A program made the position numbers and the translations under genes. Shown in pieces: positions 1-64,000 of a stretch of 64,000 bases of DNA. Origin of the DNA: Dysidea avara. Its lineage: Eukaryota; Porifera; Demospongiae; Dictyoceratida; Dysideidae. A model generated the notes under the pieces. The model was given only the letters and a program-made list of their open reading frames with translations. It was not told the origin of the DNA and made no database searches. The stretch spans positions 5,018,359-5,082,358 of the forward strand of contig NC_089272.1 in assembly GCF_963678975.1 (NCBI RefSeq). The letters run 5' to 3'. Every line of letters begins with the position of its first letter. Position 1 is the stretch's first letter.

Positions 1-28
1 GCTGTGATATTTCTTTTACTTATTACAG

Positions 29-1404
29 GTTGCGATGATTGTAATACTTTGCATTCTGATGAGTGTCCGGTACATGGTCCTCTATTACCATTGGATGAAT
101 CTCGGGGGTGGGATCAAGACTCTAAATCCTTCACCAGTCTACCAGTACCACTACAAGTTACAGTGAGGATGTCCTCTATTAAGAATGCTGGCATGGGAGT
201 GTTTGCCAAAGAGTTTATACGTAAAAGAACTAGGATTGGTCCCTATAAAGGAGAAGTGGTGAAGAAAGAAGACGTCACTTGTGACACTGACACAGACTAC
301 TTCTGGGAGGTAAGTATGTTACAATAGCATAATTATTATTATTAGATTCTCTAAGATCAAAAGGAATAGTTGTGAGTCGTACTTTCTTGACGGAAAGAAT
401 GACGAACATTCTAACTGGCTGAGATTCATCAATTGTGCTAGAAACGAGGCTGAACAAAACTTGTTATCATTCCAATACCATGGTGAAATCTACTATCGTA
501 CCATTAAACACATCACACCTAACAGTGAATTGTTAGTGTGGTATGGTGAGGAGTATGCTAAGGACATGGGATTATCGGTGGATTGCTCCCATGATGATGG
601 TAAGCTCTTTATAATGTACTGTAACTTGGAATTAAATTATTTCACTTAGCTCCTTGCTATAGTTGTGCTCATTGTAAATCAGAGTTTATGGATAAGAGAA
701 ACTTTGATATTCACTTGAAGCATAGTCCATCATGTCGTGATGCTAATCCGCAAGTGTTCAAGTGTGGAAAATGTGGAGAACTGTTCACTACACTGATCAG
801 CCTTCAGCATCATATCAGGAGACATGAACAAAATGATTCTTCATCTTTAATTGATACCGCTAAGGTGAAGCCAGCTCAAAAGTGTAGTAAAGAGGAATCA
901 CACCAATGTCAATATTGTAGTAAAGCATTTACTCAATCTGGTGATCTAAAAATACATTTAAGAACCCATACAGGAGAGAAGCCATTTCATTGCCAATATT
1001 GTAGTAAAGCATTTACAACAAGTGGTAATCTACAAACACATTTACGAATTCACAAAGGAGAGAAGCCATTCCAATGTCAATATTGCAGTAAAGCATTTGC
1101 AACAAATGGTAATCTGCAAAAACATTCAAGAACTCACACAGGAGAGAAGCCATTCCAATGTCAATATTGTAGTAAAGCATTTACAACAACTGGTCATCTA
1201 CGAACACATTTAAGAACTCATACAGGAGAGAAGCCATTCCAATGTCAATATTGTAGTAAAGCATTTACACAAAATAGTCATCTACGAAAACATTTAAGAA
1301 TTCACACAGGAGAGAAGCCATTCCAATGTCCATGTTGCAGTAAAGCATTTACACAATCTAATGGTCTACAAAGACATTTAAGAACTCAGCATAAAGACAA
1401 TTAA
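29..1404 (+). CDS. PRDM9-like: PRDM9-like SET-domain zinc-finger protein (3' part, 5' end outside window)
   Basis: Three exons read in phase: 29-309 (after an AG at 27-28, donor GTAAGT), 356-599 and 650-1404 (stop TAA). Exons 1-2 encode a PR/SET domain of the PRDM7/9/11 type: the pre-SET 'DECPVHGP' element, 'GMGVFA', 'IGPYKGE', 'DGKNDEHSNWLRFINCARN', 'EQNLLSFQYHGEIYYRT' and 'LLVWYGEEYAKDMG', matching PRDM9 segment by segment, including the NCAR motif and the WYG(D/E)EY motif that holds the catalytic tyrosine. Exon 3 has one atypical zinc knuckle (CAHC...H), one C2H2 finger, a linker and six near-identical C2H2 fingers with TGEKPF linkers. PRDM9 trimethylates H3K4/K36 at sites bound by its fingers; that role here is inferred. 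Whether KRAB or SSXRD exons exist cannot be seen because the gene runs off the left edge. PRDM11-type origin of the SET part is an alternative. Confidence 0.88.
904..1395 (+). repeat. 84-bp coding tandem repeat: six C2H2 fingers
   Basis: Six in-frame units of 84 bp, each one finger plus linker. The scaffold (C-Q-Y-C-SKAF ... H-R-H-TGEKPF) is almost invariant, while helix positions -1, 2, 3 and 6 change from finger to finger: Q/G/D/I, T/G/N/T, T/G/N/K, T/G/H/T, Q/S/H/K, Q/N/G/R. The last finger has CPCC in place of CQYC. Confidence 0.85.
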
Positions 1405-2089
1405 CCAATCACCCACATACAATATTGTAGTAAGTGAGAATACTGTAGGTCACTACTCATGTAATCATTGATAAATAATACCACAAACCTAGCAATGCAA
1501 CGTGATGCTGCCAGTCTATCAATATTGCACTTTGTATATGGTGCCCAAGCTTTGGTGAGTATTCCACTAAAGGTCTGGCATGTTTATGAAGTTCAGTTTT
1601 GCTTGGTTTACATAATAACTTTTGTGACGTTTGACACATTTAGCCGTACATAGACACTTATTTTAGATCACATGCAGTTTTGTAATAAGAAACATATTCT
1701 GCAGTACTTAGGATCCAAAAATTCCATTTAATTTCGATTCACCTGATAAATACTATAAACGTGTACATCATTGATTATGTACAGTGGAACCTCTCTATCA
1801 TGAAATTGACACTGAGGCCCAGAATTTGTGGCCACTTTTTGCTGTATATAGAGGTTTTCCTCTTTCAGAGGTAAAAATGTATAGACCAGACCTGTTGGGA
1901 CCAAAATTTTTGTCCCTTTATAGATATAGAGGCTTATTTCAGAGACTTTGTCTCCACTGTAGTGTATGTTTAGGTTTTGTTTACTTTTCAGTATCCTACT
2001 TTTCAGTATCCTGTACTTTGCCTAATACACTACTCTTTGTAGTGTTTCATTGGTGTGCTTTACGCATAGCTGCAAGAATTTAGAATTTA
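1405..2089. other. Gene-poor spacer with a solitary pogo/Tigger-type end
   Basis: No gene seen. At 1782 a TA is followed by CAGTGGAACCTCTCTATCA, the terminal motif shared with the larger elements at 25280 and 26556. About 180 bp of related sequence follows, with no matching right end, so it is a fragment. Confidence 0.5.
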
Positions 2090-2624
2090 TATACCGTATA
2101 TATATGTAGAAAATTTCGTAGTGTATAAATTTTCATGGTTTTCATGGTATGCGTGAAAATAATTATTAATCCGCATGAAACTCATGCAGCACCTTGAACA
2201 AGCCTGAGAGCAGTAGTCATGAACACAACTTCCTCATAGTTTGACATGACGACGTCATCAACTTGTAGACCACGTGATGGCTTGAAGTACATATCAGGCT
2301 GTGACTGGTTTCTGCCACTGATCCTAGCAAGCAAGATTCTTCTGTGGCGTGAAGTATGGTTTGTTTTACGTAGTTAACCATAACTAAAACTAAAAGTAAT
2401 TTTAGTAAGGAAAATATGTACAGTAGTACTGTATATATATTAGGGATCATGGAGTTTTGGGATTTTCTAGCCAAAACTATCACTCAAAAACCAGCTTCAC
2501 AATACCATCCTGGCACCTTGACAGTATATATTGGTTAGTTATAACCAAGCCCAAAAGTGCCTTCAGTATGATCCTAAAGGCTTCCAATAAATTGTTATGA
2601 ATTTAAAAATATATATATATATAT

Positions 2625-3545
2625 ATTTAATAGAATTTTCTGACTAACTGCCTGCCTGGCCGCCCGCCCACCCACCCACCCTCCCTGCCTTCAGGTAAGC
2701 ATAACTTGATAATGACTAGAGCTATGGGCTTGATTTTTTCACTATTCGACATCACTTCGTCTGTAGACGTGCCTTTTGGCATACTGCAGTATGTACCATG
2801 CACGCATCATGGATTTACCTTTGTCCTCATTTGCGTTTCATTTCTTTTTGCTGACAGCCCAAGGTGTCAATTTGCGGTAGTGCAATGCCACATGGCTTCC
2901 CTACAGTGCGGTTATAAAAACGGGAATCGTCCGTATTTTCCATGGTGACTGGATTGATTGCAGAGACGATTCTAACATTATTCTTCGTTTGCAATGCTGT
3001 GTAACTGACTGAACATAGCCGAAAGCGAAGTATAATAGCTGCTGCACTTTTGAGAAAGTAATTGATAATTGGGGCACGCAAAACATCATATTTCCGTAGT
3101 GACTGGATTGATTGCAGAGGCACTTTCTTGTACTGTTTTTCACTTGTAGCGCTGTGTAACGGGCTGAACATAGCTGAAAGCGAAGCATAATGGCTACTGC
3201 ACTTTAGAAACAGTAAATGATAGCTGTGGCACGCGTTCAGACGAAAACATTAATTCTGGCACCATCCTTTCTTTTGATTCACTATGCGTGGGTTCACCAG
3301 TCATAATATTACAAAAAAAAAGTGTAAGGAAAAAATTAATTATGAATTTTAAGTTTAATTAGGGATCATACAAAAAAAGTAGGGAGGTTGCCTACACCTG
3401 CAGATATACTAGTGGACATTTAATCCCTAATTCATTCTTAAGTGAGGTCTTGTGTATAGACTGAATTAGGGATTAAATGTTCACTAGTATATCTGCAGGT
3501 GTTGTTTCGCTACTTTTTTTCTATGATCCCTAATCGAACTTAAAA
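2625..3545 (-). mobile_element. Foldback-headed repeat family, copy A
   Basis: A body of about 700 bp with a TTTTCTGACTAACTGCC(TG) tail (2635-2660) and a foldback head at 3357-3537, whose arms read ATTAGGGATCAT... and its complement, and both carry CTGCAGATATACTAGTG. The body matches copies B (31878-33165) and C (37966-38985): the GGTTCACCAGTCATAAT motif, 'CGAAGCATAATGG', and the CAGTCAGT...CTAGAAAAT tail. No protein is encoded; non-autonomous. Confidence 0.6.
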
Positions 3546-3559
3546 TTCCTAGTTTTTGT

Positions 3560-4130
3560 TACACTTGTTAGTTAACTAAAATAAATCAAGAAGGATTACT
3601 ATAACTAAAACTTAAATTATTCAAGAAACTAGCCGTAACTATATCTAAAACTCTTTACTAAAACAACACCATGTTGCTCAGACCACTGCACGTATAAGCT
3701 CACATGCTCACATGCATTCTACAGGTGGAATGAAGCACACTGTACTGCTATATCATCCAAAAATCAAAATATATATGCTATAGTTTGTGACCTGATGGTG
3801 GTTTAGTTAACTATACCTAAAACTAACACAACTTTTAGTAAGGCAAATATGTATTAGTTAACTAAAACTAAAAGCAAATTTATATTATAACTGTAAATCA
3901 ATAACTAAAATACAACAGAATAATTTGCCAAAACTAAAAAGAACTGGAAAAGATTACTAAAACTATAACTAAAAGATTTTTACATTTTTTATAACTAAAA
4001 CTGTAACTAAAATAAATAACACAGACAATATAACCCAATAACTAAAAGAAATTAAGAAAACTTACTATAACTAAAACTAAAATTATTGACGAAAGTGTCT
4101 ATGACTACTAAACAACACTATTTTGTTTCC
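3560..4130. repeat. Degenerate TAACTAAAACTAAAA-rich tract
   Basis: The words AACTAAAA, AGTTAACTA and CTAAAACT recur many times in imperfect order. A related piece lies at 2366-2420. No coding signal. Confidence 0.5.
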
Positions 4131-4547
4131 TTACTATCGCATCCAAGACCGGGTGACCCGGCCCAGCACATGTTACTCAAAGAATTGGATCAGTACATTA
4201 GTGTAGACCTGCCCTCCTCCTTGTCCATGATTAGCTAAAATGTTTACAGCATGCCCAGTCCAACAATTACAGCGCTAACATCATGGTGAGGTAAGCTATA
4301 ATTCTGAATCCAAAAAACTAATCACAAAAGTTTTTACCCATTGAATTTAATACACTTGCAAATTTGTTTGTTTACACACCACAAAAATTTAATACGTTTA
4401 CATATATAATTAGTACAATAAATATTACCAAGGGTTACATTCTTGCTATATTACATAGAACATCAATACACATAAACACTAATGCTTCATTGGATTTCAA
4501 TTCTCTTTTAACATAGTTAATAGGGAGTGGAATAAGAGCAAGGTTAT

Positions 4548-5027
4548 CAGTGTTGAGGGTACACGTTATGTAATAATTATTACTTTTGTGGTAGCTAACT
4601 AAGTAATATTATAATGAAATATGCTATAAGAATTGATAGTATAACTTAAGTTACTTTACTTACAGATGTAACGCAATACCTAAGTAATGAAGTTACTGTA
4701 ACGAGTATAATATTATGTAATATTATTACTACAAGTAACGATCTCATTAGTAATCCACTGAGTAACGCCGAGCCACAACAAAGCAACGAAGCCTACAGAT
4801 GAAGATTATTCACCAGCTTCTTACTTATAACCAAGATTTACACATTGTCCAGTAACACAATTATGATAAGGTAGTAGTTGCACACGTGACAATTTAAGCC
4901 TGTGGACACAATATCTATTATTATTATAGTTACTTTATTTTATGGGTAATATGTAACTGTAACTAAACAGTTCAGTTGCAAGTAACTTGTAATGAGTTAC
5001 TTTTGAAAAGTAATTGCCTCAACACTG
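4548..5027. mobile_element. hAT-type MITE with perfect 8-bp target duplication
   Basis: A 480-bp element starting CAGTGTTGAGG and ending CCTCAACACTG. It is flanked on both sides by AAGGTTAT (4540-4547 and 5028-5035). The interior is rich in GTTACTT/AAGTAAC words, as in the relative at 23614-24139. No transposase frame. Confidence 0.85.
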
Positions 5028-5039
5028 AAGGTTATGTAG

Positions 5040-8000
5040 GCTTAAGCTGCCGTCATTCTGAGCATCTTTCACTTCTTAAGATTATTTAAAGTCCACCAAT
5101 CAGCCATGGTTGTTCTTCCTTGGCAAAGAGACACATATACAATGGTACACCACACAGTGCATACATACACAATAAAATTACAACAGCAAAATCCTGCATT
5201 TAATATGCATGCATGACACCACAACAAACAAAGCCAGATGTCCATGAAGAGAATGTAACAGTCACCAGACTGAGTAAATAATATAGAGGGTAAACTGTTC
5301 CACCACATGGTTGTTTTACAGCAGAAAAGAATATTGGCCAAAACTACTTTGTCTTGTGGCAAAAAAACAACAAAAAAAAAATGACAAAGTGATACTCCAA
5401 TAAAGAAGTCAAACAAATACTCTAATAAAACACTCAACCACTGCCAGTGAATCATTCTAAGACGATTAGATGTAGCATCCTTCATCAATCAATGAGTACA
5501 TATAGTTTACATGATTTTTCCACCTGTACATGAATACTTTACAGCTTCATCCGGTGAGTGCCCAGGGACTTAACAGCATGCAGTTTGTGATTATTGTGCT
5601 CTGTGTAACATGTACACCTGCCTGTGACCCTCTGATTTTTAGGTGCATATATCAGCAAAAATCCATTGCAGCCATTGTATAACTATTACTTGTACTCCTT
5701 GATACTTCCTTTCTAGCCCACATAGTATTCTTCACTAACCCTGGTTTAGTATTAATCACTAACTCCATTTTAGTGGTTGCATGTAACCAAGGACTTGTTT
5801 GTGCATTATAATGATTGTTCTCACTAATACAATATTCTAATACAGCAACCAGCTAACGGAATAGAAAACTGAAACATCAACATACATGTAGATTGACAAT
5901 ATAGTGACATAAATGGACATTTCTCAAGGGAGTTGTGTAATAGGTGATTTTTGAGTACTAGCGCTCAAAAGCATAATGCTCAATATTTGGAGCATAGTAG
6001 CCTTATAGCTGCTACCCAACCACGTTCCACAGGTGATATTGTGGGCACTACTTTGGGAAAGAATAATTTCAGAATAGCTAACAGGATGACTCTCAGAAAT
6101 AATAAATTCATAAATATTATTATTCCTGCAATATATGATACAATACTCTTGTAGAGAGCAGTCAAACACCACTGCCATAAAACTGGAATCAAAGGTCGAT
6201 ATACTCTAATAGACCATTCACCTACCCCATTAAAGCAGCCATCTAAATGGAATATGTGACTGCTTTATTAGTCTTTTGATGTAAAATTTAAGCTTACAAG
6301 CAATTCCCTCTTCAGTTGTAGAGGAAATAGGCTGTATTTCAGAAATAACTCTAAGGAACACTAGGTGAAAGAAAAAAACGAATTGCTAAAAAGAATAATA
6401 AGACCCTAAAAGGAATGTTCCACTGGTCCCTATCTACATTTCAGTGTATTGTGCTCACATTTTTAGTGCCACATTATACTGTTGTCATTATTCCCACAAT
6501 GTCAACGTCCTTGATCTATACAGACCAAAAATTATTAGCCAATTTTATCTTTCATTCACAGTACTAGATAACATGCATACAGTAAATATAATTGCTTAGC
6601 ATAGCCACATGCAACTATACATACATATGGAGTAAATTGTTTATTATATTTGACATCTGTTCATGACATCTTATTATTTGTTTCTACATGTGAAATAGTT
6701 GTACAGTAATTAACATTAGCATAATTTTAAGATTTCATTATGACTGCACAATAACACATCTGCTACGTAGGTTAGGCAGGCTTGTTGCTATGAACATACT
6801 TGTTGCTATGAACATACTGCTACTTATTTGCTATAGAATTATTTAATCACACATTTTTTCTTAAAATTCATAAACAGATTTTGCATTCAATGTGATCATC
6901 TAATGCAAAGTACACAACTATTATTATATGTACACAACTATTATTATTATTGCACCTGTTTACACATTTCTGTCATATCCTGTGGTTGACCATTTTGAGG
7001 CATGCTATTGCACAAACTTTAACTGACAGTACATATATATGATGTTCAGTGTTCCACTGTCAGTGATTATCAATGGCATAGGCAAAGTTGGTAAAAGAAG
7101 ATGACATGAAATTAATTATAAGTTTATAAGTTAGAATTGCCCAGTAGTATAAACATGTACAGTAACTAGGTCCACTAGAAATGTAAATCTTACTTGACAA
7201 CTGTTAGAAGAGGTGTGTATAAAATATATATGCATTGCTTCTGTAGATTATTTAGCACTGAAACACTTATTTTTTTATTGGAAAGCTGAAGTAGTGTACT
7301 GCATGTCTGACCATTTTTTAAATCAAAAGAACACAATACCTGCAAATAATATTTTCCTTGCACATGCAGTATGCAATAGCTGTTTATGATCAACATTGTT
7401 AATTAATGCAGACATCTACAGAATAAGTTTGTAAATACAATTTGCTGCACAAGGACATCACATGATGGACTAAAACAAATAGGCACATGACTTACAAGAG
7501 GTTATCTGTTTTGATGTGGGCATGGTGCATCATGGGAAAATCATGCATGCAGCACAAACAAGTACAAACTAGCTCCCAAAATGTTTACTTAACCTGTGAC
7601 ATGCACTTACCACATAAAGGGCTAAATCATTTTTAAGATCTCATGAGAGTTACAGTAAACAAATATATTTCTTTGAATATACTTAAGTTTGTTTAACCTG
7701 TTACCTTCATGGACATGTGTAAATTCCATATAATGGGTGTAGCATCTTTAGCATTCCATGGGAGAGTCACTGTAAACAAATGGATTCTGAGAATCGCACA
7801 TTTTAACTTGTTCCCTTTACACATACATTCCATGAAATGGGTGTGTATAGGTAGTAGTTTTATAGTTGGACGAAAGCATTAATTATAATACACACAACAA
7901 GACTTCATAGAGCAACAACACACCTGCATATGAAATTAAATGACAAATAATTTAATAAGAACACAGTGGATCAATTGTTGCAGATGCAGTTGATATTGTT

Positions 8001-9184
8001 CTGTATGATATAGTCAGTACAAAGCATACTGCATGAGCTTGTTAAAACTGGTGGAACTATATGGGTCATGTCGCTTGCTAAAGTTTCTTAGAGACTAGAG
8101 CCACTTTTTTTACAACTAATGCATGCATAAACAGCCTGTACATCCTAAACTATAATATCTATATACTAGTATACTTTGCTAATTGTAATACATATTATAT
8201 AGCTGTACACTGCAAAAAAATAAAGGTATACAACTTCAAATGCAGTAACTCCCTAGATATTTACCGGTTACTGCAACATTTAGCAGGTTAAATCTACTTA
8301 GTAGATATATATTTTATATTTAATTTTTACTATTTTAAACTACCTTGGCATTGTTTATTTAATAAATATATTATACTTGGTTTTAGTTATTTCTACCTAT
8401 AAAATATGGGTTACCTGAGTTTCAATTTATTTCTACCTTTTACTGTGTACCTAACAATTTATGTCTGTAAACAGTGTCTATACTTATTCTATGAATGCTA
8501 TCCCACTGAGGACCTATATAAAGCCAGGAAGTCTTAAATTCACATGACATATTTTTACAGTAGGTGTTTCCAATATAACATATTTTTGATGTATTTGCTC
8601 TTGTACAAAATGTATGAGCAATTCACATTGCAGCTACATAGTAATTAGATTGGTGGTCCATTCATGTCCCTCTGACAATAGGGTCTTGATCAGTGCACGT
8701 ATGCTAAACTTTCTTTAAACTTACACAGCATATGTCATTGTTGTACATCATGGTAGAGAGCATTGCTTGTACACACCTATAGCAACAAGCCAGGATGTTG
8801 ACATGACCTTTAATCACAGCTAGCAATTCAAAGAATTCAATGTGGTTGTCTTTACAGGTCTATTTTATTTCTGATGTAATGTACTGATAGCTAGTCAATA
8901 TATCAAGTTGCAATAACAATACTCTCCTGGGTGGTGACTGACCACCAATAACTACATTCACATGCAAGCACACACATGCCCACCATAGCGATGTACAGAA
9001 TTATCTATACATCAGCATAATGAAATCCAAACTATTTCCATAAGATCTCACATACTGTATCGGATGAGTCTCCAAATTTCATGCAGATCTATCAGACGGC
9101 TCATGAGACAGCACCCAGGTTTTATCACCTACTAGGAAACATTACGTACTTGATTTGGCAGAAACATTATTGACAGTGTTATAA
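5040..9184. other. Gene-poor AT-rich spacer
   Basis: I see no supported gene. The longest open frame (5069-5488, - strand, 139 codons) has no recognisable domain and is near the length expected by chance at this base composition. At 6780-6815 the phrase TTGTTGCTATGAACATAC is directly repeated. The segment 7690-7860 holds a weak repeat with CATTCCATG and AATGGGTGT words that recurs near 12300. Confidence 0.5.
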
Positions 9185-9660
9185 GTCATGCTTGGGCCAG
9201 CTGTATCCCTGTCAATTTCTATTTGGAATTCCCTTTATACATCCTGGATTCGTCCAGTATTGGAATATGGCTCTATTCTCTATTCTGGAGTAGCATTGAC
9301 TCATCTGAATCGTTTGGATCAGTTCCAAGCTCGTGTTGAGAACATGTGTGAATTCACATTTCCGTCTTTGACTAATCATCAGAGTGCTTCAATTTTAAGT
9401 CTTACTTGTTGCCTCCTGGCTGGAGAGGGTCACGCTAATCTGTAATTCTTTTGCCTTAGTTTAAATCTCCACTCAGATCATCACAAAGGTTACATGGCTT
9501 TGATCTAGTTAGTCACCTACATTTTCAGAGCCCATGCAATTTTCGCACATTGGATCATTTTCATCATAGCTGTCAAGCAGTAGTTATTGACCTACGATCC
9601 ATCAAGTATTTTATTACAGGGCAACAGAAATGGATGGAGGACTGTTTTGCAAGACATGCA
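9185..9660 (+). mobile_element. LINE remnant (Jockey/CR1-like reverse transcriptase, C-terminal part)
   Basis: The frame at 9188-9445 encodes 'LYTSWIRPVLEYGSILYSG' followed by 'HLNRLDQFQARV'. This is the usual 'LYKSLVRPxLEYxxxxW ... KLExVQRRA' pattern just after the reverse transcriptase core of CR1/L2/Jockey-type LINEs. Downstream the match continues only in broken form to about 9660. It is 5'-truncated and decayed. Confidence 0.6.
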
Positions 9661-10954
9661 AAGATATAATAATTGTGATTCTGTAATAACTGTGTATGTA
9701 TTGTATTATTTAAACAGCAAGATTTACAAGGCGTAAAAAAAAATCCAGAAACACTTCTTTAATGACAGTTAGTGATATGCTCCTGTTTCTAAGTACATGT
9801 TCAAGCACATAAGCTACTATAAAACCACATTAAATGTGTACCTTAATGGTGCTGCATACAACTACATATATATACACATGTACGGATTTGATCATGCTTA
9901 CACACAATAGCATCATTATGCACATGTATTATCTGTGTATATTTTTTATACAGAATAGTTAACTGATAAAGCATAGCTGTACATGTAGTATTCATGTCAT
10001 TGTATCACCTGCAAATTTGACAGACATTCATCCACGGAGATATAACCATCAAGATATATCCTTTAGATTATTTTAAAAGGCTGCAAACATGCATGTATAC
10101 ACACAAGAATTCCATGTAATATTATTTTATCTGTGTGTCCTGCAATTCTAAGGAAGATAAACCTCACTGCTATGAACACCATATGTTTACTGTACTTCTC
10201 TGAAAAAGTGATATAAAGCTTTACATAATTCTACCTCACTTTACAAGCGTACTGTATCTGGGAATTGGAGAATACCCACCATAAAGTTGATCAGTGAATG
10301 AGATTATCAATAATTTCATACACTAATTTTTATATACGTGCAAACTATCAGTATTGACATGATGTATTGCATGTCTCAAGAGTGCATGGTTCAGTCTCAG
10401 AGGTATTCTAGCTATCATACTTTTGCCATGCATGCAATTACCCAACGAACTTATTTGTTTATATGCCCAGACAATATTTGGTCCATTGCTATAGAATAAA
10501 GATATAAAATTTCTGGAGTTATTGATGGACTGGGGCTGTATAGTAATGGATGCATTGCAGAATTTGTTTGGGATTTATGTCATAGTATTAAGTTATTTGA
10601 CATCAATAAAATGTATTTAAGTGCAAGTGCTCAATGCAACATTAACAGACAAGGAAAATTATTCAATTTCACATTCTCACTTCAGAACAGATCACTTGGA
10701 GTCATCAATTAATGCTATAGGTACACAGAGTAGATAAACTATAGTAACTTAAAGCACCAAAGTTTAGCGTCTGGAATGGTTTTGGCTTGTTACCTTTTCA
10801 GGGTAAACATCCTGTATTAGTGATAGTGTGGTTTAGGGTTCATCACTCTTTTCTCAGAATTGCATATGATAAGTCATACCAAAAACATTCATGGAATACA
10901 TAACCACACTGTAAAAATAATTTTCATTCTCAGTTAGTGATGAATCTCCATAGC

Positions 10955-11003
10955 ACCAAGAGTTCATAATATATATATATATTTATATATATTATGAACT
11001 CTT
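10955..11003. repeat. AT-rich perfect hairpin
   Basis: AAGAGTTCATAATATATATA is followed by its reverse complement, ending TATTATGAACTCTT, with a short AT loop. It could extrude as a cruciform, or be a tiny palindromic element. No gene is near. Confidence 0.6.
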
Positions 11004-11172
11004 GATAGCACTAAGTTTCAGTTGCATCATGGTTGCATCATGATACTGGACAGCAGTACATATATATACGGGTATTTAATTCCTGTGCTATGTAAGCTTT
11101 ACTGTGGTGTGCATCACACTAAACGTGCATTGTGTGTGTGTGAATTGTGAGTATAAAAAGTGTGATGATCAC

Positions 11173-11640
11173 GCATAGCCATTAGTCAAGTGGTTAAAGT
11201 ATTAGCCTGGTAATTAAAAGGTTCCGGGTTTAACGCCCGGTAATACAAAGTTGGTGTTATTGTTGCTGTTGTGCATGTCCACAATGAGCAAGAAACTTCA
11301 CTTACATTGTTTCAGTCTACCCAGCTATGTAATGGAGACCTGGTGTTACCTGGGGAAGCAGCCCACCCAGTTGTAACATCAATGGGTACCTGGTGTTTAC
11401 TGGGGAAACAAATGCCCAACTGTCCTTATTTCAATTAGCGATGTTGGGGTCATTGTGGAACTTTGGGTTTCATGACCACACTCCATAAGACTGGACAATC
11501 CTTACCAGTCCTGCCCCAGGAAGATTTTGCTGCACAAGACTCAAGTACTTGAGTGGTGCAGTGCCTGGTTCGCTGGATGGCATTAGTCATGTTTCGCATA
11601 GCTGCTTGCTGCAGATATATAATCCTTACTTATTATGGTA
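11173..11640 (+). mobile_element. tRNA-derived SINE
   Basis: The head resembles a tRNA gene. An A box (TAGTCAAGTGG, 11183-11193) is followed by a T-arm-like stem CCGGG-TTTAACG-CCCGG, with a B box (GGTTTAACGCC, 11227-11237). The body carries GCAAGAAACTTCACTTACATTG and twice ATGG(G/A)(T/G)ACCTGGTGTT, a central-domain type known from invertebrate SINEs. Acceptor stem pairing is poor, so it is not a working tRNA gene. The right boundary is approximate. Confidence 0.65.
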
Positions 11641-12906
11641 ATAGTGTACACCTAAATGCATCCATACTCATGCTGCAGCCAAACTTGTAAATGATATTAT
11701 AGAATACCTTATAATATAGGCATATGTCTATGTTGGAAATCTCTGAAAACAGTCATAGTTTCACTGCAGTGCACAGCAGTATTAAGTGCAGCCGGATACG
11801 TACATACACAAACATGCAATGCGTGGTCTGAAGCCATTATGCACAATAAAACTAGCAACTAGTGCAGCTTAAAATTATACAAAGTTATCACTTATTTAAA
11901 CCTTTTCAAGATGTATATAATCAAGCTTTGCCATAATTATCTATTTTGCAGCCATATAAATAAATTAATTTCAAGAAGATGTGCTTCATGTTTTATAGCT
12001 TTGCTAAGCAAATGAAAATCTACAAAATAACTGTATATACACTGCATAATTTTATTACCTTTATTAATATATGGCATATAATTATAGTTGCATTCTGGTC
12101 TCATCATACTTTCTCAGAAATATATAACAACCACTTGCATCCATAAGAGTGTTGTTTAATATATAGTTCCAGGTAAAGCACCTGTGTGTTACTGCTTCTC
12201 AGAAGTCAATAACAGAGGTGAAATAGTTGGGTTACTTTAAGGTTAACATTTGTCTTTCTCAGAATTATAGGATAAAAACACCTGTACCCATTCATAACAA
12301 TGCTAGCTAAAAGTTCTATTTCTCAGAATTTACCAATAAACATATGTATTGAATGGGTGTTTGCTCATTTTTGGCTTTCTCAGAATTAAACAAAAACACC
12401 CAACAACCACAAGTAGACCTATTTGTGGAATTACCAGAATTGCTATGGAAACAAAACATAGAATAACACACAATGGTTCTAGCTGCATGTAAAGATTCCA
12501 CAGTTACCGTGACCTGTAATATGTACCTGGCTAGGTGAATGGCTATTATGATAGTGAATTGATATTGTGGGATAGCTTTCACTAAACAAGAAAAAATAAC
12601 TTGAAATTAACCCAATGTATTGTATCTGCCTCTCTATCCCTGTGCAGTAGTCTATCAATGTGCAACATTTCACAATTCTCTGCAGTAATCAACATTTATC
12701 TTTTACTTAGCCACGCAGACAGGAAATAGTTGCAGGAGTTTGGGTAACCTATCAAAGCATGTATCACAAATATAGTGGGTAAGTATGTAAACCACAATTA
12801 GTTTATAGTGGTTAGCAATAAATCATTTTAATGTGTTGACTCTGATTGAACAGCATTATTAATACTATTGTGGACAACTGAAGAGCAGCATCAGTTATCA
12901 GAGCGA

Positions 12907-14083
12907 ATGGCAAGCAATACAACAACTGACATTAGCAAAGTATCCTTTGGTGAGCTGTTAGCTAATAGAAAGTAACTTTCTGTACAAATTTATGATTACT
13001 GTTAAAAAGACAAGTCTAAAAAGCTCCATGTAATGGCTAATATCACTATATACCTTCTCTTATATTTATTTTCCAGATTTAGGCACAGATAGTACATACT
13101 CAGTACTAGTCACAGGAATTACTGGTAGTGGCAAGAGCAGTTTATGTAACTTCTTTTGTCACTCCAAAACAGCATTTTTGTCCAACAGTGGGTTTGCTTC
13201 AGTAACAAGTAAAGCTGGTGCTGCAATTGCTACCATTAATAACCACAGAGTTAAACTAATAGACACACCAGGGTTTTGTGATGATTATGAAACAGAACAA
13301 GAGCACATGATGGAGATTGGAGAAGCTATTTACCTGGCTAGAGATGGTGTGAATGCTATTTGTTTGACTATTAATGCAGATGCAAGATACACAAAGAGTG
13401 AATCTAACACAATCAAGGACTTGCTAGAGTTGAAAGCAATATGGCCCTTTACCTTCGTTGTATTCACTAATTCTGGGGCCTTAGGTGCAACTGAGGAATT
13501 GCAGAAAAAACAATTACAGGAAAACCTTAGTGAAGAGCGTTGTCCACAGCTTCTACTAGATCTACTGAAAACTATTAACTATCGCTTCTTACTTGTAGAG
13601 TCGATAAACGTCACTGATGATCATGGAGCCTACTATAGCTGTAAGGTTACAGAGCTTCTTCAGATGATTGAAGTGATACATCAATCTAACAATCGAAAAC
13701 TATACACAAATGAAATCTTTATTAAGGCCAAGGAAATGGCTGACAGGGTTGACAAAGAACACCACTCCCTACCTCTGAAAATGCAAAAGGGATCACAGGA
13801 AAATATGCCAATCAACACCAAAAAAACAGAAGAGCAAAGCAATGATGTCACCAGCAAGCCAACAGTTCATGCACCAAATACAAGACAGGTTAAAAATGTA
13901 GAGAAAAATGAACCGAATGGTGAAAGAATATATGAAGACGTTCAAATTAAAGCCTTAAAAACAATACAAAAAGAACTAAACGATCTTCAATCAGAAGTCA
14001 AAGAGTTGAACAAGAAAAGAAATAAACACTGGTACAACATTTTGAGCAAACACATGACAGGGAAAGAATGTTCTATTCAGTAA
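12907..14083 (+). CDS. AIG1/GIMAP-like GTPase 1 (subfamily A)
   Basis: Two exons, 12907-12949 and 13077-14083 (127-bp intron, phase 1), give 349 residues. The first exon holds only the N-terminal 14 codons (MASNTTTDISKVSF). The GTPase domain has a P-loop 'GITGSGKSS', switch-II 'DTPGFCDD', and the AIG1-specific box 'GVNAICLTINADARYTK'. The usual guanine-specificity motif (N/T)KxD is replaced by 'FTNSGALG'. A charged, helix-prone region follows, then the ending 'KHWYNILSKHMTGKECSIQ', whose last four residues (CSIQ) form a CaaX box. GIMAPs are immune-associated GTPases that assemble on membranes in vertebrates; the role here is inferred. First of six head-to-tail copies. The reading frame opens at the P-loop exon, so the short upstream exon decides the start. 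Confidence 0.9.
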
Positions 14084-14396
14084 CCACACAAATATACTGT
14101 ACCACTTCAAGCACATGTATACACCATATAACACATTTCTGTATAATATGTAAATATCTTAATTGCAAATAACACATTCGCAGCATGTCTTCATATTGTA
14201 TGTACCTCTATACTAAACAGTTTGCACAAATTTAAAAGTGGACATTAACATTTACAGTTTACTGCGCTAATATTTCATTCACTTAATTTCTACAGTATGA
14301 CATATTTAGTTTGCAAGTTGAATTGCATGATTCACTTGATACTCTGCATACACACCAACAGTGCTAATGATGCAACACCTTTTATTAGGTGGACAC

Positions 14397-14404
14397 TATA
14401 TAAA
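14397..14404 (+). promoter_or_regulatory. TATA box of GTPase gene 2
   Basis: TATATAAA lies 86 bp before the ATG at 14490. Genes 3 and 4 have comparable boxes at similar spacing. Confidence 0.5.
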
Positions 14405-14489
14405 CACAAAATTATCCATTTTTAATAATACTGTTAAAACTAAGGCTCTATATGTACAAAAGACAAAAGAGACTCCACAATTATTAGCT

Positions 14490-15732
14490 ATGGCTAGCAG
14501 TAGTTTAAAACACGATTGTGAGCTTTCTAAAGGTATGTCCTTTTATATGACTCAACTCATTAGGATCAGGCATATTTGTTGTCTTAGATGATCTTGACAG
14601 CAATTATAAATATTCACTGCTGGTGACTGGTGTAACAGGGAGTGGAAAAAGCACACTGTGCAATTTTCTGTGCTGTTCAAAGAATGCTTTTGAAGCTAAT
14701 GCTGGCTTTGCCTCTGTAACATCTAAAAGTGCTGCAGCCACAATCACCATGCAAGATATCCGACTGAAATTGATAGACACCCCAGGCTTTTGTGATGATT
14801 ATGAAACAGAAGAAGAGCACATGAATGAGTTTGGTGAAGCACTGGTGCTTGCTAGTAAAGGAGTCAATGCAATTGGCCTTGTCATCAGTGCCAAAGCTCG
14901 CTATACTGCTAATGAAACTAACACCATCAAGTATATGACTGAATTTCCAGAATTGTGGCCTTACATGTTTGTCCTTTTCACTAATGCAGGTTCAATTGGA
15001 AGCAATGAACATGAACGCAATACTAATTTGCAAGCAAATTTTAAGCATCCCAGATGTCCAGAAGCATTAAAGGAGCTCATGCAAAAGGTTAAAAATCGCT
15101 ATGTTCTTGTGGAGTCTGTCAAACCCTCCCAGAATCCTGAAGCTTATTATCAAACAAAAACAACACAGCTGCATTCCATGATTGCTGAATTGGACGAGGC
15201 CAACAACCATACACTGTATACTAATGCACTCTTCAGGAAAGCAAAAGAAATGATAGATAAGCTGATAAAGGAGAAACAAGAGGCAGAAACCGAGTTAGTA
15301 CGTTGCCAAACTCAAGTACAAATGGATACATTGAAGCGGAAAGAAAAGCAGAAAGATGCTGAAGAAGCCAAACAGAAAACAAGTCATTCTAATCTAGAGT
15401 TAGAGCACACACAGAAAGAAGCAGAAGAAAAGAGAAGGTCACATTATGAACAACTGAGTGAAGACGAAATGGCAAAAGAGCAAGAAAAAGTAAAAATACA
15501 GAATGAAATTGAAAAACAACAACAAGAAAAGGAATCGCTAGAACAAAGTTTGATAGAAGAAAAACGAAACAAAGAGTTGGTAAAAGAAGCCAATAAGGAA
15601 GCAGTAGAAAAGTTGAAAGCGGAATTAATTAAGGAACGTCAACTTAACGAACAGCTAAAAGGAAAGCGCAATAGAAAATGGTATAACACTCTAATGAAAA
15701 AGACAACAGGAAATGAATGCGTACTTCAATAA
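14490..15732 (+). CDS. AIG1/GIMAP-like GTPase 2 (subfamily B, CaaX)
   Basis: Exons 14490-14532 and 14588-15732 (55-bp intron, phase 1) give 395 residues. Exon 1 reads MASSSLKHDCELSK, nearly the same as in genes 4 and 6. Domains: P-loop 'GVTGSGKST' near residue 25, 'IRLKLIDTPGFCDD', AIG1 box 'GVNAIGLVISAKARYT', G4 position 'FTNAGSIG' without the aspartate, then 'NRYVLVESVKPS'. From about residue 215 there is a long Glu/Lys/Gln-rich coiled coil of about 150 residues, then 'RKWYNTLMKKTTGNECVLQ' with CaaX box CVLQ. The GTPase domain is closest to genes 4 and 6. Likely prenylated and membrane-attached; the function is otherwise inferred from the GIMAP family. Confidence 0.92.
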
Positions 15733-16124
15733 ACAAATAACATACGTATAAGTGCATTTTGTTGATTGGCTATACACATATTGTAATACAGTTTTCACAT
15801 ACACTTACAAGTACACACATTAATGTACTTCCTGTTTAATGCATAATGTATATGTAGTTATACCTTGTCATTATGGAATTGCTTAATAATGCACTATTGT
15901 TGCCATACAATCAAAATAAGATATTCTGTGAATCAGCCACATCACTATAATAACAAGTATGCATGTATGGCCATGCATGCAACGATCGTGATTTCATTAT
16001 CTGTAGCAACTACATAAGCTTGATCTGTTTCCAAGAATTACAATTATGCATTTGAATTTGTTTCCATGGCAACTGCATTCCAAGAAAACACATTTTAAAT
16101 TTGGATGCATGTTTTAGTCCAGAC

Positions 16125-16132
16125 TATAAAAG
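16125..16132 (+). promoter_or_regulatory. TATA box of GTPase gene 3
   Basis: TATAAAAG lies 90 bp before the ATG at 16222, a good match to the metazoan consensus. Confidence 0.6.
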
Positions 16133-16221
16133 GACTCCGTTTTTCTTATTTGCACACTTGCAAAAAGTCCACAGCATAATTATTTTGGCAAAAGTTTAGT
16201 GTTGTAGAGGAAACTGAAGAA

Positions 16222-17475
16222 ATGGCAGATCGATACTTTGGAGCTATCAGGGGCACAGTCACTCATAGTTAGTATCAATCATAAAGTAGTTTGTGATATT
16301 GAATGTAACAGCTGTTAAATGTACTTGTCTTTGTAGATCAATCTGAAGATTACGACTACTCGCTACTGATAACTGGAATTACTGGAAGTGGAAAAAGTAG
16401 TCTATGTGGTTTTATTTGCTGTGACAAAGAAGCATATGTATCCAAGCCAGGCTTTGCATCAGAGACTGCAAACAGTGCAGCAGCAATTGTTACACTGCAA
16501 GACAAGAAGATCAAACTGATTGATACTCCTGGATTTTGTGATGATTTCGAGACAGATGAACAACATATGGCACAAGTGGGTGAGGGAATCTTCTCAGCCA
16601 GAAAAGGAGTTAATGCAGTAGGGTTAGCAATTAATGCTGGTAGCCGCTATACAAAGAATGATACCACAGTAATCAAAGAGATATCAGAAATTAAGAACCT
16701 GTGGACTTTCACGTTTATCATTTTCACCCATGCAGATTCTTTAGGAGATACCGATGATGAGCGCAAAGCCAAGCTGAAGAGTAACCTTGCATTGGATAGA
16801 TGCCCAGAAGCTTTGAAAGACCTTATGAAGAGGATAAAACATCGTTACATATTGGTTGATTCAACCAACAACACAGAAGAATACCACCGTGCAAAAGTTC
16901 AAGAGATAGTAGAAATGGTAGATGTCATTTATCTGGACAATGATCGCAAACTGTACACCAATGAACTATTCAACAAAGCCAAGGAGATAGCAGAAAAATA
17001 TGCTGCACAAAAAAAGGAAATACTTGGAAAGAAAAAGATGGCTGAACTTAATGCCATATTTGAAGCAGAAGCAGCAAAGCAAGCAGAAGTAGTTGCAAAA
17101 CAAGCACGTATACAAGAGCAACTTGCAAAACAAAAGGAACTGAATCTGAAAAAAAGGCTGGAAGGGGAAGAACTACAGATGCAAAAGCAGCGAGAAGAAA
17201 AACTTGCTCAAATAGAAAAAGAAAAACTACAATTGCAGGATGAAAAGGAAAAAATCCAGGATGAAATTGCTCAACTAAAGCAGAAGGTTGCAGAACAGCA
17301 AGATGATGAAGCGCATCAGTTGGAAACGCAAGCACAACAGGAAGCCTTAGAAGAACTTAAGAAGGAGTTTAACGCTCTTCGTGTGTCAAACGATGATCTA
17401 AGAAAGAAGAGAAGCAAGAAATGGTATGGTGTTTTAACAAGAAAATCAACAGGAAAAGAATGCGTAATACAATAA
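16222..17475 (+). CDS. AIG1/GIMAP-like GTPase 3 (subfamily A, CaaX)
   Basis: Exons 16222-16267 and 16337-17475 (69-bp intron, phase 1) give 394 residues. Exon 1 (MADRYFGAIRGTVTH) differs from all siblings. P-loop 'GITGSGKSS', 'KLIDTPGFCDDFETDEQHM', AIG1 box 'GVNAVGLAINAGSRYTK'. It is the only copy that keeps an aspartate at the G4 position ('FTHADSLG'). G5 region 'HRYILVDSTN'. The C-terminal half is a strongly charged coiled coil (QKQREEKLAQIEKEK-type heptads), ending 'KKWYGVLTRKSTGKECVIQ' with CaaX box CVIQ. The Asp suggests this copy may bind guanine nucleotides in the ordinary way. A TATA box lies at 16125. Confidence 0.92.
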
Positions 17476-17835
17476 TATTGATAGCAAACATTTTTAGAAT
17501 TAGCTATGATATTGCTTTGACATTTAGTTGTAACTATTTTCTGCACACATTTTAAAGAACCAAATTATATCTTACATATAAACACTTGTATGCACACAAC
17601 TATTTGATGTATCCATCTTCATTACATTGTTTCAGTTGCTTTCATGTATGTCTGCATTGTAACACTTGTACACATCTATTTGTATTCAATTTTGATCAAT
17701 AATATTTGTTAATTTAGCTACTGTAACAGTGACAGATTTGATGATGTAATGCTGTTGTTAGCTGCATGAACAACAATTGATATGATATGCATGTCTGCAT
17801 ATTTGCACTTAGACACATGAATCAGTATAATTAGA

Positions 17836-17843
17836 TATAAATA
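17836..17843 (+). promoter_or_regulatory. TATA box of GTPase gene 4
   Basis: TATAAATA lies 73 bp before the ATG at 17916. Confidence 0.5.
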
Positions 17844-17915
17844 CTGCATCGTGCATTTGCTCAATCACAAATAAGTTAGTGTCCTGTTGTATATACAGTA
17901 CCAACTACAGTGAAC

Positions 17916-19139
17916 ATGGCTAGTAGCACTTTGAAGCATGAAGTTCATCTCTCAAAAGGTATGTAGTCTGTTGATAAAATATCATTATTTAACCATTTTT
18001 GGTGGTACTTAGACTTGGAGAGCACATGTGATTACAGCTTAATGGTTACTGGAGTTACAGGAAATGGGAAAAGTGCATTTTGCAATTTTCTTAGCTGTTC
18101 CAAAACTGCTTTTGAGACTGGATGTGGGTTTGCATCTATCACAGACAAAAGTGCAGCAGCAATAATCACCATGCAAGGCATTCGACTTAAACTAATAGAT
18201 ACCCCAGGCTTTTGTGATGACTACAATGATGAAGATGAACACATGAAAGAATTTGGCGAGTCATTAGTACTTGCCAGCAAAGGAGTAAATGCGATAAGCC
18301 TTGTTATCAGTGTAAAATCACGATACACAACAAACGAAAAGACAACTATTGACAAATTGTCACAATTTCAAGAACTATGGCCATTTATGTTTATCATATT
18401 CACCCATGCAAACTGTCTTGGAGCTAGTGAAGAAGATCAAAAGAAAACTCTACAGTCAAACTTTGAAGCTGAACGATGTCCAGCAGCTTTAAATGATCTG
18501 ATGCAGAAAGTAAGCAATCGTTACATACTTGTGGAATCAATCAAACCGTCTGGCGACCCTGAAGCGTATTACCAAACAAAAACCAAAGAACTGCATGACA
18601 TGATAACTACAATACACAAAGCAGCTAATTACCAACTGTATAGCAACGAGTTGTTCAATAGCACAAAAGAGTTACTAGACAAGTTAGCAAAAGAAAACAC
18701 TGAAGCAAAAAACCAGTTGCAAATGAAAAAGAGTGAAACAGAAGAAAATATCAAAAAGCGATTAGAAGAAGAAAAGGTTTTAGAGCAGGCTAAACAAACA
18801 GCACAAACATCAGTAGAAAAACAAATAGAACTTGAGAAAACACAAGACGAAAAGAGACAACTACTATTAGATCAGGAGAAAGAACAATTGTTTCAAAAAG
18901 AAAATGAGAAGGAGAAAGCAAAACAAGAACGAGATGAAGTTTACCGTGAAAAAGAACGATTAGAGAAAGAGTTAGCAGAAAAACAAAAAATAAAGCAAGA
19001 AGCCATCGAAGCTTTGAAAAAACAGCTGAAGGAAGAGGGTGAAAAACAAGAAATGCTCAAAGATAAAGCAGAAGAGTCAAAAGAAAAGTCTAGCAAGAAA
19101 TGGTACAGATTTTTATTTAAGAAACCTACAAGTGCCTAA
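17916..19139 (+). CDS. AIG1/GIMAP-like GTPase 4 (subfamily B, no CaaX)
   Basis: Exons 17916-17958 and 18013-19139 (54-bp intron, phase 1) give 389 residues. Exon 1 is MASSTLKHEVHLSK, as in genes 2 and 6. The P-loop has Asn for Ser ('GVTGNGKSA'); then 'IRLKLIDTPGFCDDYNDED', AIG1 box 'GVNAISLVISVKSRYTT', and G4 position 'FTHANCLG' (Asn for Asp). The coiled coil is long (about residues 215-370). The C-terminus reads 'KKWYRFLFKKPTSA' and stops where its siblings continue with TG(K/N/S)EC plus CaaX. The stop codon abuts a tandem repeat (19138-19230), so the tail was probably lost by repeat-associated change. This copy is likely cytosolic, or anchored only by dimerising with siblings. Confidence 0.9.
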
Positions 19140-19230
19140 GCACAGAAATAGAATAAGCTAGAAATAGAATAAGCTAGAAATAGAATAAGCACAGAAATAG
19201 AATAAGCTAGAAATAGAATAAGCTAGAACT
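19138..19230 (+). repeat. Short tandem repeat at the end of GTPase gene 4
   Basis: About five and a half imperfect copies of a 16-18 bp unit, AAGCTAGAAATAGAAT, with two variants reading AGCACAGAAATAGAAT. It begins at the stop codon of gene 4. Confidence 0.8.
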
Positions 19231-19636
19231 ATGTACACTGTAACTATAGTATTCTTGTGCACATTTGGTAAATAAGCAAATTTTCTAGAGAAAACAAATT
19301 ATTTGATGTTATTTGTTGTTTTTACCATCAACTATACATAATATAAAGAGATGAGCTCACCAAGGAAGAAGAATATACATACGTATAAGCAAAACCTCCA
19401 TGCACAGACCACTAGCATGCATGCAGACTACTCAGTATCTGCAGGCATGCATGCATACATATTATATGTTTACACTTGTGGTGCATCATGCATGCACAGA
19501 TACTTATTGTGTCACTAGTGCATACACCATCACTCTTACTGTATTTGGTACTTTAACCAACACATCTATTTATTACCTCATGATAATTGAAACTTCATAA
19601 ATTTAGTTTCTTTAAGCAGAAATAGTTGTCTTCACA

Positions 19637-21010
19637 ATGGCCTCCTATAAAGTGCACACTACAAAAGATACCTCATCTAATGGTAAGCTAGTTGATGTAT
19701 AAAGCATGTTGCTTAAACATAACTATTAAATCTATATACACATTTTGTATTAATCTACAGATACAGAAGAGGTATATGATTATTCTCTTATGGTTACTGG
19801 AGTAACTGGAAGTGGTAAAAGTAGTGCATGTAATTTTTTCTGCTCTGAAGAGGTCTTTACAACAAATGAAGGATTTGCATCAGTGACTGCTAAAACTGGA
19901 GTTGTCATCAAAAAGGTTCTTGGGAAAACAGTTAAGTTAATAGACACACCTGGCTTCTGTGATGAATATGAGACAGATGAAGATCACATGAAAGAACTAG
20001 GGAGGGCGATTTTTCTTGCTAGAAAAGGAGTACATGCCATTGGCTTTACAATAAATGCTGGAGGAAGATTCACAAAAAATGAATCAAGAACTTTCAAGGA
20101 AATGACAAAATTCAAAGAAATCTGGCCCTTTACATTTATCCTTTTCACAAATGCTGGAGTTTTAGGGGAGGATGAACAGCAACGTGCGTCACAACTCCAG
20201 AAAAATCTTGCGGCTGAAAGGTGTCCACAAGCTTTGCATGACTTGATAAAATGTGTGAACAATCGATACATACTAGTAGAATCTGTTGAACCAGCTGAAA
20301 ATTACCAAGCTTACTACAAGCAAAAGGCAAGGGAGATTTTACAAATGATTGACAAAATCCATGAACTAAACAGCCACAGATTATACACTAATGAACTGTT
20401 TGTTAAAGCAAGTAAGATGGTTGAACAGGCGCGAAAAGAAAAGGTGCAGAAGTCAGAGCAAACAGCTGTACAGACCCTTCAAGTACAGGTAAGAGATTTA
20501 AATAGAGAAAACTCACTCAAGAAAAGAAAGAGCTTTGAAAATCAGTGGTGGACTATTGAAAGAAAGAGGAGATCATTAGTGGAAAATGCAAACGCTTTGA
20601 AACTTGAGGCCATTGCAGCAGCTGACAAAATAAGAAAGGCAGCAATAGAAAAGGCAGAGCAAGATTACAAAGAAGCAATAGCAGCTGCAGAAGAAGAAGC
20701 CTCAAGTCAAATAAAGCTGGCAAAAATGGACGAAGCAACAAAGAAAAAAGAATTAACACAAGAAAGAGACAAAGATATCACTAAAGAGGAAAATATCATA
20801 AAGACTAACACCGAAAAGCTGAACAACGATGTACTTAAAGATGTACAAAAGAAGTTAGAGAAAGAGGCTTGTGATGAGGCATTAGAGAGTTTAAAACAAG
20901 AACTACAACTACTCCGCTCACAAAACAAAGAACTGATGAGTCAAAGGAACAGAAATTGGTATAATGCTCTTAGCAATAAAATGACTGGAAAAGAATGTGT
21001 CATACAATAG
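19637..21010 (+). CDS. AIG1/GIMAP-like GTPase 5 (subfamily A, CaaX)
   Basis: Exons 19637-19682 and 19761-21010 (78-bp intron, phase 1) give 431 residues, the longest copy. Exon 1: MASYKVHTTKDTSSN. P-loop 'GVTGSGKSS', 'KLIDTPGFCDEYETDEDHM', AIG1 box 'GVHAIGFTINAGGRFTK', G4 position 'FTNAGVLG' without Asp. After the GTPase domain come a basic stretch ('KKRKSFENQWWTIERKRRS') and an Ala/Glu/Lys-rich coiled coil ('AAIEKAEQDYKEAIAAAEEE'), unlike the other copies. The end is 'RNWYNALSNKMTGKECVIQ' with CaaX box CVIQ. Confidence 0.91.
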
Positions 21011-21278
21011 CAAATTGATACATACTATTCTTTGTGTGTAAACCATACAAAAAATGTTTATGCGTACACATTTAAATAATTATAGTTTGCACTTCATAAC
21101 GTACTGCACTGAAAAATCATTAAACTTTACACTTGAAAACCACAATTGAATTTCAAAGAAATATTATGCAACACAGCTGCACACACAGGATATACACAAT
21201 TCTTGGAATGTTATGTGGTAAGTGGTTTAGTATCCGTGTGTTTAACTAATAACACATATCTGTGGTCAACTCTCACCT

Positions 21279-21286
21279 TTTATATA
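21279..21286 (+). promoter_or_regulatory. Possible TATA box of GTPase gene 6
   Basis: TTTATATA lies about 95 bp before the ATG at 21381. The match is weaker than upstream of genes 2-4 but the spacing is similar. Confidence 0.3.
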
Positions 21287-21380
21287 GTATTGTTGTCTTC
21301 CAGTAGTTCAGTAATACAAGTTTATTAAAAGCAGCTCTATTGTTTATCAGCTACCTGAATACTGTGAATTCAAACAATAA

Positions 21381-22632
21381 ATGGCTAGCAGCAGCTTGAA
21401 ACATGATCTTAATCTATCAAAAGGTACTGTTTATCTTTCTTTATGCTACCATTGGCAGCTAATAAACATGTATTTTATTCTTTCATTTAGATCTTGAAAG
21501 TGGCTATGATTTTTCACTGCTGGTCACTGGAGTAACAGGGAGTGGAAAAAGCACAGTGTGCAACTTTTTCTGCTGCTCTAACACAGCATTTAAAGCTCAT
21601 GGTGGTTTTGCATCTGTTACAACTAAAAGCGCTGCAGCTACAATCAGCATGCAAGGTATCCGACTAAAATTGATAGACACCCCAGGCTTTTGTGATGATT
21701 ATGAAACAGAAGAAGAACACATGAATGAGTTTGGTGAAGCATTGATACTTGCTAGTAAAGGAGTGAATGCAATTTGCCTTGTCATCAGTGCAAAGGATCG
21801 ATACACCACCAATGAAACTAACACTATCAAGTATATGACTGAATTTCCAGACCTTTGGCCTCACATGTTCATCCTTTTCACTAAAGCAGCTTCCCTTGGA
21901 GCTGATGATGAAAAGCAAATCAAGCAACTACAGGAAAATCTTAAGAAAGAACGATGCCCGCCAGCACTGCAAGACCTTGTCAGGAAGGTAAGAAATCGCT
22001 ACATCGTGATAGAGTCTGTCAAGCCATCTAGTGACCCTGAAGCTTACTATCAGCAGAAAACCAAGGAACTACACGCCATGATCACAAAACTACATGAAGC
22101 CAATGATCACAAACTTTATACAAATGCCTTGTTTGTTAAAGCAAAAGAACTAATAGACAAATTAGTAAAAGAAAAAGAAGCTGCTAGTGAAGAATTGCAA
22201 CATCGACTTGCAGATGCTAAAATTAACGTACAAAAAAGGATAGGTGACCAAGAGTATGTAGCACAAGCCAAACAACATGTAGAGAAAGCCGATAAGGAAA
22301 GAGCAGAAGCTAAACAGAGGTTAGAAGAAAAGAATAGGTCGTTTAAAGAGAAAGCCCACCAAGAAGTTAAGCAGAAAAAAGAAGAGGCAACAGAGGCAAA
22401 GAAAGAACGTGACTTGCACTTTCAAGAGAAACAGATGTTGGAAAGAGAGGTAGCAGAAGGAAAAGAAAAGCGCAGAATATTAGAAGAAGCTCAACAAGAA
22501 GCCATGAGGATACTTAAAGAGCGGCTAGTATATGAGCGCAAGGTAAATGACGAGTTAAAGCAAAAGCGAGACAGAAAATGGTACAAAGTATTGATTAAGA
22601 AAACAACAGGAAGTGAATGTGTAATCCAGTAG
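21381..22632 (+). CDS. AIG1/GIMAP-like GTPase 6 (subfamily B, CaaX)
   Basis: Exons 21381-21423 and 21491-22632 (67-bp intron, phase 1) give 394 residues. Exon 1: MASSSLKHDLNLSK. P-loop 'GVTGSGKST', 'IRLKLIDTPGFCDDYETEEEHM' (shared almost exactly with gene 2), AIG1 box 'GVNAICLVISAKDRYTT', G4 position 'FTKAASLG' (keeps Lys, lacks Asp), 'NRYIVIESVKPSSDPEAYY'. A charged coiled coil fills about residues 210-370. The end is 'RKWYKVLIKKTTGSECVIQ' with CaaX box CVIQ. Nearest sibling is gene 2, so these two probably share the most recent duplication or a conversion. Last gene of the array; no seventh copy follows. Confidence 0.92.
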
Positions 22633-23613
22633 TAGTCAATTTGTTTATCATAGATTACGTACTTTTATGCAACATGCATACACAAGCTACTGTACATGCA
22701 TACCCAACAGCATTGTGATTTAGCTAGCTAAGCTATAGCCATAGTAACTAATTGTTTGCAAAGCATAGATGTAGTAAGTTTTTCCTGCAGTTATTATAAA
22801 AACATTTACTAAAATATAATGAGCTGGAAACTGAGTGTTCACGATATCCGGCTTTGTCGGATTAACCCGCTACATGCAGGCACGCTATAACGTGAGCTAT
22901 AACGATCAGTCATGCAGACAACACCGGGGCGTGTGCACTATCATATCTTGGTCGTTTTCATGCACAGAAATTATTAGAAATAAGCATCTCTATCATGCTG
23001 AATCGACAAGCACTGCAGCATCCTATGCCGGCACTGCCAAGATCTACTATTATACAGCTGGTACACGAATCATCATAATGCATGCCTGATGGGCAGTGAC
23101 ATTACACATTAGCTGATCATGAGATGCATTACGGTACTCTCTAACTCACGCGAACATGTCACGGCTTGGTCAAATCCACAACCAAACATCTAGAGTCAAC
23201 GTTCGTCGTTTTCCTGTCGGTGCATCACGCGATTTCTGATGGAATTTATAGCGCACATAAAGCTTTTCGAATCGCATTAATATTATTTCGAGACTTGCTT
23301 TTAAGATAATAACTATGGACCCGAGTAAACATGACTACATCACTAGCTATAGCTATATCCAAGCAAAAGCGACCCTGCGAGGTCTTGCAAGGATTCCCTT
23401 AGCTATAATAGACGATGTCTTGGAAAGCTCTTGCAGGAAAAAATGTTGAAAGTATCCTTGCAGGATAGTTTTGCCTGGGTAGGTTACATGCATCAGTTGC
23501 TTGCATGCGTTAGGCTCATAACTTCAATTATGTGATAGCTACGTTAGCTACATAAACATTGCAGTGTACCATGTTAACCAGAACTGGATGCCTAAAACAT
23601 AACAAGTGATTAA
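22633..23613. other. Spacer with an unexplained CpG-richer stretch
   Basis: No gene supported. From about 22840 to 23280 the sequence is clearly richer in CG dinucleotides than its surroundings (for example CCGGGGCGTG near 22924 and TCACGCGATTTC near 23227), but it has no recognisable protein and no splice pattern I trust. Confidence 0.4.
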
Positions 23614-24139
23614 CAGAGTTGGGGTAGTTGCTTCAGAAAAGTAACTAGTCACTAGTTACTTCTATCCCATGTAACTTAGTTACAGTTACTTTTCAAAAGG
23701 TAACTAAATAATCTAGTTACTTTCGTAGTATAAATTATGGCTTGTTTTTTCAGTGCTTTTGTAACATGAATTTTGCTCAGATGTGCATCAGTAAGGGATG
23801 CAATACATATGTTCACTTGAAATAACAATTCTGTGGCTATTTTAATTATTGCTACGTCTGTTACTCAAGCTGAATCATAAAGAACAGTACACAGAATCTG
23901 TCTACTTAATGTGTTTGTAGCATATATTGCACAAAAATTGAAGTGCTCTTGCTTTTAAAGTATAATTAGTTACACTTATAATGTAACTATTGTAATTAGT
24001 TACTATTGTAACTTAGTTACTTTTCAGACAATTACTCCTAGTTACAAGTTACTAAGTAAGTAACTAGTTATATTAGTTACTTTAAAAGTAATCCGTTATG
24101 TAACTTAGTTACATAAGTAACTAGTTACCTCCAACTCTG
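23614..24139. mobile_element. MITE with GTTACTT-rich ends (relative of 4548-5027)
   Basis: Starts CAGAGTTGGGGTAGTT and ends GTAACTAGTTACCTCCAACTCTG. Subterminal regions are dense in AGTTAC/GTAACT. The flanks (GTGATTAA and ATAACTAA) agree at five of eight positions, so a target duplication is only suggested. Confidence 0.65.
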
Positions 24140-24653
24140 ATAACTAATCAGTGATTATTATATCTGTGATTATATCTTTTGCATTCAGAAGGGACTGGAC
24201 AAATTAGTGTTCTCTGAGAAATCCCGTTCCTTGGCTGCCATTAGCAAAATTGGATCAAGGTACATTTCATTGTAATGAAACCTGCAACTAAAACAGAACA
24301 CAACAGTTTTTATTTGTTCTTTGTCGATGATAAAACCTGTTTGAAAATCTTTAAAGATTGCAAACTGACACAGAAATTAATTATTTATTGGAACTCCATG
24401 AAGATTCTTTTCTGATGAGAAAATGGATTGGTATATGTAGGTCTGGCAAAACAGAAATTTTATATAGACATTTATTGAAAGTTTCTATATCTTCAAGAGA
24501 GCTCCACTGTAAATCACTCACTAACACCGATGTGTTAGCACATGAGAGTTATACATCATGCATGGAGGCACGTCATGTCCACACAATACCAAATCAAGTT
24601 ATAATAACAGGAAGCCTGTTTTCTTACAAGCAACAAACACTAATAATAAGTGA

Positions 24654-27600
24654 CTACAGTTCAGAATGATAGTCAAAAGACTTGTTACTATCACCGCGAA
24701 CACCTTTCCTCTTTGGCAGTACACCACCTTTAACATACTCCAACAAGAACTGATCTATCTGATGATAAGTGTGTAGAGTGACAACATCCTGTAGATAACA
24801 CACAAATGGTACATAAAAAGAGTTACTCTCATTTATGGTTCACAACAAACAAGCAGTTTACATGCATTATAAGACGTCCATCAGATTTTAAACAAAATAA
24901 TTTTGAAACAGTCCACAAATGGTAGCTATCCACACATACATACATATGCATACACATAAATTATTTCAGATTGACACATAATCTGTCCAAGCACTCCGAT
25001 AATTGAGATTGTAGACTGCAGGGATAATGAAACACCTTCATTTGAGTCTTTCTTGTGGCAACACTTCAATTTGTGGTAACCATTCACGTGGGCATTAATT
25101 TATTCCCACAATTGATTTCGGTCTGAGCTTGTATAAAACAAGCAGAGGGCGGTACCACTACCTCACTCACATCAAGGCCCTGCTTGCGTTGATGACTATT
25201 TTAGAAATGCAACCACATACCCGGGATACATTTCATTGCACACCGGTGTACATTAGATGTCTCCCTGTAAAGAGGTGTACAGTGGAACCTCAGTTATCCA
25301 AACCCCTTGGGACCAGAGGTGGTCCATAAGTCTGAAAAGTCCGTATCTCTGAAACTGTGTATAAATAACATTAAAACAGTATAATCAAATTTAAAAAAAA
25401 TATCAGTATTTTCAACTTAGAGGTGTACCGATATGGGTTTTGGTATGTACCGGTACCGATACCGATATCTGGATATTGATGCCACCAAAAGAAGCCGATA
25501 ACCGATAGCCGATCCGATATTTGCATTACAATCAAGTCATAGATGATCTATGTAAAATTGTACATTACTCACTTTATAACAACATGTGGATATATTCATT
25601 GCTCACTCTATACCTGCGGTGGTAGTGGTTTGGTTTTCAATTGTGCAATCCAGACAATTAGGCGCCCACAAACATTTTCATGAAGCCTTAAACGGATATG
25701 TCTACATTACTCCGCATTTTAACGGTTTGTACGAAGGCTGGTACAGCAAGTTTCCTTGGGTTACCCTGGGACTCTTTTTTTATTACAAGGGTACTATATA
25801 ACTGTTTCATTTTTAAAGACTGCGATAAGCTTTCCAGCAACAAACACTAGAATCATGCATGTTTGTATGGCTTCTTGTAGCGTAGCACTTGTTGGTAGAG
25901 TGAACAATAAGCCACTGGTACAAAACAGCCACATGCATAACGTAGATAACTAATATGTAATCCGTTTATGTACAAACCATTGTTACTGTATAAATATCGG
26001 TAGTGATATCGGTCCTCCTACTGTTCTGTACCGATACCAATATTACCATATCGGTGGCCGATATTTTAGCCAATCTGATTATCGGTAAACCCTTATTTCA
26101 ACTACCCTAATAGAACAGTCACTACTCTAATAGAGCAGTCATTTCCATAATTCGGTTAACCAAGAATCCAGATAAGTGGGGTCCGGATAACTGAGGTTCC
26201 ACTGTACATGGCAAATGCATCCTCTGGAATTCCTTTGATCTGAGGTGTCAAAGTGTTACATCTATCTATGTATACTGTACAGATAGCTACATGTACAGTA
26301 CCTGTCTTGGAACAAATTTTTCTTCAGGGATCTTCATTTTGGACTTGTAATATAGGACATTCTTGCTCATGGCTGAATCAGATGGCTCCAACTGTTGATA
26401 ACTGGCAGCACATTCTGCAGCGTCATTTAACCTACCAACTGGACACATACACACAAACGTTATTACAACTACAACACATAATGTACAAACACTAATACAC
26501 AGTACAGTGATGAGGCTAGGGTTTTTAACAGGGGGTATCTGAAAATTTAGTACTACAGTGGAACCTCAACTATCTGGGCCCCACTTATCTGGATTCTCGG
26601 CTAACCGAACTACGGAAATGGCTGCTTTATTAGAGTACCATACAGTACAAAACTTCGGCAGTAAAAAAGTTGGTAAAAACCCACTATTGAAAAAAAAACT
26701 TTGGCGAATAGGGCTTCACCTGAAACTTTTAGCTACCACGTATTGTACCGCCAGGATGCAACACCGCTACATGCGATTGCAAGTGATTAACAACTCACTA
26801 ATTATGAGGCATGGCAGCCGTTTCGATTGCGAATCTTTATCCCTCACATTGAGGAATGATGACTCACGATGGAAATGGCTGCCACACCCCTTAGTTAGCA
26901 AGTCTTTTAATTGCTTGCACTTACATGTAGCGACATTGCATTCGAGTGGTAGCAACTGTACAAGTGTAAGCATCGTTCGCTGGTTCTTGCAATGTCGAGA
27001 GCAATGTTTGGATTTTCATGAACTCTTGTGAGACAATGAACCTCATGATAATCGAAGGGAACGCTTAGAAAAATACCCACGATATGCCTGTCATGGTACT
27101 TCAATACCCATCCTTTCAACATGGCTAATCTGCTCATGTGATTTCTAAAAATAATTGGCAGATAAAACTTTGGCGATTGTAATGAAATTTGCCTAATTTG
27201 CCAAATTTTTACTATACGGTAGTGACTGTTCTATTAGGGTAGTTGAATAATACTGATATTTTTACCATTATCTATTTTATATTATACTGTACGGAGGGAA
27301 ACTTTGGAGGGAGAAAAATTTGGCAAATCAAGCAAAATATCAGTGTTGCAAAATAAAATTTGGCGAATTGTTAGCAAAGCACACGCCCTATTTAATTAAT
27401 TAGATTACTAATCGCTGTGCCTGGCCCTGAAGCGAGAACTTACAGAGTGCCACGCCTCTCAGCGGTTTGGCACCTGGAGTCAGCTACCAACTAAAAGGTA
27501 ATACCATATAGACAGTAGATCTACACCCTCTGGAATAGTGAATATCATACTTAATATGGTAGGACTTGCTACTTGTCATGCCCGTTTCGAGGTGAAGTTT

Positions 27601-30600
27601 AAGGATAACACGTGTACAGTAACTATAGCTACCTAGTGAGGTAGTCGAGGCAGGCTTGGCTTCATGCCTGGCCTACTATCCCTTGGTTGAATAGAAAATT
27701 GATTAGTTTGATGCTTGGTTTGCTATTTTCTTCGCCACCAAAATATTTGGATGGGGAAAATTTGGTGAATTCATGGTCATTCGCCAAATTTTTACGGCAC
27801 CAAAGTTTCCCTCCATACGGTACAGTTTCAGATATGGACTTTTCAGACTTATGAACCACCCCTGGTCCCAAGGAGTTCGGATAACTGTATGATATACTGC
27901 ACAATGATTTAGCTGAATGAAATAATGAAGCCAATTTAGCAGTATGCCAGCAAAAAATTTTAAGCTCTGAGATTAGATTTTCATTCACTTTTAATTAATA
28001 ATCACAGTCAACCCAATGCTTTTGTGAAGTAACCGTAGGGAATCCCAATCTATACTACTCCATCAGAGTACCTTAATCACTTTAGTGAAATCGGAATTGA
28101 AAAATATTGCTAATGGCTTAATGTACATATGCAATGCTAAAATATAGTGGTAATTTTCTAGTGTTCCACTGGTACAGAAAAATACCTACCGATCAATCCA
28201 ATACCGATACCAGGAACTTATAAGCGCTGAGCTCCTGCCGATACCCAGCAGTGAAATTTACTGATGCAGATAGCAATAACAAGAATTGCCAAATAATTCC
28301 ATGTTTGTTCATGGCTATATTGCTTGTAGCATTCACACTAGTGTTTTATGACAAAATGCGTATTTTTCAAGTTCGCTATATTTGACTGTTCTTTTAGAAT
28401 TTTTATTATGCTGCAACTGTCAAACATAATGTTAGAGTTGCACGTTCCTCAATGTTTAACAAAGCAAGTTCTGTACCTTTTTATGTTAGAATAACACTTA
28501 ACACTACTTCCGGCCTGATATACCCCAAGGTTTGCTAGCATAACATTAACGATGATCATTGGTGCAAGCATTTATTAGTCAGTATCAGAACAGCTTAATA
28601 ATCAATACCAAATAGACAACATCGACTCCAATCCAATACTGATCTGATTATCAGTGGAACACTAGATTTTGCTACAGCTATAGGCTGGATAGAGTCAACA
28701 CAGCATTAAACCTGAGCTATAGCTAGACTGCTATGGAGTTAAAATTTAAAGGGAGTTTTGACCCAACTCCTTTAAGAATCCCATCACCACTGCCATTTTT
28801 AAAGTTTGAAAAAAAAACACAGCATGATTAATATACCTTAATTACGCTTAATATTTTCACCTACCAGTGTAGTACACAAACTGGAGATAGCTGAATATGG
28901 ATGCCAAGTATCCTTTTTGTTTCACACCATTAACAGTGCTCATCTGTCTATAACAATCAACCTTACACTGGACCATCGGCTCAATGACTTTAGCCATCAA
29001 AGTGTACACATCCTCTGTTGTAGCCTCCTGGTCCCGGTACATATTGTCATTACTATCACTGACATTTATATACATTACATCTTCACAGTAAAGTCTACAC
29101 TCGTCCATGTCTTTCTTATACAGAGAAAAACAAGCCTCAAAGTTGTCGCTTGCTTTCAGCCATTCTTTCTGTTTATAAGCACTCATGCCATTCTTGTAGT
29201 ACTCCTGTTGAGCACTAACCCCAGATTCTCTGAACACCGTAAAGTTATTAGAACTAATCTCCAGTCTCTGACGATAAAATGATACACTACCCTTAATGCT
29301 TTCTTCATCTGGGTGCTTAAAGAAGTAAGAGAAAGCACACTTAGCACCTTTATCAGATTCATTCACCTGTAGTGTGAGAAGAGCAGACAATGAATAGCAA
29401 AAGACAGATTTGTGCCATATAACACATGTGTGTACAAACCAAACATACTGTACCTTCAGTAATCATAGAGAGGCACGACTACACATTGTAATACGATATA
29501 TTATGATCATTTCTAGCTATCGTGTTTACACAATTAATTATGAATTGGGTGCCATTCTAGTTGTGTGTGCTGCTGCTATATTACACTAAGTGAGTGTGTT
29601 GTATTAGAGTAATTGAACAGAGTAATAGCGGGAAAATATTCTGTTAACATAAATGATGCAAATCTTGGCCTTCTTCAACTATAGCATAGCGTCATCATTC
29701 TGTTGTAAAGAAACTATGGGTACACACTTCAGAGTTTCTATATGATGCACTCCACAAAAGTGTACCAAAAATTAACAGTAACATTGACCACACACAACTG
29801 ACATGATAGGACTGTACCTGGAAGTAGGAGTACTGCAGATAATCATAATATTTGGCTTTGTTTATTTCCTTCAAGATGAAACTGGATGTGACTTTCAATT
29901 CCATTCCCAAGTTCTCCTTCTTACAACGTGACACACAATTTCCTTCTGCAGCCATCTTCAGATATTGCTGCACAAATGGCATACGGCTGCTCACTCGGCT
30001 TAGCAAGGCTTTCTGCTTGTCCGTTAAATTGGGTTCAGATTCAGCCCGACATTGCTGCAGACACGAGATGGACTTGTTACGATATTCTTGATGTAGAGGT
30101 ATCACTGGTTCCATCAAGGCAATAGCACCATTGTGCTCATTTAGCGTATAACTTTCTGTTGCTTGTCTGTATAGTGATGTAAAACTCTGACTGTTCTCTT
30201 CCAAAGATCGACCACCCTGCAAGTAATCAAATGATTACACACCATCTGTGAATTGTGCTGCACACATTATGTGCTACTGTGTTATGTAAAGTTATGCCTT
30301 ATTTTACTCTATTTTTATTAAAATTTAGTACAGCAAGACCTTATCAACGATTTATTGACAAGTTGCAAAACATACAGCTGCACATACATGTGTTGTATCT
30401 ATTTTACTGTTGAAACGCACTGCCATTAGGAGAAATATGATGCTAATCCATTTTAAGGAGGAAAGTGCTACTGAACTGCATGCAAAATAAATGTAGCAGT
30501 AAAATATTTGCATGAAACTCATATCAAAACATCAGGGGCCAAACAAAATGAAACATTTTATATGTACGTACGTATGTACATATATGTAGATACCTAATAT

Positions 30601-33600
30601 TTCAAAGCAGACAAAAGTAAAAGGCACATAACTAAATACACTTCTAAAAAGTAATTTGCTATCGATGGATTTAATGCATACATTGTTTAACCAGATACAA
30701 GGTATCACATTACTTATTCTTCGTACAAAATAAATATTACTACCTTAAGCTCACCTTAGCAATGTCAGGAAAATTTAGCAATTGCATGCTGAGAGAAAAT
30801 TTAAGCAGTGACTGTTTCGTTAAGAAGTTCAGACCTTATCACATATGTACATAACTTTTGAGATATATTTATTTCACAGAGTTTATCTACTCATAAACAC
30901 AGGGGTTTAATTATGGGCGATACTTGAGAGAATGCTAAGAATCTTCATGGAAAATAATTCCTTGCCGCTAAATTTGTCCTAACTAAAAAGCCTTGCTTAA
31001 GGTAGTTATTCCATCATATCTTACCAGGTGCTGGTCACCTGGAGCCTCCTTCTTGTATGAAACAAGAGGGGAGAAGTGGACCAATTGCTGTAAAAATAAT
31101 AATAATGCTCATAAGCACTGAGTATAAGGGACCTATTGTACCCAACACACAAGACAATATCTAAGTACAGTAGTGTAGAGTCGGGTTGTTAAGTACATGT
31201 ATCTATTAAGCGCATATTATTTGTTAAGCGCATATACATTTCTTGTAACTAACCATGGATGATAAGCGCACATGGCCAAATGCGACGATTAAGTTACACA
31301 CAGCAAAAAACGGCAAGAAAAGCTGAAAGTACTGAAAAATTACGTCTCCCTTGAGGTCTCCCTCACTATGTATACAGCAAATCAGCCATCTGGATAGTGA
31401 TAATCTTGTTTTCACGAAGGATTTTGCCCAGAAATGGAGTCAAATATCCTTACACACTGGCATGGTTACCAGCACAAACTATTAACTACTCTATTACAAC
31501 GTAGTGATTCCATGATACACTCACCATAATTATTTATTAGGCGTATGCACCTAACAGATGGTATGATTTTTACAAAAAGTTTTCTCCAAAAATTCTAAGC
31601 ACATGCGCTTAACAACCCGACTTTACGGGTATACTATACAGTGTATATTAGATGTACGTACAATACTAAGGTGTACGTATCCATATGTACATGCAGAGCA
31701 GCCAGAACTACAAAACTGAAGCAAGGAAGAAAGAACAGAATAGTACCATACATTAACTGGGCATAAATATGTATACATAAGAACGTACAGTACGTGTATG
31801 TAGAATAATAATGTTCATTACATCTCTTCAAGAAATACAGCAGCTCAGTAAAATATGTGTATCACAAGTACAAGGATTTTTTAGGGATGAAAGAAATAAA
31901 AAAGTAGTGAAACAAAGGAGGTTGCCTATACCTGAAGACATACTTGTGGATATGAATATGTGACCTAATTTTAGAAAACCGTCAATATACATACATGTAT
32001 CAAAATTCATTTTATTGGTTCTTTGCTGTCTACAGGGACAGAGGAATGGATTGGTTAAGTTTCAGCTTCATAAGTTAAGCAGTGTGGGAAATACAGCAGT
32101 AGACACCCGGACGAGCAAATAAATCAATATGTACAGAAGATATCGAGAAAATAATCTACAGGCGCTTACATAAACCATCATAACGTGCATATACAATGGC
32201 GTACGAAGTTGAATCTTTGCTTATTGTATTCGCCATGAATTTGTGAATCCACCAAGGTATAGTTTTTGCCAAAGGTATTCTTCTGTGATCCGGAAGGAAG
32301 GCAAATTCATTGAAGAAAAATCGTCGTAAATTCTTTTGTCACCACAACATAAACAAACGTCTGTAAATCAGAAACCCACATGTGTATGAAGATGTAACAA
32401 GTAGTTTTGAACTCCCTATGAATAGGGGAACACGATGATTCCCAGGATTTATCCACCGGAGTGTCAATTCACCGACCAGCAAGGCGATAAAAACTTGTGT
32501 AAATTTTTTCTGAAGCTTGTGTTTTTTACCCATTGTGTTTGAATGCATTTTATTACAAAAGTACTATTGTGTGCATATCGACGGTTTTCTAAAATTAGGT
32601 CACATATAGGAATTAAATGTTCACAAGTATATCTTCAGGTATGTATAGGCAACCTTCCTTGTTTCACTACTTTGGTCCTTTCCTGGTACTTATTTGTATA
32701 CACATTATTATGACTGGTGAACCCATGCATACTACATTTGAAGAAAGAATGGTACCAGGCAGTCCAGGATTATTATTTTCATCTGAAAACACACCCCAAC
32801 TATTAATTATTGAAAAATAGCGAAGTGTCTATTATGCTTTGTTATCAGCTATGTTCAACCCATTACACAGTGTTACAAACAAAGAATACTACGAGAAGGA
32901 CTTCTGCAATCAATCCAGCCACAATGGAAAATTTAGATGATTCCTGTTAGCTACGTACTAGCGTAGGGAGGTGATCATGTGTTGCTACCGCGAATTGTGG
33001 TACTTGCGCTGTCAACAAAGATAAATGGAATACAAACAAGGACAGTTCATGCATGAAGCATGCATTGTGGTATCCATAAGACACCTAACAGGCTGCAGCA
33101 AAGTTGAACTGCTAAGCCTTTAGCCGTTATCTAGTTATGTCAGTCAGTCAGACAGTCATTAGAAAATCCAAGTTGTAGCTACCTACTGGAAGTATTTCAG
33201 GGCATACTGAAGGCAATTTTTGGGTTTGTATATACCTAACCAATACTGCCAAGTCACCATTAAGGCAGACAAAAGCGTGTACTACACAGCACATGTAGAC
33301 GACACACTCACCCTGATGATCTTCACCATCCTAATATAAAATGTCAAGGTGGCATTTGGTGGGATCTTCTCACCTACTCCAGCCTCACCATAGCCCAGAC
33401 TAGCTGGGAATGTTATCCTTCTTCTCTCCCATAAACAAGTTCCCATTAATCCTCGGTCCATCCCTCGTATTATCAGACCTTTACCAAGAGCCACAATATA
33501 TGGAGTGTTGTAGTCAAAACTGTCAAGAAAGAAAGTCACACAAATGCACTGCATAATTGTCTTAAGTGAGTTATAAAATACATAGTTTAGTGAAACAATA

Positions 33601-35572
33601 TTGTCCATTACATGGTACCTCAATTACAATACATTGACACCTCTCTTAAAGAGGAGGGTGGTCAACTATATTACTAAGCTATTACAGTAAAGTATGAGTG
33701 TGTGTTGAATATACATAATATTATGTCGTTGTAGATGCTATTGTAATAAAATAAAACAAACCACCAGTACATCATAAGATTATGATGATAGATATACACT
33801 GTAGTGCACAAAAAAACACACGGCTAAACATTATTTGCTCAAAAAAATACACATGGATACTTAGAATATCTTGGCGGATCATTGTTTCGTTTACATATTT
33901 TAATCAGACTAAATACATACATATACAGTGAGTCACACTATATTCTATTGTTTGCATACAGTCTTGAATAATTTTTAGTGCTGATTACCACAAGCATATT
34001 AAATTTCATGGGTTAAATTTTTGTGGCTTATAAAAACATAAACAAAAATGCAAGTGTATTAAATTTTGAGGGTAAAAATTTTCGTGGTTTAATCCTGACA
34101 AGTATAGAAATTTGTGGGTTCAGAGTTATAGTTTACCTCACCTCAATGCTAGCGCTGTGATTGTTGGACTGGGCATGATGTGTACTTTGCAATACAATGA
34201 GGGAGGACGTATACTAAAACCAATCGCTCAAGCAACACATGGTCTCATGATGGATAGTGATGAAACAAACCATGTTTCACGCCACGGATGAATCTTACCT
34301 GCTGGAATAACTGGTCACAGATACTTGAAGAAATCCGTCCTGTGGTTTACAATCTGGCACTGTCGTCATGTCGCACATTAATGTCTACATTATTAGGATT
34401 CTAAGGAAGGTGCGTTGATGACTACAGTTCTCAGGTTTGCTCGAGGTGCTACGTGAGTTTCACGTGGATTACTTTTCATGAATTAGGTTAAAACACAATT
34501 TTATATATCACAAAATTTTCTACACTGTACTGCTGACACACAGGAATAATTCAACCTACGAGTGTGGTCAAACTGAAAGTCAACAGTCAACATGAAGAAT
34601 ATGAAACTCAAAACTATAACTATTGATTCATCATGAAGTCACAGGGAATGACTGCCCTTACAAACCTGAAGTGTATTTAAACTAATGTGGTATTGTTAGA
34701 TTATCTATTGTGTGCTCTAAACTCTTCTCCCCTGTTACAAGGAATCTTTACAAGGTCAATCTATACACATTAGCTGACCTCTACAGTGATATTATTAGAC
34801 CAACCATAGGAGCACAGTACAAGCCATACACCCCCTAACCTTTTCCTCTATATGCTACATTATTATCATACCAAACGTCTCATGTTACAAATGGTAACTC
34901 ATAAAACAAACACTAAATCATAAGGTAAAACCAATGCTGTATTCCAAGAGGTAGCCAACCTCCCACGCAAACTTCAAAATTGTGTACAAGAGTCCCAATA
35001 TTTAAGTATTTCAAAACGTATTTCTGTATTATTTCATGGATTTATAATTGGATTTCTCAGATAGTATACGAGTCCCAGCTTGTGAGCTACCCCTTGCTGT
35101 ATTCCAAATCTAGCACTGAGTACGAGATATATACAAGCAGACTAGTGCATGAAGTGCAAGCCCAACATTGTAGTTAACTCAAAGCAAAGAGTATTGAAGG
35201 TCAGGATAAAATTTTAGCGGGTCAATACTGTGACAAACAAACCTCTGTCTGCATGGCAGCCCCTTGCCATAAGTATAAAAATGTTAAGGAGGTGGCTGCA
35301 AAGCCCTTTGGCACATCAGAAAATAATTAATTACACACTTGTCATTAACCGTACCTCTTTCCAAACTCCACCCCGCTATCAAACAACCTCCCCACGTAGT
35401 GATAATGCATGATGTCGTTTGTCTTGGCACTGTCCACGCAGTCATCAGGACGATACAAGATCTTCACCTTCAAACCATCCCCCCAATCTTCCTCTGCAAG
35501 CGGGCCTGCCGCTGATGTCAGTGAGACCAGCACGGCACAACCAGTCAACAACCATACCAACCAACAAGCCAT
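24654..35572 (-). CDS. FKBP-CRTAP fusion: secreted prolyl isomerase joined to leprecan-family protein
   Basis: Seven exons read on the - strand: 35572-35355, 33519-33312, 31087-31025, 30216-29818, 29366-28865, 26438-26302 and 24788-24654. All have GT-AG borders, phases agree at every junction, and the product is 553 residues. Exon 1 encodes a signal peptide (MACWLVWLLTGCAVLVSLTSA) and the start of an FKBP domain; exon 2 completes it ('FDYNTPYIVALGKGLIIRG', 'LGYGEAGVGEKIPPNATLTF'). Exon 3 is a 21-codon linker. Exons 4-7 match CRTAP end to end: four CxxxC pairs (CLQQC, CVSRC, CRLYC, CKVDC), 'YYDYLQYSYF', 'YLQFVYYTVGRLNDAAECA', 'LYYKSK', and a tail 'DVVTLHTYHQIDQFLLEY'. There is no 2-oxoglutarate dioxygenase domain, so it is CRTAP/SC65-like, not P3H-like. 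It ends HSEL, close to but not matching strict KDEL-type patterns. CRTAP acts in ER collagen prolyl 3-hydroxylation. Two genes with an unseen end and start between 33312 and 31087 remain the alternative. Confidence 0.72.
25280..26204. mobile_element. Non-autonomous pogo/Tigger-type DNA transposon with nested hAT insert
   Basis: Terminal inverted repeats CAGTGGAACCTCAGTTATCC match perfectly over 20 bp and are flanked by TA on both sides, as in Tc1/mariner-pogo elements. It encodes no transposase. A hAT element (25418-26095) lies inside it, leaving only about 250 bp of its own sequence. It sits in the last intron of the FKBP-CRTAP gene. Confidence 0.85.
25418..26095. mobile_element. hAT-type MITE nested in the pogo-type element
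   Basis: Starts TAGAGGTGTACCGATA and ends TATCGGTAAACCCTTA (13 of 16 terminal bases paired). An exact 8-bp target duplication TTTCAACT lies at 25410-25417 and 26096-26103. The interior is rich in CCGATA/TATCGG words near both ends. Confidence 0.88.
26556..27887. mobile_element. Second pogo/Tigger-type copy, inverted, with inserted MITEs
   Basis: It begins TA-CAGTGGAACCTCAACTATC and is followed by the inverse of the right part of the copy at 25280. Its other end (27820-27887, GACTTATGAACCACCCCTGG...GGAGTTCGGATAACTG) matches the left part of that copy but lacks the last 11 bases or so. Inside are an insert at about 26640-27230 with CAAATTT/GGCAAA words and the MITE at 27288-27826. It lies in the CRTAP part, intron between 26439 and 28864. 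Confidence 0.7.
27288..27826. mobile_element. Nested MITE with GGAGGGAAACTTTGG ends
   Basis: The left end reads ACTGTACGGAGGGAAACTTTGG and the right end is the inverse, CCAAAGTTTCCCTCCATACGGTACAG. Both are followed inward by AAATTTGGC / GCCAAATTT. Non-coding. Confidence 0.65.
28159..28664. mobile_element. hAT-like MITE, TAGTGTTCCACTG ends
   Basis: Left end TAGTGTTCCACTGGTA, right end TATCAGTGGAACACTA, with CCGATA-type words just inside. No clear 8-bp duplication. It lies in the same intron of the FKBP-CRTAP gene. Confidence 0.7.
31176..31625. mobile_element. MITE with TAGAGTCGGGTTGTTAAG inverted ends
   Basis: Left TAGAGTCGGGTTGTTAAG and right CTTAACAACCCGACTTTA pair over 17 of 18 bases, and GCGCATAT/GCGCTTAA words recur inside. 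A lone related end lies at about 58940-58960. In the intron between exon 3 and exon 2 of the FKBP-CRTAP gene. Confidence 0.7.
31878..33165 (+). mobile_element. Foldback-headed repeat family, copy B
   Basis: Arms at 31878-31983 and 32579-32690 are inverted copies (GACGGTTTTCTAAAATTAGGTCACAT, AAGTAGTGAAACAA). They enclose about 600 bp, followed by a body with GACTGGTGAACCCATGCATACT and 'TTATGCTTTGTTATCAGC', and the tail GTCAGTCAGTCAGACAGTCATTAGAAAAT. The same order is seen in copies A and C. The open frame at 32339-32548 lies inside the loop and is not a known protein. Confidence 0.6.
33312..35572 (-). other. FKBP domain exons of the fusion gene
   Basis: Exons 35572-35355 and 33519-33312 (junction phase 2). 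Residues about 32-141 form one FKBP fold. Compared with FKBP12, the pocket keeps Tyr26 (HYHYVG), Phe36-Asp37 (LFDSG), Tyr82 (LGYGE) and Phe99 (TFYIR), but Trp59 is Met (RGMDRG). This resembles ER FKBPs such as FKBP7/9/10/14. No EF-hands follow. If this is a separate gene, its last exon has not been seen. Confidence 0.85.
34000..34530 (-). repeat. Dispersed repeat, uninterrupted copy of the one split at 2090-4420
   Basis: It contains AATTTTTGTGG / AATTTTCGTGG words near 34015-34090, the GCGCTGTGATTGTTGGACTGGGCATG segment, and the complement of the 2090-2370 piece. It lies in the first intron of the FKBP-CRTAP gene. Confidence 0.5.
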
Positions 35573-35574
35573 CC

Positions 35575-35613
35575 CTGGAACAATGAGCTAGGAACAATGA
35601 GCTAGGAACAATG
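35575..35613 (-). repeat. 14-bp tandem triplet just upstream of the FKBP-CRTAP start
   Basis: Three direct copies of GGAACAATGAGCTA (plus-strand reading; the third is cut short) end a few bases before the ATG at 35572. They would lie in the 5' leader or core promoter. Confidence 0.7.
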
Positions 35614-38600
35614 ACTTCCGGATACTAAGATTTTACGAAAACGGAGAAAACAATCGTCACGTGGTGTCTTTTTTTTTTGCTTTTCACGAGCCTCGGCACG
35701 AGCACTGTAAGGTAGACGTCTTGGCTCACTTCTAGGGTGTGGAACTCGATCGCGGTAGTGTAATACTGTGAGTTAGCGATGCTGAAGCTGTGGATTGTGT
35801 GTGATTGTGACACAAGTGCTGTGACAGGCATTTGTGTGAGATTGTGTAACATGTGTACTCTCGTACTTTCAAGTTGCACTGAAGACTCGGACCATACTGT
35901 GTTGTAAAACGCCATAGCAAAAGAGTGCCATACTATAAATATTCACATTGAAAAGGTTAATTAACAATTAAGCTAATTGGCAGCCAGACAGGCTGACTGC
36001 AGGGCAAGTGTCGGCTTCCCTGATATTGGTTTGAGAAAATCTGTGAGGTAATTGTGTGTGTCTTTCTATACTGATGTGACCAAAAAAGTAAACACTGTGT
36101 GACACTATAGAGTATGGTTGAAACTGGGTCAATACTACTGACCAGAATGATCCGCTGGCCTGGAAATGGGACCCGGTTTAATTAAAACAGATACATTCAT
36201 AAGAGTGTATTTTTGGCACAATGATGTTGGTGCCTGGCTCCGTTATGATGATTGATTAGTGGGTGTAACTCCACAAACAGCAATGTGTATTCCCAAGAAG
36301 TGGGTGTGGTTGTTTGTTTGCCAAAAGTACAGTCCCTAATCTGGCTCCATGTATATTTCTGTGGGTGTGGCTCCACATAAGTATATGAGAATATACCAAC
36401 GCTTACAATAATTAACCCTCTTATGAGGACATGCACTTACGATTCTGAAGCATGATAAAACATGTTAGTTCATCATTGAGCACGAACCAATCTGGATCGA
36501 ACCATGAAATAGAATTATGTCCACTTTGAGGAAATGCATTACCTACTACTCTGCGTATATTATGAGCAATGATCTGAAGTAGGGTTGGAACGAATGTACA
36601 AATACATCCTCCGACGCTTCTTTTCAAAATGTTACCAAAGCTTTGTTGCAGATGTCATGTCAACAATTAATAACCACAATTGATGGTTCTTAGGATGTAC
36701 ACTGTAGCACAAACTCCTACACTTTGTTATAGCTCCAGTATAACCATTGTTTAAACTATAATTACATCAAAAAATACATTAATGGCAGCTTCCACAGGGA
36801 GTGACAATACTTGTGCAACTGGTTTAACATGTTGGTATCCATGGTAATGAAGCTTTGGTGGGATAAAACAGCATCCGAATGTTATGAAACCGAACGAAGC
36901 TTTGAACTATTTGTCTCAACCCTAATCTGAAGTCATTTGTCCATATCACTGCAGCCATACTCTGGACTAATAGAACCCTACGAACATCATGGGGCTAACT
37001 TGACTGAACATTACACAATAAAAGCTTAGTCCTGACTGAGATTTTACATGATACTGGCTTTGGTGAGTATATATGAACTCAATTTGTATACTATAGCAGA
37101 CTTATACGCTACTGTGTAAAGTGTTGGTTGAAATGTGATCTAAATCTCTAAAATGCTGGTGCAAGTTCAAACAGTTGCTTGTTCAGGAGAAGGTGCAGCA
37201 AGAATGATATCTGAATCTCTGTAGTTGAGTGCTATCAAATGTAAAATTCTGCAAAAATTATCAATAAAGCTCTACACGTGTAAGAATCATGTTTCCTACA
37301 CAAGGGTAAAGTTCCTTCCAGCACTTTACCCCAAAATTATGATTTCTTATTTAATTTGGAATATGTTTTGTGCTTTAGAGCTGAATCAGTGTTTCCTGAT
37401 TGTTCTATTAGAGTAAACGACTGTTCTATTAGAGCATCTCAATCTTATTGATCTTTATCATTCACTTTTGGTATAAATAATCAGCCAAGAAATTAGTTAA
37501 TTTGACACTATTAAGTATTTATGATATGAAAATCAGCAATAATGTATGTGCTTGGTATAGACTGCATAGTTTAATCCTTCAAACTCCATAAGGTGTTACA
37601 AACCAAATTAAAATTTTGCGAACAATGATGGTAAAACTACACGACCATTGAGCATATTAACAATATTAAAGTACTCTATATACACTGTAGCAAATCAGTA
37701 CATTTTATACAAGAGATCAATCAATATACTCTAATAGAACTATCACACATGATAAAGTAACAATTGTTTCAGCTGCTTACTCTTACTTTGGCAGGTGCTC
37801 ACTGATTAGTTGTGACTAAATTTCCTGTAAACACTAATGCAATAATGCCTGCCAAGGTGACTAATTCTACTACAAGCAAAAACAAATTCTATTATAAGCG
37901 GGATGAAGTAAATTGTAAAAGTCTGTACTATATTAGGCTGTCACCTGCTCATTCCATACTACAGTACAAGTACACAGAAAATTTGGAATTTTCAACTGAC
38001 CATAGCACATCGATAAAAAGTACTGAAATAAGTTGGAGTAGTACACGATATTAAATCACAGTAAAACAATAAGAAGTGTTATATCCATACTGTGCTCATG
38101 ATACCATAATGGAAATGCACAGTATGGATATAACACTTCTTATTGTTTTACTGTGATTTAATATCGTGCACTATTCCAACTTGTTTCAGTACTTTTTATT
38201 GATGTGCTATGGTCCCTACTCTAGTTGAAAACTCCTAATTTTTCTGTGTACTTGTTTGTTAACTTTTTTTTGTAAATAATTATTATGACTGGTGAACCCA
38301 CGTATACCGCATCTGAAATGGTACCATGCACCCCAATTACCATCTGAAAAGTGAAGTATCCATTACGCTTCGTTGTCAGCTTTGTTCAACCTGTTACGTA
38401 GCATTTCGAATCAAGAACTGTTCAAAAAGCACCTCTGTAATCCACACATATCAAAAGAAATGATGCCGCCTGCCCCAGTTATATCAATTATCGTCTAAAA
38501 AGTGAAGTATCCGTCATGCTTCGTTGTCGGCTATGTTCAACCCGTTACATAGCAGTACGAATCAAGAACTGTTTAAAAAGTGCCTCTGCTATCAAAATAG

Positions 38601-39265
38601 CCACTATGACAAATACGGATAATTTCCGTTACCGTTACGAAGGGGAGCCATCACGTGCTATCTCCAAATCAGACCGAGATGCATTGTAATTAGGCAATTG
38701 CACATAACTAATTAGCCAATGACCGAGATCGTCCGTATTTCTGATTTCACGTGCTATCGCCAAATCAACACCTTTCACTGTCAGCAAAGATGAATAGGAC
38801 ACAAAGAAGGACACTGGTGAGTCCATGAAGAATGTATTGTACGTACTGCGGTATGCCAAAAGGCACCTGTCAGGCCAAAGCGACGTCGAACAGTGAAAAA
38901 ATCAAGCCCGTAGCCTAAGCCGTTATCAAGTTACACTTGTCTGAAGGCATCAGTCAGTTACTCAGTCAGTCAGTCACTAGAAAATTCCATTAAATAAATT
39001 ATTTTTTAAATTCTGTAGTAACTTGTTGAAAGCATTTTGGGTCAATCCGAAAGCTTGTCTGGGCTTGGTTTTACCTAACCAATACTGCCTCATCGTCGTC
39101 AGGGGAAATTGAGGCTGTTTTTTGGGTGATATTATTTCGTGGGCCACGCTTACTCCTTTGTGGTCCCTACTATACAGTTACTATCGTACTGTATGATAAT
39201 TATGTGATTGCACAATGCTTTGTGCATTCAATATTAATCTGGTGTTGTGTTATTTTAATATTAGA
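35614..39265. other. Spacer between the FKBP-CRTAP gene and the folate-receptor-like gene
   Basis: No gene supported. It holds CTCTAATAGA-type motifs near 37400-37440 and 37727, the palindrome and repeat copy C at 37966-38985, and two GTGGGTGT(A/G)(A/G)CTCCACA motifs near 36260 and 36365. Confidence 0.5.
37966..38985 (+). mobile_element. Foldback-headed repeat family, copy C
   Basis: The head is an inverted repeat of about 290 bp (37966-38255). Its inner arms, from CACGATATTAAATCACAG to ATATCCATACTGTGC, are essentially perfect around a loop of about 20 bases. The body follows with GACTGGTGAACCCACGTATACC, two copies of 'GAAGTATCC(A/G)T(T/C)A(C/T)GCTTCGTTGTC', and the tail CAGTCAGTCAGTCACTAGAAAATTCC. 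Confidence 0.65.
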
Positions 39266-40699
39266 ATGGTGAACATGTCTCAGTTATGGACAATACTGTT
39301 GGTTGCTATGGTGACAACTTGTTTACTGTCCAAGGAAACACATGCAGACCACGTAAATCGAGGTAAAGGATAATGTCATAAAGGATTTTACTTGCCATCA
39401 TATTCCTATGTACATGTTGGTTTAGTAACATGTGTATTGTAGATGCAAAAAGACAAGAGTTCTGCAATGCCAGAAAGATCCCTTATTAAAATCAAAGAAT
39501 GTTTATTTCATAAGTTTCATGTTAGGAGCCACCAAAGGTGGTAAAACAACATGTAGCTTAATGTGCAACAAAGGAAATTACATTATTATATTTAAAAAAC
39601 CAGACATTTCCCCCAGTTTAAAAATAATTATTATGTACAGTGGAACCTGTTTGAGGTGGTCACTTTCAGGCCAACGTTGTGGGCCTTGATAGGCAGGTGA
39701 GTGTTTTAGACAAATCAATGAAGTTTTAGCTATTTGATGTATGTATGTTTGTGTAATCACGCTAGAAATGAAGTGCAATATATATCCATTTTAAAAGTTT
39801 CTCTACCAGCGTTGTTACTTGTGTATGGACATTTTACTCTTTTGTTCATTGGGTCAGCCATTTTTTCCCAAAAATCTCCAAGGCAACAAGCTCTTGTTGG
39901 TACATGCATACACTGTATACATGCACTGATCAACTCTTACAGTAAAATACATTGTGTAGGAATAGGACAGTATTTCTGTTAGTCAAGATAATTTTTTCTT
40001 TATACAGATTGTGGAAAAGCTAGACATAGGCCACAGTCATGTCTACCTGGAGACAAGCACAAAGATGTACCTTCCCCTGAGGGAGAAGATTACGCTGCAT
40101 GTCATATCTTTAAGTCATCAAGCTGCTGTACTGCTGATTTCACCCAACAGTTGTCTAGAGCAACAGTCACTAATATAGATGGCTTTCACTGGAACAGATG
40201 TGGAAACCTGTCCAAGAGCTGTGAAGAATATTTTGTCCAGATTGAGTGTTTTTATCGCTGCTCCCCAAATGTTGCTCACTGGCAATCAGCAACGTTCCCA
40301 TCAGCTTTCAACTGTGCCCCAGTATGTCGTGAGTTTTGCAACGAATGGTTCACTGCATGTGCAGATGATATGAGTTGTGTCAGTAATTGGATTACTGACT
40401 GGGATACAGCTGAAAATGGTTCTAATTACTGCCCAGTAAATAGCACTTGCTCAACATTCCGTGAGCTTTACACTGATGGTCGTGGACTGTGTGAAACACT
40501 TTGGGGTAACTCCTTCCTGTATTCCAATGATTCAGCCACTGACCCTAATCGACGGTGCCTAGTGCCATCATTTCCAGCTGGTCAAACCAATCCTAACGAT
40601 GAGGTAGTTATGAGGCTACTGGGAGGATGTTGTCAAGATGTAGCTACCACATCGATGGTCTTCACTTTAGTCATTCTCATTCTTACCTTGGTCATGTAA
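39266..40699 (+). CDS. Folate-receptor-family protein, probably GPI-anchored
   Basis: Exons 39266-39362 and 40008-40699 (phase 1) give 262 residues. Exon 1 is a signal peptide (hydrophobic 'LWTILLVAMVTTCLL'). Exon 2 carries the whole Folate_rec domain: 'CLPGDKHKDVPSPE', 'SCCTADFTQQ', 'FHWNRCGNLSKSCEEYF', 'ECFYRCSPNVAHW', 'PVCREFCNEWFTACADD', 'CVSNWITDW', 'LCETLWGNSFLYS', 'NPNDEV'. The cysteine and tryptophan spacing is that of vertebrate folate receptors and riboflavin-binding protein, with about 16 conserved cysteines. The last 17 residues (TTSMVFTLVILILTLVM) are hydrophobic with no basic tail, typical of a GPI-attachment signal. Likely a cell-surface vitamin-binding protein; the ligand (folate, riboflavin or a sperm-egg partner as in JUNO) cannot be read from sequence. 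N-glycosylation sequons include NLS, NGS, NST and NDS. Confidence 0.88.
39638..39720 (+). mobile_element. Solitary pogo/Tigger-type end in the folate-receptor-like intron
   Basis: TA-CAGTGGAACCTGTTTGAGG at 39636 onward, with no partner end; a fragment of the family seen at 1782, 25280 and 26556. Confidence 0.45.
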
Positions 40700-43664
40700 T
40701 CACATCATCGGCTTCCATTAAAAACACAAATTTCAATCTTTAGATTTGTAATTGCAATCTTAGAAACATTTTGTTTTATAGAGACCTCTATTGTTTGTAT
40801 GTTATTAACTAGCACCTGCTTTACTGCATATACAGATCTACACAGCTATTATACATATCTCCGAGTGGAAATATGTTTGGTACAAAAATAGTCTAATGTT
40901 AATATTGTTGTATAACTTCCTTTGGGGTCTTGTAATTCTATGAAACCTAACAAAATACAACAGAAAGATGTGAAGAGCCATGACAAGGTTGCTAATAGCT
41001 GTGGCTTCTATCATCTATAGGTCAAAAGTGATATGGAGCATATCTGTACTGTAAATAGAGTTGCTTTCAATTACACAAACACTTTGTATTCAATGGTATT
41101 AGTTTGAAGACTGTTGCTATCTAAGAATCCTGGAAGCATCCAGGTTGTCACTATGGTTTAATTTCAATCAACTAATCACATTTATTTATCAATGGATAAA
41201 ACACTGTATATACACATTAGGCCTGAGGCCATTCACAGTATCCATATCCTATTAGTGACCAATCTAGTAATTAACTGTTGGTGCAGAGATTACAAAGCTA
41301 GGTAAGTCGTTCCATTGATTGATTATTCGGTGACTGAAAAAGTTCTGTTTTATTGAAGTGTTGGCTCTGTAAAGTTTTAGCTAGTGTCCTCGATTACATT
41401 TGCTACATTTATAGTTTCATTGAAACATTCTTTAAAATACAAACCACTTCATAGCAGGTGTTAGAATAATACAAGCAGCTCTACAGCTGCTCAAGAGTCT
41501 TTTGCATCATTTTAACACAGCTCCTTTGGAAATGTTTACCTCAAAGATGCTACAATTGTTACAGTAGTTTCCAGATGGCAGCACTATACACTTGTAACAC
41601 TTCTATATTTTGTAAACAACAGGTATTTTTTTTGTTTAGGTATAATGTAGAAATTTACTTTGAAACTGAAGTGTATAAACTGACTAGTTAAATATAGGCA
41701 TAAGTCAATCAGTCATCCAGCATATTATGCTCCATCATTCTTCATGATAAACTGTTTATTTTATGATAATACTGTAATAATCTGTACTTGCGTAAGGTTG
41801 CACAGTTCACCAGTTCCCACAAAAACTAGAATGTGTATATATACTGTGCTCTTTTTTTTGGTTCAGTCACTCACTTTAGATCTCTAAATGCAGACATAAT
41901 ATTAATTATGTGCTATTACAGAAATCCTGGATCCCAGGCTGTGTGGCTCCTCAGGCATTTGCATATAGACTGTAAGCTGTCTGTGGATAAAGTCACAGTC
42001 TGGGATTTTTTCTGCATTTAGCATAGTATTCAGGTTCGTGTTTCTGACTCCCAAAGTACTGAAGTACAAATTGAATAAAATTCTGCAGCAGAACCAACTG
42101 TCTTCATGCACTGGCCACAAATGAATGCTGCTGATCACAATACTTCCATTGCAGTATATAGTATATCCATTCTTCAAAAATGGTTAATATCCTTGCTCCA
42201 CTCCAATTGCCTTACCATTGTTTAAGAGTTTATTTGTCAATCACATAATTATATTATATCACTTTGGCCTCCATTATGGTACAATGTTTTGCCATCATGT
42301 GACAATAGGCAACGACATCAGACCATTTTACTACCTGCCTGTTATGCTTTTAGGGTTACCTGTTGTGCTAAAGTGTAAATGAGGCATAAATTTCAAGTGA
42401 GCAGGTTTTTTTAATCAAAAACCCTTCCTTTCATGCTCGCTCAATTATGTTTCATTTCCCATTTTTATGCTGAAAATTCACACTTTTGAATAGTGATGTA
42501 GTAATACCTTTTGGCTTTGGCTTGTGAGCAACTGGTAAAAGTTGCTACTATAATATGAATGGCTATTTATTGCTTTGTGCATGAGATATACAGCCTTAAC
42601 CCTTAATGCCTAAACTCTAATACTGGTAAAACAGTCATGGCAAATAGCTATACCTGTCTGCAGCTGCTCTATCTAGAGTTGTATTAGAGTAAATCAATCT
42701 TTCAACATGAGCTGCATACAATGCAAGGTATTCTGCTTATTGTGCTAGCTTGATGCTTCACACACCTGATTATATTTCACATTAAGTTTATGCCAGCATA
42801 TTGCTAGTGCCTATATCTGAGATGTGTCACGATCATTATAATTGACATCCCCATGACACTGAAGACAGTTTGCCTGATTCGTCCCTATACTCCTATCCTG
42901 CTTTGAAAACAACTGTTTGCATGCTTGATTTGTCCCTGTTCCATCTTCGTATAAATCCTCTTCTGCTTTGAAAATATAATTTACCAATTCATGCCTATGC
43001 CTGTTTTATAAACAACTCTTTGTTGGCCTGTTTCACCTTTATGTCATCCTCTTCTGTCTTAGAAACAACACTTTGTATGCCTCCTCTGTTTTGAAAACAG
43101 ACTCTATTCAAGCCTATGCCTGTTTTAGAAGCAACCCTATGTTGTCCTCTACTGTTTTAAAAGCAACACTTTGTATACATGATTCATGTCATTCTCCTAT
43201 GTTTTGAAAATGGTCCTTTGAAAACCCTATGCCTGTTTAAGGCTGTTTTAGAAACAACTTTTTGCTAACTTTTGTCACCCCTAGTTATAATTATTATTAT
43301 GTCATCCTCTTCTGAACAACACTTAGCTTTCCCATCTAATTCACCACTATTATCATTGCCTCTTACTTTAAAACAGCTCTTTCCTCCGATCCCCTACCAC
43401 TTAGCATGGCTTGCATGCCATGAATATTACAATATTTTAAACTAACCAATAGTTAATAAGAAATACTAACTCTTGGAAAAAATTCATATTGATAAATCAG
43501 CAACTTAAGATTGTATCATTGTGAAAGTTAGTATAATTGTTGATAGTGATGATAGCACTTCTGGTAAAAGTGTGCAGCATGGCATATTCATGGCAACACA
43601 TATTTTTGCAGTTTAAAAATATATCACAAGTAGCTATAAACCTAATGGCCAATTGCGATAAATG
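40700..43664. other. Gene-poor spacer downstream of the folate-receptor-like gene
   Basis: No gene supported. The first 30 bases may be 3' UTR with an ATTAAA at about 40718. The stretch 42850-43390 is a degenerate tandem repeat; the rest shows nothing I recognise. Confidence 0.5.
42850..43390 (+). repeat. Degenerate tandem repeat
   Basis: The phrases CCTCTTCTGTTTTGAAAACAAC, TTTGTATGCCT and ATGCCTGTTTTAGAAACAAC return every 50-65 bases in drifting form, about nine times. Non-coding, old. Confidence 0.6.
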
Positions 43665-43810
43665 ATTGAAGCCTCAATAGCTTCATTCACAGTTTACTCT
43701 CCAGTTCCATAACCATAATATGAATGATACACCCACTAGTCATCTCTATGACTTCAATTGAAATGTTATTAGGATCATAATTATTATTGTTTACATGCAG
43801 TAATGTATAC
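43665..43810 (+). repeat. Dispersed short repeat, copy 1 of 3
   Basis: Carries TTCATTCACAG...AATGAATGATACACCCACTA...TTATTGTTTACATG. Close matches lie at 51786-51920 (same strand) and 45205-45345 (opposite strand). Confidence 0.6.
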
Positions 43811-44547
43811 ATGTACAAGATTAGGATATATGAATATAGGATGTAATCAAATCACACGTGAAGAGTGTGTATTTCCTCATACCATGGTATTCTGAATAAA
43901 CAACAACTTGTAGATTAGTCTTTTAGTACAGTATAAAGTTTGAGCTAGAAAACAAACCACCAATGCATATTATTAGAATACCAGCCTGAATGAGATGAAC
44001 TTAAACTAGCTGCGTCCACTTCACAGGCTATATACAAATAACCCAAAAGAATATGTTTACAAACAACTTACAGTTGGTCACCTGCCCATATTCTAAAGAA
44101 ACGTGGACCATTGCAATGGCAACAGATGACTTACTTTACTGCTTGAACCAAACTGTCTACACATTAGTTTGAGTATCATCTTGTGTGCATGCAGAAATTG
44201 GATATACGTACACATTCTGACCTGTGTATACTAAATCATCTACACACATTATTAGTGAAAGTATACACCGTACTAACACATGTTGCTACCACAATGGTGG
44301 CTCTACAATCAGCTATGTGCATTTACCTGTTCATTTCAATATTATGGGGAACATGTTTCTACATATGTAACAATGCATGCCCTTGGTAACTATGGTAACT
44401 ATGATTTCTTATTTTCCCTTTGAAATGCATGCATACTATACTTGAGAGTCACAAGTATCATACAAAATTCCATTGAATTATGAAACAGTCAACATATTAG
44501 CTAGCAATTTTACATGAATACTATTATGTAATACAGCCAAGGAAGCA

Positions 44548-44710
44548 GCATGCCACACCATACTGGAGCATGCCACACCATACCGGAGTATGCCGCACCA
44601 TACTGGAGCATGCCGCACCATACTGGAGCATGCCGCACCATACTGGAGCATGCCGCACCACACTGGAACATGCCACACCACACTGGAGCATGCCACACCA
44701 TACTGGAGCA
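44548..44710 (+). repeat. 20-bp minisatellite, about eight copies
   Basis: Unit GCATGCCACACCATACTGGA with few variants (CCGCACC, CACACTGGAA). Because 20 is not a multiple of 3 and the unit lacks stops, overlapping frames stay open on both strands; these are not genes. Confidence 0.9.
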
Positions 44711-45204
44711 GAAAAGCAATTGCCATGGATATACATAGCTTTGTGCTCCCTTTTTGAAATGGCTGCCCACTAGATGGTGCAATCAACATGCACACCAAAA
44801 TCATTAACTGCTCCTGATGTTTGCATGATTAACAGATTTTTCTTCATAATTCTTCTCTTATTTTTCATAAGGTTTACAAAGATCATCATAAATGCACTAG
44901 CATAAATGGAGGTAATATATAATATACCATGTTTGGACAAATTAAACAATATTAAATTTATTTGCTACAGGCCATGACTAGGTAATGATACTGCATGGGA
45001 TTAAGAGTACAGATTTGATTAACCATCATAACTCTAACTATACTGCACTACTACTTAGAGGTGTGCATTTCCACCGTGACTGTACTGAAAGATTAAACTA
45101 CTCTTTGTTGTTTCATCATCAACTTCATACCATGGCATGAAGAAACACATCTTCACATGTGATAAGGTTATATCATGTATCAATACAGCTTACAGGTAGC
45201 TATG

Positions 45205-45345
45205 CATTAGAACATAAACAATAATATGATTGTAACAACAGTTTCATTGATGTCATAAAATTCATTAGTGGGTGTATCATTCATATTGTGGCTTTGGAAT
45301 ATGATAAAGATAACGGTGAATGAAGCCATTGATACTCTAAGGTAC
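45205..45345 (-). repeat. Dispersed short repeat, copy 2 of 3
   Basis: Reverse complement of the repeat at 43665: AACAATAATATGATTGTAACA...TAGTGGGTGTATCATTCAT...GAATGAAGCCATTGATACTC. Confidence 0.6.
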
Positions 45346-46160
45346 TCTACCTATATATATCTTGTTTCATATTATTTTAATGACATGACTTGTGCTAAGA
45401 TATAGCTAGGATATCAATAACATCTTTATAAAGAATATTATACACATATCTTATACAATCATTTATGGGTACACAATGTGTAAATCAGGTTCTGTACTTT
45501 CAGAACAATGTTTGATTCAATTTTGCACCATAAACAGAGTACTTTCCATGTATATATACAGTTGATACATATGTCAAGACATAGAGAATAATCATCACAT
45601 ATACACTCTTATATTGACTAATAAAATACATGGGAGAAACAAATAGAGTGATGTATTATGCCCATGCTTGTTTTACCAGAAAGCTTTAAAGGACTTTATA
45701 ATAAGTATGGTTCATGGAAATTGTATCAAATGGCTTTTAGTAGAAAATGGTGGGCACAAGTCACCACCCACAGAATGAAAAAAGTTTCAAACATTAAAAC
45801 ATAATATTACACATGGGTCCAAACATTATAACCTCCAGTATTCATCACGATGGTCATCGTCAGGGTTTGTTTCAACTGTACGTAATTATTAATTTTATTA
45901 AATGTATTTCCTGCAAGCCACTCCTTGGTTACTAATGAATGCTTAAAAGAAAATTGTAAAACAGTTAAACATTACACAGTGCATATGGCTGCTTCAAGTT
46001 ATAATAGTTTTTGCAGAGGGAAAAACTAAATTATAATAGCTTTGGTCATAAAAGTATCTACCCGTGGTCTAAGGGTCAAGATAATATCGATACTCCTATA
46101 TTGCTACTGTCATTGATTGTAAAGTAGTTTACCTTTCAAAAATTGTGCCTTCTTATATAA

Positions 46161-46484
46161 TCTAATCAAAAACAGCCAAGCTGTAAAAAAAGGTGCGGCC
46201 CCCAAAAAAGGCCATGGTGAAAAAAGATGTGAAATCCAAGGTGGCGGCCAAGAAATGGCTGTGATGGTAGGTTAATGGTTACATTTTAATAACAACAATT
46301 CAGGTGAATTTGGTGCCAAGACCAAGCGGCACAAAATTCACCTGAATTGTCGTTATTAAAATGTAACCATTAACCTACCATCACAGCCATTTCTTGGCCG
46401 CCACCTTGGATTTCACATCTTTTTTCACCATGGCCTTTTTTGGGGGCCGCACCTTTTTTTACAGCTTGGCTGTTTTTGATTAGA
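46161..46484. repeat. Near-perfect 324-bp inverted repeat
   Basis: Arms of about 150 bp start TCTAATCAAAAACAGCC and end GGCTGTTTTTGATTAGA. Reading them against each other I find a single mismatch (AACAAC against AACGAC), around a loop of about 25 bases. It is GC-richer than its surroundings. It looks like a young foldback element; a transcript would form a long hairpin. Confidence 0.88.
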
Positions 46485-46689
46485 TATCACTTCTTTTTGT
46501 ATTTGTATACTGCAAAGCCGGCCTATGGCTGGCTTTGGGGCTTTTTTAACCCATGTGTTTTTTTCTTTACCACAGGAAGAAGAAAAGAACTTAAAGAAGA
46601 TTTTTAATGCTTCAATTGTTTTTAATTTTATTAGTAATTATACAAATTATATACATATGTTTATTACATGCCCATTATTCCCCACAGGA

Positions 46690-49600
46690 TATTTTTTTGC
46701 AGTTGATCTCTCTACTGGGTGACTTGAAATGTAGCTGAACTATATACAGGATGGTTTCTTTGTAGCTGAACTCTCTACAAGGTGACCTCTTCTAGCTGGT
46801 CTCTCTACAGGGTGATTTGTTTCTAGCTGAACTCTCTACAGGTGATTTGTTTGCAGCTAAACTCTCTACATGGTGGTTTGTTTGTAGCAGAACTCTCTAC
46901 ATGATGGTTTCTTTGTAACTGAACTCTCCATAAGGTGACTTCGTCTAGCTGAACTCTTTACAGGGTGATTTTTTTGTAGCTGAACTCTCTACAGGGTGAT
47001 TTGTTTGCAGCTGAACTCTCTACATGATGGTTCCTTTGTAGCTGAACTCTCTACAAGGTGACTTTGTCCAGCTGATCTCTCTATGGGGTGATTTGTTTCT
47101 AGCTGAACTCTCTGCAGGTGATTTGTTTGCAGCTGAACTCTCTACATGATGGTTCCTTTGTAGCTGAACTCTCTACAAGGTGACTTTGTCCAGCTGATCT
47201 CTCTACGGGGTGATTTGTTTCTAGCTGAACTCTCTGCAGGTGATTTGTTTGCAGCTAAACTCTCTACATGGTGGTTTCTTTGTAGCTGAACTCCCTACAT
47301 GATGGTTTCTTTGTAGCTGAACTCTCTACAAGGTAACTTCTTCTCTACAGGGTGATTTGTTGTAGTTGAATTCTCTACAAGGTGGTTTGTTTGAGGCTGA
47401 ACTCTCTACATGGCGGTTTCTTTGTAGCTGAACTCTCTACAGAGTGATTTGTTTGCAGCTGAACTCTCTACATAATGGTTTCTTTGTAACTGAACACTCT
47501 ACAAGGTGACTTCTTCTAGCTGATCTTTCTACGGGGTGAATTGTTGTAGCTGAACTATCTACAAAGTAACTTCTTCTAGCTGATCTCTCTACAGGGTGAT
47601 TTGTTTGTAACTGAACTCTCTGCATGATGGTTTCTTTTAAGTTGAACTCTCTACAAGGTGACTTCTTCTAGCTGATCCCTCTACAGGGGGATTTACTTGT
47701 AGCTGAACTCTCTACAAGTGATTTATTTGCAGCTGAACTCTTTATGTGGTGGTTTCTTTGTAGCTGAACTCTCTACAAGGTGACCTCTTCTAGCTGATCT
47801 CTCTACAGGGTGATTTGCTTCTAGCTGAACTCTCTACAGGAGATTTTTTGCAGCTAAACACTCTACATGATGGTTTCTTTGTAGCTGAACTCTGTACATG
47901 ATGGTTTCTTTGTAGCTGAACTCTTTACAAGGTGACTTCTTCTAGCTGAACTCTCTATGGGGTAATTTCTTTGTAGCTGAACTCTCTATATGATGGTTTC
48001 TTTGTAACTGAACTCTCTACAAGGTAACTTCTTCTAGCTGATCTTTCTACTGGGTGATTTGTTTGCAGCTGAAATCTCTACATGGTGGTTTCTTTGTTGC
48101 TGAACTCTCTACAAGGTGAATTCTTCTACCTGATCTCTCTACAGGGTAATTTGTTTGTAACTGAACTCTGTACAAGTGCGTTTTTGTGGGTGATCTCACT
48201 GCAGGTTGATTTGTTTGCAGCTGAACTCACTAAAGGGTGATTTTGCTTGTAGCTGAACTCCTTGCATTGTGTCTAGTTTCTAGCTGATCTCTCTACAGGG
48301 TGATTTGTTTGTAGCTGATCTCTCTACAAGTTGATTTGTGTGTAGCTGATCTCTCTGCAGGTTGATTAATTTGTAGCCGATCTCTCTACAAGGTAATTTG
48401 TTTGTAACTGAACTGTCTATAAGGTGATTTATTTGTAGCTGATCTCTCTGCAGGTTGATTTGTTTTAGCTGAACTCTCTACAGGGTGATTTACTTGTAGC
48501 TGAACCCCTTACATTCTGTCTAGTTTCTAGCTGATCTGTCTACAGGGTGATTTGTGTGTGGCTGATCTTTCTACAGGTTGATTTGTTTGTAGCCGATCTC
48601 TCTACAAGGTAATTTGTTTGTAGCTTAACTCTGTACAAGGTGCTTTTTTGTAGGTGATCTCACTGCAGGTTGATTGTTTTGTAGCTGAACTCACTAAAGG
48701 GTGATTTGCTTGTAGCTGAACTCCTTACATTGTGTCTAGTTTCTAGCTGATCTCTCTACAGGGTGATTTGTTTGTAGCTAATCTCTCTACAAGTTGATTT
48801 GAGTGTAGCTGATCTCTCTGCAGGTTGATTAATTTGTAGCCGATCTCTCTACAAGGTAATTTGTTTGTAGCTGAACTCTCTATAAGGTGATTTGTTTGCA
48901 GCTGAACTCTCTACATGGTGGTTTCTTTGTTGCTGAACTCACTACAGGGTGTTTTGCTTGTAGCTGAACTCTCTACAGGGTGATTTGTTTCTAGCTGATC
49001 TCTCTACAGGGTGATTTTTGTAGCTGACCTCTCTTCAGGGTGATTTTTTTCTAGCTGATTGCTCTACAGGTTGATTTGTTTGTAGATGAACTCTCTACAG
49101 GGTAATTTGCTTGTAGCTGAACTCCTTACTTTGTGCCTAGTTTGTAGCTGATCTCTCTACAGGGTGATTTGTTTGTAGCTGATCTCTATACAAGTTGATT
49201 TGTGTGTAGCTGATCTCTCTGCAGGGTGATTTGTTTGTAGTCGATCTCTCTACAAGGTAATTTGTTTGTAGCTGAGCTATCTATATGGTGATTTGTATGT
49301 AGCTGATCTCTCTGCAGATTGATTTGTTTTAGCTGTACTCTCTACAGGGTGATTTGTTTCTAGCTTATCTCTCTACAGGTTGATTTGTGTGTAACAGATC
49401 TCTCTACAAGCTGATTTGTTTGTAGCTGATCACTCTGCAGGTTGATTTGTTTCTAGATGATCTCTCTACAGGTTGATTTGTTTGTAGCTGAGCTCTCTGC
49501 AAAGTGTTTTGTTTGTAGTTGATCTCTCTACAAGGTGATTTTTTGTAACTGACCTCTCTGCAGGGTGATTTGTTTCTAGCTGATATCTCTACAGGGTGAT

Positions 49601-50560
49601 TTTTTGTAGCTGACCTCTCTTCAGGGTGATTTGTTTCTAGCTGATCGCTCTACAGGTTGGTTTGTTTGTAGCTGAACTCTCTACAGGGTGATTTGTTTGT
49701 AGCTGATCTCTATACAAGTTGAATTGTGTGTAGCTGATCTCTCTGCAGGTTGATTTGTTTGTAGCCGATCTCTCTACAAGGTAATTTGTTTGTAGCTGAA
49801 CTATCTAAAAGGTGATTTGTTTGTAGCTGATCTCTCTGCAGGTTGATTTTTTTTAGCTGAACTCTCTACAGGGTGATTTATTTGTAGCTGAACTCCTTAC
49901 ATTGTGTGTAGTTTGTAGCTGATGTCTCTACAGGGTGATTTTTTGTAGCTGAACTCTCTACAGGGTGATTTATTTGTAGCTGAACTCCTTACATTGTGTG
50001 TAGTTTGTAGCTGATGTCTCTACAGGGTGATTTTTTGTAGCTGAACTCTCTACAGGGTGATTGCTTGTAGCTGAACTCCTTACATTGTGTCTAGTTTCTA
50101 GCTGATGTCTCTACAGGGTGATTTTTTGTAGCTGAACTCTCTACAGGTTGATTTGTTTCTAGCTTATCTCTCTACAGGTAGATTTGTTCATTGCTGATCG
50201 CTCTAAAGGTTGATTTGTTGCAGCTGAACACCCTGCAAAGTGTTTTGTTTGTAGCTGATCACTCTAAAGGGTAATTTGTTTGTAGCTGAACTCTCTCCAC
50301 AGTGACTTGTGTGTAGCTGAATTCTGTGTAACTGAATTCTCTAGAGAGTGACTTAATTGTAGCTGAATTCTCTACACAGTGCATGACTTGTTTATAGCTG
50401 AACTTTCTTCAGTGTGACTTGTAATGTTCTGAATCTCTATAGTGATATATTTGCATAACTCTCCACATGGTGACTGTCTTCTTGCTGAACTGTCTATAAG
50501 ATTAACTGTTTGCAGCTGAACTCCCTACAGAATAACTTGTGATGTAATAAAATTCTATAA
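46690..50560 (+). repeat. 3.9-kb minisatellite of about 31-bp units
   Basis: About 120 diverged copies of TAGCTGAACTCTCTACAGGGTGATTTGTTTG, with A/T swaps (GAACTC or GATCTC) and CAGG/CAAGG variants. Higher-order blocks occur: a variant with CTCCTTACATTGTGTCTAGTTT recurs at 48251, 48499, 48714 and about 49115, at spacings near multiples of 31, and a block of about 90 bp is repeated around 49889, 49980 and 50068. The unit is not a multiple of 3 and stops are frequent, so it is not protein-coding. Confidence 0.93.
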
Positions 50561-51430
50561 TGGAATAAATAAATTAGCCGAATGCTCTATTAGGGTGACT
50601 GTTCTATTAGAGTATCTCGATCTCGCATTTGCTACACGGAGTTGGCTTTCGAATCATAACTCAGTGGTTTGTAATCCGATTCTTCTGTACTACTGCAAGG
50701 ACTTTCTATGAAGATTATTCCAGCTATACACCGATTTTCAGCTCATTGCTCTAAGCGGTTTGCCTAGTAGGCGTGAAAACTAATACTTTTTTATTCATAA
50801 AAATCGATCGCGTAATTGTGACACAGGTTGGGTTTTGTGTCATATCTCCGTGGTCTTTATCTCGATTCCTTTCAAACCACCAAAAGGCACTCCTACGATG
50901 GTTACTCCATCTACATAGCAATTTTCAACTCATTCCATGAAGCGGTTTACCCTGTAGCCGTGACAACAAATCGATCTTGTTTTACGCGAATAATCGGTCA
51001 TAACTCCTGAACCATTCATCGGATTTGTACCAAATTTGATGCTAGGATTCGCCTTTGGACTCCCTTTCTGTGTGCCAAATTTCAAGGCGATCGGAGTACG
51101 CGTTTGCTTGTTATAGCAATTTTTGCAAGTGTGCGAAAAGACGAAGAAGAAGAAGAAGAAGAAGAAAAAAAAAACGAAGAAAAAAAAACGAAACTTTGGC
51201 AGCTCGTATCTCGGAAATGGCTGGAACGATTTCCTTCAAATTTGGAATGTAGACTCCCTTGGCTGGCGGGCAACTGTGTAGCAAATTTGGTTCCAATCAG
51301 ATAAGTGATCACCGAGATACAAATGTGTGAAAATGACGTTTTCGTTCTTCCTGTCAATATACTCACGGGTGTGGCGCGCCAGCTTCTTGGGCCGCACGAC
51401 ACACTACCGTGTGTCTTGATTAACTTTATA
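50561..51430 (+). other. Minisatellite flank with purine tract and terminal-type hairpin
   Basis: This stretch is unlike the surrounding AT-rich DNA, with many CG dinucleotides and phrases such as ATCTCGGAAATGGCTGGAACG. A GAA-rich purine tract lies at 51138-51190. Near the end, ACACAC-TACC-GTGTGT (51399-51414) forms a hairpin followed by CTTGATT. The open frames here follow the purine tract and look non-genic. It may be the tail of one element that also contains the minisatellite. Confidence 0.45.
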
Positions 51431-52613
51431 TTATTTGATATATATATATCCAGAAAGATGGTGGCAAATGATAAGGTAGTTATTTAAAAGCAATATTTGA
51501 AATTGCATAATACAAAACAAAGGTGGAAAGTCATGTAGTAAGGTAGCTATATCAAAAATTTTAAAGCAATAATTGGGAACTGTGAACCTTTTGGGAACCT
51601 CCACCATCTTTTTGGATATAACGTCAGATAATATAATGTACATTATGTACCCATGAATGATTGTAGAAGGTGCATGCATATTACATCCGGATTTCATTAA
51701 TATCCCTGGTATACTAGCTAGCTGTATGTTAGCACAAGTCATGTTATTACAATAACATGAAACGAGACATTGTTACAGTCTGAGGCAACTGTGCCTTAGA
51801 GTATCAATGGTTTCATTCACAGATATCTTTATCCTGTGCCAATGAATGATACACCCACTAATGAATCTTTATGATATCAATGAAAATGTTGTTACAATCA
51901 TATTATTGTTTGCATGTTCTAATAGCATATGTATGTGTGTTCAAGAAATTGTATTTTTAATAAAGTCATAGCTACAAATTCATATTCCAGTTAGACACTA
52001 ATCAGAGAAATATTAAGTGAAATGATCATTTTAACTAAACGTTTATTGAATACGCTGATATGAAATGCAAAACATGTAGTTCCTAATAATCAATAAAGTT
52101 ATTGTTACTATCTATACTTATTGTTCATTTTGGCTTCTCTGTTCAATTCAGGACCTACACTCTAAACCTGTTGTCGGGCTGTTGAGAAACACAAGACAAA
52201 CAATAAAACCTCTGTATGTATACTGTAATGTGACTTAGCAGTCCTTTAGTACTATCTGGGCAGCCCACACATAAACATTGGAACATGATGTAAATAATTA
52301 TATTTCTTTATTGTGTGCAATGTGATTGAAATAATTATATTATCATTATTGAGAGGCCACACAGGCTAGTATTACTGCATTACTCTGAACCACATAAGTT
52401 ATGTATTATTTTTCTCACCTAACCCTCTAAGACATTTTTAAAGTGCTTTAAATAATTAACTTTTCTCATATCATGATGTTGCCAAGGGTCATGCATTATA
52501 ATTTGAAGACATAAGCATGGAAGTCTGACAATTCATAACAAAGGATGCACTTCCATTGCCTTATAGTAGCTATGACGTATGAAGAAAGCTATGTTACTTA
52601 TGAAAAAGAAAGA
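51431..52613. other. Spacer upstream of the fibrinogen-like gene
   Basis: No gene. The segment 51786-51920 is copy 3 of the dispersed short repeat (GGTTTCATTCACAGATATC...AATGAATGATACACCCACTAATG...TTATTGTTTGCATG). Confidence 0.5.
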
Positions 52614-52621
52614 TATAAAAG
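52614..52621 (+). promoter_or_regulatory. TATA box of the fibrinogen-like gene
   Basis: TATAAAAG lies 48 bp before the ATG at 52662. This implies transcription starting near 52645 and a 5' leader of only some 15-20 bases. Confidence 0.65.
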
Positions 52622-52661
52622 GAGGAGTCGGTGTGCATACACTTCATATAACTAATACATC

Positions 52662-53576
52662 ATGTATAGTTGGTGCATTACAATACTACTTGTTGGATGT
52701 GTGGGATATCTGGCATCAGCTGAGCAAAAGGTATGTTCCAGTTTTTGCAGCAGTTTGGGAATGCTAGAGTCTAATCCTGGAAATTCATGTGACGATGTGT
52801 ACCAAATTAACAAGGAGAGCAGAGGAGTGTCTGGGCTCTACTGGATCCAAACTTCTACTGGTGTACACGAAGTCTACTGTGATATGGAACTGGAGTGTGG
52901 TGGCCAAAAGGGAGGTTGGATGAGGGTTGCTAGTTTTGACACCAACAATGGAGATGACTGTCCCACAGGATGGACTAAGATCACTGCTCCAGGAACTACA
53001 TTTGATGTGTGCAGGTCACCAAATGACAGTCCTGGCTGCTACCCTGTCACCTTCACCACAAATGGAACAAGTTACAATAAGATTTGTGGTCAGGTAAGGG
53101 GCTACCAGAAAGGATCACCGGATGCTTTTGAACCATCAGCATTTGGCTCACAAGACACCATTGATAGTAGCTACGCTGATGGGATATTAATATCAGTTGG
53201 TACTCCTCGAAAACATGTTTGGGCTTATGTGGTTGGAGATAGTGACAATACTCACAGCGTCCGTTACAACTGTCCTTGCTCCACCACTCCAGGGGGGTCA
53301 CCACCATGGTTTGTGATGGACTATTATTACTGTGGCTCTGGTAACATTAATCCTGGTGGAGGTGGTGGAGGGATTCACTATATACATAATCAGTTGTGGG
53401 ATACTGAAGGATGTGTGGCTACCAGCAACTGTTGCAGTCAGCTTGGTCCTCCATGGTTCTATCGAGAGTTTGTCGAACACCTCACTGATGAAGATATTGA
53501 AGCAAGAATGTGCAATGATATGCACTTTGGAGATGAGAACACCTTGGTGGAAGTGATGCAACTGTTTGTGAAGTAA
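52662..53576 (+). CDS. Secreted fibrinogen-like, Cys/Trp-rich protein
   Basis: A single exon, 304 residues. The first ATG after the TATA box starts a signal peptide (MYSWCITILLVGCVGYLASA, cut before EQK). Residues about 40-105 resemble the start of a fibrinogen C-terminal domain ('SCDDVYQINKESRGVSGLYWI', 'HEVYCDMELECGGQKGGWMRVA'). The rest is a separate Cys/Trp-rich module ('NKICGQVRGYQKGSPDAF', 'SSYADGILISVGTPRKHVWAY', 'NCPCSTTPGGSPPWFVMDYY', 'LWDTEGCVATSNCCSQLGPPWF', 'LTDEDIEARMC'). I remember this combination from many invertebrate secreted proteins of unknown function; the family is not named with certainty. About 18 cysteines suggest extracellular disulfides. Lectin-like or innate recognition roles are possible but unproven. 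It is intronless, while neighbours have introns, so retroposition of an ancestor is conceivable. Confidence 0.85.
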   Translation: MYSWCITILLVGCVGYLASAEQKVCSSFCSSLGMLESNPGNSCDDVYQINKESRGVSGLYWIQTSTGVHEVYCDMELECGGQKGGWMRVASFDTNNGDDCPTGWTKITAPGTTFDVCRSPNDSPGCYPVTFTTNGTSYNKICGQVRGYQKGSPDAFEPSAFGSQDTIDSSYADGILISVGTPRKHVWAYVVGDSDNTHSVRYNCPCSTTPGGSPPWFVMDYYYCGSGNINPGGGGGGIHYIHNQLWDTEGCVATSNCCSQLGPPWFYREFVEHLTDEDIEARMCNDMHFGDENTLVEVMQLFVK

Positions 53577-55024
53577 GGCAGAACCTCGTGATCAAGAACT
53601 TGACCAGGACTTTAGATAAATGCACCATGCACAGTTGTTGTAGGTATAGTCCTCTCACAGCATACACAAAACTGTACACATACATGCATACGTACATATG
53701 TTCTTATACAACTTTAAAACATGCTGTGTATATGTGGAGGTTTACGCATGAAATTACAAGCATATATATTTCTGTGTCGAGTCACATCAGACTACATGAA
53801 CTACTAAAAGTATATACTATTATTACCACCATGGCTAGTGATGGCCTATTATTACTGCAGCTCTGGTAACATTACTCTGTGATAATGACTGCTAACTGCT
53901 ATTATGGCAATGATGACCGCTAATCTAACTGTGCTTAAATTATTGTTTATTTCTAGCTATATAACATTGAGATTATAGTAGCTAATAATAATGTTGCTCA
54001 CATGTTTGGTAACCTTTCTACACATAGCTGGTAGTCTATTGTGTGTACATAGCTACCAAAAACTTCCTATAAACTTATTAATGTAGCTAAATGATTACAA
54101 TAGTCCTCTCACAATAGTTTGCATGTCAGTATTTTTATTTATAATTAATATCAACTGTTCCTGTAATTATTTCCATATTTGCAGGATATCAACCAAATTG
54201 TATACACATGCATGTTAATAATGTCCATGAATGCATTAGAATTGTCATGGTTAACTTTAGCAATTATATTGTAGGGACATATTTAGGGGGTTCCAGAAAC
54301 CCCCATCTGAAACTCTACTTGTCACAGTGGGTTGCAATAACAACATATAGCTATAGTTTAGCAGCACAAATTAGCAGAAAAAATGGGAACAGGGTAGGGC
54401 AGGCAGTATATGTATGGGGTACTGAAGCACCTGCCACCAGCTACTATGTACTAGCACGGAAACTAATAGTAACCATGGTGTAATAGTAACCATGGTGATA
54501 ATAGTAACCATGGTGTAATTGCATTATGCATAGACGATGAAAAAATAGAAAGAGGAATGATCATAGATAAACTAAAACCCCAGACGCCTGGGGCTATATA
54601 GTATCTATGCACTGATCTCTTCTTAGAATTACTGAGAGAAGGTATTACAGCCATCAAGTCTTTAGCTGCTAAAATCGAAATACTCTAATAGAACAGTCAA
54701 CTGCTCTAATAGATCACCCAAATGATTTTATTAAGCTCCACACTTAGATCTAATTAATTTCCTGTCTAGGAAAACAAAATGCAACCACTTATCTATAGCT
54801 TGTTCTCAGCAAGGTACCACTTAGCTATACAGTTCATTTTACCCTTGTCAAATTTGTTTTGATTTATAATGTATATGTTGTGGCTTAGTGGTTAAGGCAA
54901 GTGACTTACAACTGTGACACACTGAGTTGTACAGATGATGCAACACATAAATAAACTAACCATTCAATCAGATGATCTACAATCAGAGTGAGATGTGGGC
55001 AGGACAGGGAAAGGAAGATAATGC
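53577..55024. other. Spacer downstream of the fibrinogen-like gene
   Basis: No gene. At 53824-53878 a 50-bp piece of the preceding exon is repeated (see findings). At 54881-54891 TGGCTTAGTGGTTAAGGC resembles a tRNA A box, perhaps a SINE remnant; no B box is clear. A 17-bp phrase AATAGTAACCATGGTG is repeated three times at 54464-54515. Confidence 0.5.
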
Positions 55025-55532
55025 CAGTGGTGGATCTAAGATGTTCAAAAGAGGATTTCTGAAAGTTGGTATAGCTGAATAAGGCATCTGATGACATTTC
55101 TCCAGAAAATTTTGAGATTTTAGAAGTTCTGAGATTGGATTTTAGGCTACTTTTAGTTACCAATTACAATAAATCCAATGCTTTAAACTGTCAATACTAT
55201 AGCTAACTATAGGGCAAAGATGGTGACTATAAGCTGTAGCTTTGATTGCTCTATTAGAGTAGTTACTTTACTGCTCTATTACAGTAGCTCAATCATTTTT
55301 AATGCAGTGGGAGATGAAAAGTGAAATGTTGCTGAGGGTTTAATAGCTATAAATGGTGTCAGTTAAGTGCAGCTGCATGCATGCTACTGATTCAGAAATA
55401 CAGTGGTATATATAGTTGTTTGATATGACAAATTGTCAGTACAACAATGTTTATGTATTTAGACTTCCACTGAGCTAAATTTAAAAGGGAATGTCTGTCG
55501 AAACCCCAGAAACCCATCTAGATCCGCCACTG
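55025..55532. mobile_element. MITE with CAGTGGYGGATCTA ends
   Basis: Left end CAGTGGTGGATCTAAG, right end CTAGATCCGCCACTG, pairing over about 14 bases. The length and terminal CAGTGG...CCACTG fit a hAT-like non-autonomous element. No matching 8-bp flanks were found. Confidence 0.6.
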
Positions 55533-55533
55533 A

Positions 55534-56082
55534 ATGTTTCTCATTAAAGTACAGGGTACAATAATATCTTCTAGTGATACAATCAAGGATCTTGGTGTAC
55601 TCATTGATGACAACCATAAATTTCATTCCCACGCCTCATCTGTGATCGCCAAAGCTAATCGGACACTGGCTATTATTTGGAAGACCTTTTATTTCACAGA
55701 TAACTACATGTTTGTTACTCTTTACAAGTCTTTGTTAAAACCAGTGATTGAGTATGGTAACATTATCTGGGGTCCACACTACAGTCTTGACCAACAGAAC
55801 ATCAAAAAGATCCAGTGCAGAGCTACTAGAACACTTGCTGGCTTGCAAGACACTCCTTACACAGAATGTTTACGTATACAGGGCTTACCCTCATTGCAAT
55901 ATCATCAATTAAGAGGTGATATGATACTACTACACCATCATGATATTGGAATTGATTTTTCTGACCTTTTAACCATCTCCTCAGTCACTTCTATTAGAGG
56001 CCACATGTACAAGCTGCAGCCACTGCATATGAACTTCGCTTTAACACAACACAGCAGCTACACCACAGTGCAAAACATCTGA
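55534..56082 (+). mobile_element. LINE remnant (CR1/Rex1-like, reverse transcriptase C-terminal part)
   Basis: A 182-codon open frame encodes 'IKDLGVLIDDNHKFHSHAS', 'TLYKSLLKPVIEYGNIIWGP', 'NIKKIQCRATRTLAGLQD', 'YTECLRIQGLPSLQYHQLRGD'. This is the conserved region after the polymerase core of Jockey-superfamily LINEs of the CR1/L2/Rex1 type. The copy is 5'-truncated, abuts the MITE end at 55532 and lacks a recognisable LINE 3' end. Confidence 0.8.
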
Positions 56083-56084
56083 TC

Positions 56085-56360
56085 GTCTACCTGCATCCAT
56101 ATTTGACACGTCGGTAGCCACAGTATCCAGGGATTCTTCCTGAGGACTGATCTCATTACACCGTGGCAGTACTGTCTTCATCTTTTCATTGTCTCTAGCC
56201 TTGCGTGCAGATCATTTTGCCAGATAAACATCTATCGACTCAGTCTCCACAATTCAGGACGCAGATCAACTTTTCCACCTACCAAGTCATTTCCCAGAAT
56301 AAATGTTATCCCTTGGGTTGGCAACTGCCTCAACTGATTCAATGATACCTATGTCACAGG
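56085..56360 (-). mobile_element. Fossil fragment of a Ty3/gypsy-type LTR retrotransposon (protease region)
   Basis: On the - strand a short stretch near 56230-56340 resembles the 'ILGNDL(A/V)GG' region at the end of the aspartic protease of metazoan Ty3/gypsy elements. No LTRs, reverse transcriptase or integrase are seen around it. It is a small broken piece, old, lying directly against the LINE remnant. Confidence 0.4.
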
Positions 56361-56716
56361 TGTGTCTGCAAAAGCGCTGTAAAAAGTGGTAGGCCAACAA
56401 GGAATCAGTTTCTCAATAATGCTTCTTAAATTTTAGCACTTCAAGAAACCACACAAAACCCTTAAAGTGAGGGATAGAAAGTCTTGGTACAAAGTGTACT
56501 GTTTTATATTGTGGTAGACTTTGCTAAAGTCACAGTATGTAAGGAGTATTTCCATGTAATTGGTTTATGTCCATATGCCTGTCTATATTATAGTGTTTGT
56601 CTGTCCATATGCCAATAATGCTTGTAGTTTCAGGCACTTGATATTATGTTCAATACTTTATATCTGACCAAATAGCTGTGTTTCAAATGGCTGCCAGAGG
56701 TTTTGCTTGCTTTGTG

Positions 56717-56771
56717 TGTGTGTGTGTGTGCGTGTGTGTGTGCGTGTGTGTGTGCGTGCGTGCGTGCGTGT

Positions 56772-56862
<91 letters not shown>
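56717..56862 (+). repeat. (GT)n microsatellite
   Basis: About 145 bp of GT repeats, with scattered C-for-T changes in the left third and an uninterrupted GT run of about 85 bases from 56776. Open cysteine/valine and histidine/threonine frames over it are artefacts. Confidence 0.95.
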
Positions 56863-57083
56863 AAGTTTGCAAATGCAGTCACATAGTGTATATTAATTTT
56901 TTCAATGACAGAATTTGTGAGTATACAACTACAAGTGTAGAATAACTGCAATGAACCTTGTATAAAATGACTGCTATAGTCTAGGTATTTCTGGAGAAAG
57001 TGTATAGCTTGTAGCACTAATATACACAATCAGTACAGTGAATGAAAACTACAATGTGCAGCAATTATAATTGTAGTGGAGCA

Positions 57084-60000
57084 TCAGTCATTATCAGCCA
57101 CACTACTATCCTCAGATTCAACATCTTTATGTTTAATGACATCAAAACAATGTCCTGCCTCACTGCCACAGCCACTAGTCAATTGACTGATTGTAGTTCT
57201 CTGAGCTGTAGTATAGTAGTCAGGATGTAATGTGGTCTCCTCTTCATCATCAGAGTTGCTACTAGACATTGATAAAACAGAATCATTGTCAAACTTATGA
57301 ACCAAATGTTTGTTTATCAGTGATGTACAATGGTCTTGTTCATGTGGTATGGTGTTGTCAGTATGGTTATAATCTTTTGCAGAGTATAGTCCAGAATCTG
57401 CAACAAATTCTGAACTTCTTTTTGAAGAATTGTGACCAGTTATGCTCTCCAGCATTTCTGCTTCTGTTACTGATTCAGCAAAAACTGAATTGCACTCTTC
57501 ATTAATGCTTGGTAGAACGTAACCATCAGCCATGTCTGTTTGTTCATGATGACTGATCTTTTCACATGTGCTTGGCCGTTCTTTACCAATGGTAGCATAG
57601 TAATTATCATGATCCATCTATAAAATTTTATATGATAAGAATTCTGAAAACACATAATTATTATTTTTAAAACTTCGGTCATTTACAAGACATCTATTTG
57701 AATTGTTCTGGTGATGTAATACACAAGTTTAGCACATGACATTGACTAAATTACTGAGCATGCATAATAGCTAGCTAGCATACAGTACTCATTTAAATAG
57801 CCTTATAAACTACAAGAGCATAATGTGCACAGCGCACAACAGTGGCAGTTTGTAACATGATTCTACTATTTTCACCAGATACAGTTAGAACCCACATAAT
57901 ATGTCCCCTGATCAGATAACTGACAATAACTCTTCTTAAAGTATTTTAAAAAGTCCAACTAGAAATGTCACAATTTTCTACTCATAACATTTGGTTGAAC
58001 TAAATGTACATAGCTGGGTTCTGGATGGCTAAAGAGTATCACTCTAACAGCTTATACATCAAAGCTGAAATCAATTTAACATGATCAGACTTCTAACACG
58101 CATGCTTACCAGTGACGACGGAGTCATCAATTTCTTTACTTTCTCTGTGTTTGCCGCATTTCTAGCAGCTTTATACATATTCAGTTTTCTAAAGATCCAC
58201 AAATATGAAAGAAATTATATAACACTGGCCAATCTACAACATGCATGTATAGCTTACACACCTTTTGTAATGATGCACCGATACTACTTTTTCACTACCG
58301 ACTGATCTGATACCGATACATTTGAGGCTGGAAATGGTCAATACTGATCCAATGCCAATACTTTGCCCCATAGGAATTTCTCACAAGAAACAGATAGTAA
58401 TTTGAATAACAGTTAATATACCAGCTTGCTAAGCAGTTTGCTTGTTTTGTGGCTATCAATTACGAAGATAACAATAGTCTAAGGCTTCAATGAATCTTAT
58501 TTCGTGGCTTACTGCTGTTTCCACTGTACTAATAATGCTAGTAGCTGGTTTCTTTCAAAGAATTCATTACTTATATCAGCTCATCCTCAACTCCATTTGA
58601 TGTCACGTGCTACGTACGCTGCCATCTTGAAAAGTAATTAAATGACATCATTTAAAGTATTGGTTAGTATCGGACATTATAGCTTTACCAATACAAGTCT
58701 GATACCGCCAAAATAGGGCCAATATCAATACTAGTATTAGTATCAGTGCATCACTAACTTGTTGTCTATTTGACTGGACATCACATACACCAATCATGGA
58801 TGGAGACTGCACAGTTTTACTGGTCATAAAAACTATGGTCCCTACTCTAGCCGAAAATTCCAATTTTTTGTGTACTTGTAAGTATTAGAAACGAGTACAC
58901 ACTTAACAAATAGCACGTGTTTAGTATATACATGTTCTTAACAAGCAGACTCTACGGTATATCCACACTTTTGTGTGGTAGTGAATGTTGGACACCACAT
59001 TTATAGCTTTCATTACAGATGTACCAAGGGCAACACCAACATTTAGGTAACAATGGGAGGAACACATATTAACCACAAAAACAACAGGGAAATGTAGAGG
59101 CTATAGTAATCAAGCTGAACAGATACCATTTAGAGTGGCTGGAACATGTTCTAATAAACATGAAGTAAAAGTACTTTTGAGTTATCCAAGTATAAGTCCA
59201 AGTACTCTAGTTGAAATCAAGGAAATACTTAAGTAAAGTATTTCCTGAGTCAAGTACAGGTACTTTTCACTCTATCAAATATCACTCTACGTAGGTGTTC
59301 TTAGTTAGCCAAAAGCAGGCAAAAATCTAATGTTTTAGCTCACAAAATTGTTGTCTATGATTAATTATAATTACCATAGTTTGTGACATTACTGAGTGGC
59401 CACTCAGTTCTAATATATACACAAGTCCACATGATACACTATCAATAAATACATAATGTAAGTACTTTTTCGACTTATAGGCAATAAATCCAAACAGTCC
59501 AACAAACGTGATTACAACAATGACAGCTGCTACTGCAACCAGAAGAGAACCTATAAAAAGTAATGTAATAAAGTACAGTATGCGCGATATGGTCACTTAC
59601 TGCTATCAGATGATGATGCATTACCTATAGAAGATGACAAGCATAAGGTTGATTAAACACAATTGTAGCAGCATAAAGTGAAACACCAATATACTTTCAT
59701 TTCTAGCAATTGCTTTTATTTCTGCCAATTATTCTCAAATTACAGCTGGGAGTAATGCTATAATAAAGTAGACAATTTTTGTTTCTAATAGCAATTAGAT
59801 TTAGTGGAGAAGCAAGCAAACTGTGGTTGCTAGTGTTGAAATTGACCCTTCGAGTTGATAGTGCCAGCGCCACACTGGTGACAATGATGCCCTGTTTTAT
59901 GTAGAAAGTAAGGGCTGCAACCAAAGGAAATAAAGAAAGAGCAAAAGAAAAGAGGCAAACTGTAGCTACTAGTATTGAGATTCATCCTTCAAGTGGATAG

Positions 60001-62505
60001 CGTCTGTGCTACACGGTGACATTAGTGCCAATGGTGGCTAAGGGTCTAGAAAGTATAAGCTACAATACGATAGTACAGCATATAGTAGGGACAATAATCT
60101 GTTTTGATTTCCTCTCCTGATGACATGACAGTATTGGTTGGGTAAAATCTGCCTTCAGATGTACTCGAAACGTTTTGTCAAATTGCTACAGAATTTTAAT
60201 ATTTAACGGAATTTTCTACTGCCTGCCTGATGCATTCTATCAAGCATAGTGGAAAAGTGGCTACAGCTACAGCCTTACTTCTTTCACAGAAACTAGAGCT
60301 GAGCAATAGTAAAATTATCACTATCATGATTGATAGTAACTTTTATATCATGATAGTGATAGCATCACTTAGTATTATAAAAAACACTCAACCTCACCAT
60401 GAATAATCCAATTACACACCACATATCTGCTGTACTAACACTATATTGGTAAAAATTATGTATTATTGTTGCAATCTTCGCTGTGTGTGCTCTACACAGT
60501 TACCTTAACTTTAACAATATCATGTTTGCTTCTTTTTTGATTAAGCACAAATTTATCATGATAGTATGATAGCATACTATCATAATCACGATTGTTACTC
60601 ACTATCACGATAATCGATAGATCACAACTATTGCTCAGCTCTAACAGAAACACTTTGAATTCACTTAGGAAGAAAAACCTTTGGCATATTGATAGCCATA
60701 CAATACAAGCACTATTGTCTTATACTTTTATCCTTCTGTATTACTATGCCTGGCATAAACAGCAGGAAAAAAACAATTTTGCACTTTTTGTTTACTCAAG
60801 AAATTTGCAAAATTGTAGCATACATATTTAACCTTTAAACCTAATTTATATTACGCTGTTGTTTACCCCTTGATAGTATCTCTACCCAGTTCAGCCTCCA
60901 ATTACTCTAAGTGGTATGTAGTGTAGCTGCAAACAACCAACACCAATTTGTAGATTACAAGAAGAACAAGATATTAAATCTGTACAGGCCACAAACTTCT
61001 CATGCACTGAACCATGTCTAAATAAAACACACATTTTCAATCCACGACGTACAGTACATTATCTATATTTTTATCAAGGCAGTTAGTTCAATGATAGCAA
61101 TGACACTGTTTCAGTTGTGCTTTCCCAAAAGAAGGGAGGAGAAAGCAGGGGTAATCGTACCCTAACTTATTAGAGTGGACGGGCTGTGCCCCTTCACTTT
61201 TCCTATATTCCCAGAGCTAAAGTACAGTAACCATTTCTAATTGTTTTACTCATTATCCTTAGATTTAAAGGGATTTGTGCAAAAGGTTGTATGCAACAAT
61301 GGAATACTACCTGAACCAGTACTGAGAGTGGAGATTCTCTAATAGAGTAGTCACCTCTCTACTATAGTAGAACATTCAGTGGAAATATTAAAATGATTGG
61401 TTCTGCCATGCAACCAATTCAAATCTGTCAAATCACTTATAGCATTCAAACTTCATTTTTCCTGTGGAGACGTGTCCCCAGACCTCCTAATATTAGCATG
61501 CTTCACATGCTAGTGTGTTTTGCATGGAGCAATACCTAAATGACAGCCACCCCACAAGACCTTGCCCCTCCCCACACTCTTGAGCTCTGCTCTCTGCCCA
61601 TTCAAAATAAATACAATGACACATAACTAACCTGTAGGTGTGCTGATGGGAAAAGTCAAGTGGGTAATATTGGCTAGCAAACAAAAGATACACAGATAAA
61701 CAAGGCATAGCCTATATTTAGGCCACTTCAACTTGATTATTTGTTTCATGGATGAAATCTCAAGATTATAGGGTTGGTAGGTCATCATATTAATATATTA
61801 AAGAAATCAGGACAAAAGGAGTACTAAAATAACAAAACGCAACTAAGTAGACGTGGTCTCGACAGAACGGCAGCCATGGTGTGTTTCTGTTGACAAAATA
61901 ATTGTAGGTAAATGGTAGTTTAAATGATTGAAAGAATACAAAGCTTAAATGTGTTAAGAATATTTTAAGTGCTTTTTTAGCTTAAACAACTTATGAAAGG
62001 CCATGAAACGACTAATCAAGTTGACATGGCCTTAAACTATTATATACAATAGCATGAGTTATTACATAGTACACATGGTAGCACTGTAGTATGGATCATG
62101 AAAAGGTTGGTAATTATTATGTAACTGAAAGTATTCATCCAAAACCACATTTAACAATAACCTGGCAGCTATCCCAACTGTACATTAATTTTTTTCAAAG
62201 CATTATGAAAGAGTTTGCAATCAAAGAGGAGTTTGCAACCATACTATCAAATTCCTGAAAATTTTGCATGCTGCCCAAAATTCCACCTTTGAAAATCATC
62301 CTAGAGACTGTGACAAAATCACCTTTACGGAATAGTACTTGTCCATTGTCATACATTAAATATAACAAAACACTTACAGGTGGCCGGATATAGAATTTTT
62401 TAAAAATCATCAAAACTCAAATTTCAGTCTCACCTCCCCACTGCCTCACTCACTGACCACAGTCACAAGAATGGAGGCCAAAATGAAGCAGTGCACGACC
62501 ACCAT
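57084..62505 (-). CDS. Type I membrane protein with tyrosine-rich tail, adaptor-like
   Basis: Six exons on the - strand: 62505-62454, 61673-61632, 59624-59601, 59550-59466, 58188-58110 and 57617-57084. All have GT-AG borders and the phases agree (1,1,1,2,0); they total 816 nt and 271 residues. Exon 1 is a signal peptide (MVVVHCFILASILVTVV). Exons 2-3 give a Ser/Thr/Asn-rich ectodomain of only some 25-30 residues with sequons NIT and NAS. Exon 4 is one membrane helix (LLVAVAAVIVVITFVGLFGF) followed by basic residues. Exons 5-6 form a cytoplasmic tail of about 200 residues, rich in Ser, Asp and Glu, with tyrosines in NYYATI, DGYVLP, GLYSAKDY and PDYYTT. I recognise no family. Tiny ectodomain plus long tyrosine tail is the plan of immune transmembrane adaptors (LAT, PAG, LAX), without a CxxC palmitoylation site. 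The small exons are supported by splice sites and phase only. Confidence 0.62.
58268..58756. mobile_element. hAT-like MITE, TARTGATGCACYGATA ends
   Basis: Left TAATGATGCACCGATACTA, right TAGTATCAGTGCATCACTA. The flanks ACCTTTTG and ACTTGTTG agree at six of eight positions, a decayed target duplication. It lies in the intron between exons 5 and 4 of the adaptor-like gene. Confidence 0.72.
59810..60033 (+). repeat. Tandem duplication of about 140 bp
   Basis: 59810-59892 and 59950-60033 share GCAAACTGTRGYTRCTAGTRTTGARATT, CCTTC(G/A)AGT(T/G)GATAG and a (C/T)ACAC(T/G)GGTGACA motif. In the intron between exons 3 and 2 of the adaptor-like gene. Confidence 0.55.
60294..60643. mobile_element. MITE with perfect 8-bp target duplication
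   Basis: Starts TAGAGCTGAGCAATAGT, ends ACTATTGCTCAGCTCTA. Exact duplication ACAGAAAC lies at 60286-60293 and 60644-60651. Subterminal ATCATGATAG/CTATCATGAT words. hAT-type by duplication length; 350 bp, non-coding, intronic. Confidence 0.88.
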
Positions 62506-64000
62506 TTTACGCCACAATAACAAATTCACAAGTGGGATGTGCTATTTGGGGTTTTGACGAGTGTAGGCCCTCTGTGCCTCGTCTTTTCTTTTGTCTTCAA
62601 TCAGGCTGCTTGTGTTCTTCTTTATCCAACGAAACCTTATTGAGACATTAATTTTCTGTATCAACACTTTCTTTCAGCAACATAATAGATTCCACAGATT
62701 TATTTCAGAGTTGGATTTCAGAAGTGCTTCAGTCCTGGCGCTACTATAAGACTAGATATGTGCAAGTTCGTGACTGGGATCCAGTTCACGATAGGTTCGT
62801 GACCATGCCCATTAATTAAAGATCTAGGTGGGCTAATAGCAGTAGAGTACGGAGACCACACCTCTTAACAATCTAGCTGTTCACTTAGCAGCAAACACCT
62901 CACCCCTTATTGGTCTAGCTAGCTAAACACCTCTTGGCTGACTTGAGATATACTCTAATATAACAGTCACAACAGTCCTGTATGATATTCTAATAGAACA
63001 GTTACAAGTTACATTGTAGTTTCCTGTGCTACAACAAAAAACTAAACAAACTAGTATTTTAAATTTAAAAATGAAGTACGCAGGGATCTATGCATGCAGC
63101 AAGAAGTAGTGAAACAAGAGATGAATGATGGCATTAAAGCATAGCTTGGTGGGAAAGTTCCTACTTTGGCACATTAGCTATAACTGTTCAATGACAAAGT
63201 AGGGACTTTCTCACTGAGCTATGCTGTAATGCCATCATTCATCTCTTGTTTCACTATTTTTGCTGCATAGATCCCTACTTCATATTTAAATTTACAATTT
63301 TTAAAAATGTCCGAGTATGGATTTTGTACTGACACCAACAAATTTTGTGTCAGTAATTACTGTGTTTTTTTAAATTTTGTGATTTTATGCTAACAGTAAT
63401 TTACAGGTGTGCCTTTATACTATAAAGGTTTCTGCAATAATTATTACAAGTTTAAGTTGCAAAATTTTATTACTTAATCCTTAGGATAATCAAATTATTC
63501 TGGGGATGCAGGCTGTACATTTTACCATCATTTTAATAGTCACAAAATTATTTTGGTCAGGACATCACAAGTACAAAAGACATGAAGGAGTGGTGTTTAA
63601 GTCTTCTTCAGTGTTTAGGCTGTTTGTGATAGTGGTTCAAAGTTCAACGTACATGTACTGTTAAAATTAGGGAGACTGAAACAACTCCAACAAAACTGTA
63701 ATAATGAACTCAGCAACCATTTTGTGAGCTCCTCTGCTGCAGGGGATAAGTAACAAAACTTTGAATTGCTCCTCTATTTGGCATCTATATTGATTTATTG
63801 AAATTAACAATGTAGGACTGCTCATAAATTCCTAGGACCTGCTGGCATAACAGGAAAATCTCTATGGAATTTGATAATGGTTAGAACACAGCTATATCTT
63901 ATGTTTTACTCTCCTTTTTGCCTTGTGGCACTTGGGAGCCCTAGTTCCAGGATAATGCGTACTAAAATGCAGAGCTATGTACGTACATATGTATATGTAT
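62506..64000. other. Upstream region of the adaptor-like gene and right-edge spacer
   Basis: No gene supported. The first 100 bases before the start codon would hold the adaptor-like promoter; no clear TATA box is seen. The foldback at 63055-63297 and CTCTAATA/CTAATAGAACAG motifs near 62950-63000 are the only structures. Confidence 0.5.
63055..63297. repeat. Foldback element with about 105-bp arms
   Basis: Arms from TGAAGTA(CGC)AGGGATCTATGCA to CAAAGTAGG and back; several small mismatches. The inner words AGTAGTGAAACAAGAGATGAATGATGGCATTA are inverted at 63222-63262. AGTAGTGAAACAA is shared with the head of repeat copy B, so it may be a head without a body. Confidence 0.75.

Follow-up and report, generated by a model that had tools for sequence, protein, structure and literature searches.

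The window, the whole 64,000-nucleotide stretch of Dysidea avara DNA analysed here, carries on its minus strand seven exons that join, from 35572 to 24654, into one open frame of 553 residues (1,662 nt including the stop; Table 1). AG/GT borders flank six of the six introns in this model. The encoded chain is ordered as signal peptide, FKBP domain, linker, CRTAP-type leprecan TPR region and C-terminal HSEL, with the N terminus (MACWLVWLLTGCAVLVSLTSAAG...) forming a signal peptide predicted by eye. The initial annotation had traced seven exons in phase through a signal peptide, an FKBP domain, a 21-codon linker and CRTAP; the length of the frame, the GT–AG introns and the Pfam domains described below confirm this single continuous FKBP–CRTAP reading frame. 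A six-frame search of the genome (550.8 Mb, 108 contigs), whose counts are lower bounds, located one copy of the FKBP half and one of the CRTAP half.

Table 1 Features of the FKBP–CRTAP locus (window positions; scores are splice-site scores)
Feature	Positions	Strand	Description
Exon 1	35355..35572	-	Start ATG, predicted signal peptide, first part of FKBP domain; donor GAG/gtacgg, score 8.9
Exon 2	33312..33519	-	Remainder of FKBP domain; ends in phase 0 at AGG/gtgagt, without a stop; acceptor 8.8, donor 10.6
Exon 3	31025..31087	-	63-nt linker of 21 codons, QLVHFSPLVSYKKEAPGDQHL; in phase 0 at both ends; acceptor 7.5, donor 9.1
Exon 4	29818..30216	-	CRTAP/leprecan TPR region begins; acceptor 8.4; no in-frame ATG ahead of the homology
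Exon 5	28865..29366	-	CRTAP TPR region with CxxxC pairs 3 and 4
Exon 6	26302..26438	-	CRTAP TPR region ends; acceptor 4.2, the weakest in the gene
Exon 7	24654..24788	-	CRTAP-type C-terminal part; ...DYHSEL then TAG (TAG included)
Interspersed repeat	31956..32609	.	Within intron 2; inverted ends of about 40 nt

The surrounding window is mixed in content. On the plus strand, a SET-like region and, after it, a C2H2 zinc-finger array (1–1401) resemble a PRDM9-type gene by eye only, and six tandem long open reading frames (13034–22629) resemble AIG1/GIMAP GTPases, the first of them matching Pfam AIG1 (2.2e-28). Further along the same strand lie a folate receptor family protein (39992–40696; Pfam 1e-48) and a cysteine-rich open reading frame of 306 residues with a hydrophobic start (52656–53573), intelectin- or fibrinogen-like by eye and with no Pfam match at 0.001. 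The abundant repeat in intron 2 measures about 650 bp, has inverted ends of 40 nt and is probably a non-autonomous DNA transposon; 39 further near-full-length copies were found among the 40 candidates scored of 8,797.

The first half of the chain matches FKBP_C (PF00254; residues 48–137, 1e-21), and its closest solved relative is FKBP2 (4nnr, 3.3e-27). The two cysteines that form a disulfide in FKBP2 are both kept, at DxC and GxC in the alignment, which fits the ER lumen. A six-frame search for FKBPs returned ten matches in the genome, one being the fusion locus. No second FKBP of the fused type appeared among the loci read, a set that excluded the match on C3 and in which short exons can escape. 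The nearest other FKBP is an ordinary FKBP2 on C10 (40% identity over 47 residues), whose domain is followed directly by a terminal DGEL. A copying of that gene into the fusion was considered and set aside, given the limited identity and exon borders that differ by eye.

Against FKBP2, six active-site positions were compared, their choice and numbering being those we take to apply to FKBP12. Tyr26, Phe36, Tyr82 and Phe99 are kept, and two are changed (Asp37 to Gly and Trp59 to Met); the Phe46 position reads Tyr in the same alignment. With two of six positions altered, isomerase activity is not assured: it could be weak, and the domain may have a binding role. The fused domain could accordingly be catalytically dead and serve only as a proline-binding or docking module, a possibility to which we give appreciable weight while leaning away from it. 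The two substitutions speak for a dead domain and the four retained positions against it. Some domains of FKBP65 carry Met in place of Trp, as here. FKBP65 is described as a collagen chaperone with isomerase activity in the available portion of PMC12794382.

Three groups of known proteins frame the comparison. With luminal FKBPs (FKBP65, encoded by FKBP10, together with FKBP2 and FKBP14) the fusion shares an FKBP domain, one that carries the two cysteines of FKBP2, the group member it was aligned with; it differs in having a single FKBP domain joined to CRTAP and no EF hand in its 553 residues by Pfam at 0.001. The immunophilins FKBP51/52 and FKBP6 likewise place an FKBP domain before TPR-like helices. 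They are cytosolic or nuclear proteins with ordinary TPRs, whereas the fusion has leprecan-type TPRs with CxxxC pairs and a predicted signal peptide. The third is the vertebrate P3H1–CRTAP–cyclophilin B complex (PDB 8k0e family): the sponge genome holds a CRTAP-type chain together with an oxygenase-bearing P3H and a gene of cyclophilin-B type, and differs in that CRTAP is fused to an FKBP-fold domain, the P3H lacks KDEL and the fusion ends in HSEL. In humans, FKBP and CRTAP are separate proteins.

The second half is covered by TPR_leprecan (PF23557; residues 175–497, 5.3e-45), with a weak TPR_P4H match inside the same region (1.6e-6) in which no single stretch is significant. Compared with solved structures, it matches human CRTAP best (8k0e_B, 4.9e-29, chain residues 44–383) and then P3H1 (3.5e-23), a CRTAP assignment made with SC65 (P3H4) absent from the PDB matches. 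The TPR region contains four CxxxC pairs (CLQQC, CVSRC, CRLYC and CKVDC), and that of the genome's P3H likewise contains four. Because the P3H TPR region itself scores nearly equally against CRTAP (109.7 bits) and P3H1 (105.7 bits), TPR similarity alone cannot separate CRTAP from P3H. Descent of the second half from a degenerate P3H is disfavoured by its C-terminal match to CRTAP and by the lack of any 2OG-Fe(II) oxygenase domain in the 553 residues (Pfam, 0.001). Judged by its sequence, the second half is a CRTAP-type leprecan protein, predicted to be catalytically silent. The signal peptide does not stand directly before the TPR region, as would be expected of CRTAP or SC65, but sits ahead of the FKBP domain; we class the product as a CRTAP/leprecan protein to which an FKBP domain has been joined. 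Pattern searches of microbial and viral contigs, poor places to look for an animal gene, gave 31 matches in GTDB and 3 in IMG/VR, none of them confirmed as a relative.

Candidate partners are encoded elsewhere in the genome. A P3H gene on C12 (C12:2828000-2837900) has a 2OG-Fe(II) oxygenase match (4.2e-10) and a last exon matching residues 641–698 of human P3H1. A near-identical P3H stretch, including neighbouring open reading frames, occurs on C4 (C4:33660500-33670400), where, by eye, two or more P3H exons differ from those on C12. A cyclophilin-B-type gene lies on C7. Its joined exon pieces, compared with solved structures, have as top match 8cu5 (an isomerase of unnamed type, 6.9e-54), followed by PPIB entries such as 1cyn (2.6e-53) and 8k0f_C (5.1e-53); among the best 60 of 108 matches, PPIB entries outrank PPIC, cyclophilin F and cyclophilin A. 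The region C7:3733500-3743400 holds two cyclophilin-B-like genes in inverted orientation, reading WLDTTH in one and WLDGRH in the other.

The joint between the halves bears on whether one gene or two are present. Both of its sides are in phase 0, so the frame is intact with or without the linker (532 residues when 31087–31025 is omitted) and the fusion is independent of that exon. Matching phases alone have a one-in-three chance of arising. By generic position matrices, the exon 2 donor is the strongest in the gene (10.6) and the exon 4 acceptor is strong (8.4). The linker had been credited with good splice sites from the outset, and this is borne out: with an acceptor of 7.5 and a donor of 9.1 it is the best phase-0-to-0 exon in the interval by splice score, equalled in 15 of 500 dinucleotide shuffles. 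It falls outside the intron 2 repeat, and the 40 candidates scored of 8,797 gave it no second genomic match.

Codon usage, trained on 1,687 codons from other genes of the same genome, points the same way. Per codon, the linker scores 0.259 in frame, as against -0.401 and 0.049 out of frame; the remaining six model exons score 0.072 to 0.175 in frame. Of 1,822 open non-coding 21-codon stretches, overlapping and so not independent, 3 reach the linker's value; 1,024 of 1,666 coding stretches score no higher. The measure is only moderately sharp, since the wrong frame comes near or above the right one in exon 1 (0.127 versus 0.148) and exon 2 (0.097 versus 0.072). A cruder earlier ranking had put the linker fourth among 101 candidates; despite this, both the position matrices and codon usage speak for it, and we set aside its being a chance exon. 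The linker exon looks coding on these predictions.

Neither half appears complete by itself. Exon 2 carries the FKBP domain up to its strong donor with no stop on the way; left unspliced, it would meet one after nine further codons. The exon 4 frame extends back no further than 30234 and contains no ATG ahead of the conserved region, so that the CRTAP exon has no in-frame start of its own. Each half is without what the other supplies. By contrast, the signal peptide and first TPR of the genome's P3H share one exon.

Two adjacent genes could nevertheless produce this arrangement: a small luminal FKBP whose terminal exon goes unrecognized, and a CRTAP gene that starts from a signal-peptide exon of its own within intron 2. 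The intron is about 3.1 kb long including the linker, and contains a repeat, which leaves room for such a boundary; a poly(A)-like signal lies within 600 nt of each of the eleven terminal-exon candidates past exon 2 (acceptor at least 6). Two hydrophobic first-exon candidates are in phase, 30513–30388 (donor 5.7) and 33294–33187 (donor 5.5). A third, 31112–31039 (donor 8.3), is out of phase and fits only the acceptors at 30166 (3.5) or 30190 (-2.3), the former of which would remove SFTSLY, a stretch similar by eye to RFDQLY of the P3H paralogue. Codon scores are negative for all three: -0.439 and -0.341 in two scorings of 30513–30388, -0.493 for 33294–33187, and -0.222 and -0.059 in two scorings of 31112–31041, against 0.072 to 0.259 for the model exons. 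Both thresholds, for donor and for hydrophobicity, are passed by 30513–30388 alone, and 68 of 300 shuffles contain one or more in-phase equivalents; the 'hydrophobic peptide' of the third candidate is the T-rich acceptor tract of the linker. The statement in the initial annotation that no second signal-peptide exon was found therefore needs qualifying, as mechanical candidates can be found (two in phase, one out), but all score negatively, and we judge a separate CRTAP signal-peptide exon weak on codon scores and shuffle frequency. Two genes would also leave the coding look of the linker unexplained, and we consider this arrangement improbable.

A single locus might instead give both outcomes, a long fused message and a short one, coding for FKBP alone, that stops within the linker exon or past it. 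Beyond the linker donor, 13 codons lead to a stop ending at 30983, and positions 30911 and 30873 carry poly(A)-like signals. The read-on stretch scores -0.060 in codon usage, the donor it would bypass is strong, and the short product would end in ...SKAF, with no KDEL-like end. We see such dual output as unlikely, if somewhat less so than two separate genes. The reading we favour, with good though incomplete confidence, is one gene for a putative secretory-pathway chain made of a luminal FKBP, a short linker and a CRTAP-type leprecan protein.

The ends of the sponge proteins bear on how such a chain might work. Its HSEL terminus is one that we take to fall outside the strict PROSITE ER pattern. 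The genome's P3H stops at DMKT, with AATAAA directly after it in both copies, and has no KDEL. In vertebrates, KDEL on P3H1 retains the complex, according to the portion of PMC12794382 available. HSEL is called KDEL-like in an extract of a 2026 paper, in which the protein bearing it is reported to lose activity once HSEL is removed (PMC13324453), and part of a review gives the last two residues of KDEL the most weight in receptor binding (PMC9220330). As P3H ends in DMKT and not KDEL, the complex may be held in the ER by the HSEL of the fusion; the task of retention may have passed to the fused CRTAP from P3H.

In the mechanism we propose for the one-gene chain, the signal peptide ahead of the FKBP domain would carry the whole fused protein into the ER. 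There the CRTAP half would pair with a P3H, as vertebrate CRTAP does with P3H1, and would thereby place the FKBP domain beside the procollagen chain, near the site of 3-hydroxylation. The FKBP domain could bind or isomerize prolyl bonds before or after that step, and the C-terminal HSEL would return the complex to the ER, the job done by the KDEL of P3H1 in vertebrates.

The fusion may plausibly act as an isomerase built into the 3-hydroxylation complex. The fuller proposal, in which that isomerase is combined with a retention signal shifted from P3H to CRTAP and the chain represents a Rosetta-stone fusion of the FKBP65-type and CRTAP/P3H branches, is one that we hold as finely balanced. The idea that FKBP–CRTAP stands in for cyclophilin B is only partly borne out: the presence of a cyclophilin-B-type gene in the same genome weakens replacement, and two of the six active-site positions of the FKBP are changed.

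Published work touches both branches. Loss of human FKBP65, CRTAP, P3H1 or cyclophilin B leads in each case to brittle-bone disease, as the accessible text of PMC12794382 has it. SC65-like similarity is noted in sponge and placozoan proteomes in the section seen of PMC4132317, where FKBP6 is handled apart, and 3-hydroxyproline is traced back to sponges in extracts of PMC3086908 and PMC3973637. Among the matches listed from the open-licence literature, titles and abstract openings describe no FKBP–CRTAP chain.

A fused chain would offer one protein in which the coupling of isomerization to 3-hydroxylation, and contact between the FKBP and CRTAP branches, could be studied. Its occurrence in an animal that retains a P3H and a cyclophilin-B-type gene would suggest that FKBP and CRTAP are functionally linked and, if the proposed role is true, prolyl isomerization would be tied directly to collagen 3-hydroxylation.
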